Below are positions 1 through 64,000 of a stretch of DNA of 64,000 nt, one piece after another. Numbering within the stretch: the stretch's first letter is position 1; every line of letters begins with the position of its first letter. The stretch covers positions 130,870 to 194,869 of the forward strand of contig SWDM01000023.1 of assembly GCA_005116835.1 (NCBI GenBank). The letters are read 5' to 3'. The position numbers and the translations under genes were made by a program. This stretch comes from Nitrospira sp. GTDB taxonomy: Bacteria; Nitrospirota; Nitrospiria; Nitrospirales; Nitrospiraceae. The notes under the pieces are model-generated. The model did no database searches. It had not been told where the DNA came from and saw nothing but the letters and a program-made list of their open reading frames with translations.

Positions 1-632
1 GTTTTGAAGTGCAGTTTGGCAACCGACCCCAACCGTTCCTCTCCATGTTTTTTCACGATCATGCGTCCAGCCAGTTCAACGGCCGGTGATGCGCCCTTGG
101 GCAGCGTTGTGCCGATCTCACCTGAGAGGCGTTTCAATCGGAGGAGGAATTCCGCACGGGCCAGGATCGAGGCGGCGGCCACAGCCAGATCAGATTCAGC
201 TTTGTGCCGCTGCTCCAAGACGATCGTGCGACCCTTTTCCTGCAAGGCCTTCAGAATCAACCGTTCATCGCCAAACTGATCTGAGATTGCGCGCCCACAC
301 GAAACTCTTTCCAACAGAGTTTCAAGGGCCTTGGCATGGCCCCAGGCGAGCAGGCGATTTAGGTTTCGGATTTTCGCGTACAGCTCGTTGTATCGTTGTG
401 GGCCTATTGCGATAATGCTATGCGGGCATATCGTTCGGATGTCGGGCGCCATTTCGAGAATGCGACCGTCTGATATTTTCTTGCTGTCACGAACATTCAT
501 GAGCCTGAGCTCTCCTTGTGTGGTGGCGTCGACAAAGACAGCAGCGATGACCAGGGGGCCAAAATAGTCTCCCTTGCCGGACTCATCAATGCCGATTCGC
601 TCCACCGTCGCTGTTTCTGTTGTGTTGGTCAC
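1..632 (-). CDS. rnhC: Ribonuclease HIII, 3' end outside window
   Basis: This enzyme hydrolyses RNA in RNA-DNA hybrids. The reverse-strand translation from a GTG at 632 begins VTNTTETATVERIGIDESGKG, followed by DYFGPLVIAAV, the RNase HIII signature that carries the first catalytic acidic residue. Further on it has VRDSKKISD and an AAASILARAEFL helix typical of the RNase H2/H3 fold. About 210 codons are visible before the window edge. The catalytic domain starts almost at once, so the N-terminal substrate-binding domain found in Bacillus-type RNase HIII appears to be missing. It is transcribed away from the M48 gene. The start is chosen as the first in-frame GTG ahead of the conserved core. 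Confidence 0.85.
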   Translation of the reverse strand, partial: MTNTTETATVERIGIDESGKGDYFGPLVIAAVFVDATTQGELRLMNVRDSKKISDGRILEMAPDIRTICPHSIIAIGPQRYNELYAKIRNLNRLLAWGHAKALETLLERVSCGRAISDQFGDERLILKALQEKGRTIVLEQRHKAESDLAVAAASILARAEFLLRLKRLSGEIGTTLPKGASPAVELAGRMIVKKHGEERLGSVAKLHFK

Positions 633-755
633 TGGACAGGAGCTCTTTTATATAGAGTTTCACTGAGGTGGGAGGCGCGTTAATCTAACAGAGCCTCAAA
701 GGACGGTCAATTTCCCCGATTGTAGGTAGCGGGTCATTGTTATGGAGGATGTGCG

Positions 756-1619
756 ATGCACAGATGGAAGTCATTCTCGCGCGGAATGGTCTTGGTGGTG
801 GCGGGACTTGGACTGCTGGTGATCGGTGGGTGCGAAACCAATCCCTATACGGGCCGGTCGCAGTTGCTCATGACCTCGGTGTCGGAAGAAATACAAATGG
901 GGGCGCAGGCCTATGATCAGGTGAAGAGTGATCCCAAAATGCGGCCGTCTCAAGATCCTCGTGAGCTCGAACCGGTGAAGAGAGTCGCGGCTCGGATCGT
1001 CGAGGCGGCGAAGCGATCGAAGTATGCTGAGATGGCGCAGCAATTTCAGTGGGAAGTAACGGTTATCAAGGATGCCAAGACCGCGAATGCCTTTGCGCTG
1101 CCTGGCGGTAAAATGGCGGTCTATACAGGCATCTTTCCCATGGCCAAGACGGAATCAGGGCTGGCCGCTGTGATGGGGCATGAAGTGGTCCATGCCTTGG
1201 CCCGACACGGTGCGGAACGGATGAGTCAAGCCCAGATGACAAATGCCGGACTTCAAATCGTTGGCGCAGCAGCTGGAGCAGTTGGTAGGGGCGGGATGGT
1301 GGGACAGGCGGCGATGGCGGCGCTTGGTGTCGGGGCGCAAGTGGGTGTGCTGTTGCCCTTCAGTCGAAAGCATGAATCGGAAGCGGACTATGTCGGGATT
1401 TTACTCGCGGCGGAGGCCGGCTATGATCCGCGAGAGGCCATTGCCCTGTGGGAACGCATGGGGCAGATGTCCGGTGGCGGCGCGCAGGCAGAGTTTATGT
1501 CTACACACCCAAGCCACGAGACCAGGATTTCTCAACTGAAGAAGTGGATGCCGGAGGCTATGGCTATTTATCAGCATAAGCAGCCGGCGCCTGAGGCGCT
1601 GTTACCCGCTGTTCAGTAG
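756..1619 (+). CDS. M48 family metalloprotease, lipoprotein
   Basis: This is a predicted zinc endopeptidase of the M48 (Ste24/HtpX/LoiP/BepA) family, which acts on misfolded or outer-membrane proteins in the periplasm. The 287-residue product has a lipoprotein signal (residues 8-26, ending in IGGC) and the zinc motif HEVVH inside VMGHEVVHALARH near residue 142. The downstream glutamate ligand is in SRKHESEADYVG, and the domain ends in the STHPSHETRI segment usual for the family. GGAGG lies just upstream of the ATG. It diverges from rnhC, with about 120 bp between them, and is followed by the RNase P RNA gene. Confidence 0.9.
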   Translation: MHRWKSFSRGMVLVVAGLGLLVIGGCETNPYTGRSQLLMTSVSEEIQMGAQAYDQVKSDPKMRPSQDPRELEPVKRVAARIVEAAKRSKYAEMAQQFQWEVTVIKDAKTANAFALPGGKMAVYTGIFPMAKTESGLAAVMGHEVVHALARHGAERMSQAQMTNAGLQIVGAAAGAVGRGGMVGQAAMAALGVGAQVGVLLPFSRKHESEADYVGILLAAEAGYDPREAIALWERMGQMSGGGAQAEFMSTHPSHETRISQLKKWMPEAMAIYQHKQPAPEALLPAVQ

Positions 1620-1680
1620 GACGCATGTATGCCGGGCCCTTGAAAGCCTTGGTATCCAGTTCTATAGTGTTGTGGCGCGA

Positions 1681-2105
1681 GGGAGAAGACTGGGTGATCG
1701 CTTGGAACGGTAACGTTCCGAGAGGAAAGTCCGGACTTCATGGGCAGGGCGCTGGGTAACTCCCAGGCGGAGCGATCCGACACCAGCACCACAGAGAATA
1801 GACCGCCGATGGCCAAGGCGACTTGGTTCTAACCTGGTCGCTCTGGATCAGGTAAGGGTGAAACGGTGGGGTAAGAGCCCACCGCGGTGGTGGCAACATC
1901 ACTGGCAGGGTAAGCGTCGCCTGATGCAAGGCCAAATAGGAAGACACCTGCCGATTCTCTTTGGAGAAACGGCGACCGGCTGGCCCGGCCGAGGTCTTCG
2001 GGTAGGTCGCTTGAGGTTCGGGGTAACTCGAATCCCAGAGAAATGATCACCCCCGCTCGGGAGCATATCCCAGGCGGGACAGAATCCGGCTTATCGGTCT
2101 TCTTC
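1681..2105 (+). ncRNA. rnpB: RNase P RNA, bacterial type A
   Basis: This is the catalytic RNA of RNase P, which cuts the 5' leader from pre-tRNA. The conserved P4 5' strand is seen as GAGGAAAGTCCGGAC near 1720, followed by the GGGCAGGGCGCTGGGTAACT segment. The matching 3' strand, ACAGAATCCGGCTTAT, lies near 2080. The ends can be paired as a 9 bp P1 helix, with 1682-1690 against 2097-2105 and one G-U pair. The length of about 425 nt fits type A RNA. The exact ends are inferred from P1. The 3' end overlaps the stop of the convergent glutaredoxin-like gene by about 15 nt. Confidence 0.93.
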
Positions 2106-2351
2106 ACCGCGCTTTTTTATCGCTCGACGCAGCTCTTCTTCCGTTACATTCCCAGAGAGCTGTTCGATGTCGTCGAGTAAGACCACGGGAACCCTCATTC
2201 CATACCGCTCTCGCAAGAGATTGTCGCCGTCGACATCCACGATGCGCACTTCAATGGAGTGCTCTGACTGAAGCTGCAGCGCAATTCTGTGAGCAACTTC
2301 ACAGAGATGACAGCCTTCACGAGACAGGATGGTTAGACGAACAGGGTTGCT
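2091..2351 (-). CDS. Glutaredoxin-like family protein (DUF836 type)
   Basis: This small thioredoxin-fold protein of 86 residues carries a CHLC redox motif in LTILSREGCHLCEVAH near the N-terminus and the cis-proline region RVPVVLLDD, as in DUF836/YuxK-like glutaredoxins. The start is set at MSNPVRL, directly before the first beta strand. A longer frame from 2399 would add 16 residues that do not look like part of the fold. The substrate is unknown. Its last 15 bases overlap the 3' end of rnpB on the other strand. About 270 bp separate it from divergent ilvB, and I see no leader peptide, T-box or clear promoter there. Confidence 0.75.
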   Translation of the reverse strand, partial: SNPVRLTILSREGCHLCEVAHRIALQLQSEHSIEVRIVDVDGDNLLRERYGMRVPVVLLDDIEQLSGNVTEEELRRAIKKRGEEDR

Positions 2352-2621
2352 CATGGAGGCGTGACTCAAGGCTCGAGCGCCAAGGCTGGATGCTATCATG
2401 CGTGGATTCAGACTGTCAGGGTAGCGAGCTCACAGACCCGTTCGGCTATTGACGCATAGAAAGGCGTGGTGATAGGATCAGGCATATTTCTCCCTGATTT
2501 TTCAGAATGTTCGGAGTGAACGTGAGGTCGTGTCTGGTCTTGCCGGGATGGGGCCAGGCTTCTTGTATTCTGCTGATTCCTCTGCTGGCTTTTCGTTAGT
2601 GGCAGGGGTGGAGGTTCCGTT

Positions 2622-4397
2622 ATGAAGCTCACAGGTGCTGAGATCCTCATCGAATGTCTCAAACGGGAAGGCGTCAAGACGATTTTTGCGCTTCCTGGCG
2701 GTGTCGTGCTGAAGATTTTCGACATGCTCCATCAGCAGAAAGATATTGAAGTGGTCCTGACTCGCCATGAACAGGGAGCGGGCCATATGGCGGAAGGTTA
2801 TGCCAAGGCGACCGGAAAAGCCGGAGTGTGCCTTGTGACTTCTGGCCCCGGCATGACCAACGTGATTACGGCGTTGGCGGATGCCTACATGGACTCCGTC
2901 CCGCTGGTCTGTTTTAGCGGACAAGTTCCCACGAGCTTGATTGGGAATGATGCATTCCAGGAAGCGGATAACATGGGATTGAGTCGTCCCTGCACCAAGT
3001 ACAACTTCCTGGTGAAAGATGTGAAAGATCTAGCGGTCACGATTAAGGAAGCCTTCTACATTGCGACGACAGGGCGCCCCGGGCCGGTGTTGGTGGATAT
3101 TCCGAAGGACGTATCGATGGATAAGGCCGAATTTACTTATCCGAGCTCTGTCTCCATCCGTAGCTATAATCCGGTGTATGAAGGGAATAAGTGGCAGATC
3201 AAGCAAGCGGCTGAGGCCATGACGAAGGCGAAGAAACCGGTGTTGTACGTTGGCGGCGGCGTCATCTTCTCGGGCGCATCGCAAGAGTTGATCGAGTTAG
3301 CTGAATTGACTCATATGCCGGTCGACATGACCTTGATGGGGCTTGGGGCCTTCCCTGGCGAACATCCCCAGTCTATGGGCATGTTGGGAATGCATGGGAC
3401 CTATTGGGCGAATATGGTCATGCACTATTCCGATCTTGTCGTGGCCATCGGGGCACGGTTTGATGATCGTGTCACTGGAAAAGTTTCCGAATTTTGCCCG
3501 CACGCCAAGGTCATCCACATCGATATCGATCCGACCTCAATCCGGAAGAATGTCAATGTCGACATTCCGATCGTCGGCGATTGCAAACTGGTGCTCCGTG
3601 AGTTGATTCAGATTCTTCGCGCCACGGTGAACGGCGATCAACGGGAATTACGCAAGCCTTGGTGGAATCAGATTCGTGAATGGCAACAGGCGAACCCTCT
3701 CGCCTATCAACAAGAAGCCGATGGGCCGATCAAACCGCAGCATGTTATTCAGCGACTGTATGAACTCACGAAGGATCGAGACCCGATCGTGTCAACCGAT
3801 GTGGGGCAGCACCAGATGTGGGCCGCTCAATATTTCAAGCTGGCGAAGCCGAATCGTTGGTTGACGTCGGGGGGACTTGGAACCATGGGGTTCGGATTTC
3901 CCGCCGCCATGGGGGCGCAGGCGGCATTCCCGGGGCGGTTGGTCCTCTGCATTGCAGGCGACGGTAGTATTCAGATGAACATGCAAGAAATGGCGACGGC
4001 GGTGGTGCATAAACTCCCGGTGAAGATCATCATTCTGAACAACCGATTCCACGGGATGGTCCGGCAATGGCAAGATCTCTTCTACGAAGGACGGTATGCC
4101 TCAAGCTATCTGGAGACGACGCCGGACTTTGTGAAGTTGGCGGAAGCGTACGGAGCGGTCGGCCTCAGGGCCAGTAAACCATCAGAGATCGACGACGTCC
4201 TCAAGGAGGCGATCGCGGTGAATAAACCGGTCATCGTCGATGTGCCGACCTATCCCTACGAAAACGTCTATCCCATGATTCCGGCCGGCGGCTGCAACCA
4301 TGAGATGATTTTGGAAGATCCTCCCGCTTTGAAAAACAAGCAATCTGGCGCCGGGCAGATGGCTTCGAAAGATTCAGACACGATCCTCACGGCCTAA
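2622..4397 (+). CDS. ilvB: Acetolactate synthase, large catalytic subunit
   Basis: This ThDP- and FAD-dependent enzyme makes 2-acetolactate or 2-aceto-2-hydroxybutyrate, the first common step to valine, leucine and isoleucine. The 591-residue product has the three expected domains. The N-terminal Pyr domain has LPGG followed by LTRHEQGAGHMAEGYA with the catalytic glutamate. The central domain contains MGMLGMHGTYWAN and GARFDDRVTG. The C-terminal PP domain has the ThDP/Mg motif GDGSIQMNMQEMATA ending in ILNNRFHGMVRQWQ. It is first in a run with ilvH and ilvC, 21 bp ahead of ilvH, so the subunits are probably co-expressed. Confidence 0.96.
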   Translation: MKLTGAEILIECLKREGVKTIFALPGGVVLKIFDMLHQQKDIEVVLTRHEQGAGHMAEGYAKATGKAGVCLVTSGPGMTNVITALADAYMDSVPLVCFSGQVPTSLIGNDAFQEADNMGLSRPCTKYNFLVKDVKDLAVTIKEAFYIATTGRPGPVLVDIPKDVSMDKAEFTYPSSVSIRSYNPVYEGNKWQIKQAAEAMTKAKKPVLYVGGGVIFSGASQELIELAELTHMPVDMTLMGLGAFPGEHPQSMGMLGMHGTYWANMVMHYSDLVVAIGARFDDRVTGKVSEFCPHAKVIHIDIDPTSIRKNVNVDIPIVGDCKLVLRELIQILRATVNGDQRELRKPWWNQIREWQQANPLAYQQEADGPIKPQHVIQRLYELTKDRDPIVSTDVGQHQMWAAQYFKLAKPNRWLTSGGLGTMGFGFPAAMGAQAAFPGRLVLCIAGDGSIQMNMQEMATAVVHKLPVKIIILNNRFHGMVRQWQDLFYEGRYASSYLETTPDFVKLAEAYGAVGLRASKPSEIDDVLKEAIAVNKPVIVDVPTYPYENVYPMIPAGGCNHEMILEDPPALKNKQSGAGQMASKDSDTILTA

Positions 4398-4418
4398 TCG
4401 ACGAAGGCGGGAGTTACT

Positions 4419-4943
4419 TTGAGTATGGAACACATTATTTCGGTGACCGTCGAGAACAAGTTCGGTTCGTTGTCCCGCATCGCCGGTCTGTTCAGCGGCC
4501 GTGGATTCAACATCGAAAGTCTCTCTGTGGCGCCGACGCTCGATCCATCGATGTCGCAGATGACCATTGTGACGTCCGGAGACGAGCGGATCATCGAGCA
4601 AATCGTCAAACAGCTGAATAAATTGATCGACGTCATTAAGGTTGTGGATTTGAACGAAAGCGATTTTGTCTCGCGGGAGACGGCGCTGATCAAGGTGCAT
4701 ACGAGGTCGGAAGACCGGGCGGAAGCGTTGCGTATCGCCGATATTTTCCGGGCCAACGTCATCGACTCGACGCCAACAACCTACACCATCGAGGTGACGG
4801 GAGATCCGCGAAAGATCGAGGCGATTATCAATCTGCTTCAGCCACTCGGAATCAAAGAGCTCACACGTACTGGACGGGTCGCGGTTGCCCGCGAGTTGAT
4901 TCGATCGACGGACGTCCAGGCGAAAAAGGTTGTCCGCGAATAA
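4419..4943 (+). CDS. ilvH: Acetolactate synthase, small regulatory subunit
   Basis: This is the regulatory subunit that activates IlvB and confers valine feedback inhibition. The 174-residue product begins with an ACT domain ([26 protein letters not shown]) and continues into the C-terminal dimerisation domain with [21 protein letters not shown]. The length is standard. The TTG at 4419 sits 5 bases after a GGGAG ribosome-binding site. An ATG at 4425 is the alternative and shortens the protein by two residues. Confidence 0.95.
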
Positions 4944-5003
4944 GCGTCACCCCGGACTCAACGCCCAATCGGTTTCTTAACTCGACGATTATCCCAGGAG
5001 TGA

Positions 5004-6020
<1,017 letters not shown>

Positions 6021-6034
6021 GGAGCGAGGACTCT

Positions 6035-6685
6035 GTGACGGATCGTGCCGTCGGCATCCCGTTTGCCAAAGAAGGAATTCCTTTCATCGGAGCTGCTGTC
6101 GGCGTTACACTGCTGGCAGGATGGTTGGGCTGGGTCATTGTGGCAATCGGGTCGGCACTGCTGACGCTCTTTGTCGCGTGGTTCTTTCGCAATCCGTCTC
6201 GGGTGGTTCCTCAAGGGCTTCGGCTTGTCTTGGCATCCGGCGATGGGAAAGTCATCGCCATCGAAGAAGAGTTCGAGCCTCGATTCATCAAGGATCGCAG
6301 TATCAGGGTTAGTATCTTCTTGAACGTCTTCGATGTGCACATTAACCGGGTGCCCTGTGAAGGGGTTATCGAGCAAGTGCAGTACCAACCAGGCTCATTT
6401 TTGGTTGCCAGCAAGCCCGACGCCACGTTGAGAAACGAGCAAAATGCCCTGATGATTAAAACGGCGCAGGGTCCAAAAGTATTGTGTGTGCAGGTGGCCG
6501 GGTTGATCGCCCGGCGGATCGTCTGCTGGGTCTCATCGGGGGATCGGGCGGTACTCGGTGAACGATTTGGCTTGATTCGATTTGGATCTCGGATGGATAC
6601 GTTTCTTCCTCTCGGGACGGCTATAAAAGTTGCAGTCGGCGATCGAGTGAAAGGTGGGGAATCCATCTTGGGGGAACTGCCATGA
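6035..6685 (+). CDS. psd: Phosphatidylserine decarboxylase, short form
   Basis: This pyruvoyl enzyme turns phosphatidylserine into phosphatidylethanolamine at the membrane. The 216-residue product has two hydrophobic stretches at the N-terminus (about residues 15-50). It also has the SIFLNVFDVHINRVPCEG block and, near the C-terminus, RFGSRMD, where the Gly-Ser bond is expected to be self-cleaved so that Ser becomes the pyruvoyl group. The GTG start follows GGAGCGAGGA. The stop overlaps the start of pssA by 4 bases, so the two phospholipid genes are translationally coupled and downstream of ilvC. Confidence 0.93.
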   Translation: MTDRAVGIPFAKEGIPFIGAAVGVTLLAGWLGWVIVAIGSALLTLFVAWFFRNPSRVVPQGLRLVLASGDGKVIAIEEEFEPRFIKDRSIRVSIFLNVFDVHINRVPCEGVIEQVQYQPGSFLVASKPDATLRNEQNALMIKTAQGPKVLCVQVAGLIARRIVCWVSSGDRAVLGERFGLIRFGSRMDTFLPLGTAIKVAVGDRVKGGESILGELP

Positions 6686-7488
6686 AAACTGCAGGCCTTC
6701 GTCAATCCTTCGGACGAGATGGGAAGCGGCGCAAAGCCGCCATGCACTTGATCCCGAATCTATTTACAACGGGAAATCTGTTGTGTGGCGTGTTTTCGAT
6801 GCTGTCGGTGTTCAATGCGGATTACATGATTGCAGCGGTCGCCATTCTGGTGGCGATGGTCTTTGATGTGCTGGATGGAAAGTCCGCACGGCTGACGAAC
6901 AGCACCAGTCATTTCGGCTTTGAATACGACTCATTGTCCGATGTGGTGTCGTTCGGGGTGGCTCCTGGCCTCTTGATTTATTCCTGGGCGCTGAGCGGAC
7001 AGGGTATGTTCGGTATGGCGGTGATGTTCGCGTATGTGGCGATGGGCGCGGTTCGGTTGGCCCGGTTTAATTCGACGACCTCCGTGTCGGACGGCAAGTA
7101 CTTTACCGGTCTGGCTATCCCCGCAGCAGCTGGGGTTGTGGCATCGCTTGTGATTTTCGACCACTATAGTGTCAGGATGGGAACAGAAGTGAAACCGTTG
7201 ATTGTCCTGATTATTACGCTGACCCTTTCGTTCTTGATGGTGAGCACCATCAAGTATCGGAGCTTCAAAGATATGAAGTTCCGGGGCGGTCAGCACATTA
7301 CGTATCTCGTCTGGGGAATTTTGGGGCTCATGCTCATTGCTGCCTGGCCGCAAGTCATGTTATTTGTCATTTTTGCCGGGTATGCATTGATGGGTCCTGC
7401 CGAACGACTGTTCGGCCTTCTGTCCAAGGTGACAGGAAAGCGTCCGCAGCCCAAGGCCGAGCAGTCAGTGAATGAGTCGAAGGTCTAA
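6682..7488 (+). CDS. pssA: CDP-diacylglycerol-serine O-phosphatidyltransferase
   Basis: This integral membrane enzyme makes phosphatidylserine from CDP-diacylglycerol and serine, the substrate of the preceding psd product. The 268-residue protein carries the CDP-alcohol phosphotransferase motif DVLDGKSARLTNSTSHFG, followed by DSLSDVVSF near residues 61-92. About eight hydrophobic segments are present. A basic C-terminal tail (KVTGKRPQPKAEQ) follows the last one. It overlaps psd by ATGA. The leuA T-box leader begins directly after its stop. Confidence 0.94.
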   Translation: MKTAGLRQSFGRDGKRRKAAMHLIPNLFTTGNLLCGVFSMLSVFNADYMIAAVAILVAMVFDVLDGKSARLTNSTSHFGFEYDSLSDVVSFGVAPGLLIYSWALSGQGMFGMAVMFAYVAMGAVRLARFNSTTSVSDGKYFTGLAIPAAAGVVASLVIFDHYSVRMGTEVKPLIVLIITLTLSFLMVSTIKYRSFKDMKFRGGQHITYLVWGILGLMLIAAWPQVMLFVIFAGYALMGPAERLFGLLSKVTGKRPQPKAEQSVNESKV

Positions 7489-7492
7489 CGGC

Positions 7493-7746
7493 TTTGACGA
7501 GGAGTAGTAGGTGATTCGTACAGCAGTCTGAGAGAGCTGGTGGATGGTGCAAGCCAGCCTGTGCGGCGCCGAACTCGCCTCTGAGCCAGAATCCGTGAAA
7601 TCCGAGTAATGGGTTCCGCCTTGCCCCCGTGATTGGGCTGAATGAAGGGTTGTGAGCGGCAAGTGTCGTTCACGGCTGAATCAGGGTGGTACCACGGAGC
7701 TTCTTCTTAAGCTTCCGTCCCTGGGCTGAGGGATGGAGGCTTTTTC
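7493..7746 (+). promoter_or_regulatory. Leucine T-box riboswitch upstream of leuA
   Basis: This leader RNA senses uncharged tRNA-Leu and allows read-through into leuA. Stem I opens with GACGAGGAGTAGTAGGTG and contains CTGAGAGAGCTGGTGG and GGTGCAAGCCAGC. The specifier loop reads GAACTCGCC, so the specifier codon is CTC (Leu) at 7574-7576. The T-box sequence AGGGTGGTACCACGG is at 7683-7697, with UGGU at 7687-7690 able to pair with the 3' ACCA of tRNA-Leu. The terminator follows at 7711. The family and codon assignments come from sequence motifs; the fold was not computed. Confidence 0.93.
7711..7746 (+). terminator. Rho-independent terminator of the leuA T-box
   Basis: GCTTCCGTCCCT (7711-7722) pairs with AGGGATGGAGGC (7729-7740) over 12 bp, including two G-U pairs, and is followed by TTTTTCATTT. 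The upstream half of the stem follows the T-box sequence closely, so the antiterminator and terminator can be mutually exclusive. Confidence 0.9.
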
Positions 7747-7750
7747 ATTT

Positions 7751-7875
7751 GAGATTGCTGAAAATGTTTTCCCGCAGCGTTCTCGGTCGCGTGCCTCCCT
7801 GCGACGTACCCTACGGGTACGCCTCAGTCGTCCCGCTTCCTGCGGCCTTGCGGGAAAGACATTTTGAGCAATCTC
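7751..7875. repeat. 125 bp palindromic intergenic element between T-box and leuA
   Basis: The first 26 bases (7751-7776, starting GAGATTGCTGAAAATG) are nearly the reverse complement of the last 27 (7849-7875, ending TTTTGAGCAATCTC), differing by one substitution and one indel. The middle contains a further small palindrome, GTACCC-TAC-GGGTAC (7806-7820). There is no coding potential. It resembles the palindromic elements I remember as dispersed through Nitrospira genomes, but no second copy is present here, so the family is an inference. It lies in the leuA leader after the terminator, 22 bp ahead of the start codon. Confidence 0.8.
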
Positions 7876-7897
7876 ACAAGATAAGAGAGGTGAAGCC

Positions 7898-9445
7898 ATG
7901 ACCAGGATGATCAGAATTTTCGATACGACTTTGCGGGATGGCGAGCAATCGCCAGGCGCCAGCATGAATGTGGAAGAGAAGATTATGGTGGCGAAGCAGT
8001 TAGCGCGGCTGGGGGTCGATATCATCGAGGCAGGGTTTGCCTACAGTTCCCCTGGAGATTTTGAAGCGGTGAGACGGATTGCTCAGGAAGTCGAGGGACC
8101 GACGATTTGCAGTTTGGCCCGGGCGCGACCAGAAGATATCGACCGGGCCTGGGAGGCATTGAAGGGGGCTCCCAGGGTCCGCATCCATACATTTCTCTCG
8201 ACCTCTGATATCCATCTCAAGCATCAGTTCAGAATGACGCGTGACGAAGCGAAGAAGCGCGCAGTTGAGATGGTGGAACGGGCGAGGGGCTATGTAGATG
8301 ACGTGGAGTTTTCCCCTATGGATGCCAGCCGATCCGATCCGGCCTATCTCTACGAGGTGATTGAGGCGGTGATTGCTGCAGGCGCCGGGACAATCAATAT
8401 TCCTGATACGGTGGGGTATGCGGTGCCGCAGGAGTTCGGCAGACTCATCCGTGGTATTCGCGAGCATGTGTCCAACAGTGGGAAGGCGGTGATCTCCGTC
8501 CATTGCCACAATGACCTGGGCATGGCTGTGGGGAACAGCTTGGCGGCGGTGTACGAAGGGGCAGGCCAAGTAGAGTGCACGATCAACGGAATCGGCGAGC
8601 GTGCAGGAAACACGGCATTGGAAGAAATCGTCATGGGACTCAGAACCAGGAAGGATTTCTATCAAGCCGACACGAAGATTCGTACAGAAGAGATTGCAAA
8701 GACCAGCCGGTTGGTTAGCAAGACCACCGGCATGATGGTGCAGCCGAATAAGGCGATAGTCGGGGCGAATGCCTTCGCCCATACATCCGGTATTCACCAG
8801 GACGGACTGCTCAAAGACAAGACGACCTATGAAATTATGCGGCCGGAAACAGTCGGGCTGGTTGAGAGCAAGATGGTCATGGGGAAACTTTCAGGCCGGC
8901 ATGCCTTTCGGCAGAGGCTGGTGGAGCTGGGGTATATGCTCTCGGATGAAGAGGTCAATCACGCGTTCGAGCGATTCAAGAAGTTGGCCGATCAGAAAAG
9001 GGAGATCTACGAAGAAGACATCGAGGTCATCGTCTCTGAAGAGTTGGCTAAAATGGCTGATCGAATCACCTTGAAATCCTTCTCTGTGACCAGCGGGACG
9101 GATCAAGTGCCGACCGCCACTGTTGAGCTCGAGATTGAGGGGCAGGCGATTGCGCAGACCGGGACAGGGGATGGGCCGGTGGATGCGGTCTATCGGACGA
9201 TTGCGGCTATCACACAGACGAAGAGCACACTTCTCATGTATGCCGTGAAAGCGATTACCGGAGGAACCGATGCCCAGGGGGAAGTCTCGGTGAGGGTTCA
9301 AGAAGATGGCCGAACAGTCTCAGGTCATGGGGCGGATACGGACATCATCATGGCTTCGGCTCGGGCCTATCTCAACGCACTCAACAAACTCTCATATTTG
9401 GCTGGGAAACAGGCCCAGGGCGAACAAAAGGTAAGCTTGATTTAG
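7898..9445 (+). CDS. leuA: 2-Isopropylmalate synthase
   Basis: This enzyme condenses acetyl-CoA with 2-ketoisovalerate, the first step specific to leucine. The 515-residue product has the TIM-barrel catalytic domain, with RIFDTTLRDGEQSPGASM at the N-terminus and the metal-binding HCHNDLGMAVGNSLAAV and NGIGERAGNTALEE segments. Next come the linker with HTSGIHQDGLLK and the C-terminal allosteric domain, where leucine feedback acts. The start follows GAGAGGTGAAG. Expression should be set by the T-box ahead of it. The palindromic element leaves its ribosome-binding site intact. Confidence 0.96.
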   Translation: MTRMIRIFDTTLRDGEQSPGASMNVEEKIMVAKQLARLGVDIIEAGFAYSSPGDFEAVRRIAQEVEGPTICSLARARPEDIDRAWEALKGAPRVRIHTFLSTSDIHLKHQFRMTRDEAKKRAVEMVERARGYVDDVEFSPMDASRSDPAYLYEVIEAVIAAGAGTINIPDTVGYAVPQEFGRLIRGIREHVSNSGKAVISVHCHNDLGMAVGNSLAAVYEGAGQVECTINGIGERAGNTALEEIVMGLRTRKDFYQADTKIRTEEIAKTSRLVSKTTGMMVQPNKAIVGANAFAHTSGIHQDGLLKDKTTYEIMRPETVGLVESKMVMGKLSGRHAFRQRLVELGYMLSDEEVNHAFERFKKLADQKREIYEEDIEVIVSEELAKMADRITLKSFSVTSGTDQVPTATVELEIEGQAIAQTGTGDGPVDAVYRTIAAITQTKSTLLMYAVKAITGGTDAQGEVSVRVQEDGRTVSGHGADTDIIMASARAYLNALNKLSYLAGKQAQGEQKVSLI

Positions 9446-9450
9446 AGAAA

Positions 9451-9882
9451 GTGACCACGATAGAGTCAGCCGCTCGGGGTGGGACTGGGGAGACTATTGC
9501 CGGCTGCGAGGTATCTTTTGTGGTCCACGTTACGTTGGGAGACCAAGCGGAGTTTCTGGCCGGCGACCATACAGTTTTGCGGGAGTTGCTGCATCCATCC
9601 AAACAACCGCTTGAGCTTGGGTACAGCGTGGCGCATGGGACAGTGGCTCCTGGCGCTCGTTCGAAATGGCACAGGCTGACGTCTTCTGAGGTCTATTACA
9701 TCATAGCCGGTCAGGGTCGGCTAACCGTAGACGATTCGGTTGTTCCAGTGGAGCCAGGCTCTGTCGTCTATGTGCAACCGGGAGGCAAGCAGTCTTTAGA
9801 GAATACTGGTCCAACTCCCATTGAGTTCCTCTGCTTAGTCGATCCCGCTTGGAGAGCGGAGGATGAGGAAGTATTGGAGTAA
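9451..9882 (+). CDS. Cupin domain protein
   Basis: This 143-residue protein has a single cupin barrel in its second half. The motifs [29 protein letters not shown] and [22 protein letters not shown] show the two metal-site blocks, with at least one histidine (KWHRL) and one glutamate retained. The first 60 residues form an additional strand-rich region. It sits 5 bp after leuA and ahead of leuB, so it belongs to the leucine operon by position. No enzyme activity can be assigned. The GTG start is chosen by frame length and is not strongly supported by a ribosome-binding site. Confidence 0.75.
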
Positions 9883-9922
9883 GGCTTGTGGCGTCATAAC
9901 TCACAACGAGGGAGAGTGGTCT

Positions 9923-10996
9923 GTGAAGGCGAAGATTGCTGTATTGGCCGGCGATGGAGTAGGTCGAGAGATCGTCCCTGAAGCCGTGAAGGTGCTGAAG
10001 GTTGTGGCTGAGAAGTTCGGCCACACGTTTGAGTTTACCCCTGGTGATGTCGGCGGGCAGGCCATCGACAAAGTAGGCGTTCCGCTCCCTCCGGAGACGC
10101 TGACCCTCGCTAAGCAGAGCGATGCGGTCTTACTCGGCGCGGTCGGCGGTCCTAAGTGGGAGGGGCTGGAATACAACTTGCGCCCCGAACGTGCGTTGTT
10201 AGGTTTGAGAGAGCACCTGGGGCTCTATGCGAACTTACGCCCAGCAAAGTTGTATCCGATGTTGGCCGATGCGTCCACCCTGAAACGCGAAGTGATCGAG
10301 GGGATCGACATCCTCGTTATACGTGAACTGACCGGGGGCATCTATTTCGGGAAGCCTAAGGGGATCGAGAAGCTGCCGAACGGCAGCGAACGTGGGGTCA
10401 ACACAGAAGTCTATACGACAGAAGAAATCACACGCATTGCAAAAGTGGCGTTCGAGGCCGCGAGAAAACGGCGGAAAAAGGTGATGTCTGTCGACAAGGC
10501 GAATGTGCTGGAGTCATCCGAGCTCTGGCGCCGTGTCGTGATAGCCGTTCATAAAGACTATCCGGATGTGGAGCTGAGCCATATCTATGTCGACAATGCG
10601 GCGATGCAACTCGTGCGTAATCCCCGGCAGTTTGATGTGATGCTTTGCAACAATATATTCGGTGACATTCTGAGCGATGAAGCTGCAATGTTGACCGGCT
10701 CCATCGGTATGTTGCCGTCGGCCAGTATCGGCGCGAAGGTCGGATTGTTCGAGCCGATTCACGGCAGTGCGCCGGATATTGCCGGTAAGAATATAGCGAA
10801 TCCTATCGCGACGATTGCGTCGGCGGCGATGCTCCTATCCTATGCTTTCAAGTTGGATATGGAAGCCGCCGCCATTGAGCAGGCGATTGTGAAGACTCTC
10901 GACGTCGGTTATCGCACGAAGGATATCCATAGTCCTGGTACTCGTCTTGTCGGCACCACTGAAATGGGTGAAGCCATTCTGCACAATCTTAAATAG
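9923..10996 (+). CDS. leuB: 3-Isopropylmalate dehydrogenase
   Basis: This enzyme oxidises and decarboxylates 3-isopropylmalate with NAD+ in leucine synthesis. The 357-residue product starts [20 protein letters not shown] and has [14 protein letters not shown], the substrate-arginine region, [14 protein letters not shown] and the metal-binding [12 protein letters not shown]. The nucleotide-binding [18 protein letters not shown] comes near the end. The GTG at 9923 follows GAGGGAGAG. An ATG 60 bases earlier overlaps the cupin gene and adds a tail foreign to the family. leuC and leuD are not in the window. Confidence 0.96.
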
Positions 10997-11004
10997 CTGA
11001 ATCT

Positions 11005-12222
11005 ATGGGGCAGATGAGCGCATATCTAAGGACTGGATTGATTCGGACTGTAGCCGGCACTGGAGTCGCTCACTGGTCCGGTGACGGAGCTGAGGCCCTT
11101 GCCGCTTGCCTGAATGAGCCGAAAAGTCTTACCCTCGATGCAGAGGGAAACCTGTTCATCGCCGACTCCGAGAACCATGTCATCCGGAGGGTTGATCGGA
11201 AGACCCGATGTATCAAGACGGTTGCAGGCTGCCTTCAGACGATTGAGTCAAGCGCGAAAGCTGTCTCCCATTTTCCGACGGTTGAGGGAGTGGTGAGTGA
11301 TCCCCTTGCAGAAACCGGGGGGGTCGATTTGCAAGCGGTTAACCAACAGACTGATCTGAGTGGTACTGTGCGGTTCATTGCGACTGGTACAGCATCGACT
11401 CCACGATTCAGCGGCGATGGTACTTCTGCGGGTCACGCGCTCTTGAATTTTCCGACCGCTGTGGTGGTTGATCGGGCAGGGCATCTTTACATTGCGGACA
11501 CGCTGAATCATCGGGTGCGTCGGGTGGATGCGGAAACAGGGGTGATTACGACCGTTGCCGGAATAGGCCGTCCGCGATACTCCGGTGACGGAGGCGAGGC
11601 TGTGGATGCCGGATTGAATGAACCAGCCGCCTTAGCCGTGAGCGAGGAAGGCATCCTCTATATTGCCGACCAAAGTAACAACCGCGTGAGGGCGGTTGAT
11701 TTGGCCACCGGAGTGATCCGCACGGTCGCAGGAACAGGAACGGCTGCATATAATGGAGATGGCGTCATTGCAACGGAAACAGGCCTCGCTGGTCCCAGCG
11801 GATTAGCGCTCGCCGCAGATGGTACGATATTCATTGCCGATAGCTTTAACGGAAGGATTCGTGCTGTCGATCCTGTCACTGGGATCATAAGGACTGTGGT
11901 GGGCGATGGGGCTGAGTATAAATATCAGGGACCGGATGAGCCGGCCAGCAACAGTCTCTCTCGGCCATCGGGCATTGCATTAGATGAGCAGGGGAATCTC
12001 TTTTTCACCGATTCGGACAATCATCTGGTTCGGCGATGGGATCGGAGCACCGAGGGTATTGAGCGTATAGCTGGTGTTGGTGTCGCCAGCTATGGGGGCG
12101 ATGAAGGGGCGGCCCTCGAAGCTGGGTTGTGTTATCCTTTTGGAATCGCGATAGATGGTGCGGGGCATGTGCTCGTGGCCGATACGTTTAATCATCGAAT
12201 ACGCGAGATAGCGCTGGAGTAG
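11005..12222 (+). CDS. NHL-repeat beta-propeller protein
   Basis: The 405-residue product consists of about six NHL-type blades. Each has the pattern GNLFIADSENHVIRRVD, GHLYIADTLNHRVRRVD, GILYIADQSNNRVRAVD or a close variant, alternating with IRTVAGTGTAAYNGDG-type segments. No signal peptide or catalytic domain is visible, so it may be a cytoplasmic binding scaffold. It lies 8 bp after leuB and 11 bp before asd and is probably co-transcribed. One blade (residues about 75-130) is less regular. The second in-frame ATG at 11014 is an alternative start. Confidence 0.8.
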   Translation: MGQMSAYLRTGLIRTVAGTGVAHWSGDGAEALAACLNEPKSLTLDAEGNLFIADSENHVIRRVDRKTRCIKTVAGCLQTIESSAKAVSHFPTVEGVVSDPLAETGGVDLQAVNQQTDLSGTVRFIATGTASTPRFSGDGTSAGHALLNFPTAVVVDRAGHLYIADTLNHRVRRVDAETGVITTVAGIGRPRYSGDGGEAVDAGLNEPAALAVSEEGILYIADQSNNRVRAVDLATGVIRTVAGTGTAAYNGDGVIATETGLAGPSGLALAADGTIFIADSFNGRIRAVDPVTGIIRTVVGDGAEYKYQGPDEPASNSLSRPSGIALDEQGNLFFTDSDNHLVRRWDRSTEGIERIAGVGVASYGGDEGAALEAGLCYPFGIAIDGAGHVLVADTFNHRIREIALE

Positions 12223-12233
12223 GATCAAGGCTC

Positions 12234-13256
12234 ATGTTAAAGAAGAAATCAAGGTATGTAATAGCGATCATCGGCGCGACCGGGGCGGTCGGGAAGGAAA
12301 CTCTAGAGATTCTGGAGGAACGAAAGTTTCCGTTGGCTTCCCTGCGTCTGTTCGCCTCGAAGCGTTCTGCTGGGGAAGTGATGTCCTGTCAGGGCAAAGA
12401 ATGGAAGGTCGAGGAACTGACTCCAGAGTCGTCGTTTGCCGGCATCGACTTCGCGCTTATTTCAGCTACCGACACCATCAGCCGGGAGTATGGTCAACGG
12501 CTTGGAGCGGCCGGGGTTGTGGTGATCGATGACAGCGGTGTCTTTCGGATGGAGGCCGGTGTTCCGCTGGTTGTCCCTGAGGTGAATGCCCATGCTCTGA
12601 CAGCAATGCCTCGGGGCATCGTGTCGATTCCCAACTGTACGACGACTCCGCTCGTCATGGCGCTCAAGCCGCTGCAGGATGCCGTAGGTGTGAAGCGCGT
12701 CGTCGTGACGACGTTTCAATCGGTATCCGGCACCGGGGCTGCAGCCATGGACGAACTCATGACGCAGACCAAAGACTTGATGGCCTTTCGCGACGTAAAG
12801 GCGGAAGTCTACCCCTACCAAATCGCGTTCAACCTCCTGCCGCATATCGGATCCTTCAATGAAGGAGGGGATTGCTCTGAGGAAGTGAAGATTGCCCGTG
12901 AGACTAGAAAGATTCTTGAAACTCCGGCGCTTCGTGTGACAGCCACGACCGTGCGGGTTCCAGTGTTGCGGTGCCATTCGGAATCCATCAATGTGGAGTT
13001 GGAACGGTCCCTCAATGCAAATGAAGCCCGCGCGGTGTTGGCGACGATGCCGGGGGTGATTGTGTACGATGATCCAGGGAAGAAGCTCTACCCCATGCCT
13101 CTGGATGCGACCGGTAAGGACGCGGTGTATATCGGACGTATCAGGGAAGATGAATCGATTACAAACGGTCTGAATCTCTGGGTGGTATCCGATAACCTCC
13201 GCAAGGGCGCCGCACTCAATGCAGTCCAGATTGCAGAGTATTTGGCTCAAGGCTGA
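12234..13256 (+). CDS. asd: Aspartate-semialdehyde dehydrogenase
   Basis: This NADPH enzyme makes aspartate semialdehyde for lysine, threonine, methionine and diaminopimelate synthesis. The 340-residue protein begins with the Rossmann motif YVIAIIGATGAVGKETLEIL. It has the active-site cysteine in SIPNCTTTPLVMAL, the catalytic region YQIAFNLLPHIGSF and VPVLRCHSESINVE with the base histidine. The length is standard. The stop overlaps the start of the DUF2905 gene by one base. Confidence 0.96.
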   Translation: MLKKKSRYVIAIIGATGAVGKETLEILEERKFPLASLRLFASKRSAGEVMSCQGKEWKVEELTPESSFAGIDFALISATDTISREYGQRLGAAGVVVIDDSGVFRMEAGVPLVVPEVNAHALTAMPRGIVSIPNCTTTPLVMALKPLQDAVGVKRVVVTTFQSVSGTGAAAMDELMTQTKDLMAFRDVKAEVYPYQIAFNLLPHIGSFNEGGDCSEEVKIARETRKILETPALRVTATTVRVPVLRCHSESINVELERSLNANEARAVLATMPGVIVYDDPGKKLYPMPLDATGKDAVYIGRIREDESITNGLNLWVVSDNLRKGAALNAVQIAEYLAQG

Positions 13257-13510
13257 TGGCAGAATGGGGAAACCTGGGAAAGGTCTTCGTTGGGGTCGGG
13301 CTCTCTGTGGTGCTGGTTGGTCTATTGCTGCTGATAGCAGACCGAGTTCCTGGAATTGGGAATGTCCTGGGATGGTTCGGCAAGCTTCCCGGCGACATCT
13401 CTATTCGACGAGATAACTTCAGTTTTTCATTTCCCCTCGCAAGCAGCCTACTCATCAGTATCGTTCTAAGTCTGGTATTCTATTTAATAACATGGATCTT
13501 TCGCCGATGA
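13256..13510 (+). CDS. DUF2905 family membrane protein
   Basis: This 84-residue protein has two membrane segments (about residues 9-27 and 59-81) joined by the family-typical VPGIGNVLGWFGKLPGDISI loop. Members of this family are small bacterial inner-membrane proteins of unknown function. Its start overlaps the asd stop (TGATGG) and its stop overlaps the next gene by ATGA, so it is a coupled member of this operon. Confidence 0.85.
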   Translation: MAEWGNLGKVFVGVGLSVVLVGLLLLIADRVPGIGNVLGWFGKLPGDISIRRDNFSFSFPLASSLLISIVLSLVFYLITWIFRR

Positions 13511-14721
13511 TACAGCTGAGGGGCGGGGTGTGCCGTGCCATTTTAGCCGGGGCATGCCTTCTCAACCTGTCATCGGGAGCCTTGGCGGCTGAGTCGATCC
13601 GAGTCCTTCTGTCGGCCGATGTGCCGCGGCTCGTGATCCATGCAGAGGGCCCGTTGTGGGCGATGGATGGATATGGCCATGGTCGGACTTTGCGCGGATC
13701 GGTTCAGGTCTCAGTCTCTGATGCGGGGTTTTTGCTTAACGGTGTCCATATGCAGACGGAGCAATTGACGTTGGATGGCGGAACACAAGGCCTCACCCTG
13801 ACGTTTCCACGGCTCGTGCGCAAGCAAACCGGAGCAACGATGTCGTCAGGAGACTCCGGTACAGAGATCTCGGTGAGCGGTTTCATTCACCTCGTGCGAA
13901 AAGGTAAGGGATTTCAGGTCATTAATCGGGTGGATTTTGAAGAGTATGTCAAGGGAGTGGTTCCTGCTGAGGTCAGCTCGACCTGGCATCCAGAGATGTT
14001 GAAAGCCCAAGCGGTTGCGGCCAGAACCTATGCGCTCTATCAGCAGATGTTGAGCGGCGCACGGGAATATGATGTGGCGGCTACAGTGCAAGATCAGGTT
14101 TATCGCGGGAAGCAGGGGGTTGATGCCGGGATTCTTCGCGCGGTAGAAGAGACACGAGGACTAGTCGTGACATACGACGGTGCGCCGATCTATGCAGCCT
14201 TCTCATCGACGGCCGCCGGGCTGACGGAAGATGCCATGAATGTGTGGTCGAAAGAGTATCCCTATCTCAAGGGGGTGGAGTGCCCCTTCGATCTGATGTC
14301 GCCGTACTATCAATGGAAGTCCTCGTTTAAAATCGATACCCTTGAGCAGAATTTGCGCCAGCAAGGGTTTCCCGTTGGTACGATCACAGCGATGATGCCC
14401 CTGTCGTTCAGCCGCGGGGGCCGAGTTGCCAAGTTGCGTGTACTCCACTCTGGTGGAGAGTTAATTATTCGAGGAGAAGAGTTGCGAAAAGCAGTCGGCT
14501 ACACCATTATCCCCAGCACACAGTTTGCCATCGAATCGATCGGTCGAGATGTAGTGCTTTCAGGATTTGGCGCAGGTCACGCGGTTGGCATGTGCCAATG
14601 GGGCGCAAAAGAACTGGCCGAATTAGGCTATCCGTTCTCAACCATACTTCGGTATTATTATCCTGGCACCGAATTGCAGTCTATGACGCTGACTAAACCT
14701 CCGATTCCCCCGCCTTCCTAA
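13507..14721 (+). CDS. SpoIID/LytB domain protein, secreted
   Basis: The 404-residue product has a signal peptide (about residues 1-26, ending SSGALA) and a SpoIID-type domain. The core VDFEEYVKGVVPAEVSSTWHPEMLKAQAVAARTYALYQ and the C-terminal GAGHAVGMCQWGAKELAELG, where the conserved acidic and histidine residues lie, are typical. SpoIID enzymes are lytic transglycosylases acting on peptidoglycan stripped of stem peptides, so a cell-wall remodelling role is likely. The start at 13507 gives an ATGA overlap with the DUF2905 gene. An earlier ATG at 13492 is possible but would begin inside that gene. Confidence 0.87.
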   Translation: MIQLRGGVCRAILAGACLLNLSSGALAAESIRVLLSADVPRLVIHAEGPLWAMDGYGHGRTLRGSVQVSVSDAGFLLNGVHMQTEQLTLDGGTQGLTLTFPRLVRKQTGATMSSGDSGTEISVSGFIHLVRKGKGFQVINRVDFEEYVKGVVPAEVSSTWHPEMLKAQAVAARTYALYQQMLSGAREYDVAATVQDQVYRGKQGVDAGILRAVEETRGLVVTYDGAPIYAAFSSTAAGLTEDAMNVWSKEYPYLKGVECPFDLMSPYYQWKSSFKIDTLEQNLRQQGFPVGTITAMMPLSFSRGGRVAKLRVLHSGGELIIRGEELRKAVGYTIIPSTQFAIESIGRDVVLSGFGAGHAVGMCQWGAKELAELGYPFSTILRYYYPGTELQSMTLTKPPIPPPS

Positions 14722-15740
14722 TGAATCTCTCTGAATTCGATTTTCCGTTCGATCCGGCGCTCATTGCTACGCACCCCATTCTTCCGCGCGATCATGCCAG
14801 ACTGTTGGTTTTGGAACGACTCAACCGCTCGCTTGCGCATCGCCGCATCGACGCGTTGCCCGACATTCTGCAGCCCGGGGATCTTCTGGTAGTCAACAAT
14901 ACGAAGGTGTTGGCCGCGCGCGTGGCTGGCCGGAAGCATCCATCAGGAAGGGAAGTCGAGATCCTTTTTGTGAAGGATCTTGGCGATGCGATCTGGGAAG
15001 TGCTGATTAAAGGAACCTTTCGGCCTGGACAGATTATTGAGATGGGAGTAGCGGCTTCTGCTGTAGTGGTCGAGCGTGGCGCGACACGAACGACGGTTCG
15101 GGTTGAGAGTCCGATTCCGTTTTCAGAATGGCTGCGACAACATGGTCGAATGCCGCTCCCGCCCTACTTGAAACGAGCGCCGATTGACCAGGATCGGGAA
15201 TGGTACCAAACCACGTTCGCGCTGCATGAGGGCGCCATTGCGGCGCCTACTGCCGGGCTCCATTTCACACCGGAGTTGCTGGCGCGGCTGCGACAGAGCG
15301 GGATCGGTCTCACGGCCGTCACGCTCCATGTGGGTGTCGGGACTTTCAAGCCGGTAACGGTCGATCAGATCGAAGACCATCAGATGGGCGTAGAGTGGAT
15401 CGAGGTCGGAGCGGAGGCGGTTCGTTCCATTGAGCAGGTACGGGCGGCAGGGGGGCGAATTGTTTCTGTTGGGACTACGGTCGTACGCGCGCTCGAAACT
15501 GCGGCCCGTGTGGACGGTCAGATCCGACCCTATTGTGGAGAGACAGATATATTTATGACGCCAGGGTTTTCTTTCAAGGTGGTCGATGCTCTTCTCACGA
15601 ATTTTCACTTGCCACGCACCACATTGCTAATGCTGGTCTCCGCATTGGCTGGGACCGAATTTCTTCGCCAGGCTTATGTCGAGGCGGTCCACGAACGATA
15701 CCGTTTCTACAGCTATGGCGATGCGATGTTGATACTGTGA
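14721..15740 (+). CDS. queA: tRNA preQ1(34) S-adenosylmethionine ribosyltransferase-isomerase
   Basis: This enzyme adds the epoxycyclopentanediol precursor to preQ1 at tRNA position 34, a late step of queuosine synthesis. The 339-residue protein shows FDFPFDPALIATHP at the start. It also has VNNTKVLAARVAG, LPPYLKRAPIDQDREWYQT, GAIAAPTAGLHFT and the C-terminal NFHLPRTTLLMLVSALAG. The start overlaps the previous stop by one base. Its presence shows that the host runs the queuosine pathway, which matters for the QueC-like gene in the immune operon at 46.4 kb. Confidence 0.96.
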   Translation: MNLSEFDFPFDPALIATHPILPRDHARLLVLERLNRSLAHRRIDALPDILQPGDLLVVNNTKVLAARVAGRKHPSGREVEILFVKDLGDAIWEVLIKGTFRPGQIIEMGVAASAVVVERGATRTTVRVESPIPFSEWLRQHGRMPLPPYLKRAPIDQDREWYQTTFALHEGAIAAPTAGLHFTPELLARLRQSGIGLTAVTLHVGVGTFKPVTVDQIEDHQMGVEWIEVGAEAVRSIEQVRAAGGRIVSVGTTVVRALETAARVDGQIRPYCGETDIFMTPGFSFKVVDALLTNFHLPRTTLLMLVSALAGTEFLRQAYVEAVHERYRFYSYGDAMLIL

Positions 15741-15764
15741 GAAAGCCTGAAAGTCGTCAAGTCT

Positions 15765-15812
15765 TCAAGTCTGAAAGTCCCGGTTCATGATCGCCCGAGA
15801 CTTTAGACTTGA
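15765..15812. terminator. Hairpin between convergent queA and PpiD-like gene
   Basis: TCAAGTCTGAAAGTC (15765-15779) pairs with GACTTTAGACTTGA (15799-15812) with one bulged base. It sits in the 100 bp between two convergent genes. No strong T-run follows on either strand, so its role as a two-way terminator is inferred from position. Confidence 0.5.
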
Positions 15813-15839
15813 TGACGTGATGACTGTTGACGAGGGGTA

Positions 15840-16544
15840 TTACAGCAACTCTCGGTTGATCTTAATATGGATGGTTGTTTTGAGCGATTCTGTGTAGGCC
15901 AAGAGTGCGCGCTGCTGTTTCTGAAAGAGGACATCCTGCACGGCGCGATCCTTTGCCGCAGTGGTTTTTGATGGATCCGATTCTGTTTGCCGCAGGGTGA
16001 GAGCTTGGGCCTCGGCAAGCTCGGCAGGGGTAAGGGAAACGGCGTCACGGATAATCATCTTGGCTTTGCTGCTCAGGACTTCTTTTGCTTCCATCGCTTC
16101 GAATGCTGAGGGCGTCAGATGATTCGCGGCGAGAAGCCGCTGGTAAATCTCTGGATCGAACGCGCCATTCTTTTGAAAATCGGGGATTTGCATGATGACT
16201 TCCCGTAATTCGTCGTTACTCACGGTAAGGCCCATGTTTTTTGCGGCAATGAGCCAGGTCCGAGTATCGATGAGTTGATCCACCACTAATTGTTTGATCG
16301 TTTCGTCTTTGAATTCTCCGGGCACCTTGTCCTTGTAGAAGCGATAGGTATTCTCATAGGCTCGCCTAAACTCTTCGCGGGATACGGTGAGATCACCGAC
16401 TGATGCGACGCCGGTTCCGGCGCCAGACTGATCACCGAAGCCCCACCAGCCCATGGTGATGACAAATGCGATGGCGATGACCCCCATGACGGATTTAAGG
16501 AGCCAGGGATAGCTATGCGACGCGTTGCGCATCAATTTAAGCAT
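15840..16544 (-). CDS. SurA/PpiD-type N-terminal chaperone domain protein
   Basis: The 234-residue product has a short cytoplasmic tail, one membrane anchor (VMGVIAIAFVITMGWWGFGD, about residues 19-38) and a periplasmic region. That region has VSREEFRRAYENTYR, TIKQLVVDQLIDTRTWLIAAKNMGL and GAFDPEIYQRLL, the arrangement of the PpiD/SurA N-terminal domain. The parvulin isomerase domain expected after it is absent, and the protein ends in a helical tail. It could act as an anchored periplasmic chaperone. It is monocistronic and convergent with queA. Confidence 0.8.
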   Translation of the reverse strand: MLKLMRNASHSYPWLLKSVMGVIAIAFVITMGWWGFGDQSGAGTGVASVGDLTVSREEFRRAYENTYRFYKDKVPGEFKDETIKQLVVDQLIDTRTWLIAAKNMGLTVSNDELREVIMQIPDFQKNGAFDPEIYQRLLAANHLTPSAFEAMEAKEVLSSKAKMIIRDAVSLTPAELAEAQALTLRQTESDPSKTTAAKDRAVQDVLFQKQQRALLAYTESLKTTIHIKINRELL

Positions 16545-16713
16545 GACAACCTTTCATGACGTTCGTATCGGAGAATACTAACCGGGGATCTATGTAAAGG
16601 CAAGAGACGACCATTCCTTTACACGATGATTCCATAATCGTGACAGGGGCGCTGTTGTTGAAGGCCAGAATGTTGACTCGTGATACTCCACTTTTCCAGA
16701 TAATGTTCTTTGT

Positions 16714-16742
16714 TTGTGCTAGGTAGTTTGATTTGTTATACT
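16714..16742 (+). promoter_or_regulatory. Sigma-70-type promoter for the RDD-mre operon
   Basis: TTGTGC (16714-16719) is separated by 17 bases from TATACT (16737-16742). The TTG start of the RDD gene is 26 bases further on, with GTGAGGAG before it. This is by motif inspection only. Confidence 0.5.
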
Positions 16743-16767
16743 TTGCCACGAATTGTGAGGAGATCCC

Positions 16768-17226
16768 TTGGCGGAGGAGGTCAGCGGGGTTCATACGATC
16801 GATAGTGGGGTCTACCCTAAGGCGCAGGTTCTTAACCGAGGAATCGCCAAGCTGATTGATCTGTTCATCGTTGCTGCTGCCAGTCAAATGATTGGGCCGG
16901 TAGGTTTTCTTGCAGGATTGGCGTATATATTGATCAGTGATGGATTTGCCGGTGGGCGCAGTATCGGTAAGCGGTTGATCGGTCTCCAGACTGTATTTCC
17001 TGGTCGTCGCGAAGCGGCAGGGTTTCGCGATTCCATTATCCGGAACTTGCCTTTTGCGGTTGCTCAGTTAGCCTTCGCTATCCCCTACGTCGGATGGCTT
17101 GTATCGGTTGTAATCATAGGGTTCGAAGCGGTCTTGATTCTCGGGAATGAGCAGGGACGGCGCCTGGGTGACGAGGTGGCTGGCACCCAAATTCTGGATG
17201 TAGGTCGATTGGCATTGCCTGACTGA
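16768..17226 (+). CDS. RDD family membrane protein
   Basis: The 152-residue product has the RDD-family layout. NRGIAKLIDLFIVAAASQMIG opens the first membrane segment with the Arg and Asp of the family name. GRSIGKRLIGLQTV lies between the first pair and the last pair of hydrophobic segments, and the C-terminus has GRRLGDEVAGTQIL. RDD proteins are of mixed or unknown function, and some take part in ion transport. The TTG start is chosen because it follows GTGAGGAG at a good distance. It is the first gene before mreB, about 37 bp away. Confidence 0.8.
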   Translation: MAEEVSGVHTIDSGVYPKAQVLNRGIAKLIDLFIVAAASQMIGPVGFLAGLAYILISDGFAGGRSIGKRLIGLQTVFPGRREAAGFRDSIIRNLPFAVAQLAFAIPYVGWLVSVVIIGFEAVLILGNEQGRRLGDEVAGTQILDVGRLALPD

Positions 17227-17245
17227 GTGGGTCGTCATCGAATGA

Positions 17246-18313
<1,068 letters not shown>

Positions 18314-18334
18314 GGCTCCATCCCGAATTCCCTT

Positions 18335-19216
18335 ATGTGGATGGCTCACTCTAGTTCTCCCTACGGCGCCAAACGCATCGCGCTAATCTGCTTTGCCCTC
18401 CTGCTGGTGGCGCTCTTCCTATTTCCAGGTCAAATCCAAGGACTCTTGCAGTATCTGGGCGGGCCTGTGGGATACGCCGTGGGCATTCCCCTCGAAACTA
18501 TTGCGTCCATCGACGCCGGCATTGCCAATCGCTGGGAGCAGTACGTGGCATTGCAGGGGGTCAGGGAAGAAAATCAACAGCTACGGAAGGAAATGGAGTG
18601 GTTGCGCGGCCAGCATAGCCAATTGCGTGAATCCGCCGCTGCGATAGAGCGATTGACGGCGTTGTTGCAATTTAAAGAGCAGGCGCTTCCCACAATGATC
18701 GCAGCTCAAGTTATCGGGCGTGATGCCACGAATAGGTATCGATCCATTATTCTCAACAAGGGCGAAAGCGACGGGATCAAACCGGATATGGGGGTGGTTA
18801 CGCCAGCCGGTGTCGTCGGGCGTGTTGTAAAGACGACGGGGGTGTCCTCAGTCGTGCTATTGATAACCGATCCAAATAACGCAATTGCTGGGCTTATACA
18901 ACGGACGAGAGACGAGGGTATTGTCGAAGGCACTCAGCAAGGGCTGGCTCGGATGAAATACATTCCGTTACTGTCTACGCTCCGAGACGGTGATCGGATT
19001 GTGACTTCAGGCCTTGTGGGAGGGTTTCCCCGAGGGCTCATGATCGGCACGATCACAAACATCGATAAACAGGAGGGCGCGCTCTTCCAATCTGCCGAAC
19101 TTATGCCTGAAGTCGATGTCGCCCGGGTGGAAGAAGTCTTGGTGATTCAGACCTCATACGGGCAGTCGACTAAGGTCGCGGAGGAAGCTGATTCAAAAGG
19201 GAAGCCCGCGCCGTGA
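18335..19216 (+). CDS. mreC: Rod shape-determining protein MreC
   Basis: This single-pass inner-membrane protein connects MreB to the periplasmic wall-synthesis complex. The 293-residue product has one membrane segment (IALICFALLLVALFLFPG), a coiled coil (EENQQLRKEMEWLRGQHSQL) and the beta-barrel domain with RYRSIILNKGESDGIKPDMGV and GLVGGFPRGLMIGTI. It overlaps mreD by ATGA-type coupling (GTGAAA at 19213). Confidence 0.94.
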   Translation: MWMAHSSSPYGAKRIALICFALLLVALFLFPGQIQGLLQYLGGPVGYAVGIPLETIASIDAGIANRWEQYVALQGVREENQQLRKEMEWLRGQHSQLRESAAAIERLTALLQFKEQALPTMIAAQVIGRDATNRYRSIILNKGESDGIKPDMGVVTPAGVVGRVVKTTGVSSVVLLITDPNNAIAGLIQRTRDEGIVEGTQQGLARMKYIPLLSTLRDGDRIVTSGLVGGFPRGLMIGTITNIDKQEGALFQSAELMPEVDVARVEEVLVIQTSYGQSTKVAEEADSKGKPAP

Positions 19217-19704
19217 AATTTCTTTTCTACCTGCTGCTTGTGTTGTTGCTCGTGCCCCTGCAGACCACGCTGTTACCGCACCTGAGTATGTGGAATATCA
19301 AGCCGGATTTAGGGCTTGTAGCTGCCGCGCTTGTCGGGCTCTTTGCAGGTGAATTGGAAGGCCTTCTCGTGGGGCTATCGATCGGATGGATCCTGAATCT
19401 CTTTTCTGCCGGCGAACTGTGGCTCAGTCTTTTGACAAACGGGGGTGTCGGGATTTTGGCAGGATTTCTTGGCCGGCAGTTATCGCAGGTGACATCGCTT
19501 TCGATGGGGGCAGGGCTGTTGCTGGTGTCCCTGGCGAGTGGTTTGCTTGCCGCGATGAGTTTCCAGAATCTGGACATGACTCAGATATGGTGGATGATCC
19601 AATCGATCGTTCTTCCTCAGGCCTGTTTCGATGGGGCGGTGGGGGCAGGTCTTTTCTGGGTACTTTCTCAGTGGTTTCATGTCACCCGCCTGAGGACCGA
19701 TTAG
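19213..19704 (+). CDS. mreD: Rod shape-determining protein MreD
   Basis: This is the small multi-pass membrane partner of MreC. The 163-residue product is hydrophobic throughout, with five or six membrane segments and the motif WNIKPDLGLVAAALVGLFAGELEGLLVG, typical of MreD. The GTG start overlaps the mreC stop. Function is assigned from the family and its position between mreC and mrdA. Confidence 0.88.
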   Translation: MKFLFYLLLVLLLVPLQTTLLPHLSMWNIKPDLGLVAAALVGLFAGELEGLLVGLSIGWILNLFSAGELWLSLLTNGGVGILAGFLGRQLSQVTSLSMGAGLLLVSLASGLLAAMSFQNLDMTQIWWMIQSIVLPQACFDGAVGAGLFWVLSQWFHVTRLRTD

Positions 19705-19744
19705 CAGGTCTGTGAAGGGCGTGGACAATTTTCGACTGTGACGA

Positions 19745-21619
19745 ATGGCAACAGCAGGTCTGCACGACTCTGAACTTGGTGAACTCCAACGCCGACTGAT
19801 TATTCTTCGCGTCGGCTTGTTGCTCGTTATGGCTCTGCTTGGACTGCAGCTGTGGAATCTGCAGATTCGAGAAGGGCCCCGCTACCGAGATCTCTCAGAG
19901 AATAACCGGACACGTACCGTCATTATGGAGCCGGCTCGGGGGCTCATCTACGATCGCAACGGGGTGTTGTTGGCGAATAATGTGCCCAGCTTTACGCTCT
20001 ATGTTTCACTTGAAGATGTCAAAGACCGTGAGCTGCTGATCACTCAGCTCAGCAGTATTCTGGGGTTGGAGGAGGAGCTCGTGAGGAAAAAACTCACGGC
20101 TCGTGGCAATAAACAGCTGCCTCGTAAGGTGAAGGACCGTTTGACCCTTCGCGAAGCGACGCTGGTCGAGTCCCACCGTCTGGACTTGCCTGGGGTGATG
20201 GTGCAAGTCGAGTCTCAACGGAACTATCCCGGCGGAGTGACGGCCTCACATCTATTGGGTTATGTCGGTGAAGTGTCGCCTGATCAGCTTGAGAAACCTG
20301 AATTCGCCGATCTGCATCAGGGCAGCATTGTCGGACAATACGGTGTGGAAAAATTTTTCGATCGGCTCGTGCGTGGTCAAGCAGGGCAAAAAAGCATCGA
20401 AGTCGATGCAGTAGGCCATGAAAAGCGAACGGTGGTGGTGGAAGAACCCCATTCGGGTGACAACTTATATCTTACGATCGATTCCCGACTGCAAAAAGTG
20501 GCCGAGACTCTGTTGGGTGACGAAACGGGCGCGATCGTTGCGCTCGACCCAAGGACTGGCGATGTGTTGGCGATGGCCAGCCGTCCGGGCTTCGATCCGA
20601 ACATCCTCTCGCGAGAGCTCACATCGAAACAGTGGGCTGAGATTGTACAAGACGAGGGGCGGCCCTTGAACAATCGAGCCTCACAAGGGCAATATCCACC
20701 TGGCTCGGTGTTCAAAGTGATGATGGCCGCTGCGGCGTTGGAAACCAATACGGTGACGCCCTCGACAACCATCCATTGCAATGGGGGGTATCAGTTCGGC
20801 CGCCGTCTGTACCATGACTGGAAAGCCGGAGGGCATGGTTCGGTGGATTTGCGGCGCGCGCTTGTGCAATCGTGCGATGTGTACTTCTACACGGTTGGGC
20901 AGCGGATGGGGATAGAGGCGATGGCCTCCTATGCGCATCAGTTTGGGTTGGGAGAGGAAACGGGTATCGAGTTGCCGTCTGAACGGATCGGAATCGTGCC
21001 CTCTGAGGCCTGGAAACGAAAGGCCAAGAATGAGCCCTGGCTGCCGGGTGAAACGATTTCGGCTTCGATCGGGCAGGGGTACGTGAATGTGACCCCTCTG
21101 CAGATGGCGAGCTTGATCGGTACGGTTGCAAACAATGGCGTGACATATCGTCCACGATTAGTTCAGGCTGTGATGGATCGTGCGACCGGAGAGCTGAAAC
21201 AACGGCTGGCAGTATCCTCCCGCACGTTGAAACTCAAGCCTGGAACGTTACCGTTGATTAAAGAGGCGTTGGCAGGGGTGGTGCAAGAGGGAACGGCGAC
21301 GCGGGCGAAGTCAGCGCTGGTGACGATTGCAGGGAAGACCGGCACGGCCCAAATGACGGCGTTGCGCACCGGCCCTGAGAAAGATATTCCGAAGAAGTTC
21401 CGTGATCATGCCTGGTTTGTCGCCTTTGCTCCCGTCGATGCCCCGACGATCGCAGTCGCGGTGTTGGGTGAACATATGGGTCACGGTGGGTCCGCTGCAG
21501 CGCCGCTCGCCAAAGAGTTAATTGAGACCTATGTGAAATTGAATATCGCCGCTCCTCCCAATGCCAAGGATGATGCCGTGTCGCAGGCAAGGGATGGCGG
21601 AGAGCAGGGAGCAAGATGA
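19745..21619 (+). CDS. mrdA: Penicillin-binding protein 2, elongation transpeptidase
   Basis: This class B PBP crosslinks peptidoglycan during elongation. The 624-residue protein has an N-terminal anchor (about residues 20-42), the dimerisation domain with RGLIYDRNGVLLANN, and the transpeptidase domain. The active-site serine is in GQYPPGSVFKVMMAAAALE (SxxK motif SVFK). SCDVYFYTVG supplies the S-C-D form of the second motif, and GKTGTAQ gives the KTG motif. The stop overlaps the rodA start. Confidence 0.95.
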   Translation: MATAGLHDSELGELQRRLIILRVGLLLVMALLGLQLWNLQIREGPRYRDLSENNRTRTVIMEPARGLIYDRNGVLLANNVPSFTLYVSLEDVKDRELLITQLSSILGLEEELVRKKLTARGNKQLPRKVKDRLTLREATLVESHRLDLPGVMVQVESQRNYPGGVTASHLLGYVGEVSPDQLEKPEFADLHQGSIVGQYGVEKFFDRLVRGQAGQKSIEVDAVGHEKRTVVVEEPHSGDNLYLTIDSRLQKVAETLLGDETGAIVALDPRTGDVLAMASRPGFDPNILSRELTSKQWAEIVQDEGRPLNNRASQGQYPPGSVFKVMMAAAALETNTVTPSTTIHCNGGYQFGRRLYHDWKAGGHGSVDLRRALVQSCDVYFYTVGQRMGIEAMASYAHQFGLGEETGIELPSERIGIVPSEAWKRKAKNEPWLPGETISASIGQGYVNVTPLQMASLIGTVANNGVTYRPRLVQAVMDRATGELKQRLAVSSRTLKLKPGTLPLIKEALAGVVQEGTATRAKSALVTIAGKTGTAQMTALRTGPEKDIPKKFRDHAWFVAFAPVDAPTIAVAVLGEHMGHGGSAAAPLAKELIETYVKLNIAAPPNAKDDAVSQARDGGEQGAR

Positions 21620-22731
21620 TCGACCGGGTGTTCATGAGTCGCGGTGTCGATAATTTCGATTTTCGCTTTATCGGGCTGATCTTTGCCATTCTCGGGATCG
21701 GCGTCCTATCGATTTATAGTGTGACGCATGATCAAGGGGTGGCGTTCCCTTTTTACGCCAAACAGCTCATGTGGATTGGGATTGGCACAGTTGCGTTCCT
21801 GGTCATGTGGCTCTCGGACTATCATCGTATCGCAAGGTTAGCGTATCCTGCCTACGCGGTTATCTTAATTTTGCTAGCGGTGGTGTTGTTCGAAGGCAGG
21901 AGTAGCCGGGGGGCGCAACGATGGATTCCGATAGGACCATTTGCATTCCAGCCGTCAGAGTTTGCAAAGCTGATTCTGATTTTGACCTTGGCCCACTACT
22001 ATTCGCAGGCGCCGCGCCACGGTTGGCTCCAGCGAGTAGTGCTCCCGGGGCTGTTGGTGCTGCCAGGGCTGCTCTTGATCCTGAAGCAGCCTGATCTTGG
22101 GAGCGGGTTGAGCTTCTTGGCGGTCTACGCCGCGATGTTGCTGATGGTGGGTATGCGGTCGAAGGCCGTGGGCGTCATTCTCCTGTTTTCCCTGATGTTA
22201 TTTCCCTTCGCCTGGGAAATGATGTGGGGGTCATTGCATGATTACCAGCGGCAGCGCATTATGACCTTTGTCGACCCGGTCTACGATACGGGAGGCAAGG
22301 GATATCATGCCCTCCAGTCTCGGATTGCCATCGGAGCGGGTGAGTTGACAGGGAAGGGGCTATACGGAGGGACGCAAAGCCAATTGAAGTTTTTGCCCGA
22401 GGGACATACAGACTTTGTTTTTTCGGTGTTTGCAGAGGAGTGGGGATTTCTCGGAGTGATGGTCCTCTTGCTGTTGTTTGTCGGGTTGATCTGGCTAGGA
22501 TTAGAGATTGTGGCGCGCGCAAAGGATCAGCTTGGCGCATTGCTCGCGATCGGGATCCTATGCATGCTCTGCTTTTGTGTCGTGATCAATATTGGCATGA
22601 CGGCGGGCATGTTCCCCATCGTGGGAATTCCCCTCCCTCTGATGAGTTATGGCGGGAGCGCGACGGTGATGACAATGGCGTCGCTCGGCCTGCTGTTGAA
22701 TATCAAGCGTCGACGATTGAGTTTCTTTTAG
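21616..22731 (+). CDS. rodA: Rod shape-determining glycosyltransferase RodA
   Basis: This SEDS-family membrane enzyme polymerises lipid II and works with the preceding PBP2. The 371-residue product has about ten membrane segments and the SEDS motifs AQRWIPIGPFAFQPSEFAKL and KQPDLGSGLSFLAVYAAML, the latter with the catalytic aspartate. LPEGHTDFVFSVFAEEWGFLG and GIPLPLMSYGGSATVMTMASLG near the end are also typical. It overlaps mrdA by ATGA. Confidence 0.95.
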   Translation: MIDRVFMSRGVDNFDFRFIGLIFAILGIGVLSIYSVTHDQGVAFPFYAKQLMWIGIGTVAFLVMWLSDYHRIARLAYPAYAVILILLAVVLFEGRSSRGAQRWIPIGPFAFQPSEFAKLILILTLAHYYSQAPRHGWLQRVVLPGLLVLPGLLLILKQPDLGSGLSFLAVYAAMLLMVGMRSKAVGVILLFSLMLFPFAWEMMWGSLHDYQRQRIMTFVDPVYDTGGKGYHALQSRIAIGAGELTGKGLYGGTQSQLKFLPEGHTDFVFSVFAEEWGFLGVMVLLLLFVGLIWLGLEIVARAKDQLGALLAIGILCMLCFCVVINIGMTAGMFPIVGIPLPLMSYGGSATVMTMASLGLLLNIKRRRLSFF

Positions 22732-22903
22732 CGAGCAGGGTGTTTGCCCGGTCTGGATTGATTCGGGATCGAGGCGAACGATAATACTATTATGGTGCGA
22801 CCCGTCGAGTCGATAAAATTTCTAGTGGAGGCCGGAACCTGGGGATTTCCCGCGTTCGTCCTGCACATCGATATGATGGGTTTGCTGAATGGAAGGAGCA
22901 GGT

Positions 22904-24424
22904 ATGGGAGTGGAAATTGCGATTACAGTCGCGCGCGAGGAGACTCGCGTCGCGGTGCTGGACGGCGGGGTTGTCACTGATCTCTTCGGAGATCGCGCGA
23001 AGCACAAGGATTTTGTCGGGAACATCTATAAGGGAAAGGTCGCGAAAGTATTGCCCGGCATGCAGGCGGCGTTTGTGGACATCGGCCTTGCAAAGGCCGC
23101 ATTCATGCACGTGTCCGATTTGTCGTTGGATTCCGAGCCTGGAGACACGCTTGTCGATGTCGATGAAGATGACAAGGATGCCGATAAAGATGGAGATATG
23201 CTCGGCCCCCGGCGCCAAAGTTCCAAGCCGATTGAGCAGTTGCTGAGCGAGGGGCAAGAGCTGATGGTGCAGATCTCCAAGGGGCCTATCGGCACGAAGG
23301 GCTCGCGGGTCACGACTTATGTGTCGCTTCCTGGCCGATACCTCGTATTCATGCCTAACGTGGAACATATCGGTGTGTCCCGCCGCATCGCTCGTGACGA
23401 GGAGCGGGCTCGGCTCAAGGACATTATGAGGCGAGTGCGGCATCCGGGCTGCGGATACATTGTCCGCACAGTGAGTGAAGGGGTCAAGGAAGATGAGCTG
23501 AAATCCGACGTCGATTTTTTGCACGTGCTCTGGCAGGACATCCTGGCGAAACGTGAGCAAAAGGGGGCGCCGGCGTTACTCCATGCCGACCTGAGCCTGA
23601 GTTTCCGTGTCGTGCGCGATCTTTTCGGAAAAAAGGTCGATCGGTTATGGATCGACTCGCGCGAAGAGTATCAGGCAGTTCGCGACTTCGTACAGCGATT
23701 CTCCCCTGAGCAAACCTCACGCATCCACTTGTACGACAAAGACGAAAGCCTTTTCGATCATCTAGGAGTGGAGCAGGAGATGGCGCGGGCTCTCAGCCGC
23801 AAGGTTTGGCTCAAGTCCGGAGGACATCTCGTGATCGATCATACGGAAGCCATGACGGTCATTGATGTCAATACCGGACGGTTTGTGGGGAAGCGCGATC
23901 AAGAGGAGACCATTCTTCGTAACAATCTGGAAGCGGCAAAAGAAGTGGCCTATCAGATGAAGTTGCGTGGGATAGGGGGAATTATCATCGTTGATTTCAT
24001 CGATATGGAGCGAGAGAAGAACCGCGATAAGGTGTACCACGCGTTGCTTGATGCGATGTCGACCGACAAGGCTAGGACCAGAGTATCCAGAATCTCAGAC
24101 CTGGGGCTGATCGAAATCTCCCGTGAACGGGTAAGAGAGGACCTTCTGCGTTCGCTCTCTGAGCCTTGTCATTACTGCGAAGGGCGGGGCTATACGAAGT
24201 CTCCGACCACGGTGGCCTACGAGATATTCCGCGATGTCCGCCGGATCGGTAGCAGCCCCGAGCCGCAAAGGATCGTCATCGGCGCCCATCCGTCGGTCGT
24301 CGGGTTATTGCAGGATGAAGAGCGACAAGGCTTGGAGGCAGTCGAGCGCGAGTGCGCCGCGAAAATCATCGTGATGCCGGACGAACACTTGCATTTGGAA
24401 CAGTACGATCTGGCCGTGCTTTAA
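22904..24424 (+). CDS. rng: Ribonuclease E/G family endoribonuclease
   Basis: This enzyme cuts single-stranded RNA in rRNA maturation and mRNA turnover. The 506-residue length fits RNase G and not the long RNase E. It has the S1 domain (FVGNIYKGKVAKVLPGMQAAFVDIG), interrupted by an acidic insert with DVDEDDKDADKDGD. The catalytic site has MTVIDVNTGRFVGKRDQEET and GIGGIIIVDFIDMERE. The zinc-link CHYCEGRGY is followed by a short C-terminal domain. The ATG at 22904 has AAGGAG at the right spacing; an ATG 15 bases earlier does not. Confidence 0.94.
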   Translation: MGVEIAITVAREETRVAVLDGGVVTDLFGDRAKHKDFVGNIYKGKVAKVLPGMQAAFVDIGLAKAAFMHVSDLSLDSEPGDTLVDVDEDDKDADKDGDMLGPRRQSSKPIEQLLSEGQELMVQISKGPIGTKGSRVTTYVSLPGRYLVFMPNVEHIGVSRRIARDEERARLKDIMRRVRHPGCGYIVRTVSEGVKEDELKSDVDFLHVLWQDILAKREQKGAPALLHADLSLSFRVVRDLFGKKVDRLWIDSREEYQAVRDFVQRFSPEQTSRIHLYDKDESLFDHLGVEQEMARALSRKVWLKSGGHLVIDHTEAMTVIDVNTGRFVGKRDQEETILRNNLEAAKEVAYQMKLRGIGGIIIVDFIDMEREKNRDKVYHALLDAMSTDKARTRVSRISDLGLIEISRERVREDLLRSLSEPCHYCEGRGYTKSPTTVAYEIFRDVRRIGSSPEPQRIVIGAHPSVVGLLQDEERQGLEAVERECAAKIIVMPDEHLHLEQYDLAVL

Positions 24425-24452
24425 AGAATGTCATCTTCGTGCAACAGGACCT

Positions 24453-25643
24453 ATGCAGCCCTTCAGCCGAACGGTAGGTGAGGATCTCTCCGCCGAAGTC
24501 GTGAATCCTCCCTCCCGTCAGTCCATGACAAGTCCGGTGTTAGAGTCCTGGCTCCGTCTATGCTCGATCGAAGGGGTGGGAGATCTGACGGTCCTTCGGT
24601 TAGTGCGCGCATGGCATTCTCCCGATGCTGTGCTACGTGCCTCCCGCGATGAATTGATTCAAAGTGGATGCAGCCAGCAGCTGGCAGACGCCATACGCCG
24701 TAGGCCTGATAGTTCCACACGCCGGAATCTACACCGGGAATTGAAGGCGATCGAGCGGGAACACGTTGACGTGCGAAGTGTCTTGGACCAGACCTATCCA
24801 GCCAGACTAAGGATGATTGCGGACCCTCCCCCGCTCTTGTACATCACAGGCACATTGACTGAACAGGATGAGCTGGCGGTGGCCATTGTGGGTGCAAGAC
24901 GCGCGACGGCGGCGGGACGCGCCATGACCGAAGAGTTGAGCCGCGATTTGGCGGGAGCAGGAATGACAGTGGTCAGTGGACTAGCGCGTGGGGTCGATGC
25001 CGCGGCCCATCGGGGCGCGCTTGCTGCGCAGGGGCGCACGATTGCAGTGTTGGGTTGTGGGATCGATCGGACCTATCCACCTGAACACGAACGATTACGC
25101 CGACAGATTGAGGAGCAGGGGGCGATAATATCCGAGGTGCCGATGGGTGCGCCACCTCACAGTCATCATTTTCCTCGGCGAAATCGCATCATCAGCGGAT
25201 TGTCTATGGGCGTGGTTGTGACGGAAGCGGCTGTCGGCAGCGGATCGCTGATTACCGCGAGACTGGCTATAGAGCAGGGTCGAGAGGTGTTTGCCGTACC
25301 GGGGTTTGTAAAAGAAGATACCAGCCGTGGGACGAACGCGTTGCTCAAAGAGGGCGCAGCGTTGGTTGAGCGAGCGCAGGATGTCATCGACGCAATCCTG
25401 CCGCAGCTGGAACCGGCGCTTCGATTACGACTGCAGCCTGCTCAAGAGAAAAGAGAGCAAAGCCGGCAATTAAGCAAAGAGGAGCAGCGGGTGCATGATG
25501 CGTTGTCGTATGAACCTCGCACCGTGGACGATGTGATTGCCTCCACCGGTTTGTCGGTGTCTAGCGTGATTGCCTCGCTCTTGTCCCTGGAGTTGAACCA
25601 GCGAATTAAACAACTGCCAGGGCAGCGCTACATACTGTCATAA
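24453..25643 (+). CDS. dprA: DNA-processing protein DprA
   Basis: This protein loads RecA on incoming single-stranded DNA during transformation. The 396-residue protein has an N-terminal helix-hairpin-helix region (SIEGVGDLTVLRLV) and the Rossmann-like core with LAVAIVGARRATAAGRAM and VVSGLARGVDAAAHRGALAA. GRTIAVLGCGIDRTYPPEH and FPRRNRIISGLS follow, and a C-terminal winged helix ends the protein. The start could also be the ATG at 24525. It lies between rng and topA, where dprA-topA adjacency is common in bacteria. Confidence 0.94.
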   Translation: MQPFSRTVGEDLSAEVVNPPSRQSMTSPVLESWLRLCSIEGVGDLTVLRLVRAWHSPDAVLRASRDELIQSGCSQQLADAIRRRPDSSTRRNLHRELKAIEREHVDVRSVLDQTYPARLRMIADPPPLLYITGTLTEQDELAVAIVGARRATAAGRAMTEELSRDLAGAGMTVVSGLARGVDAAAHRGALAAQGRTIAVLGCGIDRTYPPEHERLRRQIEEQGAIISEVPMGAPPHSHHFPRRNRIISGLSMGVVVTEAAVGSGSLITARLAIEQGREVFAVPGFVKEDTSRGTNALLKEGAALVERAQDVIDAILPQLEPALRLRLQPAQEKREQSRQLSKEEQRVHDALSYEPRTVDDVIASTGLSVSSVIASLLSLELNQRIKQLPGQRYILS

Positions 25644-25718
25644 TCGTCGAACAGTTGCATGGATTTGCATTATTTGATACGGATGGGTGTGCAATTCTCA
25701 TAGCAACCGGAGTTTTTG

Positions 25719-28070
25719 ATGGCTAAAGCACTCATTATTGTAGAGTCCCCGACGAAAGCACGCACCATTACGAAGTACCTTGGGCGTGGCTATACCGTTA
25801 TGGCTTCGGTCGGCCATATTAAAGATCTCCCCACCAGTAAGCTTGGGGTCGATCTGGAGCATGATTTCGAGCCACAGTACGTCACGATCAAAGGGAAAGC
25901 GAAGATCTTGGCGGAAATTAAGAAGAAGGCGGAAGAAGTAGACAAGGTATTCCTTGCACCGGACCCCGACCGGGAAGGCGAGGCTATCGCATGGCATCTT
26001 GAACAGGAATTACTGGGTAAACCAACATCTAAGTCTAAGAAAAAGACCGAGGGCAAGATTTTCCGTGTGCTCTTTAACGAAATTACGGAATCCGCTATCA
26101 AGCGCGCATTGCAGTCGCCTGGCCAAGTCGATATGAAGTTGGTCAATGCGCAGCAGGCGCGGCGTGTGCTCGACCGGATTGTGGGGTACCAAGGTAGCCA
26201 GTTGCTCTGGACCAAGGTGCGCCGTGGCCTCAGTATGGGCCGAGTCCAGTCCGTGGCGATGCGGCTGATCTGCGAACGTGAGCAGGAACGGGAGGCCTTT
26301 CGCGCGGAGGAGTACTGGTCGGTAGCTGTCATGCTGTCCGGAGCCAATCCTCCCGCATTTGAAGCCAAGCTGCACAGCATCAATGGACAGGATGCGTCGA
26401 TTGAGACCGCGACTGATGCGCAGCGCGTCGTCGATGCCATCCAGGGGAAAGAGTTCGTCGTTGATTCGATTGAGCGAAAAGAAAAGAAACGGAATCCCGT
26501 CGCACCCTTCATCACCAGCCGGCTCCAACAGGAAGCGGCGCGTAAGCTGCATTTCTCGTCGAAGAAAACGATGACATTGGCGCAGAAGCTCTATGAAGGC
26601 ATCGAAATCGGGGCGGAAGGCCAGACCGGTCTCATTACCTACATGAGAACCGACTCTCCGCGTATTTCGAACGAAGCGATGACCGAAGCGCGCCAGGTGA
26701 TTCAGGAGCGGTTTGGCGCAGAATATTTGCCTGCCACGCCAAATTTGTATAAGACACAGAAAGCAGCGCAAGAAGCACACGAAGCGATTCGTCCCACTTC
26801 GGCAGCGCGAGACCCTGAGTCGGTCAGGCAATTTCTGGAACCTGACGTCTATAAACTGTACCAGTTGATTTGGAACCGGTTTATCGCGTCGCAGATGGTC
26901 CCTGCGATCCTTGATGTGACACGGGTAGAGTCGAGCCCCATCCAGACGAGTGAGAAGTTTATGTTCCGCTCAACCGGCACGGTCGTGAAGTTTCCAGGCC
27001 ATACAATCGTCTATATGGAGGGGATCGATAAGGAGCTCTTCGCGCAGAAGCAAAAGAGCGAGCAGGAAGTTGAGGACGAGGCAGAGCGTCAGTTGCCGTT
27101 GCTTAGCGAGGGAGAGCGGCTGCGACTCGTATCCCAAGAGGAACAGACTGTACCCGGCGTGCTCTCGAAACAGCACTTCACCCAGCCTCCGCCTCGGTAT
27201 AACGAAGCCTTACTGATCAAGGAATTGGAAGAAAAGGGCATCGGACGGCCTTCTACATATGCGAGCATCGTTTCGACGATTCAAGATCGCAAGTATGCTG
27301 AGAAAACGGAGGGGCGATTTGCTCCCACCGAAACAGGACGGACAGTGAACGACTTTCTGATGAAGGGATTTCCTGACCTGATCAATGTCGATTTCACCTC
27401 TCATATGGAATTGGAGTTGGATGAAGTTGAAGAAGGCAATAAGCCTTGGGTGACAGCGGTGCGGGAGTTTTACGGGACGTTCTCGACAGATTTGGAGAAG
27501 GCCAAGACGATTCCTGGTCCCAAAGACACAGTGGAACCACCGACAAATATTTCCTGCGAGAAATGCGGAAAAATGATGGAGATTAAATGGGGGCGCAACG
27601 GCAAGTTTCTAGCCTGCCCTGCATACAAAGACAAGCCCCCTTGTAAGAACACACAGAACTTTGAAAAGCTCGAAGACGGCACCATTAAAATTGTGCCGAA
27701 GATTGAGTTGACGACAGATGAGAAGTGCGAGAAATGCAGCAGTCCGATGGTGGTGAAGACCGGGCGGTTTGGAAAGTTCATCGCCTGCTCTGCCTATCCG
27801 GAGTGCAAGACTACGAAACCTCTCTCGCTGGGCGTCAAGTGTCCACAGCCTGCCTGTGGCGGCGATCTCGTCCAGAAGCGCACGAAAAAGGGACGTTCTT
27901 TCTTCGCCTGCAGTAAATATCCGGCTTGCGAATATGCCCTATGGGATCGACCCATCAACAAGGCCTGCCCGACTTGCAGTGCCCCATTCCTCATTGAAAA
28001 GGTCAGCAAGCAAGTTGGACGCAGTGTCCAATGCCGCAGCGAAGAATGCGGCTACAAGGAAGCCAGTTAG
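25719..28070 (+). CDS. topA: DNA topoisomerase I
   Basis: This type IA enzyme relaxes negative supercoils. The 783-residue protein has the Toprim domain (ALIIVESPTKARTITKYLG near residue 3 and PDPDREGEAIAWHL), the active-site tyrosine in GLITYMRTDSPRIS, and PPRYNEALLIKELEEKGIGRPSTYA. Four C-terminal Cys4 zinc ribbons follow, starting CEKCGKMM, CEKCSSPM, CPQPACGG and CPTCSAPF. The ATG at 25719 follows CCGGAG; a TTG three bases earlier is not needed. Confidence 0.97.
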   Translation: MAKALIIVESPTKARTITKYLGRGYTVMASVGHIKDLPTSKLGVDLEHDFEPQYVTIKGKAKILAEIKKKAEEVDKVFLAPDPDREGEAIAWHLEQELLGKPTSKSKKKTEGKIFRVLFNEITESAIKRALQSPGQVDMKLVNAQQARRVLDRIVGYQGSQLLWTKVRRGLSMGRVQSVAMRLICEREQEREAFRAEEYWSVAVMLSGANPPAFEAKLHSINGQDASIETATDAQRVVDAIQGKEFVVDSIERKEKKRNPVAPFITSRLQQEAARKLHFSSKKTMTLAQKLYEGIEIGAEGQTGLITYMRTDSPRISNEAMTEARQVIQERFGAEYLPATPNLYKTQKAAQEAHEAIRPTSAARDPESVRQFLEPDVYKLYQLIWNRFIASQMVPAILDVTRVESSPIQTSEKFMFRSTGTVVKFPGHTIVYMEGIDKELFAQKQKSEQEVEDEAERQLPLLSEGERLRLVSQEEQTVPGVLSKQHFTQPPPRYNEALLIKELEEKGIGRPSTYASIVSTIQDRKYAEKTEGRFAPTETGRTVNDFLMKGFPDLINVDFTSHMELELDEVEEGNKPWVTAVREFYGTFSTDLEKAKTIPGPKDTVEPPTNISCEKCGKMMEIKWGRNGKFLACPAYKDKPPCKNTQNFEKLEDGTIKIVPKIELTTDEKCEKCSSPMVVKTGRFGKFIACSAYPECKTTKPLSLGVKCPQPACGGDLVQKRTKKGRSFFACSKYPACEYALWDRPINKACPTCSAPFLIEKVSKQVGRSVQCRSEECGYKEAS

Positions 28071-28131
28071 TTCGTTTTCTCACACCCACTTCCGACCTAT
28101 TGAATCCTGACAATCCAGGGTAGTTTCCTGC

Positions 28132-28179
28132 TTGACAGGGGTGATTAGTTATTTTATTATGATGATAATAGTTATCAAT
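28132..28179 (+). promoter_or_regulatory. Promoter with overlapping Fur box for bfd-bfr
   Basis: TTGACA (28132-28137) is 17 bases from TATTAT (28155-28160), an excellent sigma-70 promoter. Directly after the -10, GATGATAATAGTTATCAAT (28161-28179) closely resembles the 19 bp Fur operator. Iron-loaded Fur should therefore repress transcription of the iron-release ferredoxin gene and possibly of bfr. Confidence 0.75.
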
Positions 28180-28202
28180 ATCGATTCTGTGAGGACATGG
28201 CC

Positions 28203-28394
28203 ATGTATATTTGTCTTTGTCGTGGCATCACCGAGAATGCAATAAAGCGATTAGGGGAGGAAGGAGTCCTGTGTCCTAATGCCCTTGCCTGCGAGTTGGG
28301 TCTCAACGAGCCGGACTGTTGTGGGCGGTGTCTTAAAAACATTGAGAGGTTGACCGCCATAGCGCAAGGACAAGTCCGTTCAGTCGCTGGCTGA
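28203..28394 (+). CDS. bfd: Bacterioferritin-associated ferredoxin
   Basis: This is a [2Fe-2S] protein that reduces ferric iron inside bacterioferritin for release. The 63-residue product starts MYICLCRGITENAI. It has the CLC pair near the N-terminus and CCGRC near residue 40, giving the C-x-C and C-x2-C ligands of the Bfd fold. The ATG at 28203 is preferred over 28197 because GAGG lies 8 bases before it. It is under a Fur-type promoter and is followed by a bacterioferritin gene. Confidence 0.88.
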   Translation: MYICLCRGITENAIKRLGEEGVLCPNALACELGLNEPDCCGRCLKNIERLTAIAQGQVRSVAG

Positions 28395-28504
28395 CTTTAC
28401 GGCAGAAGTACTGTAAGCCGAACATGTGGCGTGTTAGCATGATGTGAGACATGCTCGGATGGCTACTGTTTCCATTGGTGAGTTGAGTAAGGAGGGAGAA
28501 GTTT

Positions 28505-28981
28505 ATGAAAGCCAAAGAAGGAGTCGTCAATGTTCTGAACAAGGTTCTTACAGCGGACTTGACGGCGATCAACCAATATTTCGTCCATGCCAAGATGTGT
28601 GAGAACTGGGGCTATGAGCGGCTCCATCACAAAGTGCGAGAGCGGAGCATCTCTGAGATGAAAGATGCCGATGAACTCATCGGCCATATCCTCTATCTGG
28701 ATGGTGTGCCAAACGTACAACGTATGAATGCAGTGCAGGTAGGGGAAACAGTTCTTGAGCAGTTGAAGCTGGACTTAAAAGCAGAACAAGAAATGCTCAC
28801 CCTGTTGAGCGAAGGCGTGGTGCATTGTACAAAGGTGACGGACTTCACCACGCGGCATATGCTCGAGGATATGGCCGAAGACGTGGACGAACATATTGAT
28901 TGGATCGAAACCCAACTGGAAACGATCAAGCAGGTGGGAGTAGAGAACTATCTCGCCGAACAGATCAAAAAAGAGTCGTAA
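28505..28981 (+). CDS. bfr: Bacterioferritin
   Basis: This heme-containing ferritin shell protein stores iron as ferric mineral. The 158-residue product has the four-helix bundle with ferroxidase ligands in LTADLTAINQYFVHAKM (Glu position replaced here by Asp19), EMKDADELIGHILYLDG with the Glu and His pair, and DMAEDVDEHIDWIE. The heme-ligand methionine is expected in the RMNAVQVGETV region. A strong AAGGAGGGAG site precedes the start. It lies 110 bp after bfd and may share its promoter. Confidence 0.88.
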   Translation: MKAKEGVVNVLNKVLTADLTAINQYFVHAKMCENWGYERLHHKVRERSISEMKDADELIGHILYLDGVPNVQRMNAVQVGETVLEQLKLDLKAEQEMLTLLSEGVVHCTKVTDFTTRHMLEDMAEDVDEHIDWIETQLETIKQVGVENYLAEQIKKES

Positions 28982-29230
28982 GGCGTTCCTCCTGTACTAT
29001 CTCCCGATGAATTGCCATGATTAGGCCCAGGCAAGGTGGGGATCGTGAAGCAATTGTTCTCCGGCTAAGGCGTTATCTCCGGGCACTCCTATAGGTACAA
29101 CTGAAACAGGAAGAGGGCGAACACATGGCTTCTCCCGGCCGACGAGGAGAAGCAGAGACGAAGATCCCCGACGACATGAAGAAATGCGTTGTGACGACGA
29201 TAAAATGAAACCATGGTGGGTTGCTAGTGT

Positions 29231-29941
29231 CTACCGTAAATTAAAAAAGTTTCGCTCGCTGATTTCCAGAAGATCTGCGCACAGGATAGATTTCTTGAGC
29301 TGACACAATGTCTCGACTAACTCAGGGTCGAATTGGGTTCCGGCTGCGACGCGGATAATCCTTAACGCAACTATATTTCTAGTAACGCGGTTCGATACTT
29401 CTGAGATGCGAATGGCATCGAAGGCGTCGGCAATGGCGAGAATCCTGGATCTAAGCGGGATAAACGGCCCTCTGATTCCGTAGGGATAACCCGATCCGTC
29501 CCATCGTTCATGGTGATGGGCGATGAGAATCGATGCCTCCCTCAAGAAATAAAATGGCTCAAGCAGAGTCGCTCCAAGCCGGGGATGATTCTGGATGGCG
29601 ACGTAGGCCTCAGGATCGAGCGAGTCTCTGCTCTCGGCAAGGTGGGCCGGGAGCATCAACAGCCCGATATCGTGGATCAAGGCGGCGAGTTTCAGGTCAT
29701 GCAACTCACGGGGAGTCAGGCCGACCGCTTGCCCGATCAGCTCTGAGGTCGCGGCCGTTCGTCGACCGTGGCCTGCCTGCCAGGGGAGTGCCCGATCCAA
29801 CTCCTTGGTTACTTGCCGCACAAGGATGCTTTCGACGTCATGGCGTGATGCCAAAGGGAGCGCGAGGCGATCGATCTTCCGGAGCATTGCCTGTATCGTG
29901 ATGACTCCAGTGTGGATCTGCTCACAGATATGCTGTCCCAT
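29231..29941 (-). CDS. HD-GYP domain protein, putative cyclic-di-GMP phosphodiesterase
   Basis: The 236-residue product is essentially a single HD-GYP domain. It has the HD pair in AALIHDIGLLMLPAHL, the second histidine region NHPRLGATLL, and HHERWDGSGYPYGIRG, which contains the GYP motif. This is followed by RILAIADAFDAI. The family hydrolyses cyclic di-GMP or related cyclic dinucleotides. No sensory or receiver domain is attached. The start at 29941 is 7 bases after GGAGG. It is last on the strand after a terminator, so it is probably transcribed on its own. Confidence 0.85.
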   Translation of the reverse strand: MGQHICEQIHTGVITIQAMLRKIDRLALPLASRHDVESILVRQVTKELDRALPWQAGHGRRTAATSELIGQAVGLTPRELHDLKLAALIHDIGLLMLPAHLAESRDSLDPEAYVAIQNHPRLGATLLEPFYFLREASILIAHHHERWDGSGYPYGIRGPFIPLRSRILAIADAFDAIRISEVSNRVTRNIVALRIIRVAAGTQFDPELVETLCQLKKSILCADLLEISERNFFNLR

Positions 29942-29961
29942 CAACATTCCTCCAATATAAA

Positions 29962-29995
29962 CAAAAAGCCCAAGACCACTAGGTGATCTTGGGCT
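29962..29995 (-). terminator. Rho-independent terminator ending the iron/flavin operon
   Basis: On the minus strand AGCCCAAG pairs with CTTGGGCT (inner part partly paired as CACC/GGTG) and is followed by TTTTG. It is 50 bp after the stop of the membrane-protein gene and ahead of the HD-GYP gene. Confidence 0.85.
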
Positions 29996-30046
29996 CTGGG
30001 TGAAACCTCTGGCCTCGGTCTGTGTCGAGCGTCAGTGCGCGTTAGT

Positions 30047-30565
30047 TCATTCTTCCTTCCCGTGCTTCCCAGCCATCAGCGGCTGGTTCAAAATCCACAT
30101 TTCGTAGAGAGGGATGACCATCATGATGAGAAAGCCTACGGTCATGAGGGTATCGCCCGTCAGCATGGTTAACACGAACACCGGCGAGACGTAGCTGATG
30201 AGCCAGGGAGACACGAGGTCGAGCGTTACCCCACCGAATGAGATCCAGGTCGTCACGACTTTCAGCCGGTTGCTGACGCTGGTGAGATAGAGCACATGCA
30301 CCAGAATCATAAACACGACCGGCATTGTGAAGAGGTGGAAGTGTGTGATTTCCGCCAGCTCTCTGAAGGACATCGGCTCGCCGAAGGTGGCGTCCGATCC
30401 CCGGTAGTGACTGGCAATTCCCTGTGGCGATAGTCCCGTCATGCTATGGGCCCAGAAAAATGAGAAGGCAAAGCCGGCCAGCATCAAGAGAAGAAAAAAT
30501 GTGTAGACCAGACGGATGTGACGATCCGAGTCCCGGAGACGGAATCGAGTATTGAAGTTGCGCAT
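30047..30565 (-). CDS. Four-helix membrane protein, possible heme-binding electron carrier
   Basis: The 172-residue product has four predicted membrane helices (about residues 19-40, 72-95, 105-125 and 130-152). The second contains THFHLFTMPVVFMILVHVLYL, with three histidines that could ligate heme, and TWISFGGVTLDLVSPWLISY follows. I do not recognise a named family. It is the last gene of an operon with the FMN-binding protein 24 bp upstream, so it could pass electrons across the membrane to that protein. That role is an inference from context only. Confidence 0.7.
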   Translation of the reverse strand: MRNFNTRFRLRDSDRHIRLVYTFFLLLMLAGFAFSFFWAHSMTGLSPQGIASHYRGSDATFGEPMSFRELAEITHFHLFTMPVVFMILVHVLYLTSVSNRLKVVTTWISFGGVTLDLVSPWLISYVSPVFVLTMLTGDTLMTVGFLIMMVIPLYEMWILNQPLMAGKHGKEE

Positions 30566-30589
30566 GGTTGAGAATGTTGGCTGCCCCTA

Positions 30590-31273
30590 CTAGTTTCCGA
30601 AGATGGAGCCAAGGATCCCTTGTTCAGATTTCTTCGCGGCTACCGTATCGCTGCCGAGCCCTGCCGGCTTCAAATAGAATTCATCGACGAGGACGAGCAC
30701 GCGTTTGACGCCGGCGCTGATCGAACGAACTGACATGGTCGCGCCGCTAATGTTGATGATGTCCTTATGAATACGGATGGGATCGGAGACTGTCTTACCT
30801 TCATACTGCGCATTGAATCGTTTCTTTCCGACGTCGCTTCCCCTGGCCTCTCGATACACCAGAAGTTCCACGTCGGAACAGGCGCCTGTTGCATCGACGC
30901 CGACCATGTAGGTCATGTGTTTATGTTTCCCGATGGTGTTATGGATCATGGCATAGCCGTCGATTTTTCCGCCGGTTTCACCGATGTACAGCTCGAACGC
31001 AGTTTCAGGGAATTTCCACCCAATCTGCTGCTCGATCGACACTTTCTTTTCTTGCGTCAGCCGAATGACCTCTTTGCGGACCCGTTGCGACTTCGGCAGG
31101 ACCGTCTTCACGGCCTCTTCTTCCGACATGAAGACCTCGGCGTGATTGGTCTCTTCCTCTGTGAGGTAGCGTTTCAGGTCGCTATCCCAGATGCGCTCGG
31201 CGGCGAACAGGTCGGTGGCCGATACAAGCCCGATCAATATCAGAAAAGCGCTGGATCTTACGTGGGCGAACAT
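30590..31273 (-). CDS. FMN-binding domain protein, exported
   Basis: The 227-residue product has a signal peptide (about residues 1-24, ending LFAA) and an FMN-binding domain of the RnfG/NqrC type. The motif NISGATMSVRSISAGVK (SGAT at residues 176-179) is the site where FMN is covalently bound through the threonine. The ApbE enzyme that performs this attachment is encoded about 2.4 kb away on the other strand. The conserved aspartate often found just before SGAT is not at its usual place. It overlaps the lipoprotein gene upstream by 16 bases. Confidence 0.85.
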   Translation of the reverse strand: MFAHVRSSAFLILIGLVSATDLFAAERIWDSDLKRYLTEEETNHAEVFMSEEEAVKTVLPKSQRVRKEVIRLTQEKKVSIEQQIGWKFPETAFELYIGETGGKIDGYAMIHNTIGKHKHMTYMVGVDATGACSDVELLVYREARGSDVGKKRFNAQYEGKTVSDPIRIHKDIINISGATMSVRSISAGVKRVLVLVDEFYLKPAGLGSDTVAAKKSEQGILGSIFGN

Positions 31274-31713
31274 CCGTGCTCCTTTAATTTCTTGTCGAGT
31301 CGGTTTTGGATATCGTCCATGATTTCCTCTGAAGGATCAGTCGAGGCCCAGCCAAACATGCGCGATCCGCCTCGGAACACCCAGCGTTCCCGCGTTTCGA
31401 TAAAGCTGATCTTGGTGACGTCGTCGAGTCGTTTCACGGTAAGGGTAAGACGGGACCGATCTTTGCTGTCCTCCAAGTCGCGTTGAAGGGCGCCAAAGGT
31501 CCGTCCCGGCATCGGGACTTCAAGCCAGCCGGTTTCGATGAGACCGGCGTCTTTATTCTTTGTAGTGACGGGGCGGTCTTTCACCGCCGCAAGGGCCGCC
31601 TCCCAGGCATGGTCGTAGTTGCAGACGGCAAATCGTTGTTGCATACCGCTTGTAGAGGCACAGGCGGTCAGCAGGCCGATGAAGAGGACCACATTGAGAA
31701 GCCGAACATACAT
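31258..31713 (-). CDS. Lipoprotein of unknown function
   Basis: The 151-residue product has a lipoprotein signal ending LLTACAST. It then has a mixed alpha/beta domain with CNYDHAWEAALAAVKDRPV and RLTLTVKRLDDVTKISFIETRE, a fold reminiscent of BamC-like or NlpC-adjacent outer-membrane lipoproteins. No enzyme motif is seen. It sits between the porin and the FMN-binding gene, so it is likely envelope-located and part of the same iron-responsive operon. Confidence 0.7.
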   Translation of the reverse strand: MYVRLLNVVLFIGLLTACASTSGMQQRFAVCNYDHAWEAALAAVKDRPVTTKNKDAGLIETGWLEVPMPGRTFGALQRDLEDSKDRSRLTLTVKRLDDVTKISFIETRERWVFRGGSRMFGWASTDPSEEIMDDIQNRLDKKLKEHGCSPT

Positions 31714-31779
31714 TGAAGCGACTGTTATCTTTCAATTGGCGGTTCCCCGCCGGATCGGCAGGGAACCGCTGAAACACAA

Positions 31780-33231
31780 CTAAAAGTATGTTGCCATTTG
31801 AACTAAGAAACCATTTCCATTGATCGGATTAGTGGAACCGGCAAAGTCACCGCCGTTAACGAGGCCCTGGGCATTTTTTTGACTATTGAATTGCCAGTCG
31901 AACTTGAACACGGTGTCCGGGATTGGTCTAAAATTCAACCCAAGTGTCAACCGCTCCAACTCACGCCGATTCCCTGCGGTAAGGACTTTGGTTCGATCAT
32001 CGGTGTCGGTATCCACTTGCTCCCATCGCACGACCGCGGTGAACGTCGAGGCTTCTGAGAAGTGGCTCGGCGCCCATTTTTTCAGGAACTCCGGCATGAA
32101 ATGATAGTTGCCCTGCACATAATAGCCCTGCATCCCTGCGGGCCCGGTTCCATTGTTACTGATTCTGGACCAAGCAGACTCACCGATTACTTCAAATGGC
32201 CCTCTTTGAAGAGTCCAGTCGAGCGCGAAGATACTGATGCGTCCAGTCCCGACCGTCGCCGTTGACGGCTTGTAGATACCGTGATAACCGGACCCGGCGA
32301 CTTCGATGCCCAGCATCGGGCTGAAGGCGACGCGGCCTGCAACGGCCTTGTTATCGTCTCGGTCACGGGACACGCTGCCTCGTGCGTTTCGCACTCCCAA
32401 GTCGGTGATGGTGCCTGTAGTCCCGTTCATGCCGTTGAGCGCGTAGACTTCATAGTTCAGCTTGGATAGGGAGGAAGGATAGAGGCTGCCGTAGATGCCC
32501 GCCCCTGCTTCGAACCAGGTGCTGGGAATAATAATCCTCGATACCATCGGCCGATCGACCAGGTCGTTCAACGGTGAATCATGCAGCAAGTTGAACTTGC
32601 CGACCGGCACCAGTAGGATACCGGCACGGGTATTGATGGCCTCGTTGACCAAGTAGTCTAATTGAGCGAACTCGACCTGGATGGAGCCGTCGGAGTTCGT
32701 GGTTGTGCTTTGTCCAATTGGTGCATTCGGTCCGCCACGTTCGATTTCGATTTCAGCCGCGAACTTGATACGGTCGGTGATGTCCGCGTAAATAAACGGC
32801 ACCAATCGTTGCTGGCCGAATGAATTACGGCTGGGATTATCGAGATTTTGACGCGAAAGATTGTTGTACATCACATCGACATAGCCGCCGATGATCGCTT
32901 TCGGCGCGCTCAGGAACGGTTTGGCATAGACCAGTTTGCCTGATCCTGTTGATCCGAAGCCTAATGGGACGCTCTCCTCCCCCTTACGTTCAACTCTGAT
33001 GTCGACAATTGGTCCGGATGGAATGGGATACTGAACGGCGCCCGGCTGCCCCGATTTCTTCTCCATGGCTCGTTCCGCTGGGCTCTCGCGCCGTTCATGC
33101 TCCTGCATCCGCTTGTTGACAGCGTCGTCGACCAATTTCTGTATGTCCTCCGGGGTCATGTTTTCAGCCCAAACCGAAGTAAACGGTAAAGCTGCAATGA
33201 CAAGAGCCCCGAGGATTGACCTGATCTTCAT
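31780..33231 (-). CDS. Outer-membrane porin, phosphate-selective porin-like
   Basis: The 483-residue product has a signal peptide (ending SVWA), a periplasmic helical segment (MTPEDIQKLVDDAVNKRMQEHERRE) and a long beta-strand-rich region. That region ends in phenylalanine (LVQMATYF), the usual outer-membrane barrel terminus. Segments such as AGILLVPVGKFNLLHDSPLNDLVDRP resemble the porin O/P family. The start at 33231 is 6 bases after GGAGG; the open frame extends upstream but without a plausible signal. In the iron operon it may admit ferric complexes, which is an inference. Confidence 0.8.
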   Translation of the reverse strand: MKIRSILGALVIAALPFTSVWAENMTPEDIQKLVDDAVNKRMQEHERRESPAERAMEKKSGQPGAVQYPIPSGPIVDIRVERKGEESVPLGFGSTGSGKLVYAKPFLSAPKAIIGGYVDVMYNNLSRQNLDNPSRNSFGQQRLVPFIYADITDRIKFAAEIEIERGGPNAPIGQSTTTNSDGSIQVEFAQLDYLVNEAINTRAGILLVPVGKFNLLHDSPLNDLVDRPMVSRIIIPSTWFEAGAGIYGSLYPSSLSKLNYEVYALNGMNGTTGTITDLGVRNARGSVSRDRDDNKAVAGRVAFSPMLGIEVAGSGYHGIYKPSTATVGTGRISIFALDWTLQRGPFEVIGESAWSRISNNGTGPAGMQGYYVQGNYHFMPEFLKKWAPSHFSEASTFTAVVRWEQVDTDTDDRTKVLTAGNRRELERLTLGLNFRPIPDTVFKFDWQFNSQKNAQGLVNGGDFAGSTNPINGNGFLVQMATYF

Positions 33232-33359
33232 CGGTATCCTCCAAGTAGAGTAAGGTTGTGGTCTGACTCGGGACTCAGTGGTCTCTGGCCTTTGTGAAAC
33301 AATCGTTCGTGCAAAAGAACTACGCATCAATGCGGTGAGTGCCTCCTTTCGTAAGCGAA

Positions 33360-33539
33360 TCATGCTGTCACGGAGCCCCAACCTTCGATGGAAGAGAAGG
33401 GGATGACCACGATACGTTTGCAGCGCTTGCACTTGAGCTCCAACCCTTGTCCGCGCACCTTCGCAATCAGTTGACCGCATTCGCAGCGGGTTTCGCCGCA
33501 GTCGGCGGAATGGCTACGGGGAGATGTCGCGCTGACCAT
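33360..33539 (-). CDS. Small zinc-ribbon protein, Com-like
   Basis: The 59-residue product has four cysteines in the pattern CECGQLIAKVRGQGLELKCKRCKR. This matches the layout of the phage Mu Com family zinc ribbon, a small nucleic-acid-binding translational regulator. It is the first gene downstream of a Fur-controlled promoter and lies 129 bp before the porin start. The start MVSATSPRSH is chosen because the longer frame from 33602 would start inside the promoter. The role is unknown. Confidence 0.6.
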   Translation of the reverse strand: MVSATSPRSHSADCGETRCECGQLIAKVRGQGLELKCKRCKRIVVIPFSSIEGWGSVTA

Positions 33540-33562
33540 TGTGTGAAACGTCCTGTTCAAAT

Positions 33563-33609
33563 GAAATTGAGAACGATTATTAATATCCTGATCGACCTTC
33601 AAAAGTCAA
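33563..33609 (-). promoter_or_regulatory. Promoter with Fur box for the porin/FMN operon
   Basis: On the minus strand TTGACT (33609-33604) is 18 bases from TATTAA (33585-33580). A Fur-like operator covers 33563-33581 (plus strand GAAATTGAGAACGATTATT), matching about 13 of 19 positions of the Fur consensus by eye. The layout is the same as for bfd: promoter followed directly by operator. Confidence 0.7.
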
Positions 33610-33634
33610 GTCCTCGTAATGGTGCTCAACGGCA

Positions 33635-33663
33635 GTGTATTAGTCGTGATCCTGCTCTATAAT
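33635..33663 (+). promoter_or_regulatory. Possible apbE promoter
   Basis: TATAAT (33658-33663) lies 39 bases before the apbE start. The -35 region (about 33635-33641) is poor. It is divergent from the Fur-controlled promoter only about 50 bp away, so both could respond to the same operator. Confidence 0.35.
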
Positions 33664-33701
33664 TCGGCATCGCTCTCATGTAGGGAGGGAAAGAGAAGTG
33701 T

Positions 33702-34736
33702 ATGTATTTCAACCTGTTCAATCAGTCATTCCGCATCCGAACATGCCTCATGACGCTGCTGTGCAGCGCTGTCGCTGGCTGTGTGGGGATGCCCACTGGC
33801 CAAGAATCAGCCGTTGTCACCAGGGCCCAGATGCAGATGGGCACGCTGGTGAAGATTACGGCGGTGGCGCGGAGTGAATCTATCGCGCAAGCTGCTGCGA
33901 CCGCCGGGTTTACCGAGATCCATCGTCTGGAAGAGCTCCTGAGCACATGGATTCCTACAAGCGAGCTTTCTCGCGTGAATTTTTCGGCGGGCGGGATGCC
34001 GGTCTCTGTGAGTCCGGAGACGATGACGGTCGTTCAAGGTGCGCTCCAGGTTGCGGAGATGACCGGTGGCGGATTCAATATTGCCATCGGACCGGTGGTG
34101 GATGCCTGGAATGTAAATGAAGGTCGACGAGTACCGACTGAATCTGAGCTGGAGGATCTCCGCTCCTTGGTCGATCTGAGGTCCGTTCATGCCGATGTGC
34201 AGAAGCAGACGATCTATCTTGAAAAGACGGGGATGCGGATTGATGTAGGCGGGATCGGAAAAGGTTATGCGGCTGATCAAGCGGTGATGGCGATGAAGAA
34301 GGCCGGAGCGGTAGCCGGAGTCATAGCCCTCTCTGGGGATATTAAAACATTCGGGCGGCTTCCTGGCGGGAGGAAGTTCCCTGTCGGGATCCAGCACCCT
34401 CGTAAGGAGGGTGAGGTTCTTGCCTTCATCGATTTGGAAGATGAGGCGATTTCAACGGCCGGTGACTATGAACGATTTTTCGAACGAGACGGTGTTCGGT
34501 ATCATCACATCCTTGATCCGAAGACGCTTCAGCCAGCTCGCAGTTGCCAGAGCGTCACGGTGGTTGCCCGTGAAGGCATCTGGGCAGATGGACTGGATAC
34601 AGGCATCTTTGTCATGGGTCCGGAGCGAGGAATGGAACTGGTCGAACAGCTACCGGATATCGAGGCGATTATCGTCGATGCCAACGGTCGTTTGTTGGTA
34701 TCTTCTGGCTTGAAGCAGCGAATTCGCTTTCCCTAG
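33702..34736 (+). CDS. apbE: FAD:protein FMN transferase, lipoprotein
   Basis: This enzyme cuts FAD and attaches FMN to a threonine or serine of target proteins outside the cytoplasm. The 344-residue product has a lipoprotein signal (SAVAGCVG). It also has ApbE motifs: MQMGTLVKITAVA near the start, TGGGFNIAIGPVVDAWNV, IDVGGIGKGYAADQA, VALSGDIKTFG-type residues, and AISTAGDYERFFERDGVRYHHILDP. The FMN-binding protein encoded divergently nearby is the obvious substrate. Confidence 0.94.
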   Translation: MYFNLFNQSFRIRTCLMTLLCSAVAGCVGMPTGQESAVVTRAQMQMGTLVKITAVARSESIAQAAATAGFTEIHRLEELLSTWIPTSELSRVNFSAGGMPVSVSPETMTVVQGALQVAEMTGGGFNIAIGPVVDAWNVNEGRRVPTESELEDLRSLVDLRSVHADVQKQTIYLEKTGMRIDVGGIGKGYAADQAVMAMKKAGAVAGVIALSGDIKTFGRLPGGRKFPVGIQHPRKEGEVLAFIDLEDEAISTAGDYERFFERDGVRYHHILDPKTLQPARSCQSVTVVAREGIWADGLDTGIFVMGPERGMELVEQLPDIEAIIVDANGRLLVSSGLKQRIRFP

Positions 34737-34763
34737 TAGTATATGCCCCGTTGACGTTACGGT

Positions 34764-35669
34764 CTATCGATCCAAGTGATAGTTCATCGGAATCTTAAGC
34801 GTCTTGCGGGCCTGTCCCAATGAGCGAGGTAAGTGGAAGGGGCCTGCTTCCCGCATAGTTTCAACGGCAGCCTTGTCGAGAGCGGAATGCCCGGAACTTT
34901 GAAAGACTTCCACTTCACCAATGCTGCCGTTCTCGTTGATCACGACTTTCAACACGACTTTCCCTTCGGCTGGTTCCACCCGAGCTGAGGCTGGGTAGCG
35001 CTTTAACTCTTCCACCCGACGTAACACTATTTCAGAAAGCCAACCGTAGTCACGTTTCGACGCAACATTTGATAGCGCCGGAGAGATGGCTGCCACTTGT
35101 GTTGGCGACTGACTAGAGGCTGTGGTCAGGACATCAGATTCCCCCGATGAGTCTGTGGGTGTGCCGGCTGGTTCCACTATGGATGTGGACTCGACGACCA
35201 TTGGCGCTAGAGTCTCATGTCTGGTCGGTTCAGCTGGCAGTGTTGTGTGAGTCGTTTGGCGTGCAGAAGTTGTGAGTTCTGCCGGGGGTGGCGCGGGAGC
35301 TTCAGTTATGATCGGGGTGGTGATTCGCTCTGAAATTGATGGAGTGACCTGTTGCGCCTGAAGTTGGGGCGACGAGAGTGTTTGTGTCGGTGTAGTCTGC
35401 TGCGCGGGAGATAGGGGAGTTGAGGTCGTCGAAGGATCTGATTGGGCCGGGTATTGGTTCTGGGTCGGCGCCGTAGACTGAAATTGCTGCGTTGGCGACA
35501 CCATAGCCACGTTCCACTTGAACGCCTCGTCTTTCGGCATGATAGTGACTTGCTGCATCAGCAGGATTGCCGCAAACGCGACGGTGCCGTGCAAGAGGAT
35601 GGAAACGAGCCATCCTTGAGCGTGAGCTTCTTTAGGGCCTTCCGCTTGGTATGCCTCAGCAGCGATCAC
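34764..35669 (-). CDS. tonB: TonB energy-transducing protein
   Basis: This protein couples the proton motive force to TonB-dependent outer-membrane receptors. The 301-residue product has an N-terminal anchor (WLVSILLHGTVAFAAILLM) and a long Pro/Thr/Gln-rich periplasmic linker (about residues 50-200). The C-terminal TonB domain has RVEELKRYPASARVEPAEGKVVLKVVINENGSIGEVEVFQSSG and ends in NYHLDR. It overlaps exbD by ATGA. No TonB-dependent receptor gene is in the window. Confidence 0.92.
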   Translation of the reverse strand: MIAAEAYQAEGPKEAHAQGWLVSILLHGTVAFAAILLMQQVTIMPKDEAFKWNVAMVSPTQQFQSTAPTQNQYPAQSDPSTTSTPLSPAQQTTPTQTLSSPQLQAQQVTPSISERITTPIITEAPAPPPAELTTSARQTTHTTLPAEPTRHETLAPMVVESTSIVEPAGTPTDSSGESDVLTTASSQSPTQVAAISPALSNVASKRDYGWLSEIVLRRVEELKRYPASARVEPAEGKVVLKVVINENGSIGEVEVFQSSGHSALDKAAVETMREAGPFHLPRSLGQARKTLKIPMNYHLDR

Positions 35670-36040
35670 AGTCGAATGACCTCCAAGCTGACCTGTTGAA
35701 ATCCCAACCCACGCACCTCATCCACTACAGACACGAATCGTTCGAGCAGAGTGACTTTATCCGCTCGCACGACGACCGACGATTCTCGAGGCTCCGAAGC
35801 CAGTGCTCCCTGGAGCCCTCCTTCAGGGACAGCGCGGTCGTTGAGAAAAAGGGCTCCGTCCGCAGTCATGGTGATGACAATGGGGGCCTCTTTGCGGTTG
35901 CCGACTTCCTTCGCTTTTGCCAAATTGACCGGAATTTGTCCGCTGCTGATAAAGGTGGCAGTGGTCAGCACAATGACCAGCAGAACCAGCATAACATCAA
36001 CGAGGGGAATGACGTTGATCTGATCAATGTCCCGCTGCAT
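35666..36040 (-). CDS. exbD: Biopolymer transport protein ExbD
   Basis: This is a single-pass component of the TonB motor. The 124-residue product starts MQRDIDQINVIPLVDVMLVLLVIVL, with the conserved aspartate in the membrane helix (LVDVMLVLL). It ends with a periplasmic ExbD domain (SSVVVRADKVTLLERFVSVVDEVRGLG). It overlaps exbB by 17 bases and tonB by 4. Confidence 0.93.
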   Translation of the reverse strand: MQRDIDQINVIPLVDVMLVLLVIVLTTATFISSGQIPVNLAKAKEVGNRKEAPIVITMTADGALFLNDRAVPEGGLQGALASEPRESSVVVRADKVTLLERFVSVVDEVRGLGFQQVSLEVIRL

Positions 36041-36455
36041 GCAGCTCCTTATGTCGGGCCAGGAGTTCGGCTACTTTCCGCCTGAGTACGTTGTTCATGA
36101 CGACACAGGGAATCGCGACCATCAGTCCGACTGCCGTGGCTTTCAGAGCAAGGCTGAGCCCAATCATGATGGCATTGACGGCCATGGTACCGGAGGTTCC
36201 CATGGTATGGAAGGTGAGCATGATACCGAGTACGGTACCCAGTAGCCCGATATAAGGGGCGTTTGCGGCCACTGTACCGATGATGACCAGGTGTTTGGTC
36301 AGAGTCATCTCCAATCCCAGACTATTGGGGTATTGAGCGAGGTCGACACGACGATAAAAGAGCCACCGTTCCACTGCGATGGCCACGGTCCAGACGCTAA
36401 GTGCCAATAGGAGTCCTATCACCCCATAATCGACCAGATTTTGCAGCGCGTTCAT
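36024..36455 (-). CDS. exbB: Biopolymer transport protein ExbB (MotA/TolQ family)
   Basis: This is the proton-channel subunit of the TonB motor. The 143-residue product is short but has three membrane segments and the family motif APYIGLLGTVLGIMLTFHTMG, followed by IMIGLSLALKATAVGLMVAIPCVVMNN. The start at 36455 follows GAGG; an ATG ten codons earlier lacks a good site. It lies 130 bp after fbpC and could be read from the same transcript. Confidence 0.9.
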   Translation of the reverse strand: MNALQNLVDYGVIGLLLALSVWTVAIAVERWLFYRRVDLAQYPNSLGLEMTLTKHLVIIGTVAANAPYIGLLGTVLGIMLTFHTMGTSGTMAVNAIMIGLSLALKATAVGLMVAIPCVVMNNVLRRKVAELLARHKELHAAGH

Positions 36456-36585
36456 AGCCGAAGCCTCAGTTTCCTTGTAATCCACAGAATCGGTGGGCTA
36501 GAGATCGTCGTGAGTGTCTATCAATGCCAGATCATGAAAAAGCCTGTCAATGCCTTCATGCGATCGGTTGGACTGGCTGTTGGGC

Positions 36586-37710
36586 CTACTCGGTTGATTT
36601 CTCTTGCCGAAAGAGCACGGTATGGGTTGCCATGACCCGAAGTTCCACGGTCGTGCCTGCCTGATAGACGCTGGTGGAGCCTTGGCTGCTATGGACGATT
36701 TGGCCGGATGGGAGACTGACGGTATAGAGGTTTTCTGAGCCATGAAATTGGCGCGAGAGGACGCGTGAGCGGGCGCCTTCGGTCGGGACGAGGTGAATGT
36801 CGTCCGGCCGAATCATCACGACCAGGTTTGTGCCGTCTGCGCAGTCGATGGTGTCGGGGAACTCTCCCAATTCTGTGTGGACCATGCCTTGGGACACGGT
36901 TCCAGGTATGAAGTCCGCTTGACCGACAAAGTCGGCGACAAAGGGCGTGGCCGGCATGTGGTACATCATCTCCGGCGTATCGCACTGCTCCAAACGGCCT
37001 TGGTTGAGGACGGCGATTCGATCGGCCATGGCAAAGGCTTCGTCATGATCGTGGGTAACGAGCACGGTCGTGGTCTTCGTCCGTCGTAACAGGTCGTGCA
37101 ATTCTTGGCGCATGCGTCCTGCCATGTCTGGGTCCAGATTGCTGAACGGCTCGTCGAGCAGCAGCACGACAGGATTCTGGACGAGGGCACGAGCGAGGGC
37201 AACCCGTTGTTGCTGGCCGCCCGATAATTCGTGCGGGTACCGCCGCTCGAATCCCTCCAGTCCCGTGAGACGCAGCATCTCCTGAACCCTCGTTGCCCGT
37301 TCGTTTCGGTCAAGGTGGTGGAGTCCGAAGGCGATGTTGTCCTGAACGCGGAGGTGGGGAAACAGCGCATATTCCTGAAAGACCATTCCGACGTGACGAT
37401 TTTCCGTAGGGGTCATCATGTCCGGTGACGATACGAGTTGGCCAGATAAGAACAATTGGCCGGAACGAACCGGTTCAAACCCAGCGATTGCCCGCAGTAT
37501 CGTTGTTTTTCCGCATCCCGAAGGGCCAAGCAAGCAAAGAATTTCCCCTTCTTTCGCTGCGAACGAAATCTCCTGGACCGCGGGGCGACCGGTTTCATAG
37601 GCGCAGGAGACTCGGCGCAGTTCCAAGACCGATGTGGCAGGGGTAAAGAGGTTGCCCTGGAAAGTACTTTCCCCTGAGGGACGTGGCGCGGTTGAATGGT
37701 CTGAGATCAC
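36586..37710 (-). CDS. fbpC: Ferric iron ABC transporter, ATP-binding protein
   Basis: The 374-residue ATPase has Walker A in CLLGPSGCGKTTILRAIAG, signature LSGGQQQRVALARAL, Walker B VVLLLDEPFSNLD and the H-loop VLVTHDHDEA. A C-terminal TOBE-like domain (VVMIRPDDIHLVP) follows. It energises uptake through FbpB. It is third in fbpA-fbpB-fbpC order on the minus strand. The symbol follows from its iron-type partners; thiamine- or phosphonate-type importers are similar in sequence. Confidence 0.88.
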   Translation of the reverse strand: MISDHSTAPRPSGESTFQGNLFTPATSVLELRRVSCAYETGRPAVQEISFAAKEGEILCLLGPSGCGKTTILRAIAGFEPVRSGQLFLSGQLVSSPDMMTPTENRHVGMVFQEYALFPHLRVQDNIAFGLHHLDRNERATRVQEMLRLTGLEGFERRYPHELSGGQQQRVALARALVQNPVVLLLDEPFSNLDPDMAGRMRQELHDLLRRTKTTTVLVTHDHDEAFAMADRIAVLNQGRLEQCDTPEMMYHMPATPFVADFVGQADFIPGTVSQGMVHTELGEFPDTIDCADGTNLVVMIRPDDIHLVPTEGARSRVLSRQFHGSENLYTVSLPSGQIVHSSQGSTSVYQAGTTVELRVMATHTVLFRQEKSTE

Positions 37711-37728
37711 AGATTCAGGGTCCTTCCT

Positions 37729-39312
37729 CTAGGCTGCGCGCCAATCTTTCGAGACCAACAAGGCTAGCGCCGGGAGACTCAGTAACACAATAAGGAGGGC
37801 AGCGGGAGCGGCGAGCTGAAAATATTCCTCGCTCGCTTCCATCCAGACGCGAATAGCCAAGGTGTCAAATCCCACTGGCCGCAACAGCAGCGTCGCAGGC
37901 AATTCCTTCATCGTTTGCAGAAACATCAAGACCCAGGCTACGACAAATCCGTTCCGAACGAGCGGCAGGGTAACTCGCCGCCAGGTGGCGCGCATGCCAA
38001 GGCCCAGCGTGCGCGCGACCTCTTCCAGATTCGGCGACATCTGCTGCAGCGCCGGCTCTAGCGATTGGAGCCCGGCTGGGAGAAAATGAATGATATAGGC
38101 TACGATGAGGATCAGCACGGAGCCATAGACTACCGGGGCCAGTTTCGTGAAGAGGACGAGGACGGCCAACGCTGCCACTGGTCCTGGAAGCACGTAGCCT
38201 GCATAGGCTGCTTGCAGACAGCCCAGATTCAACAGGGTCGGGCGGCGGCTGGCAAGGTAAGCAAGTGGCAAACCGATCAACACGCCGCCTGTAGCGGCGC
38301 TGGCTGCCAAGATGCCGCTATTCCAAATAAACCCGAAGAACCGACTATCGATCGTGGCCAGTGCATCGGGCGAGAGGCTCCATTGAATCAGCAGCACGGT
38401 TGGGATTATGAAGGCCGCGCCGACAATCAGTCCGAGATAGCACGTGACGGCAATGGAGCCAAGCCAGCCAAATTGGCGCCGTTGTGGCGCCCGGTAGCGG
38501 CCGGTAGTCTGATAAAAGCGACTCCGTTGCCGAAACCACCGTTCAGTAATCAGGAAAATCAGCGCGAGCACGACCAGTAAGAGGCTTAAGATGCTTGCTG
38601 CCGTGTTGTCGGACCGTCCGGTCATCTGCTGAAACACGGCGTAGGTGAGTGTCTGGTAACGAAGCAATGACACAGCGCCGAAGTCCGACACGACGTACAA
38701 GATCACGAGCGCAACCCCGGCGGCAATCGAGGGGCGCATCAGTGGCAATGTTACACGCAAGAGGGTCGAGAGTCGGGAGACGCCGCTCGCCCTTGCCACC
38801 TCTTCAAACGACACGTTCATACTGAGGAGGGCGCTACGGCTCAAAAGATAGACAAAGGGAAAGGTGTCCAAGGCCATGACGATCGTGGCGCCCCAAAAGC
38901 TATGGGGCGAAAAGATTCTTGCCTGTGGCCCGGCGACGAGTTGCCAGAGATGTTCGACGGGGCCGCCAAATCCCAAGAGATAGGAAAATACATAGGCCAG
39001 CACATAGGTCGGCATCGCCAAGGGAAGGACCAGGGCGCCTTCCCAGATCCTGCGACCAGGAAACTCGACTCGTGTCACCAGCCAAGCAGTCGAAACACCA
39101 AGCATGAGCGTAATGACCGATACGCTGCCGGCCAGTGAGATGGTGTTGAACAATAGTTCGGGAATGCGAGTCGCCCACAGCCGGCCCCAAACAACCGAGT
39201 CAGCTGAGAGGGCTTGGACTGTGACATAGCCGAGCGGAAGCAGGATAATTCCGGCGCTAGCTAACGCAACGAGCTGTAATGGTGAAACAAATAGCTGGCG
39301 AAGCGTGCTCAC
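37729..39312 (-). CDS. fbpB: Ferric iron ABC transporter, permease
   Basis: The 527-residue permease has about twelve membrane segments in two homologous halves, as in FbpB. Each half carries an EAA loop: EVARASGVSRLSTLLRVTLPLMRP in the first and EVARTLGLGMRATWRRVTLPLVRN in the second. These bind the ATPase. It lies 15 bp after fbpA and 18 bp before fbpC. Confidence 0.9.
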   Translation of the reverse strand: MSTLRQLFVSPLQLVALASAGIILLPLGYVTVQALSADSVVWGRLWATRIPELLFNTISLAGSVSVITLMLGVSTAWLVTRVEFPGRRIWEGALVLPLAMPTYVLAYVFSYLLGFGGPVEHLWQLVAGPQARIFSPHSFWGATIVMALDTFPFVYLLSRSALLSMNVSFEEVARASGVSRLSTLLRVTLPLMRPSIAAGVALVILYVVSDFGAVSLLRYQTLTYAVFQQMTGRSDNTAASILSLLLVVLALIFLITERWFRQRSRFYQTTGRYRAPQRRQFGWLGSIAVTCYLGLIVGAAFIIPTVLLIQWSLSPDALATIDSRFFGFIWNSGILAASAATGGVLIGLPLAYLASRRPTLLNLGCLQAAYAGYVLPGPVAALAVLVLFTKLAPVVYGSVLILIVAYIIHFLPAGLQSLEPALQQMSPNLEEVARTLGLGMRATWRRVTLPLVRNGFVVAWVLMFLQTMKELPATLLLRPVGFDTLAIRVWMEASEEYFQLAAPAALLIVLLSLPALALLVSKDWRAA

Positions 39313-39327
39313 GAGGGTCCCTTCGAG

Positions 39328-40368
39328 TTACCGGAGACCCACTTGTTCGATCAGGGTGAGGGTCGGTTCACGCAGTTCAGCCAGTTTAGAGAGAGGAACC
39401 AGTGCCGCGCGGAAACTCTTTCGCTCAACGAGCGCAGGATCCGCCTTGACGTCCTGGTGGAGCGGATATTCTTTATCGAGCTCCGCGAAAAGCTTCTGAC
39501 CCGCTTGCGCGACCAAGAATTCCACGAGCAGCTTGGCGGTATCGAGACGTTTGGTCGTTTTGATGATGCCGACGCCGGCGACGTTCATGATCGCGCCCAT
39601 GCCGCCCTCTTGCTGATCGGGCATTATCACCGCAACCGGCGATCCTGGCTGAGCGGCCAGATGGCGGTACACGTAATAATGATTCACGATACCCAGGGCG
39701 ACTTGTCCCTTGGCGACGGCATCCACGATCTGTGAGCTTTTCTGGTAGACCTGGCTGTCTGCATTGGTCTTAAGGCCTTGCAGGAACTGCTTGGTCTTCT
39801 CGTCACCGTAGGTGGCGCGGATGACCGATACGCCCGCTTGCAGATACTCGCTGCCGGAATTCGGAATCGCAATCTTATCTTTCCATTTTGGATCGGCGAG
39901 GTCGAGGAGGGACTTGACCTGGTCCGGTTTCACCATGGTGGTGTTATATACGACGATCCAGAATCGTCCGGAGAGTCCGACCCAGGCATTATCCGATGCG
40001 CGAAACTGGGGAGGGATGGCCCGTTCAACTTCCCGCATATTCAATGGGTGGAGAAGGCCAGCTGCTCGGGCCAGTTCCAAGCTGCCGGCATCGTTGGTAA
40101 TGAACAGGTCTGCCGATGTGCGATCGCCTTCAGCCTTCAGCCGATTGACCAATTCCGTGGTGCCTGACGACAAGAGATTGATTTGAATGCCGGTACTAGC
40201 TGTAAAGGCATCGAGCGCCGGCTTGATGAGCCGTTCCGAGCGACCGGAGTAGATCGTCAATGAATCGGCGGCTTGGGCTGAAGGCACGAAGATGGTAGCC
40301 GAAAAGAATAAAAGAAGAGTTGCGAGGATCGTCCGGAGCAACATCGGGAGGAGGGTTACGAATGACAT
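39328..40368 (-). CDS. fbpA: Ferric iron ABC transporter, periplasmic binding protein
   Basis: This protein captures Fe3+ in the periplasm for FbpBC. The 346-residue product has a signal peptide ending SAQAADS and the iron-type solute-binding fold starting LTIYSGRSERLIKPALDAF. VNRLKAEGDRTSADLFITNDAGSLELARAAGLL and GIVNHYYVYRHLA follow; the latter supplies the tyrosine pair that usually binds ferric iron. It is first in the transporter operon and has Fur-like sequences in its promoter. Confidence 0.92.
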   Translation of the reverse strand: MSFVTLLPMLLRTILATLLLFFSATIFVPSAQAADSLTIYSGRSERLIKPALDAFTASTGIQINLLSSGTTELVNRLKAEGDRTSADLFITNDAGSLELARAAGLLHPLNMREVERAIPPQFRASDNAWVGLSGRFWIVVYNTTMVKPDQVKSLLDLADPKWKDKIAIPNSGSEYLQAGVSVIRATYGDEKTKQFLQGLKTNADSQVYQKSSQIVDAVAKGQVALGIVNHYYVYRHLAAQPGSPVAVIMPDQQEGGMGAIMNVAGVGIIKTTKRLDTAKLLVEFLVAQAGQKLFAELDKEYPLHQDVKADPALVERKSFRAALVPLSKLAELREPTLTLIEQVGLR

Positions 40369-40382
40369 GGGAGTGTCCTCAT

Positions 40383-40418
40383 GAAATTGAAATTGATAAG
40401 CTGTCTCAAAATGATACT
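40383..40418 (-). promoter_or_regulatory. Fur-like operators in the fbpA promoter
   Basis: Two overlapping AT-rich Fur-type stretches lie between fur and fbpA: GAAATTGAAATTGATAAG (40383-40400) and TGTCTCAAAATGATACT (40402-40418). On the minus strand TAGTAT could serve as a -10 beside the second. Match to the Fur consensus is moderate and was judged by eye. Confidence 0.55.
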
Positions 40419-40446
40419 AAAAAAAAGCCGTCACGTCAATGACGGC
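40419..40446 (-). terminator. fur terminator overlapping its stop codon
   Basis: GCCGTCA (40446-40440 on the minus strand) pairs with TGACGGC (40433-40427) around a 6-base loop, followed by a run of eight T on the minus strand. The fur stop codon lies inside the hairpin, so the end of the gene and the terminator share bases. Confidence 0.8.
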
Positions 40447-40870
40447 AGCGAGAACAGAGCCCGTATAGCTCAAGTCGGTGGGTATTGATGGTAAATCCGT
40501 TCTTAGCGGCCACTTCTTCCTGGAGCCGTTCAATTTCCTCATTTTCGAATTCCACGATCTTCTCGCAGCCAGTGCAGATGAGGTGATCGTGGTGGCCCTT
40601 GTGAGACACATTGTCGTATTTCGTCTGAGAGCCGAAGTGCCGGGCTTGAGCAAGACCGGCATCGCAGAACAAATTGAGCGTCCGGTAGATGGTCGCGAGC
40701 CCCAGATGAGGGTCTGACTTGGCCAACTGATGGTACATGGCCTCTGCGGTAATGTGCTCTTGCCGAAGGAAGGCGTCCAGAATCAATTCGCGCTGGCGGG
40801 TGAGCTTGAGCTGGTGCTTGCCCAGGTGCTCCTTCAGTGCCTGCATTTCTTTCACATGAGTATTTGCCAA
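40436..40870 (-). CDS. fur: Ferric uptake regulator, Fur family
   Basis: This iron-dependent repressor binds the operators seen at bfd, the porin operon and fbpA. The 144-residue product has the winged helix with LGLATIYRTLNLFCDAGLAQ. The metal-binding HHDHLICTGCEKIVEFENEEI and the C-terminal CSRCRH supply two CxxC pairs for structural zinc. The TTG at 40870 is 6 bases after GGAGG and is preferred. The longer frame from 41005 adds a tail unlike Fur. A PerR or Zur role cannot be excluded, but the iron genes next to it favour Fur. Confidence 0.88.
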   Translation of the reverse strand: MANTHVKEMQALKEHLGKHQLKLTRQRELILDAFLRQEHITAEAMYHQLAKSDPHLGLATIYRTLNLFCDAGLAQARHFGSQTKYDNVSHKGHHDHLICTGCEKIVEFENEEIERLQEEVAAKNGFTINTHRLELYGLCSRCRH

Positions 40871-41016
40871 GATGGGCCTCCGATGGGGCTCATTAAAGAC
40901 GAAACTGTCCAACCGGTCAAGGGGGGGCCATACACAGACGGGGAATTGACGGAGGTCTCCGGCGCTGTCTATAGTGCGGCCACCCACAAGGGAAACCATC
41001 TTCACGACTATTCGGA

Positions 41017-41580
41017 ATGCGGAAACCCAACCAGATTGCGGTAGACCGGGCGCTCCTACTCTATGTCTTGCATCTGGCGGAGCCTCATGGGCTGCTCAGC
41101 GATGTGAAGCTGCAACAACTGTGCTTTCTGTGCGAGCTGCAGATGTTCGGCAAGGGATTCAAAGGATTTCACTTCGAGTTCTTTCGGTTTGCCTATGGGG
41201 CCTTTAGTAAGGATCTCGACAACGACCTCATGTCGTTACGGCGGAAAGAACGGGTGGAAAATTTCACCCTGTCCGATCAGGCACGAGAAGAGATCATTCC
41301 GTTGTTGGAGCGAGGCATTGAGGGAGTGGAGGCGAACGAGAAGGTTGCGGAGATCTTGAAGGCGGTAGTGACGGTATACGGGCCCCAAGATAGCGGGGCG
41401 ATCACTCAGTCGGTCGAGTCAGTCGAATTGAGTACCCCCCAGCAACCGGAGTTTAAAATCCCGATTCGCGATATCGTCTTCCACACGACCATTTTAGTGC
41501 CGTCTCGTATCGAAGCGTCGGCGGAGTTCACGTTGCCCGCTGCGAGCTTGGCGAAGCTGAATCAGGCGATGGGATACTGA
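41017..41580 (+). CDS. Hypothetical protein, weakly Panacea/DUF4065-like
   Basis: The 187-residue product has an N-terminal helical region with SDVKLQQLCFLCELQMFG and FHFEFFRFAYGAFSKDLDNDLMSL. The pattern K-L-Q followed by Y-G-x-F/V resembles the Panacea (DUF4065) antitoxin domain. The C-terminal half (after about residue 110) is not recognised. No toxin partner lies next to it. It is divergent from fur, whose start is 147 bp away. Confidence 0.6.
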   Translation: MRKPNQIAVDRALLLYVLHLAEPHGLLSDVKLQQLCFLCELQMFGKGFKGFHFEFFRFAYGAFSKDLDNDLMSLRRKERVENFTLSDQAREEIIPLLERGIEGVEANEKVAEILKAVVTVYGPQDSGAITQSVESVELSTPQQPEFKIPIRDIVFHTTILVPSRIEASAEFTLPAASLAKLNQAMGY

Positions 41581-41603
41581 CTCAGGCTAAGAGCCTGAGA
41601 GTC

Positions 41604-41666
41604 CTGAGTTTTGAGTTATGAATTCTGAGTTGATTCGCTACTCAGAACTCAGAACTCAGAACTCAG
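41604..41666. repeat. 27 bp inverted repeat built from a heptamer, between convergent genes
   Basis: The right arm (41640-41666) is tandem copies of the heptamer CTCAGAA. The left arm (41604-41630) is its reverse complement with three mismatches (24 of 27 matching). The loop is 9 bases. It lies between the convergent 41017 gene and the M32 gene and could act as a two-way terminator. Confidence 0.75.
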
Positions 41667-41678
41667 AACAGCTCCCCC

Positions 41679-43211
41679 CTACAGTCCGTAGATCTCCCCG
41701 TATTTTTTCTCAACATACGTTAAGAACGGCTCCGGGTCGAGGCTCTTTCCTGTCACTCGTTGGGAGAGGTGATCCGGGGTGAACATCCGGCCCCAGCGAT
41801 GAATCTTCTGTCCGAGCCAACGCTTCAGCACCATCAATTGCCCTGCCGCAATTTCATCTTCTAGATGGGGGATCTCCAGTTTGGCCTGTTCATAGAATTG
41901 AACGGAGTAGAGATTGCCAATCGTATAGGTTGGGAAATAGCCGAAGGCGCCAAACGACCAGTGGACATCTTGCAGCACGCCTTCGGCGTCGTTGGAGGGA
42001 ACAATGCCCAGATACTCTTCCATTTTTCGATTCCAGATCCAGGGCAAATCTTCCGGACGCGTCTTGCCTTCGATGAGATCCTGCTCGATTTCAAACCGCA
42101 GCATGATGTGGAGATTGTAGGTGAGCTCATCGGCTTCGACCCGAATAAGCGATGGTTTGACCCGATTGATGGCTGCGTAGAATTGTTCCCCATCGAGGGC
42201 GCGCAATTGATGATGAAAGGTTTGCTGCAGCATGGGGTAAAAGAATCGCCAGAACGATCGGGATCGGCCCACGCAGTTTTCCCACATGCGCGACTGGCTC
42301 TCATGAATGCCGAGCGAGACCGAATCGCCCAGGGGCGTACCGAAGTAGACAGGATCGAGGCCCTGGTCATACAGGCCGTGGCCTCCTTCATGGATGCAGC
42401 TGAACAGGCAGGATTGGAGATCGTGTTCATGCACCCGTGTGGTGACTCGCACATCCGTCGGATGGAATGAGGTGGTGAAGGGGTGTGCTGACAGGTCCAG
42501 GCGCCCCCGCTCGAAATCGTAGCCCATAGCAATCAAGACCATCCGGCCGAATTCCAGTTGGCGCGCCTGATCGAAAGTGTGAAATAAAATCGAATCGTCG
42601 ATCTGAATCGGGCTCTGCTGAATTTTTTTGAGCAGCGGCACCAGGCGTCCCTTGACCTGGGCGAACAACGGGCGCAATGCCTTGATGGTGGAGCCTGGCT
42701 CGTACACATCGAGTAAGGCGTCGTAGGGCGAATCACGATAGCCGAGATACTCGGTTTCTTCTCGCTTGAGCGACAGGATGGTGCGGAGATTCGGGAGAAA
42801 TTGCGAGAAGGACTGATTTTCCTTTGCCTCGGTCCATACTTGTTGCGCCAGCGAACATTCCCGGCTGAGTTTGACGACAAAGTCTGAAGGCAGTTTCTTT
42901 GCTCGGCTATAGTCGCGCCATACCTCGCGGAGCAATGACCGGGAGGGTTCGTCCCAGGTCTCCCCAGGGCTATCCTGAATCTCGCCGGTCTCTGGGTCGA
43001 GCCAGGAGGCGAGTAGCCTTTCGGTCTCGGGCGAGACGAGTTTTTGGTGCGCGATGCCTTGGAGCGTCGAAATTTGTTCGGCGCGGGCTTCACCCCCGCC
43101 GGCAGGCATATAAGTTTCCTGATCCCACGAGAGGAGAGCCACCGCGCTATTGATGCGCTGGATCTCCAAGAGTCTGGTCGTCAAGGCTTCCACCGTCTTC
43201 AGGCTTTTCAC
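41679..43211 (-). CDS. M32 family carboxypeptidase (Taq type)
   Basis: This cytoplasmic zinc carboxypeptidase removes C-terminal residues from peptides. The 510-residue product starts with ALTTRLLEIQRINSAVALLSWDQETYMPAGG. It has the zinc motif HEGGHGLYDQGL, with the ligand glutamate in LGIHESQSRMWENCVG downstream, and EADELTYNLHIMLRFEIEQ near the C-terminal half, all typical of family M32. The length is normal. It appears to be monocistronic. Confidence 0.94.
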   Translation of the reverse strand: MKSLKTVEALTTRLLEIQRINSAVALLSWDQETYMPAGGGEARAEQISTLQGIAHQKLVSPETERLLASWLDPETGEIQDSPGETWDEPSRSLLREVWRDYSRAKKLPSDFVVKLSRECSLAQQVWTEAKENQSFSQFLPNLRTILSLKREETEYLGYRDSPYDALLDVYEPGSTIKALRPLFAQVKGRLVPLLKKIQQSPIQIDDSILFHTFDQARQLEFGRMVLIAMGYDFERGRLDLSAHPFTTSFHPTDVRVTTRVHEHDLQSCLFSCIHEGGHGLYDQGLDPVYFGTPLGDSVSLGIHESQSRMWENCVGRSRSFWRFFYPMLQQTFHHQLRALDGEQFYAAINRVKPSLIRVEADELTYNLHIMLRFEIEQDLIEGKTRPEDLPWIWNRKMEEYLGIVPSNDAEGVLQDVHWSFGAFGYFPTYTIGNLYSVQFYEQAKLEIPHLEDEIAAGQLMVLKRWLGQKIHRWGRMFTPDHLSQRVTGKSLDPEPFLTYVEKKYGEIYGL

Positions 43212-43323
43212 AGTAGGGTATTTCCTCCGGGAATCGTCATGTTATGATCGCGCCGACTTGCGACTTGTCTCGTAGTGTACGCAACGAAGCATCATTTTTC
43301 AAACCCAGGGTATCCCAGGGTCA

Positions 43324-43968
43324 ATGGATAGACTCCTAGCTGCAGAAATCGAGACCTATGCCGAGACCCATTCCATGCCGGAGTCGGACCTCTGTCGAGC
43401 CTTGAGGGAAGAGACTCAGCGGTGCATGGAATCCCCGCAGATGATCGTCGGGCCGCTCGAAGGGGCCTTTCTGAAAATGATGACACAGTTGGTGCAGGCC
43501 ACCAGGGTGTTGGAGATCGGCATGTTTACCGGCTATAGCGCCCTCTGTTTTGCAGAGGCGTTACCGGCGGAGGGGACCGTGCTTACCTGTGAGATCGATG
43601 AGGAGTCGGCGGCTCTCGCTCGCCAGTATTTCACCCGCACGCCGGTCGGCAAGAAAATCGAAATTCGTATGGGACCGGCGCTCGAGACAATGCGACACCT
43701 CACAGGGCCGTTCGATCTTATCTTCATCGACGCCGACAAGATCAACTATGTAAATTACTACCGGCGCTCGATCGAGTTGCTGTCGCCGCAGGGAGTGATG
43801 CTCATCGATAACGTTCTGTGGGACGGGGAAGTGCTGAAGCAGCCGCCGCCGGACGAGAAAACGGCCGCCATTCAAGAACTGAATCGAGTGGTCGCAACCG
43901 ATCCGCTGGTCACGGCGGTACTCGTCACCATCAGGGACGGGGTGTTGGTGATCAGACGGGCTGCGTAG
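43324..43968 (+). CDS. SAM-dependent O-methyltransferase, CCoAOMT-like
   Basis: The 214-residue product has the class I methyltransferase fold. The SAM site is in RVLEIGMFTGYSALCFAEALP, and acidic EIDEESAALARQYF follows. The metal-site residues are in FDLIFIDADKINYVNYYRRSIELL and GVMLIDNVLWDGEV. This matches the bacterial caffeoyl-CoA O-methyltransferase-like family, whose substrates are mostly unknown. It is the last core-type gene before the immune island. Confidence 0.88.
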   Translation: MDRLLAAEIETYAETHSMPESDLCRALREETQRCMESPQMIVGPLEGAFLKMMTQLVQATRVLEIGMFTGYSALCFAEALPAEGTVLTCEIDEESAALARQYFTRTPVGKKIEIRMGPALETMRHLTGPFDLIFIDADKINYVNYYRRSIELLSPQGVMLIDNVLWDGEVLKQPPPDEKTAAIQELNRVVATDPLVTAVLVTIRDGVLVIRRAA

Positions 43969-43988
43969 AGCCAGATCGAGGCAAGTTG

Positions 43989-44165
43989 TTAAGCTTCCGT
44001 ACTTCTTTGCATGCAATCTGCTTTGGCAGGGCAGTTGCAGTTATCTTCTGTGGCTAACGGAGGAATGCAATAATTCCCATTCTCCATATTAAACATATAC
44101 GCATATTCCTTCTGGTGAATTGACCGGACCGTGGCATGAGGATACACTCGCCCCTTGAGAACCAT
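43989..44165 (-). CDS. Small cysteine-rich hypothetical protein
   Basis: This 58-residue frame starts at an ATG exactly 6 bases after GGAGG, a strong ribosome-binding site for a gene this short. The C-terminal part has YCIPPL and CNCPAKADC, four cysteines that could bind metal. I recognise no family. It lies in the 300 bp between the methyltransferase and the first immune gene, on the opposite strand. The rest of that gap holds nothing I can name. Confidence 0.45.
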   Translation of the reverse strand: MVLKGRVYPHATVRSIHQKEYAYMFNMENGNYCIPPLATEDNCNCPAKADCMQRSTEA

Positions 44166-44264
44166 CGGATACCTCCGAGTCAAACTCCCTGAATGTTTTG
44201 AATCAGTAAGGAGTCGGGAAAGTAGTTCGAGTGGATGTCAGAGTAGCCGGGGGTAGATTTTCTA

Positions 44265-45707
44265 ATGGCTGAGATCTGCGTTGTCTATCTCTCGGACGAC
44301 GAACCCATCGTTGAACAGCTGGTTGCCTTGCTTCGAAGAGATTGGGATGTTTGGTGGGCCCGAGATATCGCCCATGGAGATTGGGAAGAGGTTGTTCGAA
44401 AAGAAATTCCTAAGTCGCTAGCTCTTGTCCCTGTGCTGTCCCGGCACACTCGAGGTGAGCGCAAGAATATCCTTAAGGATGAAATGCAGCTTGCCAAATC
44501 CCACAACAAGCCGATACTCCCTTTTGTAATTGGACCCGGAGAGATGCCTTTGGGATTTGGAGGATTGCATTACACGAAGGCTCATGATTGGAATGGCAAG
44601 GATACAGACCGAGGTTACCAACAGCTTAAGGCGAAGATAACTAAGACAATAGGAAACGGGCGGAACGCACTACGAGGGACTGAGCGGGCGAAACAGCTTG
44701 TCGTGAGAGGGAAAATCCTTCAGCTCCCTGCTTTTGTTTTTTCGCTCTCCTCCCATGAAACTCAAGTAACCCCGAAGGAAGGCGCTCCCTTGCTGCACTT
44801 CCTTGAGCCTGGGGCGGCGCTTGTCTCTGCCTATGATGCGTGGAAGTACTACTCGCGCGATCGCCTCTTCAACTCGATCATGACCAAAATTCGTGAGTCT
44901 CAGGATGTCTTATTCCTCGATTCTGGCAACTATGAGGCGTACCGGAAGAACGACCGCTATGCACTCAAGAAAAATCCTAAGGGCTGGCACAAAGATGATT
45001 TTCGAGAGACTGCCTTAAAGCTGAAACCTGACCTGGCGTTCTCTTTCGATACGATCAACCCAAAGGGAAAACAAGACGAAATTGTGTCGCAAGTTGTTGC
45101 GACTTTTCAGGCTGACGACCGGGCAATGTCAGAAAGAGATTTTTCGCTATGCCCAATCATCCATCTTCCTAAGGGAACCCGTGCCCAGAATGCGGCCGGT
45201 ATTGTGGCAGGCGTTGCTCGTGAGCTTGATCCTCTGATGCTTGCTATCCCTGAGCGAGAATTGGGTGATGGTCTGTTGGAGCGGGCCAGAACGGTTCGGG
45301 ATATTCGAAGAGCACTTAATAGGCTCGGAAAATATCACCCTCTCCACCTGCTGGGTACAGGCAATCCTCTGTCCATGGTCGCCTTGGCAGCCGCTGGTGC
45401 CGATTCCTTCGATGGACTTGAATGGTGTCGAACCATTGCTGATTATGAACGGGGCTACCTTTTTCACTTTCAGCAGTTCGAGTTTTTCAGTGAGATTCGT
45501 CTCCATCGAATTCAGGACCCGCGCATTCGCAATCTGGTCGAAAATAAAAATGTTTCGTACAGTCTGAAGGCGTTGGGATTCAACATCGATTTCTTTAAAG
45601 ACTGGACGCGAAGTATGCAGAACATGATTCATGGCGGACAGATTGAGCATCTCCTAACGAGTGTTCCATATATCGGACCGCAGATATTCAAGGAACTCTC
45701 AAAATGA
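44265..45707 (+). CDS. TIR domain fused to a tRNA-guanine-transglycosylase-like domain
   Basis: The 480-residue product has an N-terminal TIR domain (about residues 3-130; ICVVYLSDDEP, DVWWARDIAHG, and Glu73 in KDEMQLA at the position of the NADase glutamate). It is followed by a TGT-type barrel (about 150-470). The TGT landmarks are FLDSGNYE (217-224), FSFDTIN (259-265), HLLGTGNPLSMVALAAAGAD (361-380) and SFDGLEW (381-387), which covers the nucleophile region. The zinc cysteines of tRNA-modifying TGTs are missing, as in DNA-type or Cap10-type relatives. It starts a coupled operon with OGG- and QueC-like genes. A TIR fusion to TGT is unusual. Confidence 0.85.
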   Translation: MAEICVVYLSDDEPIVEQLVALLRRDWDVWWARDIAHGDWEEVVRKEIPKSLALVPVLSRHTRGERKNILKDEMQLAKSHNKPILPFVIGPGEMPLGFGGLHYTKAHDWNGKDTDRGYQQLKAKITKTIGNGRNALRGTERAKQLVVRGKILQLPAFVFSLSSHETQVTPKEGAPLLHFLEPGAALVSAYDAWKYYSRDRLFNSIMTKIRESQDVLFLDSGNYEAYRKNDRYALKKNPKGWHKDDFRETALKLKPDLAFSFDTINPKGKQDEIVSQVVATFQADDRAMSERDFSLCPIIHLPKGTRAQNAAGIVAGVARELDPLMLAIPERELGDGLLERARTVRDIRRALNRLGKYHPLHLLGTGNPLSMVALAAAGADSFDGLEWCRTIADYERGYLFHFQQFEFFSEIRLHRIQDPRIRNLVENKNVSYSLKALGFNIDFFKDWTRSMQNMIHGGQIEHLLTSVPYIGPQIFKELSK

Positions 45708-46417
45708 CTTCTTTCTCGTCTGTATTCACAGCTCGGCGCTTTGATAGCACGGTCCGTACACTTTGTCCGCTCATAGAGAGCGAAGTTTCAAGGCATATGA
45801 CTCGATTCATTCGCGAATACGAACTGAGACGGGAGTTGGTCGGCTGCATCCTCGGTAGTCAAGTCCGCTACGAAATGGCGGTTGAGGCAGTTGAGAATCT
45901 AGAATCTGCGGGACTTCTCGATGATGCATATTGGTGTCAGCGGAATGATAACGAATTTGAAGGCGGTGTCTTTATGGTGCTCGCTGGTCGAAGTAACGCT
46001 TCTCGACACAAAGGTAGCTATCGATTCCCTGGTGTTCGAGCCAAGCAGTTAGCTCAAGTCAGGAGTGCTTTGGCCAGGGCTCCTATTCTGAGCAGACTCG
46101 CGGTCAGCAGTTGTCCCTCGTACCTGCGACAACAGCTCATCGAGGATATCTCCGGAATCGGTCCCAAGCAGGCCAGCATGTTCCTTCGCAATATTGGGAA
46201 AAGCTATGACCTCGCTATCCTAGACACTCACGTCCTACAATTCATGTGCATGCAAGGCCTTTTATCAATAGAGGATGCTCGCATTGGCACGATCAAGGAA
46301 TACGAGAAAGCGGAGCGGGTTGTGATTCAGTACGCAGCAAGTATTGGCTATCCAGTGGGGTATTTGGACTGGGCCATCTGGGCTACCATGAAGGCAGCAC
46401 GGGAGCTTGAGCCATGA
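45704..46417 (+). CDS. HhH-GPD DNA glycosylase/lyase, OGG-like
   Basis: The 237-residue product has a helix-hairpin-helix followed by the catalytic aspartate, IEDISGIGPKQASMFLRNIG and LAILDTHVLQFM. Lys155 and Asp174 are 19 residues apart, the same spacing as Lys249 and Asp268 of human OGG1. VRAKQLAQV earlier in the protein is also OGG-like. This group includes the ancillary OGG protein of type IV CBASS (Cap11). Its start overlaps the TIR-TGT stop by ATGA, and its stop overlaps the QueC start in the same way. Confidence 0.87.
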   Translation: MTSFSSVFTARRFDSTVRTLCPLIESEVSRHMTRFIREYELRRELVGCILGSQVRYEMAVEAVENLESAGLLDDAYWCQRNDNEFEGGVFMVLAGRSNASRHKGSYRFPGVRAKQLAQVRSALARAPILSRLAVSSCPSYLRQQLIEDISGIGPKQASMFLRNIGKSYDLAILDTHVLQFMCMQGLLSIEDARIGTIKEYEKAERVVIQYAASIGYPVGYLDWAIWATMKAARELEP

Positions 46418-47004
46418 GCATTGTGACATTAGTCTCAGGCGGTCTGGATTCTACGGTCATGGCCGTGCTAACAAAGGAGGAAGGATTAACTCAATTCCCG
46501 CTATTCATCGACTACGGGCAACTGGGCCGTGACAAGGAACTTCAAGCTTGCCGGGCAAACTTCAAACGGCATGGCCTGCCTGAGCCAGTGATCGCTCCGC
46601 TGAGCGGTTACGGGAGCCTCCTTTCCTCGGGGCTCACCGATCAGAACAAGCACATTCTGATAGATGCGTTCCTCCCTTGTCGCAACCTTATGTTCCTCAC
46701 CGTGGGTGCGGCCTATGCGTTTCAATGTGGCGCCTCTGCCGTAGGGATAGGGCTACTCGATGAAGCCTTTAGTCTGTTTCCTGACCAGACCAAGGGTTTT
46801 CTCTCTGATGCCGAAGCGCTGCTATCGAGAGCGCTGGGCAAGTCCATCAAGGTGATCACTCCTCTGATCACATTTTCAAAAGCAGAAGTCTTGAAAATTG
46901 CTAAGGCCAAGGGAATAACTGGAACGTATTCATGTCACGCCGGAACGGAGACCCCCTGTGGTAAATGTGTGGCGTGCCGCGAATACATCGGATTGGAGGT
47001 GTAG
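46414..47004 (+). CDS. QueC-like 7-deazaguanine enzyme (Cap9 type)
   Basis: QueC converts 7-carboxy-7-deazaguanine to preQ0 with ATP and ammonia. This 196-residue relative has the PP-loop LVSGGLDSTVMAVL (SGGLDS at 8-13). It also has FLPCRNLMFLTVGAAYA and all four zinc cysteines in SCHAGTETPCGKCVACRE (174, 182, 185, 188). It is somewhat shorter than housekeeping QueC. Its place between OGG-like and poly-Gly TIR genes, with no queD, queE or folE nearby, points to the ancillary Cap9 group of type IV CBASS and away from tRNA queuosine synthesis. Confidence 0.88.
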   Translation: MSIVTLVSGGLDSTVMAVLTKEEGLTQFPLFIDYGQLGRDKELQACRANFKRHGLPEPVIAPLSGYGSLLSSGLTDQNKHILIDAFLPCRNLMFLTVGAAYAFQCGASAVGIGLLDEAFSLFPDQTKGFLSDAEALLSRALGKSIKVITPLITFSKAEVLKIAKAKGITGTYSCHAGTETPCGKCVACREYIGLEV

Positions 47005-47006
47005 CC

Positions 47007-47495
47007 ATGGGAGGTGGCGGAGGTGGCTCAAGCAGCATCGGAAATATTCAGTCGCTGGTGGACAAGGCTAAGCAGGAACTGAGGAAGAGCGAACAGCAGG
47101 GAGAGAAGAGGAATGTCTTTATCAGCTTCGCCTATGAGGACATCAATGAGGTGAATCTACTCCGCGGTCAGGCAAAGAATGAGAACTCCCCCATTGAGTT
47201 CAACGATTGGTCGGTTTCAGAACCGATCGACAGCGAGCGAGCCCCTTATATCAAACAAAAAATAGCGGAGCGAATCCAGCAGTCGTCGCTAACCGTGGTG
47301 TTTCTTTCCAATGCAACGGCGAAGAGTAAATGGGTGGCATGGGAGATTGAGGAAAGTCTCAAAATGGGCAAACAGGTTCTAGGCGTTTACCCCAAAGATA
47401 ACAAGCCAGCTTCTTTTCCAGAGGCCATTAATGCGAATAAGATTAAATGTGTGACATGGCCAGATCTGGCAAGCACCATCGCGAAGCTTAAGTAA
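47007..47495 (+). CDS. ThsB-like TIR protein with N-terminal hexaglycine
   Basis: The 162-residue product begins Met followed by six glycines and three serines. It then has a short helix (NIQSLVDKAKQELRKSEQQ) and a TIR-like DUF1863 domain (about residues 35-160). That domain has RNVFISFAYEDINEVNLL, FNDWSVSEPI and KSKWVAWEIEESL, where Glu113 aligns with the catalytic glutamate of ThsB-type TIR proteins. The ATG at 47007 is 7 bases after GGAGG, which fixes the glycine-rich N-terminus. It is 2 bases after the QueC-like stop. Met before Gly is normally removed, exposing glycine. Confidence 0.88.
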   Translation: MGGGGGGSSSIGNIQSLVDKAKQELRKSEQQGEKRNVFISFAYEDINEVNLLRGQAKNENSPIEFNDWSVSEPIDSERAPYIKQKIAERIQQSSLTVVFLSNATAKSKWVAWEIEESLKMGKQVLGVYPKDNKPASFPEAINANKIKCVTWPDLASTIAKLK

Positions 47496-47506
47496 GTGAG
47501 TTGCTG

Positions 47507-49351
47507 ATGGTATCCCGGTTGAGCACTACGCTGTCGCGAGCCGTCGATCGTGTTTTTGGATACGATTTTTTCCTTTCTTACTCCCACAAAGATGGAAAGA
47601 ATTATCCGAGGCTTCTCAAAACCAGGCTTGAGCAAGTCGGATTCAAGGTGTTTCTCGACCAGACTGAATACGTCCCGGGAGACGATCTACGCCGCGAGAC
47701 AAGACGACAGGTTAAGAAAAGCCAGAAGCTTGTCGTGATCGCCAGGACAGACGCGCTAAAATCTGTCTGGGTGAAACGCGAGGTGGAGATCATCTTGGCC
47801 AGTGGGCGCACTCCGATTCTTATCGATCTCAACAACAGTGTGGAGCGCGCATCACCGGATGCGGAACTGGCGATGCTTGCGCGCGAGCATCATTGGTTGC
47901 GCCTTATGGAGACGAGCACTGATCCCGACGGAGTTCCAACGGACTATGCAGTATCGGAGCTAATCCGTTCGTTCGGAGTAATGCGTCAGGACGTCAAGCG
48001 CCAGCAGATCTTGGGCGTAACAGCGGCTGGATTCGCCCTTATTGCCATCTGGGCAGGGTATCTTGCATGGCTGTCGAATGAACGGCGACAGGAAGCCGAC
48101 ATGAGGCTCGCCACCACGCTCGAGACCGCCACGCGGTTCGTCAACCAGACCGTGCAAATGAGCGACAAATACGGTGTTCCTCGAGAATTTGTCCTCCAAC
48201 TCCTCAAGGAGCCTGAGCAGGTTTTTCTGCAACTTGCGAAATCAGGGACTGACACGCCCGAGGTTCGACAGCGGCGGGCTCAGACCCTGCTTGATTTCTC
48301 CGACAACTACGAGGTGCTTGGCGACTCAGATCAGCGACTGGCACGAGCGCGCGAAGCGAAAGCGATTCTTGCGGAGCTCGTCAGCAAGCATCCAGACAAA
48401 GTAGACTGGCAGCTTCGTCTCGCGACCGCGTCCAGTAAAATCGGGACTGCACTGCTGTTTCGCGGTGACAGGTCTGGTGCCGATGCAGAGTACGAGGAGG
48501 CGCTGCGGCTGCGCAAAATGTTGGCGGAAGCATATCCAGAGGATCGCAAGGTCCAGCGTGACTACTCGGTGGCGCTGAACCGTAAGGGGGAGATACTAAT
48601 TGGGCTTGGCCGCTATGAGGACGCCCGAGGCTATATCCGTCGGGCGCGTGATCTGCGCAGAAGCCTGTCAGGCGTGGATCCGGAAAACCGCGAACTGAAG
48701 CGCGATATTATCGTGTGCCAGATATGGCTCGGTGACAGCTTCAAGGCTGAGCAGAGATTTGCAGATGCTCGTACGGAGTATCTGGTGGCACTCGAAATCG
48801 CAGAGAGACTTACGCGAGAGGACGAGACGAGTAAGAATGCGGCACGCGATTTCACCGTGAGCCTGAACAAGATCGGCGAGACGTATCTTGGTGAGAAAGA
48901 CGCTGCGAGCGCCAAATTTTACTATGAGCGCGCACTTCCAGTCCGTAAACGGCTGGCTACTGACGAAAGCAATCGCGCCGCGCAGCGGGACCTTTTCGTG
49001 AGCTACATTCAGCTCGGCCACATCGCGTTCTCTGGGAAGCTGACCGGCAAGGCACGGAGCTATTTCGGCAACGCACTTGAGCTTGCCGAAAGGCTGTTCC
49101 AGAAAGATCCGAATTATGCACATTGGCAGGCCGATGCAGCCGAGGCTAGAGGTTGGTATGGAATGGTCGCAGAGGCTGGAGGCGAGACGATGATCCGTCA
49201 GGCTATTGCACAGCTCGATGCCATGCGTAGAGAGGGCAGACTCGTTGCGGATCGTGAGGTGCTGATTACACAATTCAAAGGCATCGTGGCAGAACGAACA
49301 GCCGATGCTGGACAAGACAAGCCGCCAGCCTCAATACCGCCGAACCGCTGA
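47507..49351 (+). CDS. Membrane TIR-TPR protein
   Basis: The 614-residue product has an N-terminal TIR domain (about 18-155; YDFFLSYSHKDGKNYPR, Glu92 in SVWVKREVEI). One membrane segment (167-189, ILGVTAAGFALIAIWAGYLAWL) and a long TPR array (about 245-590) follow. The TPRs have repeated patterns such as NRKGEILIGLGRYEDARGYIRRA and NKIGETYLGEKDAASAKFYYERA. The TIR is cytoplasmic if the TPRs lie outside; topology is not certain. It follows the poly-Gly TIR gene by 11 bases and is probably the last gene of that operon. Base composition is richer in G+C than in the four genes before it. Confidence 0.85.
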   Translation: MVSRLSTTLSRAVDRVFGYDFFLSYSHKDGKNYPRLLKTRLEQVGFKVFLDQTEYVPGDDLRRETRRQVKKSQKLVVIARTDALKSVWVKREVEIILASGRTPILIDLNNSVERASPDAELAMLAREHHWLRLMETSTDPDGVPTDYAVSELIRSFGVMRQDVKRQQILGVTAAGFALIAIWAGYLAWLSNERRQEADMRLATTLETATRFVNQTVQMSDKYGVPREFVLQLLKEPEQVFLQLAKSGTDTPEVRQRRAQTLLDFSDNYEVLGDSDQRLARAREAKAILAELVSKHPDKVDWQLRLATASSKIGTALLFRGDRSGADAEYEEALRLRKMLAEAYPEDRKVQRDYSVALNRKGEILIGLGRYEDARGYIRRARDLRRSLSGVDPENRELKRDIIVCQIWLGDSFKAEQRFADARTEYLVALEIAERLTREDETSKNAARDFTVSLNKIGETYLGEKDAASAKFYYERALPVRKRLATDESNRAAQRDLFVSYIQLGHIAFSGKLTGKARSYFGNALELAERLFQKDPNYAHWQADAAEARGWYGMVAEAGGETMIRQAIAQLDAMRREGRLVADREVLITQFKGIVAERTADAGQDKPPASIPPNR

Positions 49352-49438
49352 CTGTCGGTGGAAATCAGGTTGGAAGCGCTGTTTAGTGGTCTTGAAAGCT
49401 GTGGCATCGATACGCTTCAGAAAAACTAGGAAGCTTGC

Positions 49439-49564
49439 ATGATACCCCATGTTTTTGTCGCGATGCCATTCGGCTTGAAGAAAGTCAGACAAGACAACGA
49501 GATTGATTTCAATCGCGTCTATACCGAACTGATCAAACCCGTGCCGGAGTGGCACGAAGGATAG
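49439..49564 (+). pseudogene. Truncated N-terminal fragment of a deoxyribosyltransferase-like effector gene
   Basis: This 41-residue frame starts MIPHVFVAMPFGLKKVR and continues EIDFNRVYTELIKPVPEW. It clearly matches the first 35 residues of the intact protein encoded at 49975 (LCFVLMPFGKK, VDFDSIYELLIKPAV). It then stops, and the rest of the gene is missing. A MITE lies 11 bases downstream, so insertion or associated deletion probably removed the remainder. Confidence 0.75.
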
Positions 49565-49575
49565 CATAGGGTTAG

Positions 49576-49674
49576 GGAAGGTTTGATTAATTCAAAGTTC
49601 CAGGCAGTGACATCGTCGAATTCCCTGTGTTTTGAAGGTCGGCTGAGCGAAATCTTGAATTATTCAGACCTTCC
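49576..49674. mobile_element. 99 bp MITE with terminal inverted repeats and TTAG duplication
   Basis: The left end GGAAGGTTTGATTAATTCAA and the reverse complement of the right end, GGAAGGTCTGAATAATTCAA, match at 17 of 20 positions. Directly flanking 4-base repeats TTAG lie at 49572-49575 and 49675-49678, the expected target-site duplication. There is no coding capacity, so it needs a transposase supplied elsewhere. The parent IS was not identified. Confidence 0.8.
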
Positions 49675-49678
49675 TTAG

Positions 49679-49974
49679 ATTGATATGGTGGCGGTACTGC
49701 GCAGCACTTGCTGAATGCAGTCCACCTTGCCCGGGCGATGATATATGGCATCTGTTGCCCTGATAGATCCATGCAACCATTACATCTACTAATCAGTGCT
49801 GCACCGAATTGACGAGAAATTGTTAGAAGGGTACACTCGCGTCGCGAGAGTCTTTGGATGCCTTAGAACCTGGGACCGAAAAGAAGTTGAGGAGGTAGTT
49901 GCACCGGCTGAGATTTTGCGTGCCCCATCCATTGGAAGACGAGCCTGTTGTTAATCCGCTCAAGTAGCTCGACC
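49679..49974. other. Non-coding stretch after the MITE
   Basis: About 300 bp hold no convincing reading frame, promoter or RNA. A short hairpin, CTCGCGTCGCGAG, is near 49838. Scattered similarity to coding composition suggests decayed gene sequence, but nothing can be named. Confidence 0.5.
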
Positions 49975-51318
49975 ATGCTGCCACTATGCTTCGTGCTCAT
50001 GCCCTTCGGGAAAAAGCCAGCTGGCGATGGCCGGTTGGTGGATTTTGATTCTATTTATGAGTTGCTCATCAAGCCTGCCGTGGTGGCCGCGGGCCTTGAG
50101 CCGTTGCGTGCCGACGAGGAGATGACCGGTGGCGTGATCCACAAGCCCATGTTCGAACGGTTGATTCTCTGTGAATACGCGGTTGCAGACCTGACGACAG
50201 CCAACGCCAATGTTTTCTACGAGCTGGGATTGCGGCATGCCGTCCGACCAGCTAGCACGGTGCTGCTGTTTGCTCAGGGAATCGGCCAATTGCCATTTGA
50301 CGTTGCGCCATTACGCGCCATCCCGTACCAACTCGGCTCTGACGGCAAACCAGCGATGAACGATACGGACCGTGACAGGCTCACTACTAGGCTTCATGAA
50401 GCCCGCGAGGTCAAAACAGACAGTCCCGTTTTCCAACTCGTGGAGGGTTTTCCCGACATCCAGCGTCTCAAGACTGATGTGTTTCGCGAGCGTGTCGAGT
50501 ATTCCAGCACACTTCGACAGAAACTGGCGCAAGCTCGCAAGCAAGGCGTTGAGGCGGTTCGGGCTCTAGAGCGAGAGATAGGGCCCATACATGATGTTGA
50601 GGCAGGCGTGGTGGTCGATCTGTTCCTTTCCTACCGTGCCGTGAAGGGTTGGGGCGACATGATTGCGCTGGGCCAGGAGATGTCGGCGCCGTTGGCGGCG
50701 ACGGTTCTCGTGCAGGAACAGTTGGGGTTGGCTTTGAACCGGGCCAATCGTGGCGAAGAAGCGGAACGAATACTGCTGGCTCTGATTGAGAGTCGCGGGC
50801 CGAGCAGCGAGACGTTCGGCATCCTTGGCCGGGTGTACAAGGATCGGTGGGAAGCAGCTCTGAAGGCCGGCGAGAAGGTCCTCGCACGCGGGCTGCTTGA
50901 AAAAGCTATCGGGGCCTACCTCAAGGGGTTCGAAGCCGACTGGCGCGACGCCTATCCCGGAATCAATGCCGTGACGCTCATGGAACTGAAAGAGCCGCCC
51001 GATTCCAGGCGCGACCAACTCATCCCGGTCGTCTCATACGCCGTGGAACGTCGCATGGCTTCCGGCAAGCCAGATTATTGGGACTATGCCACCCTACTGG
51101 AGCTGGCGGTGCTCGCCAAGGATCAGAACAAGGCTGAGTTGGTGCTTGCCAACGCACTTGCTGCAGTGCGCGAATCCTGGGAGCCGGAGACCACCGCTCG
51201 GAATCTCAGGCTGATTCGTGAGACTCGCGAGCGTCGCAAGGAGCCGTTCCAGTGGCTCAAAGAAATTGAAGAGGAGTTGGAGTGTTACCCCAAAACGGTA
51301 ATGCGTGATGGCGAATAA
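49975..51318 (+). CDS. Deoxyribosyltransferase-like plus TRAFs-binding (DUF4071) protein
   Basis: The 447-residue product starts with LCFVLMPFGKK. ERLILCEYAVADLTTANANVFYELGLRHAV follows, the pattern of the nucleoside 2-deoxyribosyltransferase/TIR-like fold (about residues 1-140). The remainder is helical and TPR-like (GRVYKDRWEAALKAGEKVLARGLLEKAIGAYLKGFEADWRDAYPGINAVTLM), as in the TRAFs-binding domain family DUF4071. Such proteins occur in bacterial conflict gene clusters. The start at 49975 is preferred over a TTG 27 bases earlier. The activity is not known; the N-terminal fold suggests nucleotide or NAD processing. Confidence 0.8.
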   Translation: MLPLCFVLMPFGKKPAGDGRLVDFDSIYELLIKPAVVAAGLEPLRADEEMTGGVIHKPMFERLILCEYAVADLTTANANVFYELGLRHAVRPASTVLLFAQGIGQLPFDVAPLRAIPYQLGSDGKPAMNDTDRDRLTTRLHEAREVKTDSPVFQLVEGFPDIQRLKTDVFRERVEYSSTLRQKLAQARKQGVEAVRALEREIGPIHDVEAGVVVDLFLSYRAVKGWGDMIALGQEMSAPLAATVLVQEQLGLALNRANRGEEAERILLALIESRGPSSETFGILGRVYKDRWEAALKAGEKVLARGLLEKAIGAYLKGFEADWRDAYPGINAVTLMELKEPPDSRRDQLIPVVSYAVERRMASGKPDYWDYATLLELAVLAKDQNKAELVLANALAAVRESWEPETTARNLRLIRETRERRKEPFQWLKEIEEELECYPKTVMRDGE

Positions 51319-51396
51319 TTCGCATGCATTATTTTGGGATATATGCGTGAGAAGGAGAGAGCTTGTTGTCGCTATGGATAGGAGGTTCAGGTCACG

Positions 51397-52092
51397 ATGA
51401 AGGTTTTCCTAGGATTTTCGTTCCGTGACGAAGACAGGGAGATTGTGGGGTTGGTGGATCAGCTGATAGCCAGTCATCTTGTTGAATTGAAAACAGGAGA
51501 ACGTTTGGGAGGGGATCAATTGACTCCCGCTGTCCAACGGCGCATCGAGGACAGTGATGCACTCGTAGGTGTCCTTACCAGGCGAGACAAAAGGCAAGAT
51601 GGGAAGTGGACAACGCATCAGTGGGTGCTCGATGAGATCGGGTGGGCTAGAGCAAAGAACCGGAAGGTAATCGCTTTAGTGGAGCAGGGCGTCGACATAG
51701 GAGGAATGTTCCTATCCCATGAACACATTTCCTTGGACAAAGGCAATCCCATTCAAGGCTTGATGGCACTTTCTGACACCATCGGTCTATGGAGACGGGA
51801 GCTAGGTCGTACTGTGAAAGTCCAAATCTTGCCGGTTGCGATTGCGCAAAGAGTGGGGGATGGCGGTAATGGTGTACGGTGCCGCCACCGCCTGTGGTTA
51901 AGGGGGGCGTCTTCATCGTGGTTGGATTTGACTCCTGTGCCTGAAGCTGGAGGCACGTTTGTTTTCGTGAATGGCGTACAAGATGAGCACCTTATCCAGC
52001 TGCAAGTTCAACAGGATAGCAAGATGTGGCAGTCCGTGGCCACCTCACAATGGATTCAGGTGACGATGAAGTCCGGAGGTGTAGGCCTATGA
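51397..52092 (+). CDS. TIR-domain protein with C-terminal beta-rich domain
   Basis: The 231-residue product has a TIR-like domain (about residues 1-145). It starts MKVFLGFSFRDEDREIVGLV, and Glu80 in THQWVLDEIGWA stands in the catalytic glutamate position. The C-terminal 85 residues (RVGDGGNGVRCRHRLWLRG through WIQVTMKSGG) are strand-rich and of unknown family. The stop overlaps the pYEATS-TIR start by ATGA, so the two are translated together. It starts the second immune gene run. Confidence 0.78.
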   Translation: MKVFLGFSFRDEDREIVGLVDQLIASHLVELKTGERLGGDQLTPAVQRRIEDSDALVGVLTRRDKRQDGKWTTHQWVLDEIGWARAKNRKVIALVEQGVDIGGMFLSHEHISLDKGNPIQGLMALSDTIGLWRRELGRTVKVQILPVAIAQRVGDGGNGVRCRHRLWLRGASSSWLDLTPVPEAGGTFVFVNGVQDEHLIQLQVQQDSKMWQSVATSQWIQVTMKSGGVGL

Positions 52093-52814
52093 CAATACAG
52101 ATTAAACAACAAGCGGTCCCTAAAGGTAAGGATTGGTGGGAATGGTCGGTGTGGCTCGAGGGGGCCAAAAAAGAACTCGAGGGCATTGATCATGTTGTAT
52201 ACACACTCCATCCAACCTTTCCCAATCCTGTTGTGCCGGTTACCAACCGGGCGACAGGATTTCGATTGGATTCCTCTGGGTGGGGAGAATTCACTATTTA
52301 CCTTCAAATCAAGAATAAAGATGGCTCGACGAGCAAGCGACGGCACTACCTGAAGCTTATTGATTCAGGTATCAATATGGCCAGATCGAATCAAAAGAGC
52401 GGAAAGCTCTCTTCGGCGAAGGAACCGTCACGTCGCACGGTTTTCGTTTCCGGCGGCACAAGAGATTTAGATGCCGTTCACGCAGTTCGCGAGGCGTTAT
52501 CGGGACAGGACGTCGAGGTCGTGGGACCGCAGGATGTCAAGGCTGGACAGCAATGGCAAGGAACCGTAAGCGACATGATTGCACGAGCTGACTCTGCTGT
52601 TTTCGTGATCTCTGGCCGACCGAATCTTTGGATGAACGAGGAAATTAAAGCTGCCATCAAAGTGGGTGTGCGGCATATTCTTCCCCTCGTAATAGGCGCG
52701 AACGTGGAGTTGCCTGATATTTTGCGAGACATCAATGCTGTCCGCGTTGAGAATTCGTCGGATGTGGCAAACATTACAGAGACGATCCTTAAACAATCGC
52801 TGGGGAGGAAATGA
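52089..52814 (+). CDS. pYEATS-TIR protein
   Basis: The 241-residue product has an N-terminal prokaryotic YEATS domain (about 4-92; DWWEWSVWLEG, IDHVVYTLHPTFPNP, GWGEFTIYLQIKNKDG). A linker and a TIR domain (about 116-235) follow, starting RRTVFVSGGTRDLDAVHAV and with Glu184 or Glu185 in WMNEEIKAAI. YEATS folds in eukaryotes read acyl-lysine; the ligand of pYEATS domains is not established. The start at 52089 overlaps the upstream stop. This is probably a sensor-effector pair in one chain. Confidence 0.85.
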   Translation: MTIQIKQQAVPKGKDWWEWSVWLEGAKKELEGIDHVVYTLHPTFPNPVVPVTNRATGFRLDSSGWGEFTIYLQIKNKDGSTSKRRHYLKLIDSGINMARSNQKSGKLSSAKEPSRRTVFVSGGTRDLDAVHAVREALSGQDVEVVGPQDVKAGQQWQGTVSDMIARADSAVFVISGRPNLWMNEEIKAAIKVGVRHILPLVIGANVELPDILRDINAVRVENSSDVANITETILKQSLGRK

Positions 52815-52857
52815 TGCTTCGTCACTATTGCTAGGGGCTAAGCATGCATGGAGGAAA

Positions 52858-53766
52858 ATGATGGCTATCGCATCGAGATCGGCTCTCAGAAATGGAAGCG
52901 TGTGTTTGGGACTGTTTGGTATGTTCTTGGTGATGGGCTGTGGGCTCACGATTCAGCAAAAGGGGGCAGTGAATCAATTCGCCACTGCTACGCGTGACCT
53001 ATCCGTCTCAGCCCAGGCTGAGTTTCAGCGGAGCCGTCAAGATGTCGTCGAGATGAATCGCTTTCGGCTCGAGCTTGGTGATCCGATGGCCGACGTGAAC
53101 AAACTGGATTCGTTGCTAACCCTCGATCGAACCCGAGATCGTATCATGGCTCTTCAAGCTCTCGAAGACTATGGGGGATTGTTGAACAAACTCGTTGGTA
53201 TTGTTCCTGAGGGCGAACTTCTTGAAGCCAGCAACACTTTTGTCGGAAGCCTTAAGCAAGTCAAGGGGGTGCAGTTGACCGACCAGGAAGCGGGAGGGAT
53301 CGGAAAGGCCGTGGCCGCAGTCGGTGGGCTCTATGTTGAATACAAAAGAGCTGCGGCGGTTCGCCATGTGGTGGAAACGACACATGCACCGGTTCTTGCC
53401 GTGATCGATCTCGTGAAGAAAGACTTCGATCCGAACTCGGATTTCTGGAGTGCAGGTTACCGGAAAACGGCAGTAGACTTAAGTGGTCATGCGGAATCCC
53501 TTGATCTCCTATATCCTCCAAAGGATCTCCTGTCTAAGCAGAGCACCCAGCGGGCCAAAACCCTTGCTACCGAAAACATGAACAGATTTAGCGCTATCTC
53601 CGTACAGATCATGACTCTTGTCAGCACACTTGCTGAGGCACAAAAAAATCTTCGTCTTGTGCTGAATCCATCCGAACTCAATGTTCAAAGTATCGACCAT
53701 CTTGCAACACAAGTTCGAGATTTCAAAACCATCTACGGCCTTCTACGAAACGAAGCGCCACGCTGA
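52858..53766 (+). CDS. Lipoprotein of unknown function in immune gene run
   Basis: The 302-residue product has a lipoprotein signal (SVCLGLFGMFLVMGCGLT). A long helical body follows, with NQFATATRDLSVSAQAEFQRSRQDVVEMNRF and a C-terminal segment rich in charged helices. I recognise no family. GGAGG precedes tandem ATG codons at 52858 and 52861, and the frame further upstream is not used. It lies between the pYEATS-TIR and small helical genes on the same strand. An envelope-anchored sensor is one possible reading. Confidence 0.7.
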   Translation: MMAIASRSALRNGSVCLGLFGMFLVMGCGLTIQQKGAVNQFATATRDLSVSAQAEFQRSRQDVVEMNRFRLELGDPMADVNKLDSLLTLDRTRDRIMALQALEDYGGLLNKLVGIVPEGELLEASNTFVGSLKQVKGVQLTDQEAGGIGKAVAAVGGLYVEYKRAAAVRHVVETTHAPVLAVIDLVKKDFDPNSDFWSAGYRKTAVDLSGHAESLDLLYPPKDLLSKQSTQRAKTLATENMNRFSAISVQIMTLVSTLAEAQKNLRLVLNPSELNVQSIDHLATQVRDFKTIYGLLRNEAPR

Positions 53767-53780
53767 GCAGGAGGATGACT

Positions 53781-54164
53781 ATGCCCACAAGCCGCAAGAC
53801 ACGGAAGCGCCAAACTGCCACTCGTAAACGGAGTCTGAGCCGAGGACTTGGTGAACAGCGAGGGCTCGGACAACTTTTGCTCGACACTGTCGAAAATATC
53901 ATTGAGTTGATGAGGCACACTCAAGATCCAGACCGTCTCAAGGAACTGAACAGCAAAAGAATCGCGCTCTCGAAGGAAGCTGGCCGACTCATTGATGCCA
54001 CCCTTGATGCATCGAGTGCCGAATATCGGTCTGCTACCTTCGCACTGGAGGAAGCCGCAGGTACGATTCGTGGAGCCATTAAGGGACTTGAGGCAGTCAA
54101 GGATGCCATCCTGAAAGCGGCTAAGGCGCTGGAACTGATTGTCAAGGTGGTATCAATCGCGTAA
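53781..54164 (+). CDS. Small helical hypothetical protein
   Basis: The 127-residue product has a very basic N-terminus (SRKTRKRQTATRKRSLSRG). Amphipathic helices follow (LGQLLLDTVENIIELMRHTQ, AAGTIRGAIKGLEAVKDAILKAAKALELIVKVV); the last is hydrophobic enough to interact with a membrane. There is no family match that I know. The start at 53781 is 6 bases after AGGAGG. It lies 14 bp after the lipoprotein gene and 30 bp before the metacaspase gene, so it may be a partner or substrate of that protease. Confidence 0.65.
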   Translation: MPTSRKTRKRQTATRKRSLSRGLGEQRGLGQLLLDTVENIIELMRHTQDPDRLKELNSKRIALSKEAGRLIDATLDASSAEYRSATFALEEAAGTIRGAIKGLEAVKDAILKAAKALELIVKVVSIA

Positions 54165-54194
54165 CGCTCACTCTCTCGGTGAAAGGATCGTTAT

Positions 54195-55031
54195 ATGGCA
54201 AAGCGAGCTGTGCTCATTGGTATCAATCGGTATCAGATCCCCGGATCTGATCTGAGGGGTTGTGTCAATGACGTCAAGAATCTCCAGCAAGCGCTCACCA
54301 CGTACTATGGATTTTCAAACCAGGACATTGCGTCCCTCACCGACCTGAAGGCGACGAAGAAGGCCATGCAGTCGGCGATTAAGAAGCTGGTCACCGGTGG
54401 AAAGAAGGGCGATGTCCTGCTTCTACACTATTCAGGCCATGGGGCGAACGTGCCCGACGACAATGGTGATGAAGCGGATCACCGAGACGAGATATTGTGC
54501 CCAACCGACCTCGATTGGAATGACCCATTGCGTGACGACTGGCTCCGTAAGACATTCAATAAACTTCGATCGGGGGTGAGCCTCACGGTGATCATGGACT
54601 GCTGCCACTCAGGAACCAACACTCGCGTGTTCACTCCACCGGATGCTCCCATAAAAGAACGGTTCCTCCCCTGTCCGTTAGATTTGATGGCCAGTGAGTC
54701 CGGCAGGAAACTGCGTGGAACGCTTCGCGGTCAACTGGGAAAAGCTCCGCGAGGGCGCAAAAGAAAGAGCGATATCGTCCACGCCGATATTCAAGAGCTG
54801 CTGATCACCGGCTGCCGTGATACTCAGACCTCCGCCGATGCGCAAATCGGTGGCACCTTTAATGGTGCCTTGACCTATTACCTGGTCGAGTCGATTAGAG
54901 AGACCAAAGGCAATCTAACCTACCGAGAGCTGCATCAACGAACCGTCGCGAAACTCAAGAGCAATGAGTACGATCAAGTTCCGCAACTGGAAGGGCGACG
55001 TACGTCCTTTGATCGTCCATTTCTCAGTTAG
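54195..55031 (+). CDS. Metacaspase-like peptidase, family C14
   Basis: The 278-residue product is a caspase-fold protease. It starts AKRAVLIGINRYQIPGSDLRGCVNDV. The catalytic histidine is in LLHYSGHGANV (His82) and the catalytic cysteine in VIMDCCHSGTNT (Cys137). The C-terminal portion has ITGCRDTQTSADAQIGGTFNGALTYYL, typical of type I metacaspases. These enzymes usually cleave after Arg or Lys. It lies in a row of TIR and CHAT genes, which suggests a role in triggered proteolysis. Confidence 0.92.
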   Translation: MAKRAVLIGINRYQIPGSDLRGCVNDVKNLQQALTTYYGFSNQDIASLTDLKATKKAMQSAIKKLVTGGKKGDVLLLHYSGHGANVPDDNGDEADHRDEILCPTDLDWNDPLRDDWLRKTFNKLRSGVSLTVIMDCCHSGTNTRVFTPPDAPIKERFLPCPLDLMASESGRKLRGTLRGQLGKAPRGRKRKSDIVHADIQELLITGCRDTQTSADAQIGGTFNGALTYYLVESIRETKGNLTYRELHQRTVAKLKSNEYDQVPQLEGRRTSFDRPFLS

Positions 55032-55101
55032 CAGAGCTGTGCGATGACGCTATGACATTCCTGATGTTCGTCACCCATCCTTACTGCCTAAAGGAGTTCC
55101 C

Positions 55102-58100
55102 ATGAGTATTCAGCTGCGTATTGCCGGTCGGCCGACGTCGCCAGCGGAAGCAAGTGCAGCCGTTCGAGGAGATTCTCTCTCCGGACGAAGAGAGCAGCCC
55201 GATACGCGTCTGCTGGATGCTGTGGACGTGCTGGGCGCGTTCGAGATGTACCCGAAAGATCGTGCGGCATCGGAGAAGCCAACGATGCTTGAAGCCGAAG
55301 ACGATGACTTGATTGAATTCGTGCTGGAAGATGGCATCTCTGTGTGGACGTCGGTGGCTGCTCATCGAGAACGGCAACGCCGATTGAAGCCCGGTGTGCA
55401 GACGGCGAAGGAGCTGGATATCGACTTGGTTATCTCCACGCCCGCATCGAGCAGGGGACTGGTGAGCGATATCGTGACCGGCGCGGTACGAATTCTCCGG
55501 CTGAAACGAGACGAGGTGTGGGAACAAGCAAAAGATCCCACGCAGTGGCCGGCCTGGATAAAGCCGTACGGGGTGGCGACATTCGAGAAATTGGGGGCGT
55601 GGCTGACGGCCAAGTTGATCATCTGGTTTATCGAGAGAAAGATTCGTCCTGAAGAAGGGCTCTATCGGTGGGTCAAGCCATCGGCTGAAGACGGCCCTTC
55701 GCTCATTGCTCCAGGGAGTATTCCCTCCGATGCACATGTCCTTCTCTTTATTCATGGAACGGCCTCCAACACCATGGGGAGTTTCGGCGCGTTGCATACC
55801 GACGAGGCCTCGTCTGAATGGGACACACTCACGCGAACATTCAAAGATCATATTTACGCGTTTGACCATCGCACCTTGAGCCAGAGTCCAATCGACAATG
55901 CCGTGATGCTGGCGAACGCGCTTCCGGACGGCGCGCAAATTTCTCTGGTGTCACATTCACGGGGAGGGCAGGTGGCCGACCTGTTATGCCTACGAGAGTT
56001 GTCCTCCGAGCAGGTCAATCGGTTTCATCGAGAAGGCGACAAATCTCGCCAAGCAGATGAACATGACCGTCGACAGCTGGCTGAGTTGGCAAAGATCCTC
56101 CGTAAAAAGAAGTTTCGGATCGTGCGGCTCATTCGGGTAGCCTGTCCGGCTCAAGGGACATTGCTGGCCTCGGAGAATTTGGATCGTTTTCTCTCTGTGT
56201 TGACCAGCCTCATCGGGCTGATTCCTGTCGTGGGGCAGTCCCTGATTTACCAGGTTGCAAAACGCATCACGCTCGAAGTGGCTAAAAGCCGGTGGGATCC
56301 TTCGGTGATTCCAGGGGCCGAATCGATGGTTCCGCAATCGCCGCTCGTCGCATTACTCAATGCTCCGGACGTGCAGGGAGGGGGAGCCCTTGGCGTGATC
56401 GCTGGGGACATTGAGGACGTGAGCTGGTTCAAACGGTTGGGCACATTCATCACCGACAGGTTTATATATGACAATCAAGACAACGATTTGGTCGTCAATA
56501 CCAATTCAATGTTTCAGGGAGTGCCTCGAAGCGCAGTCTCTCGATACATTTTCGATCAGGGATCCGATGTCTCCCATTTTCGATACTTCCGAAATTCGCG
56601 CACGCGTCATCTGTTGGTGCAGTCGATTACGAACGCAGGGGAGCAATGGCCTGCGGAATTTCGCTTGCTCGATGAAGCCAAGGTTGCTCCGGTTCCCATG
56701 CTGCGTTCCATTCAAACGAGATCGGGGGCGAGCCAGCCTGTTGTCTTCGTACTCCCTGGAATCATGGGATCGGAACTACAAGCCAACGGCGACGATGTCT
56801 GGCTGAGCTATTTGAGCCTCTTCCTCGGCCATATCGACAAGATTGCGGTGGATGCACCTAATGTGGAGGTCAATGGCCTCGTCAGCACGTACTATCGTGA
56901 CCTCTGCAATTATCTGGGCGATACACATGAAGTCATTCCCTTCGGCTACGATTGGCGTCATTCAATTACACGCGCCGCTTCTAAGCTGGCGGACGAAGTG
57001 AAGAAGGTGGTGGCTCGGACAGGTGAACCAATTCGGTTCATCGCCCACAGCATGGGTGGTCTCGTGGTACGGCGGCTCATCAAAGACTTTCCAGATTTGT
57101 GGGAGACACTGTGCAAACGGGAGGGCGCTCGATTCGTCATGCTGGGGACGCCCAACCGCGGGTCCTATGATATGGTGGAGTCACTGGCTGGCATGGCGAA
57201 AACTGTCAAACAGCTGGCCTTGCTCGATGTTACCCATTCGATGAGTGAAATCGTCGCGATTGTGTCTGCCTACCAAGGGGCGCTGGAGCTCTTGCCTCAA
57301 GATGAAGGGGAATATTTTACCTCTCAAAAATGGACGGAACTTCATCCGCTGACGGAATCCAAAGTTCAGATCAAGCCCCAAATACTGCAAGATGCCAAGG
57401 CCGCGCTTGCCGATCTTCCTGAACGGATTCCCCATGCGGAGTGCGTGCGTTACGTGGCGGGGTGGGCGCCCAAGACCGTGTGTGGAGTGAAGGTCGAAAA
57501 CCAACGCCTCTCCTTTCAGGCAACGACGGCGGGCGATGGCCGTGTGACCTATAAAGCGGGTCTGCTTCCGGACATTCCTGTGTGGTATGTCGATGCCGAG
57601 CATGGCGACTTGGCGGACCACAAGCCGGCGTTTCCAGCCTATCGCGACTTGCTTGAGCGAGGCGTGACCAATCAGCTTTCTACCACACCCTTGAGCGCCG
57701 ACCGAGGCGGCGAATCGATCTTCGACTACGAGCATGAACCGGTGTTGTACCCGACAGCATCGGATTTTGAAGCAGGCCTGCTCGGGAAGCGGCGAAAAGC
57801 ACTGAAAGTACGCACTTCCGAGAAGTTGCAGGTGTCGGTGCTGCACGGCGATCTGATTCACACCAACCATCCTATTCTGCTCGGTCATTACCAGGGCGAC
57901 ACGATTTTCGGGTCTGAACAGCTCGTGGACCGTTTTTTGGTCGGAAATTCTCTATCCCAACGCTACAATTTGGGCCGTTATCCAGGGCGAACGGAGACGG
58001 TTGCCGTTGTGCTGACCCAGCCAAACGACGTTCAAACAGCCTTTCGTATCCGACACGGGGCGATCGTGATTGGCCTCGGCAAATGGGGTGAATTGACACC

Positions 58101-60741
58101 CTCGGTGCTCACCCAAGCCGTGCATCATGGCGTGATGGAGTATTGTGTGCAATTTGCCCAGTGTTGTGGTTCGACGGAAGCATCGACGATCTCGACCGGT
58201 CTCACCATCAACAGTTTACTAATCGGATCCAATACGTCGGCGAACATTGCCGTCGAGGATTCGGTGAATGCGATTGTACGAGGAGTAATTCTTGCCAATC
58301 GCGCCCTGATGGAACAGAACCATGCGTTTCCGAGAATTACACATGTTCAGTTCATTGAGCTGTATCTGGACGTGGCGATTGATGCGGCAAAAACGGTGCA
58401 TCGCCTGGCCAAGCGCATTGAGCGTGACCTTCAGGCTGAGATCGACGTGGCGACGTGGTTGAAGAAGGGGATTGGGGGGCGGACGAGGTATGTCCCATCG
58501 AGTACGCGGGGCTATTGGCGTCGCTGGACGGTCTCTGCGGTTCATGATGCCCCGGCTCCTGCCCCCTGCATCCTGTCTCCGGTGTTGAAAGATCGGCTCC
58601 GCATAACCCTTCAAGACGAGAAGGTCAATGATCCCAGAGTTCTGAATGCTCTCCTAGATTTGGCTTTCAAAGACGATGGCCCCGTGCGTCGCCATCCGCG
58701 CAAGCTTCGTTTTCTTGCTCTGTCGGATCGCGCCCGCGCTGAAGTGATTGTGGAGGAAACTCAACCGGAATTGATCGCTCAGCTCATTCAGCGTTCGATC
58801 ACCTCCACAGCGTTCAGACGGGATATCGCCAAAACGCTCTTTGAACTGTTGATCCCATTGGATCTTAAGGATAGCCTCCTCAACCAAGACCGTGTGGTAT
58901 TGGTCCTTGACGACGTGACAGCAAACTATCCTTGGGAACTAATGATCGACGTTGACCAGCCGCTGTGCATTCGGATCGGTATGGTTCGGCAGCTGGAAAC
59001 AGCCGACTACGAAGAGCGTATCCGAGATACGACCGCAACCAACGTCTATGTGGTTGGAAACCCCCTTACTCCTTCCAATTATCCGACGTTGCCCGGTGCT
59101 CAGAAAGAAGCAGAACTTGTCGCGTCATTACTGAAGCCTCACTATGCCGTCAACCATTCAAGCCAACGGCTTGGCGCCCTCGAGGTGCTCAACCAGCTCT
59201 TTGCCCAGCCCTATCGGATCATCCACATCGCCGGGCATGGCTCTTACAACGAAGCGGAGACCGAATTGTCTGGGGCGAAGGCTGGTGTGGTGCTCGACAA
59301 CGGACTCTTTCTCACCGCGGCGGAAATCGCCAAGCTGGACCCGATTCCGGAATTGGTGTTCTTGAATTGTTGCTATCTCGGGCAAATTGGCGGCACGGCT
59401 TACAATAAGATGGCCGCCAGCATCTCGCGCGAATTGATTAGAAAAGGCGTGCGTGCAGTCGTGGCAGCCGGATGGCCGGTTCGGGACGATGCGGCGCTCT
59501 GTTTCGCGCAAGTATTCTACAAGAAGCTGCTCGACTCTCAGCCGTTCGGTCATGCGCTAAAGGAGGCGAGGCAACAGACCTGGGCCCTCTTCCCGGAGTC
59601 CAACACCTGGGGGGCCTACCAAGCCTATGGGGATCCGGATTTCCGATTGAGGCAGAATCATGACGTGCAAGTAGACAACGAGGACGTGACCGTTGCGGCG
59701 GAGGAGGTGCTCATTGCCTTGGATGATCTCGAACATCAGAGCGGTGAACCGGATGTGGCAACACTCCAGAATAAACTCGACGACCTAAAAGGGAGATGCG
59801 CAGTCGATTGGCTGAAACAGGGAAATGTTCAAGAGCAGTTAGGGAAAGTCTATGGCGAGCATGGTCTCTTTCAGGAGGCGGTCGCGCACTATAAGAAGGC
59901 CGCAGAGAGTGAAGATATCGAGAATCCGGCGACGTGTCGGGGGATCGAACAGTGGATCAATCTTGAGGCGCGGCTTGGCAAGAAGATCAACGACAAGGCG
60001 AGAATTAAAAGAGCTATCAAACGGGGCCTGGATTTACTCAAGATTGCAGAAACATCCGAGCGTTTGAGTATCATGGGCAGCGCGTACAAGAGACTGGCAG
60101 AGCTTGATGAAGAGCCGAGTGAGATCACGACGAATCTGAAAGAGGCTGCTGCGTACTATCAAAAAGCAGCGGAGAGACAAGAGCAAGAGCCATTGGCAGA
60201 TCCGTATCCGATTATGAATTGGCTGACGATAGAGGCACTTCTTGAAACATCCAAGGTGCCGTACGAATCGTGGTTGTCGAAAGCCGAGATTCTGGCACGG
60301 CAGCGTTTCCAGGCGACGCGCAAGGCGTGGGATTTGTTTGCCGTAGCGGATATCGAAGTTCTCCGAGCCATTCAGAATAAAAAAGAGTCGATAAAGAGCG
60401 CTGGGCTTGTGGGTAAGTATCGAAAGGTCTTTACCGAGTCGGCTGCGACCCAACGAGAACAAGATTCAGCTCGCAGTCAATTAGAGTTCATAATCACGAT
60501 GCGGCAGAAATTGTCTCGCTCTCGTCGCCAAAAGAGGGCGGTCGATTCGATCGGTGACGCACTGACCGATATTCGACATCATCTTGAGAAGTCGAAGCCC
60601 CAGGCGAAACCCTCGCCGATCCAACCAAAAGTAACCAGCAAGCCCTCCCCCACAAGCAAGGCACCGGCGAAACAGCCTTTGCAAAAGAGTTCCGTGCAAG
60701 AGAAAAAAACGCGTCGTCCGAAGCGTCACAGGAAGGGATAG
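55102..60741 (+). CDS. Giant double alpha/beta-hydrolase, CHAT protease and TPR protein
   Basis: The 1879-residue product combines several domains. The first hydrolase (about 210-520) has HVLLFIHGTASN and the nucleophile elbow SHSRGG (Ser286). The second, LCAT/lipase-like (about 545-760), has PGIMGSEL (552-559) and AHSMGG (Ser650). A middle region of unknown family (about 800-1250) follows. The CHAT protease domain (about 1270-1530) has HIAGHG (His1379) and FLNCCYLG (Cys1423/Cys1424). TPR-like helices (about 1560-1780) and a basic, Pro/Lys-rich tail end the protein. Coupling a caspase-like protease to lipases in one chain suggests self-activation or membrane damage. It follows the metacaspase by 70 bp. 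Confidence 0.88.
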   Translation: MSIQLRIAGRPTSPAEASAAVRGDSLSGRREQPDTRLLDAVDVLGAFEMYPKDRAASEKPTMLEAEDDDLIEFVLEDGISVWTSVAAHRERQRRLKPGVQTAKELDIDLVISTPASSRGLVSDIVTGAVRILRLKRDEVWEQAKDPTQWPAWIKPYGVATFEKLGAWLTAKLIIWFIERKIRPEEGLYRWVKPSAEDGPSLIAPGSIPSDAHVLLFIHGTASNTMGSFGALHTDEASSEWDTLTRTFKDHIYAFDHRTLSQSPIDNAVMLANALPDGAQISLVSHSRGGQVADLLCLRELSSEQVNRFHREGDKSRQADEHDRRQLAELAKILRKKKFRIVRLIRVACPAQGTLLASENLDRFLSVLTSLIGLIPVVGQSLIYQVAKRITLEVAKSRWDPSVIPGAESMVPQSPLVALLNAPDVQGGGALGVIAGDIEDVSWFKRLGTFITDRFIYDNQDNDLVVNTNSMFQGVPRSAVSRYIFDQGSDVSHFRYFRNSRTRHLLVQSITNAGEQWPAEFRLLDEAKVAPVPMLRSIQTRSGASQPVVFVLPGIMGSELQANGDDVWLSYLSLFLGHIDKIAVDAPNVEVNGLVSTYYRDLCNYLGDTHEVIPFGYDWRHSITRAASKLADEVKKVVARTGEPIRFIAHSMGGLVVRRLIKDFPDLWETLCKREGARFVMLGTPNRGSYDMVESLAGMAKTVKQLALLDVTHSMSEIVAIVSAYQGALELLPQDEGEYFTSQKWTELHPLTESKVQIKPQILQDAKAALADLPERIPHAECVRYVAGWAPKTVCGVKVENQRLSFQATTAGDGRVTYKAGLLPDIPVWYVDAEHGDLADHKPAFPAYRDLLERGVTNQLSTTPLSADRGGESIFDYEHEPVLYPTASDFEAGLLGKRRKALKVRTSEKLQVSVLHGDLIHTNHPILLGHYQGDTIFGSEQLVDRFLVGNSLSQRYNLGRYPGRTETVAVVLTQPNDVQTAFRIRHGAIVIGLGKWGELTPSVLTQAVHHGVMEYCVQFAQCCGSTEASTISTGLTINSLLIGSNTSANIAVEDSVNAIVRGVILANRALMEQNHAFPRITHVQFIELYLDVAIDAAKTVHRLAKRIERDLQAEIDVATWLKKGIGGRTRYVPSSTRGYWRRWTVSAVHDAPAPAPCILSPVLKDRLRITLQDEKVNDPRVLNALLDLAFKDDGPVRRHPRKLRFLALSDRARAEVIVEETQPELIAQLIQRSITSTAFRRDIAKTLFELLIPLDLKDSLLNQDRVVLVLDDVTANYPWELMIDVDQPLCIRIGMVRQLETADYEERIRDTTATNVYVVGNPLTPSNYPTLPGAQKEAELVASLLKPHYAVNHSSQRLGALEVLNQLFAQPYRIIHIAGHGSYNEAETELSGAKAGVVLDNGLFLTAAEIAKLDPIPELVFLNCCYLGQIGGTAYNKMAASISRELIRKGVRAVVAAGWPVRDDAALCFAQVFYKKLLDSQPFGHALKEARQQTWALFPESNTWGAYQAYGDPDFRLRQNHDVQVDNEDVTVAAEEVLIALDDLEHQSGEPDVATLQNKLDDLKGRCAVDWLKQGNVQEQLGKVYGEHGLFQEAVAHYKKAAESEDIENPATCRGIEQWINLEARLGKKINDKARIKRAIKRGLDLLKIAETSERLSIMGSAYKRLAELDEEPSEITTNLKEAAAYYQKAAERQEQEPLADPYPIMNWLTIEALLETSKVPYESWLSKAEILARQRFQATRKAWDLFAVADIEVLRAIQNKKESIKSAGLVGKYRKVFTESAATQREQDSARSQLEFIITMRQKLSRSRRQKRAVDSIGDALTDIRHHLEKSKPQAKPSPIQPKVTSKPSPTSKAPAKQPLQKSSVQEKKTRRPKRHRKG

Positions 60742-60845
60742 GCGCGAAGAGAAGGCTTGGTAAATGGGATCTATAACAGAGAATGCGAAGATCTCAGATG
60801 GCGGCCTTCAAGTTCAGAGGTGTCTGATTCTAAGATGGAGTACGA

Positions 60846-62000
60846 ATGGAACCAGTCGATCTGTTTTACAGCTATGCCCATGAGGATAAGTCGCTACGCG
60901 ACGAACTCGCGGGGCACCTCAAGATTATGGAGCGCCGTGGCGTGATTCGGTCATGGCACGACGGGTGTCTGACTCCCGGTCAGAAATGGGACGACGAGAT
61001 CAATGCGCAGTTACAAGCCGCAGACCTCGTGCTGCTGCTGGTTAGCACGGACTTCATCAACTCGGACTATATCTGGGGCCACGAGTTGGACGTGGCTATG
61101 AAGCGGCATGCGAATGGGAAGATAAGCCTGGTTCCGGTGATGCTGCGCGCCGTGGATATTACCGGCGCCCCCTTTGCTGATTTGCAGGGCCTGCCGACGG
61201 ACCGGCGGCCCGTGACCTCGTGGCCTAATCGGGATGAGGCCTGGACGGATGTGGCCAAGGGGATCAGAAAAACGGTGGAACTGATTCAAGCGAAATGGAG
61301 TCAGCTCGCACCATCGCCGGCACTAACGCCTCCGGCGGAAGCGCCCGCGCCACCACGCGCCATGGCTTCCCCAGCCGCATCGGGAGAGGGGCAGAGTTTG
61401 AGATTTGTGCGGCCGAAAGAAATCCTTCTCAGCTCCGATAAGCCCACGGCGAGTACTAGCCCCACGGTGGTTACGTCTGACCCGTTACTCGACCGTGTCG
61501 TGAAGGAATTTTCAGCGAAGGTCACAGAAGCCGCCAAATCCCGTGGGGGTCATGACCTTGATCCGGCGATGGCCAAGCAATACGCGCTCACACTAATCGA
61601 CGCACCGGACCAAAAGCGTATCCTCTGGGTAGATGATCGGCCTGACAACAACCGGTTCGAAGCAGCGGCCCTGGCCAAGCTTCAGATTGAGGTGGTGGCG
61701 GTTACCAGTACGAAGGCTGCGTTGGCACGGCTGGCCTCAGATCCCGAGCCGTTCGACTTGGTGTTGTCGGATTGGCAACGGCCTGAGTTGCACCTTGATA
61801 CGCTGAGCGCGGGGATCCATCTGCTGCGGCAATTGCGAGAGCGCCATCTGACCATGCCGGTGGTGTTTTATCATGCGAGTACCAGCGAGCGGGAGCGGAG
61901 CGCGCGCCAAGAGTTGGCGATTCGTGAAGGCGCTTTTGGTGAAGCGGTCATGCCAGACGAGCTGCTTGGCTTGGTGATCAGCGCGCTTGGCGTGCATTGA
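60846..62000 (+). CDS. TIR-receiver domain fusion protein
   Basis: The 384-residue product has an N-terminal TIR domain (about 1-150) with DLFYSYAHEDKSLRDELAGHL and Glu80 in IWGHELDVAM. A Pro/Ala-rich linker (155-205) and a receiver-type domain (about 257-380) follow. In the receiver part, KRILWVDDRPDNN gives the acidic pocket and FDLVLSDWQRPE carries Asp309, where phosphorylation would occur. FYHAS stands in the Thr/Ser position. No histidine kinase is near. It lies about 100 bp after the CHAT gene and is probably last in that run. Confidence 0.85.
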   Translation: MEPVDLFYSYAHEDKSLRDELAGHLKIMERRGVIRSWHDGCLTPGQKWDDEINAQLQAADLVLLLVSTDFINSDYIWGHELDVAMKRHANGKISLVPVMLRAVDITGAPFADLQGLPTDRRPVTSWPNRDEAWTDVAKGIRKTVELIQAKWSQLAPSPALTPPAEAPAPPRAMASPAASGEGQSLRFVRPKEILLSSDKPTASTSPTVVTSDPLLDRVVKEFSAKVTEAAKSRGGHDLDPAMAKQYALTLIDAPDQKRILWVDDRPDNNRFEAAALAKLQIEVVAVTSTKAALARLASDPEPFDLVLSDWQRPELHLDTLSAGIHLLRQLRERHLTMPVVFYHASTSERERSARQELAIREGAFGEAVMPDELLGLVISALGVH

Positions 62001-62374
62001 TTTCCAGCCAGCATCAATGCTTTCTAAGTTGATGAGTTCGCAGTGGACCCCTGGTGAGTGCTGATTTTGTCCCAGCGAGATAGATTCACTCTTACAACGC
62101 AGGCTGACTCCTCAGCGATTGGAGGGTTTAGGCTTGTCGGGGATCAAGCCGAAGCATGTGCAACAGCTTGCGTCTGTGGACCATATCCCCAAATTGCAGT
62201 AGCTTGGGCAAGCAGTCTCCAGAAGTGTGTATATTGAACACGTTGAACGATTCGTTTGATTCAATGACCGGTCAAGAGGAGCTAAGCGAACGTTTATAAA
62301 TTTTGAAAGAACGGTACAGAGGAGAACCAATGTTCTCGATCAAGCAGCTACAAGGATGGATGATCACGGCAATG
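62001..62374. other. Gap between the plus-strand run and the minus-strand pair
   Basis: About 370 bp separate convergent gene groups. One 39-codon frame at 62330-62449 has a good AGAGGAG site but runs into the antisense of the ThsB-like gene and has no recognisable product. No terminator with a T-run, repeat or RNA was seen. Confidence 0.5.
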
Positions 62375-62959
62375 TTAGCCGACCCAGGTTCCGAAGTTCG
62401 TATAGCCGTTATTGGCTACCCAATCATATTCCTTGTACCACTCCGTTAGATTGAACCCTTTGCCTCGGTACTGGGGATTGACAGCATCGATTTGATATGA
62501 CGAACGCCCGTCTATTTCGGAATACTCTCTCCAGTTTCCGTTTGAATGCTCCCAGAGCGTGGCAGTTACCCCGTTCTCTGAGAATGTGACGCCAAGATAG
62601 CCAAGCGGATTCGGTCCCTTCACCTTTGTCTGTTGATCTTTCCCTTTAATCGGGTTGATATGCACGGCGAGTATCGAGTTTCCTCTTTTGAAACTCTTCA
62701 GGATTTCATATCGTACCCACTTTCGTGCATACGTTTCTGAGCCGATCAATACACATGTGACAGTCGTCCCTTCAAGACCAGAATTGACCACACGCTTGAT
62801 GCCAACGTCGCCGGATAACTCTGCATTTCCCCAGATTGACGCATCAAAAAATCCTGCCGCCTCTCGATCTGGTTTTGTCATCCAATGCTGCCGGACGACA
62901 TTGGCGCGGAAATCGATTACATCCTGGTAGTGAAAGCTGAAAAATACACGTTTCGCCAT
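62375..62959 (-). CDS. ThsB-like TIR protein (DUF1863)
   Basis: The 194-residue product has the TIR-like domain of Thoeris ThsB. It starts KRVFFSFHYQDVIDFRANVVRQHW, has AGFFDASIWG in the middle, and VTCVLIGSETYARKWVRYEILKSFKRGN, where the glutamate in RYEI is the expected catalytic residue. A C-terminal part (VTATLWEHSNGNWREYSEID) is shared by longer members. ThsB makes a cyclic ADP-ribose isomer from NAD+. The start MAKRVFF at 62959 is preferred. It lies 90 bp after the nuclease-like gene on the same strand. Confidence 0.85.
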   Translation of the reverse strand: MAKRVFFSFHYQDVIDFRANVVRQHWMTKPDREAAGFFDASIWGNAELSGDVGIKRVVNSGLEGTTVTCVLIGSETYARKWVRYEILKSFKRGNSILAVHINPIKGKDQQTKVKGPNPLGYLGVTFSENGVTATLWEHSNGNWREYSEIDGRSSYQIDAVNPQYRGKGFNLTEWYKEYDWVANNGYTNFGTWVG

Positions 62960-63049
62960 GGCCTTTGGTCTCACATGGTGGCTGCTACTCTGCAGTTACT
63001 GTTACAACGGCTTTTTGTAAGCTATCGACGGGATGGGCTAATCCCAGCC

Positions 63050-63832
63050 TTAGACGTATTTCTTGATCTCTGTTTCCAGTATTTTTCTGAGCCTTGCTGT
63101 TTGGCCAATCGCGTATTGAATAGTCCTGTTGTTACGGACGTTAAATGGCAGCGCAGCTTGTAAAGTACAACAGATCTGAATCACTGGCTTTTGAAGTCCC
63201 TCTGCGTAGCCAATTTCATGCAGCACATTTGGCCGCGAATCTGATAGGTCTGCGATGACAACCTTGGCTGCCTCGATCATGGCTTTGATTTGGGGTACGA
63301 CCGGACCAGCGGTACCGTTGTGATCCACTCGCTCAGCGATGGCGCCATTAACAAGTGAGGCTGGATCAATCGCGACAAGAAACGTGTCGTCATACTGCGG
63401 CGCAAAAGGCATTGATGCGAATACCTTCTTCTTTGGAGCTAGCTGTACAGGTTGCGGATGCCGGGACTTTTTACTTTGAGCCAGATTGCTGGTAAGTCCT
63501 GCAAGTGCGTTGATGAGCCCGCCAATTGGTGTGACGGCGATCACTGCCGATGCGATAGATTCAAGTACGGCGGATGTAACTATTACCGCGGCGTTAGCTT
63601 TTGACATCTCCTTATAACGGTGTGCCTGATTTAAGGCTCGTGCTGTAGAGTCTGGGCTAACTTCCCAAGCTTTCACCTCGACAACGATCTGATCTCCCTT
63701 CTCGGTAGTGACCACGAAGTCCGGACGAGCCTTACCAACTACCATATCTCTTTGATAATTGATCCCTGCATCGCGCAGTGTCTTCTCAACTTGCGCCTCT
63801 AGCGCCAAATGGTCCTGAGGTTCAATCGGCAT
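63050..63832 (-). CDS. PD-(D/E)xK nuclease-like protein with deoxyribosyltransferase-like C-terminus
   Basis: The 260-residue product has a nuclease-like N-terminus (about 8-85). ARPDFVVTTEKGDQIVVEVKAW gives Asp38, Glu52 and Lys54 of the PD-(D/E)xK motif. A hydrophobic segment (about 92-113) follows, then a nucleoside 2-deoxyribosyltransferase-like domain (136-250) with KVFASMPFAPQYDDTF and VVIADLSDSRPNVLHEIGYAEGLQKPVIQI. It is upstream of a ThsB-like TIR gene on the same strand. The C-terminal fold could bind a nucleotide signal and trigger the nuclease, by analogy with Thoeris; this is inference. Confidence 0.8.
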   Translation of the reverse strand: MPIEPQDHLALEAQVEKTLRDAGINYQRDMVVGKARPDFVVTTEKGDQIVVEVKAWEVSPDSTARALNQAHRYKEMSKANAAVIVTSAVLESIASAVIAVTPIGGLINALAGLTSNLAQSKKSRHPQPVQLAPKKKVFASMPFAPQYDDTFLVAIDPASLVNGAIAERVDHNGTAGPVVPQIKAMIEAAKVVIADLSDSRPNVLHEIGYAEGLQKPVIQICCTLQAALPFNVRNNRTIQYAIGQTARLRKILETEIKKYV

Positions 63833-63946
63833 ATACGGCTCCGTGATAGTTGTAGTTGGGACTTACATTGTGCGCGTAACTGGCTCGCAAGCGGCGGCGC
63901 TTAGCTTACCGTTTGTTGGTCCGTGTTGAGGAGCTTGTTAGGTGCG

Positions 63947-63985
63947 GGAAGGCATGTGTTGTGTTGGCCCAATCTCATGCCTTCC
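63947..63985. repeat. 10 bp perfect inverted repeat near the right edge
   Basis: GGAAGGCATG (63947-63956) and CATGCCTTCC (63976-63985) form a perfect hairpin with a 19-base loop. It lies in the 170 bp upstream of the nuclease-like gene, where no coding frame is visible. It could be a terminator of a gene beyond the window or a mobile-element end. Confidence 0.45.
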
Positions 63986-64000
63986 ACATGTCTCGTGCTT

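What the first reader, a model, noticed from the sequence alone, without database searches (positions are those of the whole stretch)
44265..49351. TIR-TGT / OGG / QueC / poly-Gly TIR operon: a CBASS type IV-like modification trio without a CD-NTase
Seen: four genes coupled by ATGA overlaps or a 2-base gap encode a TIR-TGT fusion, an OGG-like glycosylase with intact Lys/Asp, a QueC-like enzyme with intact PP-loop and zinc cysteines, and a ThsB-like TIR; a membrane TIR-TPR gene follows after 11 bases. Known: QueC-, TGT- and OGG-like genes are the ancillary proteins (Cap9, Cap10, Cap11) that define type IV CBASS. No CD-NTase or typical CBASS effector is visible here. Inferred: the 7-deazaguanine machinery has been paired with TIR NADase signalling in place of cyclic-nucleotide signalling, giving a hybrid of CBASS type IV and Thoeris logic.
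Basis: partly seen in the sequence, partly recalled or inferred. Interest (0 to 1): 0.95.

Follow-up and report, generated by a model that had tools for sequence, protein, structure and literature searches.

The report
TIR immune operon with deazaguanylation enzymes
A four-gene bacterial operon, kept in the same order across about fourteen phyla, probably glues a 7-deazaguanine base onto the front end of a TIR immune enzyme, a form of protein control so far shown only in one other phage-defence system that uses a different enzyme.

Summary
Window 44265-47495 (a Nitrospira) encodes TIR-TGT, OGG, QueC and a poly-Gly TIR in one tight operon. The same four-gene order lies at the other ~85 loci I examined (80 from genome contigs, about 14 phyla; a few cut by contig ends), and none carries a recognisable CD-NTase. 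In type IV CBASS, the QueC homologue Cap9 joins a 7-deazaguanine to Gly2 of a CD-NTase that starts MGGS, and Cap10 (a TGT fold) holds that end. The best solved match of the TIR-TGT protein is the Cap10-CdnD-NDG complex. So the TIR most likely replaces the CD-NTase as the deazaguanylation substrate. "CBASS/Thoeris hybrid" is only partly right: no ThsA is a regular neighbour, the OGG is not matched by the Cap11 model, and the QueC forms its own clade. The membrane TIR-TPR gene is not conserved. Caveats: 7 of 50 hosts lack detectable QueC and QueE, so the base donor is unsettled; no chemistry was tested; the key Science paper could not be read.

The parts
44265..45707 (+). TIR-TGT fusion: N-terminal TIR (about residues 1-130, putative catalytic Glu73) joined to a Cap10-like tRNA-guanine-transglycosylase fold (about 140-460)
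   Evidence: Pfam TIR_2 1e-11, PADLOC TGT 1e-28; profile against PDB: Cap10 9ntn 1.8e-18, next archaeosine TGT 2e-5; AlphaFold2 model pLDDT 93; best Foldseek match is the Cap10-CdnD complex with NDG; Glu73 kept in 47/48 fused copies, Asp219, Asp262, Asp383 in 84-85 of 85
45704..46417 (+). OGG-like HhH DNA glycosylase/lyase, Lys155 and Asp174 present
   Evidence: Pfam Ogg-HhH 1.6e-23; Lys155 84/84 and Asp174 84/85 kept; no match to PADLOC OGG (Cap11) model
46414..47004 (+). QueC-like ATP-dependent ligase, predicted to join a 7-deazaguanine to the TIR N-terminus
   Evidence: Pfam QueC 2e-35; SGGxDS, YGQ, PxRN, Phe122-x-Asp124-Gln125 and Cys174/182/185/188 invariant or nearly so in 87 copies; own clade 99/98
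47007..47495 (+). MGGGGGG-TIR: ThsB-like TIR protein with a disordered Gly-rich N-terminus; predicted deazaguanylation substrate and NAD-cleaving or signalling enzyme (Glu113)
   Evidence: ThsB_TIR 3e-27; Gly2 and Gly3 in all aligned copies, Glu113 85/85; best solved match B. cereus TIR 8fz9, then ThsB
47007..47042 (+). codons 1-12 of the MGG-TIR: Met-Gly-Gly acceptor motif and flexible tail
   Evidence: residues 3-12 below pLDDT 50; MGG near the start in 82/84 cassette TIR ORFs, 6/1026 other ORFs, 0/26 other TIRs
47501..49351 (+). TIR-TM-TPR membrane protein directly downstream; neighbour here, not a conserved part of the cassette
   Evidence: TIR_2 4e-16 and TPR; no such family recurs among neighbours of the other loci
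49948..51318 (+). MAP3K_TRAF-binding / TPR-S protein, probable accessory (sensor-like) component
   Evidence: Pfam PF13281 1e-47, PF20308 3e-23; same family within reach in about half of the loci (43 of about 86), 36/46 with fused TIR-TGT

Best explanation
A phage-defence operon in which the 7-deazaguanine conjugation used by type IV CBASS is applied to a TIR enzyme. Proposed steps: (1) Met1 of the poly-Gly TIR is removed, exposing Gly2. (2) The QueC-like enzyme uses ATP to activate a carboxy-7-deazaguanine (CDG, from the host queuosine pathway) and joins it to Gly2, as Cap9 does to the CD-NTase. (3) The TGT domain, a Cap10 relative, holds the modified N-terminus; because it is itself fused to a TIR (or encoded next to a SLATT membrane protein in the other class), it brings the modified TIR and a second TIR or effector together. 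(4) On infection the TIR pair cleaves NAD+ or makes an NAD-derived signal that leads to growth arrest or activates a nearby effector. The OGG protein has an intact glycosylase site and an unknown task. Shown here: gene order, conservation, motifs, folds. Inferred: steps 1-4 and the defence role.
For: Invariant cassette in ~86 loci of about 14 phyla with no CD-NTase-profile hit. MGG start in 85/85 aligned TIRs, positions 4 onward variable; control 6/1026 other ORFs and 0/26 other TIRs. Same motif in CD-NTases of the true type IV CBASS loci L012 and L014, and published as the NDG acceptor (PMC13279940; PMC11996544). Disordered tail, a stated feature of NDG substrates. QueC keeps ATP motif, Cys ligands, the Asp that reads the base edge (Asp124 = Cap9 Asp117) and an aromatic stacker (Phe122 for Cap9 Tyr115), both lost in QatC. 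TGT: Cap10 is best match by sequence and fold. TIR Glu113 and Glu73 conserved. 42/50 hosts also carry a canonical QueC, so the cassette copy is a specialised paralogue. This host has QueE, QueD-like, FolE-like and QueC genes. Defence context: type I R-M, BREX, TIR and caspase neighbours; rhizobial conjugative plasmids.
Against: No chemistry or phage test exists. QueC has Gln125 where canonical QueC and Cap9 have Cys (YPDC/YxDC), and is not in the Cap9 clade. Seven of 50 hosts lack detectable canonical QueC and QueE; at least one (L025, an isolate genome) has an intact cassette, so the base must come from elsewhere or be another molecule there. The OGG has no place in the proposed mechanism. 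NAD cleavage by this TIR group is by homology only.
Confidence: 0.72

Rival explanations
1. Same conjugation logic, but the base joined to the TIR is not host CDG: it is a different carboxylated or phage-derived 7-deazapurine. Release by the OGG from modified phage DNA, or handling by the PfkB-type kinase found in the fused class, would make the system a sensor of modified phage DNA or of phage queuosine enzymes.
For: Seven of 50 hosts without detectable QueC/QueE; YPDC changed to FPDQ throughout; active-looking OGG kept in nearly every copy; PfkB-type kinase beside 36/46 fused cassettes and 0/34 stand-alone ones; many phages carry queC-like genes.
Against: 42 of 50 hosts have a canonical QueC; the base-reading Asp and an aromatic stacker are kept as for CDG; some of the seven genomes are incomplete metagenome bins and one of them (L024) has a broken TIR gene.
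Confidence: 0.13
2. The QueC/TGT/OGG proteins modify nucleic acid (DNA or tRNA) with a 7-deazaguanine, and the TIRs respond to unmodified or modified nucleic acid, like a restriction-type system.
For: Families of origin act on nucleic acids; OGG keeps Lys and Asp.
Against: TGT domain has no CxCxxC zinc motif and canonical PTRNGR is replaced by EWCR (sequence); the closest structure is Cap10, a protein-tail binder; an invariant MGG at the TIR start has no role in this model; no DpdA-type or other DNA-modification gene recurs.
Confidence: 0.08
3. A Thoeris relative: the last TIR is a ThsB that makes a cyclic ADP-ribose signal, and the QueC/TGT/OGG genes are unrelated passengers.
For: ThsB_TIR 3e-27; PADLOC ThsB 7e-17; fold matches to ThsB.
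Against: No ThsA-like family among recurring neighbours; the four genes are never separated in the loci fetched, so they are not passengers. The TIR may still make a ThsB-type signal within the main model.
Confidence: 0.05

Closest known systems
Type IV CBASS (CD-NTase CdnD + Cap9 QueC + Cap10 TGT + Cap11 OGG + effector)
   Same: QueC-like, TGT-like and OGG-like proteins beside an enzyme that starts MGG; the TGT domain is closest to Cap10 (9ntn); SLATT effectors occur in both (L014 and the stand-alone TGT class)
   Different: The MGG protein is a TIR, not a CD-NTase; TGT often fused to a second TIR; QueC outside the Cap9 sequences used, with FPDQ for YxDC; OGG not matched by the Cap11 model; gene order differs (QueC-TGT-CD-NTase-SLATT-OGG in L014)
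qatABCD
   Same: QueC-family enzyme plus a partner with a disordered, Gly2-initiated N-terminus (MGTS in QatB)
   Different: No QatA, QatB or QatD homologue seen; cassette QueC is about 196 aa without QatC extensions and keeps the base-reading Asp that QatC has lost
Thoeris (ThsB/ThsA)
   Same: Last TIR belongs to the ThsB_TIR family with its conserved Glu
   Different: No ThsA; ThsB proteins are not encoded with QueC, TGT and OGG, and the neighbouring ThsB-like TIRs seen here do not start MGG
QueC 'Cluster 4' with PfkB (Libby et al. 2026, PMC13329287)
   Same: QueC paralogue near a PfkB-type gene; an example is L172
   Different: Other cysteine pattern (CH(x)5CxxCxGCxK), PfkB fused to a deoxyribosyltransferase domain, and no TIR or TGT reported or seen; it lies on a separate long branch

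Membership tests
Type IV CBASS | CD-NTase in the operon | tested here: not met
   No ORF in ~86 loci hit the profile of two type IV CD-NTases at 1e-5; that profile scores its own two members above 600 bits. A type IV CD-NTase query also found none in the host genome, without a positive control.
Type IV CBASS | Cap10-type TGT | tested here: met
   PADLOC TGT 1e-28; PDB Cap10 1.8e-18; top fold match 9ntn
Type IV CBASS | Cap9-type QueC | tested here: inconclusive
   PADLOC QueC 4e-25, but PDB profile favours canonical QueC (5e-25) over Cap9 (2e-13), and the tree puts two Cap9s elsewhere on a long branch
Type IV CBASS | Cap11-type OGG | tested here: not met
   PADLOC OGG model hits Cap11 of L014 at 2e-79 and not P0002
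QueC-driven N-terminal modification systems | Operonic partner starting Met-Gly with conserved Gly2 | tested here: met
   85/85 aligned TIRs, control
QueC-driven N-terminal modification systems | Disordered N-terminal tail on the partner | tested here: met
   residues 3-12 below pLDDT 50
QueC-driven N-terminal modification systems | QueC active site with ATP motif, Cys ligands and base-reading aromatic/Asp pair | tested here: met
   SGGxDS, four Cys, Phe122, Asp124 in 87 copies; Tyr115/Asp117 in Cap9 per PMC13279940
QueC-driven N-terminal modification systems | Covalent base on Gly2 | not testable with these tools
   needs mass spectrometry
Thoeris | ThsB-type TIR | tested here: met
   PF08937 3e-27; PADLOC ThsB 7e-17
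Thoeris | ThsA effector (SIR2/SLOG, macro or other) in the operon | tested here: not met
   only two accessory families recur widely (PfkB-type, TRAF-bd/TPR-S), plus SLATT proteins; a neighbour sample of 62 proteins gave no such domain among the 25 commonest Pfam families listed
qatABCD | QatA, QatB and QatD beside a ~400-aa QatC | tested here: not met
   no such genes in the window operon or as recurring neighbours; QueC is 196 aa

The most novel reading that the evidence does not exclude
A TIR immune enzyme switched by a nucleobase joined to its N-terminus, where the base is supplied by infection itself (phage queuosine-type metabolism, or a modified base cut from phage DNA by the OGG), so that the operon senses modified-DNA phages.
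Probability: 0.12. Interest if true: 0.95.

Novelty: new variant of a known kind. Interest (0 to 1): 0.82.

Why it matters
Protein deazaguanylation was reported in 2025 for one defence type and is suspected in a second. If true here, it is a portable control that evolution has attached to a TIR enzyme in place of a nucleotide cyclase, linking 7-deazaguanine chemistry with TIR immunity, and it gives a direct way to ask what the base does: tether, safety catch or phage sensor. It also says that QueC, TGT and TIR annotations in many genomes are defence genes, not queuosine genes.

Tried and rejected
Thoeris membership: rejected, no ThsA-type family recurs. CD-NTase overlooked nearby: rejected with a profile made from two type IV CD-NTases; Pfam SMODS alone is too weak for that (2.5e-4 on a true one). 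OGG as Cap11: rejected by the PADLOC model. TIR-TM-TPR as a fifth core gene: rejected, seen only in the window. Phage origin: INPHARED gives only about 30%-identical canonical QueCs among the rows listed; IMG/VR gives one whole cassette (L095) and one contig-end TIR copy (L151). More Cap10 comparators from IMG/VR: none found. Promoter and terminator scans at chance level. Literature: Wassarman 2025 (Science), Burroughs 2015, Burroughs and Aravind 2020 and Millman 2020 are not held, so prior mention of TIR/QueC/TGT operons cannot be excluded.
Full report
Observation. The four ORFs are at the stated places and are coupled as described: 44265-45707, 45704-46417 and 46414-47004 overlap by ATGA, and the poly-Gly TIR starts at 47007, two bases after the queC stop. 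Pfam and PADLOC give TIR plus TGT, OGG, QueC and ThsB-like TIR; the following gene is a TIR-TM-TPR protein. The window lies in a near-complete genome of 3.94 Mb; its nearest cassette relative is a Nitrospira bin.

Conservation. A search of rhizobial plasmids with the TGT part found the same four genes in the same order. A profile of the QueC against one genome per species (84,980 genomes) gave 128 relatives, of which 80 loci were returned. Together with the plasmid, IMG/VR and same-family loci, every locus carries (TIR-)TGT, OGG, QueC and TIR in that order, apart from loci cut by contig ends, a few OGG or TGT ORFs that are shortened or were not called, and one frameshifted TIR (L024). The search used only QueC, so it did not select for the TIR or the TGT. 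L013 and L015 are the same locus, and some plasmid and Pseudomonas copies are near-identical; 81 of the 85 TIRs aligned are distinct sequences. About 14 phyla are named; the 'Micrarchaeota' copy is on a 6.6-kb contig of a metagenome bin and may be misbinned. The cassette QueC is one clade (99/98) apart from canonical QueC and two Cap9s, though long branches make deeper placement unsure.

The main clue. In all 85 aligned copies the last TIR begins Met-Gly-Gly, with its start codon within -14 to +21 bases of the queC stop; positions 4-14 are Gly/Ser-rich but variable. My start choice favoured a Gly at position 2, so I ran a control: MGG occurs in the first 70 residues of 82/84 cassette TIR ORFs, of 6/1026 other ORFs from the same loci, and of 0/26 other TIRs there. 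Of the two cassette exceptions, one has a TTG start (L017) and one is the frameshifted L024. The AlphaFold2 model shows residues 3-12 as disordered, then a helix and a TIR fold. In type IV CBASS, Cap9, a QueC homologue, joins CDG to the N-terminal Gly of the CD-NTase (motif MGGS), making NDG, and Cap10, a TGT fold, binds it (PMC11996544; PMC13279940). In qatABCD the partner QatB starts MGTS, and Gly2 is needed. True type IV loci fetched here show the same start on the CD-NTase (MGGSGGGG, L014 from the same order as the window's genome; MGGSGGGF, L012). The cassette TIR thus stands where the CD-NTase stands.

The enzymes. QueC: SGGxDS, YGQ, PxRN and the four cysteines are kept in nearly all 87 copies. 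Cap9 uses Tyr115 to stack on the base and Asp117 to read its edge; QatC has lost both. The cassette keeps Asp124 and has Phe122 in place of Tyr, both 87/87, so a guanine-like base is expected, but the next residue is Gln instead of Cys, so the pocket is not identical. TIR-TGT: the profile's best solved relative is Cap10 (1.8e-18; archaeal TGT 2e-5) and the best fold match is the Cap10-CdnD complex with NDG; the margin over tRNA TGTs is clear in sequence and small in fold score. The canonical zinc cysteines and PTRNGR loop are absent (read from the sequence). OGG: Lys155 and Asp174 are nearly invariant, so it is probably an active glycosylase; it is not matched by the Cap11 model. TIRs: Glu113 of the MGG-TIR is 85/85 and aligns with the Glu of the WVRYE motif of ThsB 6lhy; Glu73 of the fused TIR is 47/48. 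That these mark NADase activity is inference from the family.

Two architectures. In one class the TGT is fused to a TIR (46 loci); a PfkB-type kinase is near in 36 and a TRAF-bd/TPR-S protein in 36. In the other the TGT stands alone (34 loci); a SLATT two-TM protein is directly upstream in 18, PfkB in none, TRAF-bd in 4 (domains). The sampled fused copies fall in one subclade of the QueC tree (support 92/52, so weak), which fits a single fusion. So the second TIR and SLATT seem to be alternative partners. The window has the fused form and a TRAF-bd/TPR-S gene at 49948, but no PfkB gene.

Donor of the base. The host of the window has QueE (TIGR04349 above cut-off), QueD-like, FolE-like and canonical QueC genes, so CDG should be present. 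Of 50 other hosts tested, 42 have a canonical QueC besides the cassette copy. Of the 8 without, only one has a QueE by three models and three have a QueD-like gene. Some are incomplete bins and one (L024) has a broken TIR, but L025 is an isolate genome with an intact cassette. This is the main observation that the simple model does not explain.

Context. Neighbour genes include type I R-M, BREX and other TIR genes; the window itself continues into caspase, CHAT, YEATS-TIR and ThsB-like genes. A defence role is likely but untested.

Judgement. The mechanism is inferred from an invariant motif and from the nearest enzymes, not shown. I rate the deazaguanylated-TIR model at about 0.72. It is a new variant of the QueC-based defence systems (type IV CBASS, Qat), with a TIR as the modified protein.

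Noticed in passing
L172:1578-4938: A separate QueC system in an Acidobacteria bin: PfkB-deoxyribosyltransferase fusion, QueC paralogue with CH(x)5CxxCxGCxK (matches 'Cluster 4' of PMC13329287), an unannotated 223-aa protein and a nearby OGG that the cassette OGG profile hits at 4e-23. It may be another base-protein conjugation system.
   Followed up: partly
window 49440-49560: Remnant of a second TRAF-bd/TPR-S-like start (MIPHVFVAMPFGLKK...), broken, between the TIR-TPR gene and the intact TRAF-bd gene.
   Followed up: no
window 62375-63832 (-): ThsB-like TIR resembling B. cereus ThsB beside a 260-aa protein with weak Mrr-type nuclease and deoxyribosyltransferase-like matches: a possible further defence pair.
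   Followed up: partly
window 51397-62000: Cluster of YEATS-TIR, caspase, CHAT/lipase/TPR-S (1879 aa) and TIR-response-regulator genes.
   Followed up: partly
L014:4105-7809: A true type IV CBASS in another genome of the same order, with MGGSGGGG CD-NTase, SLATT_5 effector and a Cap11 whose HhH motif reads GPATS where the cassette OGG has the catalytic-type Lys (GPKQA).
   Followed up: partly
L025-L028, L032, L036-L039, L047, L053, L088: A recurring second TIR starting MGLPRTFVGFSSTD, often encoded with a SLATT protein and a TRAF-bd/TPR-S protein next to the cassette.
   Followed up: no

Follow-up and report, generated by a model that had tools for sequence, protein, structure and literature searches.

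What does a protein do that joins a TIR domain to the fold of a tRNA-guanine transglycosylase (TGT)? The question is raised by an open reading frame in the window, the whole stretch of 64,000 nucleotides of Nitrospira DNA that was analysed. In this study, we propose that its gene opens a four-gene anti-phage operon whose mode of action probably resembles that of type IV CBASS, a ThsB-like TIR enzyme standing in for the CD-NTase; this proposal is built on gene content, conserved residues and predicted folds.

The TIR-TGT protein and its operon

The reading frame is followed by genes for an Ogg-type HhH glycosylase, a Cap9-like QueC and a ThsB-like TIR that starts with MGGGGGGSSS (hereafter MGG-TIR), the other three operon proteins of the window starting with MA, MT and MS. 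The features are:

44265-45707, plus strand: TIR-TGT, 480 aa, first gene of the four-gene operon
44265..44660, plus strand: TIR domain of TIR-TGT, residues ~3-130, with E73 at the TIR catalytic-Glu position
44679..45707, plus strand: Cap10/TGT-like barrel of TIR-TGT, residues 139-480, zinc site absent, D219, D262 and D383 kept
45704..46417, plus strand: Ogg-type HhH N-glycosylase/DNA lyase, 237 aa, overlapping the TIR-TGT stop by 4 nt (Pfam Ogg-HhH 1.6e-23)
46414..47004, plus strand: QueC/Cap9-like enzyme, 196 aa, overlapping the Ogg gene by 4 nt (Pfam QueC 2e-35, PADLOC QueC 4e-25)
46995..46999, plus strand: Shine-Dalgarno sequence GGAGG preceding the MGGGGGGSSS start, read from the sequence
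47007..47495, plus strand: ThsB-like TIR enzyme (MGG-TIR), 162 aa, proposed deazaguanylation acceptor (ThsB_TIR 4e-27, on a longer ORF)
47507..49351, plus strand: TIR-TPR protein (TIR_2 4e-16 plus TPRs), 11 nt after the MGG-TIR stop, with an alternative TTG start at 47501; a possible fifth operon gene
49948..51318, plus strand: TPR-S / MAP3K_TRAF_bd protein, a possible accessory or sensor, of a TPR-S family found near 24 of 36 TIR-TGT loci

The preliminary description of this DNA had read the first protein as a TIR domain fused to a TGT fold that lacks the zinc site, and this is confirmed. Residues 4-121 match Pfam TIR_2 above its gathering score (E 1e-11) and the PADLOC 'TGT' model covers residues 147-431 (E 1e-28), with Pfam PF01702 falling just below its cut-off (24.6 bits vs 26.3). 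When the PDB is searched with the single protein sequence, Cap10 (9ntn) is the sole clear relative, and a profile of the TGT family again places Cap10 on top (E 1e-20), ahead of archaeosine TGT (1e-6). An AlphaFold model based on 55 aligned sequences (pLDDT 93.5) leads in Foldseek to the same entry, the top matches being both chains of the 'Cap10-CdnD complex containing NDG modification', where NDG stands for N-terminal deazaguanine. Residues 139-480 superpose on Cap10 with a VIA-align Z of 28.3 and on tRNA TGTs with a Z of about 24-25, and because of this superposition the alternative that this part is no TIM barrel, or has lost both base pocket and nucleophile, falls away. Indeed, D219 (DSGNYE), D262 (FD) and D383 (SFDGLEW) align with the aspartates of DSGG, FDE and the nucleophile FD of tRNA TGTs, and these pocket and nucleophile positions are invariant in 79 of 79 TGT-family sequences. 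The zinc motif CxCxxC after FDGLEWC occurs in none of 78 relatives, whereas the tRNA TGT of the same genome keeps it (CGCQVC). The catalytic glutamate expected of a TIR NADase is present in both operon TIRs, as E73 in 36 of the 37 aligned TIR-TGT rows having a residue there and as E113 in all 74 aligned MGG-TIRs.

Distribution and two architectures

Run against 84,980 species genomes, the TGT profile yielded 80 loci, to which the viral contigs added one, giving a set of 81, in 74 of which TGT, Ogg, QueC and TIR are all present and in the same order. They are spread over Nitrospirota, Pseudomonadota, Bacillota, Acidobacteriota, Planctomycetota, Thermodesulfobacteriota, Gemmatimonadota, Bacteroidota and others, and are carried by Rhizobium plasmids as well. 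Within the window's own family the operon is patchy (3 of 175 genomes), and a tblastn search of phage records returned no relative. One copy (L101) lies on an IMG/VR contig filed as viral, and two others (L026, L029) come from short contigs that binning had assigned to Micrarchaeota and Paceibacterota, where binning errors are possible. The Ogg gene is not supported as part of an essential core: L067 and L091 consist of TGT, QueC and MGG-TIR only.

The neighbours of the operon include type I restriction, TPR-S and ThsB-like genes, the TPR-S gene lying directly downstream of the operon in L023 and L026. An O-methyltransferase gene is found upstream in the window (43324-43968) and in two Nitrospira-family relatives (L002, L022), which suggests the same genomic site. 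Beyond the two operon TIRs, the window holds a dense TIR island (44265-63000) with the following members:

47507-49351: the TIR-TPR protein listed above
51397-52092: TIR-like protein
52026-52814: pYEATS-TIR protein
60846-62000: TIR-like protein plus C-terminal extension, identified by eye
62375-62974, minus strand: ThsB-like protein, identified by eye

The same region contains, at 54195-60741, a caspase-family protease (54195-55031) and then a protein of 1879 aa with hydrolase/LCAT, CHAT and TPR-S domains.

About half of the loci encode TIR-TGT, the rest a TGT without TIR. A coding error at the fusion can be set aside, as the fused form recurs in about half of the loci and in several phyla. 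Near 35 of the 45 TIR-less TGTs lies a gene for a SLATT protein with two transmembrane segments (2TM), mostly directly upstream and often with an overlap of 1-4 nt. We infer that the fused TIR occupies the place of SLATT, i.e., that it is the effector; SLATT genes are also found near 12 of the 36 fused loci, in L041 directly upstream. On the TGT tree the label fused or unfused needs three changes, and since two of these (L027, L084) are contig-truncated rows, there has been essentially one switch between the two forms. That tree was built by a quick method and has long branches. It groups the family into a clade of its own, separate from the two Cap10 sequences, with a support of 100; the tRNA TGT outgroup sits on a very long branch, and its placement is not to be trusted. 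In 21 of the 36 fused loci (e.g., L033, L034, L060, L101) the gene for a PfkB-like kinase stands ahead of TIR-TGT, and many proteobacterial fused forms have this arrangement. In L096 (6339-8972) SLATT and TGT share one ORF next to a split Ogg gene, where an assembly frameshift is possible.

These observations bear on the earlier idea that sensor and effector form one chain. It has become doubtful, given that a separate second TIR is conserved and that about half of the TGTs lack a TIR and mostly have SLATT upstream; a free-standing TIR-TGT acting as one-chain sensor and effector was given a lower rank after the operon and the TGTs without TIR had been found.

A putative writer, acceptor and reader of an N-terminal tag

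In type IV CBASS, the CD-NTase starts with MGGS; its N-terminal glycine is coupled by Cap9 to 7-carboxy-7-deazaguanine, and Cap10 binds the N-terminus so tagged (PMC13279940; abstract of PMC11996544). A hallmark of NDG substrates is an unstructured tail with an N-terminal glycine (PMC13279940), and the acceptor in type IV CBASS is glycine 2 in a disordered tail.

The last TIR of the operon has such a tail. Of the 76 loci in which its start is readable, 74 have MGG, almost always preceded by a ribosome-binding site; the exceptions are one MAG (L038) and one truncated gene (L045). The loci hold 20 further ThsB-like TIR ORFs, and not one of them shares this start. AlphaFold predicts a disordered N-terminal tail (pLDDT <50, residues 3-12) in front of an ordered TIR core, and the fold of this core matches ThsB and the Bacillus cereus TIR 8fz9. 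We also considered a tail motif shared with CdnD, whose sequence in 9ntn reads GGSFGSGFDPRDI, and rejected it: beyond the glycines the likeness is modest, 38 and 14 of 2000 shuffles reaching the score.

The putative writer is the operon QueC. The Cap9-type motifs [YF]xQx5E, RN, P[LF]x4K and Cx7CxxCxxC (the zinc site), as defined in PMC13329287, are present in 76 of 76 operon QueCs. The QueC substrate motif YxDC occurs in none of these 76; where canonical QueC has YPDC, nearly all have FPDQ or FxDQ (FxDQ in 72 of 76; residues 122-125 of the window's protein, 46414-47004), so that the base or the reaction could differ from those of Cap9. Taken as a whole, the operon QueC stands at the same distance from Cap9 as from canonical QueC. 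The defence branches named in a recent QueC survey are QatC and Cap9 (PMC13329287).

As the genome encodes its own canonical QueC, tRNA TGT and QueD-type genes, 7-deazaguanine precursors are likely made and probably available. Removal of the methionine from MGG-TIR (47007-47495) would expose Gly2 on a flexible, glycine-rich tail, to which the Cap9-like QueC, after activating 7-carboxy-7-deazaguanine with ATP, would join the base to form NDG. The TGT barrel of TIR-TGT would then bind the tagged tail in the former queuine pocket, and this docking might unite the fused and the tagged TIR, or free the tagged TIR, and so switch on NAD+ cleavage or signalling. Where the TGT has no TIR, as in the sister architecture, the 2TM SLATT protein encoded just upstream would be the likely effector. 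None of these steps gives a task to the Ogg protein, which nearly all loci encode.

The preliminary description had allowed for protein or DNA as the ligand of the TGT part. Reading of a 7-deazaguanine-bearing protein, tied to TIR activity, now appears well supported, if indirectly, by the Cap10-NDG structure and by the QueC and MGG partners in 74 of 81 loci; we do not favour the reading of DNA. The latter would belong to an operon acting on nucleic acids, in which Ogg and TGT work either on tRNA or on phage DNA modified with 7-deazaguanine, with QueC as the source of the base and the TIRs as the killers of the cell. Such a role would agree with the catalytic residues of Ogg, conserved in every aligned relative (K155 in 75 of 76 and D174 in 74 of 76 loci, the remainder being gaps), with the invariant nucleophile and pocket aspartates of the TGT and with a QueC no closer overall to Cap9 than to canonical QueC. 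Yet it leaves the MGG start of the partner TIRs unexplained, the zinc site of tRNA TGTs is lost, the best structural match is Cap10, a binder of protein tails, and two loci do without an Ogg gene; we therefore consider it unlikely.

A guard arrangement uses the same parts with the opposite sign: the tag would keep MGG-TIR off and the TGT would hold the tagged TIR silent until a phage that interferes with QueC or with 7-deazaguanine metabolism sets it free. Such an inhibitory complex would be built from the same genes as an activating one. In the related systems, however, defence requires NDG in type IV CBASS (according to the abstract of PMC11996544) and Gly2 of QatB in Qat (PMC13279940), and a guard seems quite improbable to us. 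We give an equally small chance to a TGT part that senses the free 7-deazaguanine made by the operon QueC and gates its fused TIR directly, as the kept base pocket and the union of TIR and TGT in about half of the systems would allow, but a queuosine-making cell would contain the free base all the time, the conserved MGG-TIR would be unneeded and many systems have a TGT without TIR. It is very improbable that the tag is supplied with 7-deazaguanine bases which the Ogg protein releases from modified phage DNA.

If the proposed tagging of MGG-TIR is true, an N-terminal deazaguanine tag would be a general switch on unrelated immune enzymes (CD-NTase, probably QatB, and TIR) and not a peculiarity of CBASS. 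TIR signalling would be linked to queuosine metabolism, Cap10-like proteins would gain a plain role as tag readers, and the function of the tag would become testable in a simple four-gene operon, with the TGT-TIR fusion versus the TGT with SLATT offering clean predictions about the effector.

Relation to known immune systems

On balance, we lean towards an undescribed class of nucleobase-protein-conjugation immunity, in which an NDG tag and a TGT-fold reader (fused to a second TIR) would control a TIR enzyme and not a cyclic-nucleotide synthase. In the open-access literature searched, there was no description of a QueC-TGT-Ogg-TIR operon, with the Science 2025 NDG paper represented by its preprint abstract, so that an earlier mention is possible, and one eLife 2020 paper by Burroughs and Aravind mentions neither QueC nor TGT. 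No NCBIfam model reaches its cut-off on the operon proteins.

With tRNA-guanine transglycosylases the operon TGT shares the barrel fold and D219, D262 and D383 at the canonical positions, but it has no zinc site, stays below the Pfam cut-off and carries FDGLEW instead of FDCV. The qatABCD system resembles the operon in pairing a QueC-family enzyme with a partner that starts with glycine (QatB, MGTS). QatC is, however, a protein of about 400 aa with other motifs, and the partner in the operon is a TIR; among the nine window proteins scanned with PADLOC, there was no match to QatA, QatB or QatD, and QatC matched at E 0.0036 only.

With Thoeris, in which a ThsB TIR works with a separate effector, the operon has in common an enzyme of the ThsB_TIR family that keeps its catalytic glutamate, as well as a neighbourhood rich in TIR and SLATT genes. 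To our knowledge, QueC, TGT and Ogg genes and an MGG tail are not part of Thoeris. No ThsA-like match was found by PADLOC among the same nine window proteins, the wider neighbours being partly listed.

The closest parallel is type IV CBASS, for which a genuine plasmid locus (L104) served as reference: it encodes QueC, TGT, a CD-NTase starting with MGGSGGGFFSNSDI and a 2TM gene that matches SLATT_4 weakly. The operon differs in that its MGG protein is a ThsB-like TIR, its core has an Ogg glycosylase, with none annotated in L104, and its TGT often carries a second TIR in the same chain. A search of the 81 loci at E 1e-5 revealed no CdnD-like ORF, nor did the genome of the window yield a SMODS CD-NTase, and we therefore do not class the operon as type IV CBASS proper. 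What both have in common are a Cap9-like QueC, a zinc-less Cap10-like TGT, a glycine-rich MGG N-terminus on the signalling enzyme and a 2TM gene of SLATT type.

Follow-up and report, generated by a model that had tools for sequence, protein, structure and literature searches.

Type IV CBASS offers the closest described precedent for the modification of a protein by a QueC-like enzyme. In this system, the QueC-like Cap9 acts on a CD-NTase that begins with MGGS: it couples 7-carboxy-7-deazaguanine (CDG) to Gly2, and a G2D substitution stops both the modification and defence (PMC13279940). The tails of NDG substrates have been described as disordered, and QatB of the qatABCD system, with an MGTS N-terminus and an essential Gly tail, behaves like a CD-NTase (PMC13279940). 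Cap10 belongs to the TGT family and is reported to be remodelled for binding the modified N-terminus of the CD-NTase (PMC11996544). The original prediction, that a TIR protein encoded next to QueC has replaced the CD-NTase as the tagged substrate, was based on statements about Cap9 and Cap10 that were correct in substance (PMC13279940; PMC11996544). Protein deazaguanylation was demonstrated only recently, with the CD-NTase as the one substrate class, and a 2026 paper on qatABCD describes what QueC proteins do in other defence systems as still unknown (PMC13279940).

The window (the whole stretch of 64,000 nucleotides analyzed) carries a four-gene cassette on the + strand in the order TIR-TGT, OGG-type glycosylase, QueC, and TIR, with the TIR gene at 47007–47495 as the last member. 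The genes are tightly packed: an ATGA overlap links each of the first three to the next, and 2 bases separate the end of queC from the TIR start. The features are as follows.

44265–45707, + strand: TIR-TGT fusion, an N-terminal TIR and a Cap10-like TGT (Pfam TIR_2 and a weak TGT match; PADLOC TGT, 98 bits).
45704–46417, + strand: OGG-type HhH N-glycosylase/DNA lyase (PF22175, 84 bits), with an ATGA overlap at both ends.
46414–47004, + strand: QueC-like ligase, the Cap9 analogue (PF06508, 123 bits; PADLOC QueC match).
46995–46999, + strand: Shine-Dalgarno GGAGG, 7 bases 5' of the ATG, from the sequence.
47007–47495, + strand: ThsB-like TIR protein, the predicted tag acceptor (PF08937 ThsB_TIR, 95 bits, residues 38–133; PADLOC ThsB, 60 bits).
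47007–47060, + strand: disordered N-terminal tail, residues 1–18, MGGGGGGSSSIGNIQSLV (AF2 pLDDT <50), with Gly2 as the predicted attachment site.

According to Pfam analysis, neither a CD-NTase, which in type IV CBASS synthesises the cyclic oligonucleotide signal, nor another nucleotidyltransferase was present among the window genes scanned, and no ThsA (SIR2-SLOG or Macro) was present among the window neighbours scanned. The TIR-TPR gene at 47501–49351 was rejected as a fifth member of the cassette, as its downstream position is not kept in relatives. This gene lies in a dense island of conflict genes downstream of the cassette (window 47501–60741), which also includes a MAP3K_TRAF_bd/TPR-S gene (49948–51318), a weak TIR (51397–52092), a pYEATS-TIR (52026–52814), and large ORFs at 54195–55031 and 55102–60741 that are caspase-like and CHAT-like in appearance, as judged by eye.

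The translation of the TIR gene opens with MGGGGGGSSSIGNIQSLVDKAKQELRKSEQQGEKRNVFISFAYED. In the start context, ggattGGAGGtgtagccATGggaggtggcggaggtggctcaagcagc, the ATG at 47007 is preceded by GGAGG at a spacing of 7 bases. From this ATG, the frame reads M-G6-S3-IGNIQSLVDKAK, continues with the TIR domain, and ends at 47495. The described N-terminus of Met, six Gly, and three Ser on a TIR protein directly after QueC, with a GGAGG spacing of 7, was thus confirmed in the sequence. An alternative in-frame ATG at 46965 (176 aa), inside queC, was rejected because relatives begin at the MGG codon. The catalytic-type motif S-x-W-V-x-W-E113 is kept, with the glutamate present in 99% of the cassette alignment. 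The AF2 model of the protein was of moderate confidence (pLDDT 71, falling below 50 at residues 1–18), and its best Foldseek match was the Bacillus cereus TIR 8fz9, followed by ThsB structures.

To determine the distribution of the cassette, genome contigs were scanned once with an alignment of the TGT, which yielded 80 loci, and the four-protein profiles were run over the reading frames of those loci. In 77/80 loci, the TGT was followed by QueC and then TIR, a figure that describes TGT-bearing loci and not QueC-TIR pairs lacking a TGT, since the search was seeded with the TGT. Two of the three exceptions were ended by a contig edge, and the third (L063) has a broken OGG and neither QueC nor TIR. 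L073 and L091 lack OGG. In L025, the TIR is split across frames. By record title, the hosts span more than 10 phyla, including Nitrospirota, Pseudomonadota, Bacillota, Gemmatimonadota, Acidobacteriota, Planctomycetota, sulfate-reducer groups, Latescibacterota, Methylomirabilota, Bacteroidota/Chlorobi groups, and one Micrarchaeota metagenome bin. The last of these is a 6.6 kb contig titled Candidatus Micrarchaeota (L017), which stems from transfer to an archaeon or else from faulty binning. Two further copies were found among 395 searched genomes of the phylum of the window. Plasmid copies occur in Rhizobium, Agrobacterium, and Neorhizobium, and several of these plasmids are conjugative. A search of a viral collection returned one cassette and fragments; the complete cassette (L107/L108, IMGVR_UViG_2565956771_000001) is located on an 82.7 kb contig and may travel on a prophage or similar element.

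To compare the N-termini, TIR starts were picked by a rule that weighs the Shine-Dalgarno sequence, the ATG, and how far the start lies from the queC stop, with glycine ignored. An MGG start was found in 77 of the 79 distinct cassette TIRs, with Gly2 in 77/79 and Gly3 in 78/79, and is not a product of chance. Clustering at 70% identity gave 29 groups, 27 of them with MGG. In one exception (L067), an ATG 6 bases (two codons) downstream also yields MGG; the other (L055) starts with MAGSGGG and is the only cassette TIR without Gly2. Either alanine could be tolerated as an acceptor in L055 or this cassette could be decaying. Position 4 is already mixed (G in 45, S in 28, N in 4, and also D and K), and later positions drift. 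All four glycine codons are in use at Gly2 and Gly3 across the cassettes, which indicates that the protein is conserved rather than a G-rich DNA signal and led to the rejection of a DNA or ribosome-binding cause of the G-rich stretch. At the sequence level, the conserved feature is Met-Gly-Gly followed by a short flexible tail, and the six glycines of the window are a local elaboration. Hexaglycine was rejected as the key feature, as the fixed part is only G2-G3. The expectation that the Gly tract would be kept in homologues of the same operon thus held for the first two glycines and failed for the six-Gly run, which is not general.

Among the TIRs compared, the glycine start was also specific to the position after queC. 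These loci encode 27 further ThsB-like TIRs that do not follow queC, and MGG is the start of none of them; most begin at the TIR core, although some of these starts are uncertain. Likewise, an MGG start was not found on the TIRs of two plasmids (L095 and L096) or of a viral contig (L110). These results bear out the suggestion that the Gly start is restricted to TIRs encoded after QueC. As a background, 8/841 long ORFs from these loci had an MGG start; type IV CBASS CD-NTases account for two of them.

A tail of this kind is also present on type IV CBASS CD-NTases, which are known deazaguanylation substrates: MGGSGGGFFSNSDI; GGSFGSGFDPRDI. The CD-NTases of two type IV CBASS loci that were found (L094 and L103) start with MGGSGGGFFSNSDITKELREAEAQ and MGGSGGGSYIPDRW, and the N-terminus of the crystallised CdnD is GGSFGSGFDPRDISRQVRDAEKK; examples of cassette TIR tails are MGGSYGGGLSNRDI (L060) and MGGGSGGGLFSSDI (L071). 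A tail profile trained on TIR tails only was run on 1,696 background N-termini and three CD-NTases. Three untrained cassette TIRs ranked first, followed by the L094 CD-NTase (E value, 0.003) and CdnD (E value, 0.004). The next unrelated N-terminus had an E value of 0.08, and the third CD-NTase (L103) was weakly similar (E value, 2.2). The tail is thus common to two unrelated enzymes, both of which have Cap9- and Cap10-like partners. A wider Cap10 scan in two proteobacterial classes added only one new type IV CBASS locus.

Across 82 aligned cassette QueC rows, SGG-x-DS, Y34-G-Q36, E42, R90-N91, D124, F129, P150, and K156 are kept, as are the zinc cysteines 174/182/185/188, and position 122 is aromatic (F/Y) among the sequences seen. 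The window QueC has SGGLDS, YGQ-x5-E, RN, FPD(Q), K156, and four zinc Cys, so the ATP, nucleobase, and zinc residues are intact. Y115 and D117 of Cap9, which stack on and read the deazaguanine and are replaced by threonines in QatC (PMC13279940), correspond to F122 and D124 of the cassette QueC. All Cap9 motifs named in PMC13329287 are present except for one cysteine. This cysteine of YPDC, shared by two Cap9s and a housekeeping QueC in the alignment, is Gln125 in 100% of the cassette QueCs, and the product could differ because of this invariant exchange. PDB sequence matches were 2pg3, 3bl5, and Cap9 9nto. In a QueC tree with long branches, the cassette QueCs clustered together with support 89/96. 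They were separate from three Cap9s (99/97), within which they were not nested, and from three canonical QueCs (97/96). QatC models matched the cassette QueC at only 14–16 bits, and the latter is 196 aa compared with about 400 aa for QatC. Besides the cassette, the genome of the window encodes a separate housekeeping QueC and two proteins of the PTPS/QueD type, and it has a QueE-like match that falls short of the family cut-off, which indicates that CDG is probably available.

The only significant PDB sequence match of the TGT part was Cap10 9ntn (E value, 9.8e-11), whose crystal includes NDG-modified CdnD. The AF2 model of the TIR-TGT had a pLDDT of 91; its fold resembles TGTs and Cap10 alike, and among the Foldseek matches listed, the highest target-normalised TM (0.69) was to Cap10 9ntn. 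D219, D262, and D383, which by motif we take to be the acid/base, base-reading, and nucleophile aspartates of the TGT family, are kept in the cassettes and in two CBASS Cap10s. The CxCxxC zinc site of tRNA-acting TGTs is absent from the cassette TGT sequence. E73 of the fused TIR is conserved in 45/46 sequences, and the OGG catalytic residues K155 and D174 are present in 100 and 99% of cassettes, respectively.

In 45 of 81 loci, the TGT is a TIR fusion; in the other 36, a few of which are cut or broken, it is a separate protein. The idea of TIR-TGT as the partner of the tag is thus supported in regard to the Cap10-like TGT, but not in regard to the TIR fusion as a general element. A SLATT gene accompanies the TGT in 33/36 TGT-only loci, mostly directly upstream, and SLATT domains have been predicted to act as effectors that form pores in response to nucleotides (PMC7159879). 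In the TIR-TGT loci, a PfkB-like gene and a TPR-S gene are each present in 36/45. As judged from gene content, this layout matches that of a changeable effector with a Cap10-like reader, QueC, and a constant, putatively tagged signalling enzyme. The PfkB-family kinase-like protein (MHIxGGLYREL...) is encoded directly upstream of TIR-TGT in most proteobacterial cassettes (L008–L011 and L023–L054) and not in the window.

Compared with the known systems, the cassette is similar to type IV CBASS in having a QueC-like ligase, a Cap10-like TGT, and a signalling enzyme whose disordered MGG tail follows the same pattern, and a SLATT-type effector is located beside one CBASS example (L094). In contrast, the cassette has a ThsB-like TIR instead of a CD-NTase, its gene order is TGT-OGG-QueC-TIR rather than the QueC-TGT-CD-NTase of L094 and L103, its QueC belongs to another clade with FPDQ in place of YPDC, and its TGT is often fused to a second TIR. 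The qatABCD system also combines a QueC-family protein with a partner bearing an N-terminal Gly tail (MGTS in QatB). However, QatA, QatB, and QatD were not seen with the cassette, and the cassette QueC lacks the QatC extensions and retains the aromatic/Asp base readers in place of the threonines of QatC. The TIR protein shares with Thoeris ThsB a single PF08937 TIR domain with a catalytic-type W-x-x-x-E motif, but it has an MGG tail, constant QueC and TGT partners, and no ThsA was seen; the recurrent neighbours of the cassette elsewhere are SLATT, PfkB, and TPR-S. QueC and TGT of queuosine and archaeosine synthesis have the same folds and most of the same active-site residues, whereas the cassette QueC forms a separate clade and the setting is a defence island, with a TGT devoid of the zinc cysteines and a host that retains its own QueC.

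Overall, we consider it likely that the cassette is a counterpart of type IV CBASS built around a TIR protein, with QueC tagging Gly2 of this protein and the TGT binding the tag. The shared tail and Cap10 as the sole significant PDB sequence relative of the TGT support the proposal that the TIR stands in the place of the CD-NTase. The sequences show the cassette and its conservation, Gly2-Gly3, the intact catalytic residues, and the tail in common with CD-NTases; conjugation and the nature of the attached group are inferred, as are docking, signalling, and a role against phage. Methionine aminopeptidase would expose Gly2 of the ThsB-like TIR, and the cassette QueC, with ATP, would couple CDG from the host queuosine pathway to this residue as an NDG tag. 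The tagged flexible tail may then dock into the base pocket of the Cap10-like TGT, the putative reader, which either carries a second TIR or has a gene for a SLATT membrane protein next to its own. The outcome would be a signalling complex that stays poised until a phage infects; the ThsB-like TIR would then produce an NAD-derived signal or be released, and the TIR or SLATT effector would damage the cell.

The tag could also be a group other than NDG, either another deazapurine or a non-deazaguanine, as is maybe the case for QatC. The invariant Cys-to-Gln exchange beside the base-reading Asp, the separate clade of the cassette QueC, and the uncertain chemistry of the QatC reaction on its Gly2 tail (PMC13279940) favor such a tag, but it is rather unlikely given that the F/Y122 and Asp124 base readers are kept, as opposed to two threonines in QatC, and that the TGT partner retains its base-pocket aspartates. 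Alternatively, the Gly tail may be an unmodified docking peptide to which the cassette proteins bind, or just a linker, with QueC making a free small molecule (e.g., preQ0) that the TGT uses on nucleic acid. Consistent with this, QueC retains the catalytic residues of the canonical nitrile synthase, the TGT its acid/base and nucleophile aspartates, and OGG its lyase lysine. However, a linker would not require near-invariant G2-G3 in a tail that otherwise drifts, and the same tail is present on proven NDG substrates. A free product is also difficult to reconcile with the second, housekeeping QueC in the genome and with a TGT that has no CxCxxC zinc site and matches Cap10 best by sequence. This alternative is therefore regarded as quite improbable.

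With the TGT retaining its catalytic aspartates and OGG its lyase lysine, the TGT might also swap guanine in tRNA or phage DNA for a TIR-linked deazaguanine, so that the TIR would be joined covalently to nucleic acid and then released by OGG; we give this very little credence. Least probable, to the point of being nearly negligible, is a cassette of the Thoeris type, in which phage activates the ThsB-like TIR as usual and QueC, TGT, and OGG are bystanders. The TIR is indeed nearest to ThsB by Pfam, PADLOC, and fold. On the other hand, neither a SIR2-SLOG nor a Macro ThsA was present among the window neighbours tested, QueC and TIR follow the TGT in nearly all loci across many phyla, and TIRs without QueC are without the tail.

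If the TIR protein is deazaguanylated as proposed, TIR enzymes would constitute a second, unrelated substrate class for this modification. One tag and one reader would then join Thoeris-type and CBASS-type immunity, the N-terminal tail would be a portable module, and the generality of deazaguanylation would become a question of simple mass measurement. No published description of the cassette was found in the open literature searched, in which the main deazaguanylation paper is represented by its abstract, and a prior mention is possible. The words TIR and Thoeris are absent from the full texts of the qatABCD paper (PMC13279940) and the QueC family survey, and an open-literature search for TIR with QueC, SLATT, and TGT returned nothing relevant. 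As a separate observation, a QueC operon in which an MGG partner was not seen is located at 3661–6285 of L115 (Neotabrizicola shimadae plasmid NZ_CP069372.1); it encodes a PfkB/nucleoside deoxyribosyltransferase-like protein, QueC, and an HhH glycosylase-like protein and possibly represents another QueC-linked system.

Follow-up and report, generated by a model that had tools for sequence, protein, structure and literature searches.

A two-lipase CHAT protease fusion with an aminopeptidase-like domain

The window, a 64,000-nucleotide stretch of Nitrospira sp. DNA, carries a gene (55102..60741, + strand; ATG start, 1879 aa) in which two lipases are fused to a CHAT protease, and this two-lipase CHAT fusion is real and widespread in bacteria. 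Our main reading, to which we assign a probability of about 0.5, is that its product is the effector of a bacterial conflict system (defense or programmed cell death) that combines core activation, a caspase cascade, and a lipase arm.

A Shine-Dalgarno sequence, AAAGGAG (55090..55096, +), can be read just 5′ of the ATG. The product comprises, in order, a DUF7379 lipase, an LCAT/LPLA2-like lipase, an M17_N macro-fold domain, a CHAT protease, and TPR-S repeats. An earlier note, made from the letters of the window, had described a pair of alpha/beta hydrolases fused to a CHAT protease and TPRs and had named catalytic residues, all of them intact, for the three enzymes, a description borne out by Pfam, an alignment of 70 sequences, and fold comparisons; the macro-fold domain is the part that it had overlooked. 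The structure prediction that it proposed gave confident AlphaFold models (mean pLDDT 87.0 and 84.5), with matches to lysosomal phospholipase A2 (PLA2), bacterial lipases, and the separase, Csx29, and Craspase folds.

Hydrolase 1 (aa 210-515; 55729..56646, +), delimited by Pfam, conservation, and fold, belongs to DUF7379 (PF24096; residues 214-305, E 1.2e-35, 123.7 bits against a cut-off of 33), with an HSRGG elbow, D462, and H492, and resembles bacterial lipases in fold (Z 17.8). Hydrolase 2 (aa 543-860; 56728..57681, +), delimited in the same way, is of the LCAT/lysosomal PLA2 type. Its Pfam match to LCAT (residues 611-750, E 1e-8, 35.3 bits against a cut-off of 21) and its fold matches to lysosomal PLA2 (4x97, Z 27.8), LCAT (Z 25.4), and the T6SS effector Tle4 (4r1d, Z 23.9) place it by profile and fold in the LCAT/group XV phospholipase A2 family, with a probable triad. 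It shares with these proteins both the fold and the Ser-Asp-His order but differs from them in being one piece of a protease fusion. The CHAT protease (aa 1201-1517; 58702..59652, +), likewise supported by Pfam (PF12770; residues 1241-1511, E 1.7e-32), conservation, and fold, is closest to separase (Z 22.1), Csx29 (Z 19.9), and Craspase TPR-CHAT (Z 19.5); a sequence search of this part against solved structures returned no match, and these similarities came from the fold search alone. The TPR-S repeats (aa 1590-1710; 59869..60231, +; Pfam E 6.4e-15) are followed in the model by helical structure up to about aa 1800.

The middle domain (aa 906-1114; 57817..58443, +) appears to be a leucyl-aminopeptidase N-domain without the peptidase half. 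In fold it is about equally close to the N-domain of leucyl aminopeptidase (7y1s, Z 15.6, 168 residues aligned) and to the macro domain of macroH2A1.1 (1zr3, Z 15.2, 169 residues aligned). Although the window sequence alone does not match Peptidase_M17_N (PF02789), 12 of 37 aligned proteins do (best E 1.1e-8), relatives with the shorter LCAT-M17N-CHAT architecture score above the cut-off of this family, and hhalign of the domain against Peptidase_M17_N gave 94% over 168 columns. The canonical macro family (PF01661) gave no match, and hhalign against a macro profile, a thin one built from three sequences, gave 1.8%. Pfam found no M17 catalytic domain in the fusion, where CHAT comes next instead, so the protein is not an M17 leucyl aminopeptidase. 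Stretches resembling HGDL, GHYxGD, and GTGAGG are well conserved in the middle domain, a pattern compatible with a ligand pocket.

Conservation of the catalytic sites

Conservation defines a probable triad in each hydrolase and a dyad in the protease, all on the + strand, and the catalytic residues named in the earlier note proved correct across the 70 aligned sequences. Because the relatives were fetched partly with the patterns HSRGG and TWGAYQ, conservation at these two motifs is partly preselected, and that of the other residues is not. The probable hydrolase 1 triad comprises Ser286 (55957-55959; 69/70), Asp462 (56485-56487; 70/70), and His492 (56575-56577; 70/70). In hydrolase 2, the corresponding residues are Ser650 (57049-57051), Asp812 (57535-57537), and His834 (57601-57603), found in 67, 70, and 70 of the 70 sequences, respectively. 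His1379 (59236-59238), Cys1423, and Cys1424 (59371-59373) of the CHAT domain each align in 70/70. The earlier note had left the nucleophile between the two cysteines; both are indeed conserved, but relatives with NAC instead of NCC have alanine at 1423 and retain the cysteine at 1424, which rules out Cys1423 and identifies Cys1424 as the nucleophile. The near invariance of three catalytic sites argues for a fusion that carries three working enzymes, their catalysis being predicted from the alignment.

Distribution of the fusion

The lack of a close homologue with the same fusion, which might have pointed to an assembly error, was not observed: full-length copies at 72% and 70% identity occur in two other genomes of the phylum, copies at 37-39% are found in more distant ones, and distant copies number dozens. 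The same fusion thus appears in many independent assemblies, and an assembly error is excluded. A scan of species genomes returned at least 589 relatives. Among the matches listed, the fusion forms one open frame in about 65 near-complete relatives, which span eight phyla, and nearly all of the best relatives are single frames of about 1770-2150 aa; again among the matches listed, these come from Nitrospirota, Pseudomonadota, Desulfobacterota groups, Acidobacteriota, Cyanobacteria, Chloroflexota, Bacteroidota, and Rhodothermota. The fusion also resides, at about 32% identity, on plasmids of Azotobacter, Ensifer, and Paracoccus. A search of viral contigs and phage records found no relative of the fusion and no link to a prophage, and a viral or phage origin was therefore rejected; this lack of a phage connection speaks against the conflict reading.

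Such a broad distribution, together with the LPLA2/LCAT-like catalytic fold, would also suit a housekeeping or secreted lipid-processing enzyme whose maturation is controlled by the protease, with no conflict system involved. We consider this very improbable, since presence within the phylum is patchy (of 395 genomes, 49 match some part of the fusion and far fewer the whole of it), copies reside on plasmids, the protein contains TPR-S, and its neighbors include TIR, caspase, and STAND genes.

The operon and its recurrent partners

The fusion is gene 7 of 8 in a same-strand run (49948-62000) that encodes, in order, a DUF4071/TPR-S protein, a TIR protein, a pYEATS-TIR protein, a possible lipoprotein, a small helical protein, a C14 caspase, the fusion, and a TIR-receiver protein. 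The first of these (MAP3K_TRAF_bd [DUF4071] plus TPR-S by Pfam; 49948..51318, +) is a recurrent neighbor. The TIR-domain protein (51397..52092, +) has a weak Pfam match (TIR_2, E 0.005) and homologues beside relatives in loci L060 and L091. Its frame overlaps by 67 nt that of the pYEATS-TIR protein (52026..52814, +; Pfam), whose true start probably lies further in; the pYEATS-TIR protein is also found beside the 72% identical relative (L034/L060), where the TIR and pYEATS-TIR pair as a whole is conserved. The possible lipoprotein (52735..53766, +), judged by eye and without a Pfam match, recurs in the operons of three further Nitrospira loci, and the 129-aa helical protein (53775..54164, +) belongs to the operon in just three further loci, all from Nitrospira. 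The C14 caspase-family protease (54195..55031, +; Pfam), with intact SGHG and DCCHSG motifs, is a recurrent upstream partner. Directly downstream of the fusion lies a gene for a TIR plus response-regulator receiver protein (60846..62000, +; Pfam), at or near whose place TIR genes stand in L034 and L046. Just past the operon, on the opposite strand, are a ThsB-like TIR gene (62375-62974, −; PADLOC ThsB model, E 2.6e-53) and a gene (63050-63832, −) that weakly matches Mrr nucleases and deoxyribosyltransferase-like proteins.

Upstream DNA could be read for 64 relatives. In 19 of them, the closest gene upstream on the same strand encodes a C14 caspase, at a distance of 4-160 nt, although related genomes contain no more than 0-6 C14 genes each. 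In 13 loci of this set of 64, the fetched flanks include a DUF4071/TPR-S gene, although the DUF4071 family PF13281 occurs in just 2 of 41 related genomes. TIR genes, present in the operon of the window and next to several relatives, are neighbors in a minority overall. The caspase is absent beside about two-thirds of the relatives, and no sensor or caspase gene is annotated alongside the Azotobacter and Paracoccus plasmid copies; an adjoining caspase is thus not always needed, and the fusion may act by itself, a point that, like the minority of TIR neighbors, speaks against the conflict reading. These orphan copies, as well as the 29 of 64 loci that have no same-strand upstream gene within 400 nt, would be expected if sensor (TPR-S and M17_N) and all effectors were united in one chain and the caspase, TIR, and DUF4071 genes were separate systems of the same island. 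We regard such a stand-alone effector as rather unlikely, as caspase and DUF4071 neighbors are far more common than their genomic abundance would give.

Two relatives have further neighbors of their own. In L035, a full-length fusion and a second DUF4071-like gene are followed by a gene for a patatin-like phospholipase (16306-17442), which places another lipase in the same neighborhood; in L056 (Paracoccus yeei), the fusion gene is preceded, at 37 nt, by a gene (5253-8537) for a 1094-aa product that contains a solute-binding domain.

The earlier note had also suggested that the CHAT domain acts by cleavage, possibly of the helical protein encoded at 53.8 kb. The idea that it cleaves something is supported, but this particular target is weakened: a sequence search found homologues of the helical protein in three other Nitrospira loci only, all beside lipase-less CHAT genes and beside none of the full-length relatives. 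It was consequently rejected as a general target, with the proviso that so short a helical protein could escape a sequence search. The C14 caspase encoded directly upstream is a more general partner.

Loss of the lipases in a Nitrospira clade

Several module sets recur besides the DUF7379-LCAT-M17N-CHAT-TPR-S arrangement of the window, namely M17N-CHAT-TPR-S (about 1000 aa), LCAT-M17N-CHAT (about 1050 aa), and DUF7379-CHAT (about 970-1180 aa); the last two are independent pairings of a lipase with CHAT, and lipase plus CHAT is therefore a repeated combination. The lipase-less Nitrospira CHAT proteins (M17N-CHAT-TPR-S) form one clade nested among full-length forms in the tree, which points to loss of the lipases with retention of the protease and the caspase, and their operon (L043/L044/L046) reads DUF4071, possible lipoprotein, helical protein, caspase, and CHAT. 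As the protease is kept without lipases, it would have a job beyond freeing its own lipases, probably activation of the neighboring caspase, and the lipases seem to be a dispensable arm that damages membranes.

This bears on a second proposal of the earlier note, that CHAT releases the lipases of its own chain: once activated, it would cut between the lipase pair and M17_N and so free or activate them. The models do show linkers that are flexible and of low confidence (about aa 528-541 and 901-905), and the start of the lipase-less proteins marks a natural boundary at aa 890-905. A search of the two inter-domain linkers for a conserved self-cleavage motif nevertheless revealed none; both rank with the most poorly conserved parts of the protein and share no motif, the second being Arg/Lys-rich, and the protease persists in the lipase-less clade. 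Self-release as the main role is thus weakened and appears doubtful to us, while self-cleavage itself may still take place.

Other genes accompany the lipase-less forms. In several Nitrospira, a 258-260-aa protein is encoded 3′ of the lipase-less CHAT gene (L047 178-954, L062 13048-13830); Pfam gave no match for the copies in L047 and L043, and the protein may be an alternative effector. Beside the lipase-less CHAT operon of L042, the region 9567-15734 encodes an 886-aa DUF4062-nSTAND1-FGE protein and, on the opposite strand, a 1145-aa WD40-repeat protein.

Comparison with known conflict systems

A literature search found no paper on a lipase-CHAT fusion, with an earlier mention possible in the 2020 J Bacteriol article by Burroughs and Aravind, which reportedly defined TPR-S and pYEATS. 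The fusion resembles known caspase/hydrolase conflict systems yet seems to be undescribed. The VMAP systems are one such case: Kaur et al. 2020 reported that their caspase domains always occur with a neighboring alpha/beta hydrolase (PMC7159879). These VMAP/MoxR-vWA systems, predicted to act in conflict, share with the fusion the pairing of a caspase-superfamily protease with an alpha/beta hydrolase but encode them as separate genes around a VMAP/MoxR/vWA core, whereas the fusion joins two hydrolases to CHAT with M17_N and TPR-S and its operon has no MoxR/vWA. The fusion is a fused, differently regulated variant of the VMAP caspase/hydrolase theme.

SAVED-CHAT proteins of type III CRISPR and CBASS likewise join a sensor-like domain to CHAT (fold match Z 15.0). 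The fusion differs in having lipases and in lacking CRISPR and SAVED; Pfam gave no SAVED match, the PADLOC SAVED_CHAT model covers part of CHAT (E 0.002), and the candidate sensors are the M17_N/macro fold and TPR-S. Craspase TPR-CHAT/Csx29 also unites TPR and CHAT on a single chain (CHAT fold Z of about 18-20), but it is RNA-guided by gRAMP/Cas7-11, has no lipases, and carries its TPRs before rather than after CHAT. In Thoeris, TIR genes lie beside a macro-fold domain in type II and beside a caspase-family protease in type IV (PMC12847820), and in the window TIR genes likewise occur close to a macro-fold domain and a caspase gene; unlike in Thoeris, the M17_N sequence lies nearer to the N-domains of aminopeptidases than to canonical macro domains. 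A PADLOC search for Thoeris gave ThsB-like matches at 60846 and 62375 and no ThsA match to the fusion.

Proposed mechanism and significance

We infer the defense role, the activation signal, the order of the cascade, and the substrates as follows. The M17_N-CHAT-TPR-S protease core would be turned on by a signal that the sensing part of the operon supplies, whether TIR, DUF4071/TPR-S, or the TPR-S of the fusion itself. Active CHAT would then cleave other proteins, the likeliest result, by analogy with SAVED-CHAT, being activation of the upstream C14 caspase, and the two lipases would serve as a swappable membrane-damaging arm, freed or opened once the core is active. The fusion thus probably damages membranes and proteins as a self-destruct or defense effector. 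Individual steps have precedents: SAVED-CHAT confers immunity through a proteolytic cascade (PMC11229360), a TIR signal activates a caspase-like protease in type IV Thoeris (PMC12847820), Canu is a pro-nuclease activated by a caspase (PMC12799240), and a fungal TPR-CHAT protease activates gasdermin (PMC12881547). A more specific version, in which a TIR-made ADP-ribose nucleotide binds the M17_N/macro-fold domain and switches on CHAT, leading to activation of the caspase and both lipases, is speculative and, in our view, improbable; if true, one signal would bring about the destruction of proteins and membranes alike, as a bacterial counterpart of inflammatory cell death.

As a conflict-system effector, the fusion would represent a large and widespread family that unites lipid and protein destruction in one molecule linked to a separate caspase, and an ancient aminopeptidase domain would probably have been put to new use as a regulator. 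Since one operon exists in nature both with and without the lipases, the order of the cascade is directly testable.

Follow-up and report, generated by a model that had tools for sequence, protein, structure and literature searches.

The window analyzed here is a 64,000-nucleotide stretch of DNA (G000:C16:130870-194869) within the 3.94-Mb genome of a Nitrospira sp. (G000). Toward its end, a gene encoding a PD-(D/E)xK domain fused to a deoxyribosyltransferase-like (DRHyd) domain is followed by a gene for a ThsB-like TIR protein, as an initial annotation had described, and both open reading frames (ORFs) are on the minus strand. Another TIR gene, of the CAP12/PycTIR type, is upstream on the same strand and is separated from the fusion gene by 207 nt. 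The features are as follows.

63832-63050, minus strand: fusion gene (gene 1), 260 aa, PD-(D/E)xK (Mrr-like) plus DRHyd (deoxyribosyltransferase/DNPH1-like)
63458-63832, minus strand: PD-(D/E)xK domain of the fusion, codons 1-125 (domain residues 1 to ~115)
63050-63427, minus strand: DRHyd domain of the fusion, residues ~133-260
62960-63049, minus strand: gap from the fusion gene to ThsB, 90 nt (75 nt if a GTG start is used)
62959-62375, minus strand: ThsB gene (gene 2), TIR, 194 aa, catalytic E85
64855-64040 (L001: 2488-3303), minus strand, just beyond the window edge: upstream TIR gene, CAP12/PycTIR-type, 271 residues, C-terminal part unassigned
44265-49351, plus strand: consecutive genes for a TIR_2-TGT fusion, an Ogg-HhH protein, QueC, a ThsB_TIR protein, and a TIR-TPR protein
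52026-62000, plus strand: NAD/protease-type conflict cassette of pYEATS-TIR, a possible lipoprotein, a caspase, an alpha/beta-hydrolase-CHAT-TPR-S protein (1879 aa), and TIR-receiver

Searched alone, the N-terminal domain of the fusion protein matched Pfam Mrr_cat at 23.3 bits (cut-off, 21). By structure comparison, a model of the isolated domain (pLDDT 89) resembled the PD-(D/E)xK nucleases McrC, Can2/Cdn1, EndoMS, and Hjc, and chains of Can2, Cdn1, Can1, Card1, and Cap4 were also among the fold matches. Asp38, Glu52, and Lys54 are exactly where the initial annotation placed them. Together with a QxxxY motif (Q69 and Y73), they are invariant in the window protein and in its homologues from a Desulfobacca MAG and a Verrucomicrobia MAG, which are in two other phyla. 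The N-terminal domain is a real PD-(D/E)xK (Mrr-like) domain with its D...ExK residues in place. A PDB sequence search with gene 1 returned only noise, and we found no dedicated Pfam or PADLOC model for a PD-(D/E)xK-DRHyd fusion.

The C-terminal domain scored 22.3 bits against Pfam Nuc_deoxyrib_tr (PF05014), below the cut-off of 28.8. Its model (confidence mostly >70) was closest in fold to human DNPH1 (Z 15.3, 119 residues, rmsd 2.5 Å), and it also resembled MilB, NDT, and TIR folds (Z 13-15). The lack of a nucleotide pocket here would have refuted the initial annotation. The model has a nucleotide-binding fold of the DNPH1/NDT/TIR type, and the DRHyd domain likely contains such a pocket. Conserved residues of the domain are R168, D170, D195, N202, and E206. 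In a profile built from ten DRHyd domains, E206, in the motif N-x-x-x-E-x-G, aligned with the Glu that is conserved in Rcl/DNPH1 and in NDT, and this catalytic Glu was present in all ten. Because the catalytic glutamate of the N-glycosidases is kept, the domain may have an enzymatic role instead of a sensory one, and it looks at least as enzyme-like as sensor-like. DNPH1 and MilB are hydrolases of hydroxymethylated nucleoside monophosphates. The window domain is in a divergent group, with a family-specific MPF motif in the loop after strand 1. TIR, DRHyd, and SLOG domains form one clade of Rossmann domains that includes the ThsA sensor, and inactive members of this clade have been proposed to be ligand sensors (Aravind and colleagues, PMC9503650).

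Judged by its sequence, the second gene encodes a genuine, full-length ThsB with an intact catalytic site. It matched Pfam ThsB_TIR (PF08937) at 63.8 bits (cut-off, 21.2) and the best PADLOC ThsB model at 178.7 bits, with a slightly higher score (180.3 bits) against PADLOC PDC-M50B. Its alignment with the ThsB structures 6lhy and 9b7d spans the whole protein (E ~1e-68). E85 was defined as catalytic in ThsB (PMC10022894), and the window protein has this residue at the same position, within a WVRYE motif. The ATG at 62959 is the likelier start, the alternative being a GTG at 62974 that would give 199 residues. Between this ThsB and its orthologues, pN was 0.08-0.18 and pS was 0.76-0.86, with synonymous sites near saturation. 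Low pN with near-saturated pS across varied contexts shows that ThsB is under strong purifying selection.

No site resembling a promoter or a terminator was detected on this strand in the stretch that separates the fusion gene from ThsB. GC3 is 0.48 for the fusion gene (0.483, the lowest among the 41 window ORFs of at least 200 codons), 0.53 for ThsB, and 0.46 for the upstream TIR gene, against a window median of 0.61. These low values would be compatible with recent arrival, but the ThsB gene of another genome of the family (G264), which has no nuclease neighbor, is just as low (0.53).

A genome search with ThsA found no ThsA-like SIR2-SLOG protein in the window's genome. The control genome (G294), in which a 54% identical ThsB relative is paired with a canonical SIR2-SLOG ThsA, was recovered. 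The best ThsA match in the window's genome was a SIR2-only protein of 277 aa on another contig, which has PF13289 only and aligned over residues 38-214. Most other ThsB relatives that we examined adjoin a PDC-M50A membrane protein, ThsA (L033 and L118), or SLOG proteins. The PDC-M50A profile had no match in the window ORFs or in the stretches around the ThsB genes of three genomes with close orthologues (G264, G449, and G027). Therefore, the window ThsB clade, with no PDC-M50A, ThsA, or SLOG neighbor, needs some other partner.

Elsewhere, ThsB with a small membrane protein that matches PADLOC PDC-M50A is widespread in bacteria, cyanobacteria, and haloarchaea. The ThsB loci beside such a match are L034-L042, L116, L119, L122, L129, L131, and L133. 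SLOG cluster proteins stand beside ThsB in L120, L121, L123, and L132 and are recurrent on plasmids. L120, L123, and L132 have a repeated three-gene run of ThsB, a ~390-aa TIR protein, and a SLOG cluster3 (LD_cluster3) protein.

A family-wide census found this ThsB clade in 4 of 175 genomes, with orthologues 73-83% identical. The nuclease accompanies ThsB in one of the four, the window copy. In G264 (ThsB 83% identical), the nuclease-DRHyd neighbor is absent. The ThsB spot there shares the left flank of the window's island (77-85% identity for the genes of Fur, an M32 peptidase, and a methyltransferase), and so at this shared chromosomal spot ThsB is present and gene 1 is missing. G449 (76% identical) has two TIR genes upstream of ThsB, and G027 (73% identical) has no evident partner; neither has a nuclease-DRHyd neighbor. 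As a separate observation, in this stretch of G264 (L050: 8543-12912) the ThsB gene is convergent with a WD40 gene and is a few kilobases from a DUF4231/SLATT_3 (SLATT-type) membrane protein.

Full-length homologues of the nuclease-DRHyd protein numbered two, one in the Desulfobacca MAG (L060, 38%) and one in the Verrucomicrobia MAG (L061, 36%), and both retain all catalytic residues of both domains. Their genomes had no ThsB match, and there was no TIR or ThsB neighbor as far as the contigs reach. The Verrucomicrobia genome has 13 TIR_2 matches, none of them on the contig of the nuclease homologue. With only two full-length homologues and a Desulfobacca contig that stops 681 bases after the gene, their solitary status is thinly sampled. 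Viral contigs had no relative of ThsB or of the fusion protein, and phages had matches to the DRHyd domain only.

With the nuclease absent from three of the four ThsB genomes and no ThsB found in either genome with a nuclease homologue, the two genes travel separately. Neither implies the other, and their pairing is not obligate. On the evidence of the close ThsB orthologues and the two full-length homologues of the nuclease, we rejected a co-evolving pair as a general rule. The pair is not conserved in relatives, an outcome that the initial annotation had itself named as grounds for refutation. We also rejected a three-gene operon with the CAP12-type TIR gene, because six further genomes of the family have a member of that TIR family (37-46% identical) and all six lack this ThsB clade. 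Plasmid candidates from Bradyrhizobium, Agrobacterium, and Paraburkholderia were partial matches, in which DRHyd has other N termini with no nuclease motif.

DRHyd proteins do occur beside ThsB or other TIR genes. The closest relative of the window domain (49-50%) is in a Nitrospiria MAG (G132; L003/L054/L062), where the gene is a fragment cut by the contig end; 152 nt downstream of it, a TIR_2 gene follows in the same orientation. G449 has a DRHyd-type protein 159 nt downstream of ThsB, and on a Pseudanabaena plasmid an Hsp90-like ATPase that matches DRHyd is 207 nt from ThsB. In a within-locus control of ten plasmid loci, a DRHyd ORF was within 3 kb of ThsB in two (Pseudanabaena, and Rhizobium with a 74-codon fragment) and farther out in none. 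This proximity on plasmids is suggestive, but few loci were sampled and immune genes tend to cluster, and so it is a lead rather than proof. DRHyd as a general TIR partner was rejected, because most DRHyd loci from genome searches had no TIR detectable within 1.5 kb (a lower bound, because detection used a small custom TIR profile).

The surroundings of the two genes also matter. The genome has six TIR_2 matches, and five of them fall in the window at 44274-61187. In an island this dense in TIRs, a TIR neighbor is expected for nearly any gene, and therefore it is weak evidence for pairing. TGT, OGG, and QueC are the ancillary trio of type IV CBASS, and no CD-NTase was found among the scanned genes neighboring the TGT/OGG/QueC cluster of the island. 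The caspase gene (54195-55031, plus strand) stands apart at a distance of 7.3 kb, and other TIR genes are closer to it.

Our preferred explanation, which we consider roughly an even bet, is that gene 1 encodes a stand-alone PD-(D/E)xK nuclease, which its own DRHyd domain gates or is coupled to, and that it lies beside an orphan ThsB. Gene 1 would be a member of a small, patchy family of one-gene nucleases. Its nucleotide-binding, Rossmann-type DRHyd domain would control, or cooperate with, the PD-(D/E)xK domain, by analogy with Can2/Card1 and Cap4, whose nuclease domains are under the control of CARF or SAVED domains. A Rossmann-type sensor joined to a PD-(D/E)xK domain is an established effector layout. 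The gene would have landed in a defense-type island next to an orphan ThsB, and the nuclease could use a ligand that ThsB does not make, the ThsB clade being retained without the nuclease. Both proteins have identifiable domains with intact catalytic residues, and there is no conserved pairing. Gating of the nuclease by DRHyd, an anti-phage role, and an NAD-derived or deoxynucleotide metabolite as the ligand are our inferences. The stand-alone explanation is weakened by the DRHyd and TIR genes of G132, by DRHyd beside ThsB in G449 and Pseudanabaena, and by the failure to find a full ThsA in the genome. We rank it ahead of a Thoeris-like relay, with DRHyd as a toxic enzyme third.

The relay is what the initial annotation proposed: ThsB would sense infection and make a cyclic ADP-ribose isomer, DRHyd would bind it as a substitute for the ThsA SLOG domain and activate the nuclease, and the nuclease would cut phage or host DNA. 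Several parts of that proposal survive, including the intact ThsB, the PD-(D/E)xK domain, and a nucleotide-binding fold that belongs to the same TIR-DRHyd-SLOG clade as the ThsA sensor (PMC9503650). The genes are close on the same strand (75-90 nt), with no promoter- or terminator-like site found between them, and the genome search yielded a SIR2-only protein elsewhere in place of a SIR2-SLOG ThsA. It is also favored by the SLOG neighbors of ThsB on plasmids, the DRHyd neighbors in G449 and Pseudanabaena, and the low GC3 that both genes have in common with the upstream TIR gene. However, the pairing is kept in one of four ThsB orthologues and with neither full-length gene 1 homologue, the DRHyd domain retains an enzyme-like catalytic Glu, the surroundings are a TIR-dense island, and the G264 ThsB has the same low GC3 with no nuclease. 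On balance the relay is partly supported, and we regard it as possible but doubtful. That DRHyd is a further TIR-DRHyd-SLOG branch reading the cyclic ADP-ribose-type signal of ThsB, with DNA cleavage as the output, is likewise rather unlikely. The DRHyd domain could instead be a putative toxic enzyme that hydrolyzes NAD+ or (modified) deoxynucleotides, with the PD-(D/E)xK domain cleaving or binding DNA. Its fold is nearest DNPH1 and MilB, E206 aligns with the DNPH1/NDT Glu and is in all ten domains compared, and Retron-Eco1 is a precedent for an NDT-like effector and defense by NAD+ hydrolysis (PMC12405507). Even so, we consider this improbable: the loop after strand 1 carries the family-specific MPF motif, and full retention of the PD-(D/E)xK catalytic residues makes a mere DNA tether unlikely. 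It is more improbable still that the genes are unrelated passengers of a defense hotspot, with ThsB served by an unlinked partner or by the upstream CAP12-type TIR protein and gene 1 decaying or serving a non-defense role. The island is indeed rich in unrelated conflict genes, ThsB is an orphan in G027 and G264, and the upstream TIR family and ThsB do not co-occur in relatives. But the gene 1 ORF is full length, none of its catalytic residues has been lost, and it has homologues in remote phyla, which argues against decay.

Comparison with known systems shows a similar mix of likeness and difference. The window ThsB shows full-length homology with the type I Thoeris chains 6lhy and 9b7d and keeps E85, but the type I effector is a SIR2-SLOG ThsA in the operon, whereas here the neighbor is a PD-(D/E)xK-DRHyd nuclease in a pair that is not conserved. 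Thoeris types II and IV have a TM-macro or a caspase-like effector (PMC12847820), and the fusion protein has neither. PDC-M50 is a PADLOC candidate system of ThsB and a small membrane protein; the window ThsB matches PDC-M50B (180.3 bits), but no PDC-M50A-like ORF is in the window or around the three close ThsB orthologues. Can2, Card1, Cdn1, and Cap4, from type III CRISPR and CBASS systems, likewise join a PD-(D/E)xK domain to a Rossmann-type nucleotide-binding domain. However, their sensor is CARF or SAVED, whereas the window fusion has DRHyd, with the nuclease domain first. Those effectors also have Cas10 or a CD-NTase nearby, and there was none among the neighboring genes scanned here. Retron-Eco1 places a deoxyribosyltransferase-like domain in phage defense, the candidate role here, but its NDT-like effector is described as standalone and as accompanied by a reverse transcriptase (PMC12405507). 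The window domain is nuclease fused, and no reverse transcriptase was among the neighbors scanned. DNPH1/Rcl, MilB, and the nucleoside 2-deoxyribosyltransferases share the C-terminal fold (Z 13-15) and the catalytic Glu, but the window domain differs in being fused to a nuclease and in belonging to a divergent MPF-motif group below the Pfam cut-off.

The known outputs of TIR signals are SIR2 NADase activity, membrane damage by TM-macro effectors, and caspase-like proteolysis (PMC12847820). Our literature search, which was incomplete for subscription papers, found neither a Thoeris system with a nuclease effector nor a PD-(D/E)xK-deoxyribosyltransferase fusion, and a 2015 survey of DRHyd, SLOG, and TIR domains may mention such fusions. 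If the relay were real, a nuclease-effector Thoeris would widen the output of TIR pathways by adding DNA cleavage to NAD+ depletion, membrane damage, and proteolysis, and DRHyd would be a new receptor fold for TIR signals that could be used as a search query. The best reading of the fusion itself is a rare, modular nuclease, either nucleotide-gated or nucleotide-cleaving, that joins a nucleotide-binding domain to a PD-(D/E)xK effector in an already known layout. Even with no pairing, this fusion, which occurs in three phyla, would be a compact protein for testing whether DRHyd domains are nucleotide sensors or nucleotide-cleaving enzymes in bacterial immunity.

DRHyd also occurs in other protein architectures near TIR genes. 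At 49948-51318 (plus strand) of the window, a gene encodes a DRHyd-TPR-S protein, and a TIR gene comes next at 51397. A trio of TIR, DRHyd-TPR, and TIR genes is recurrent on Acinetobacter plasmids (L066: 2609-4824).
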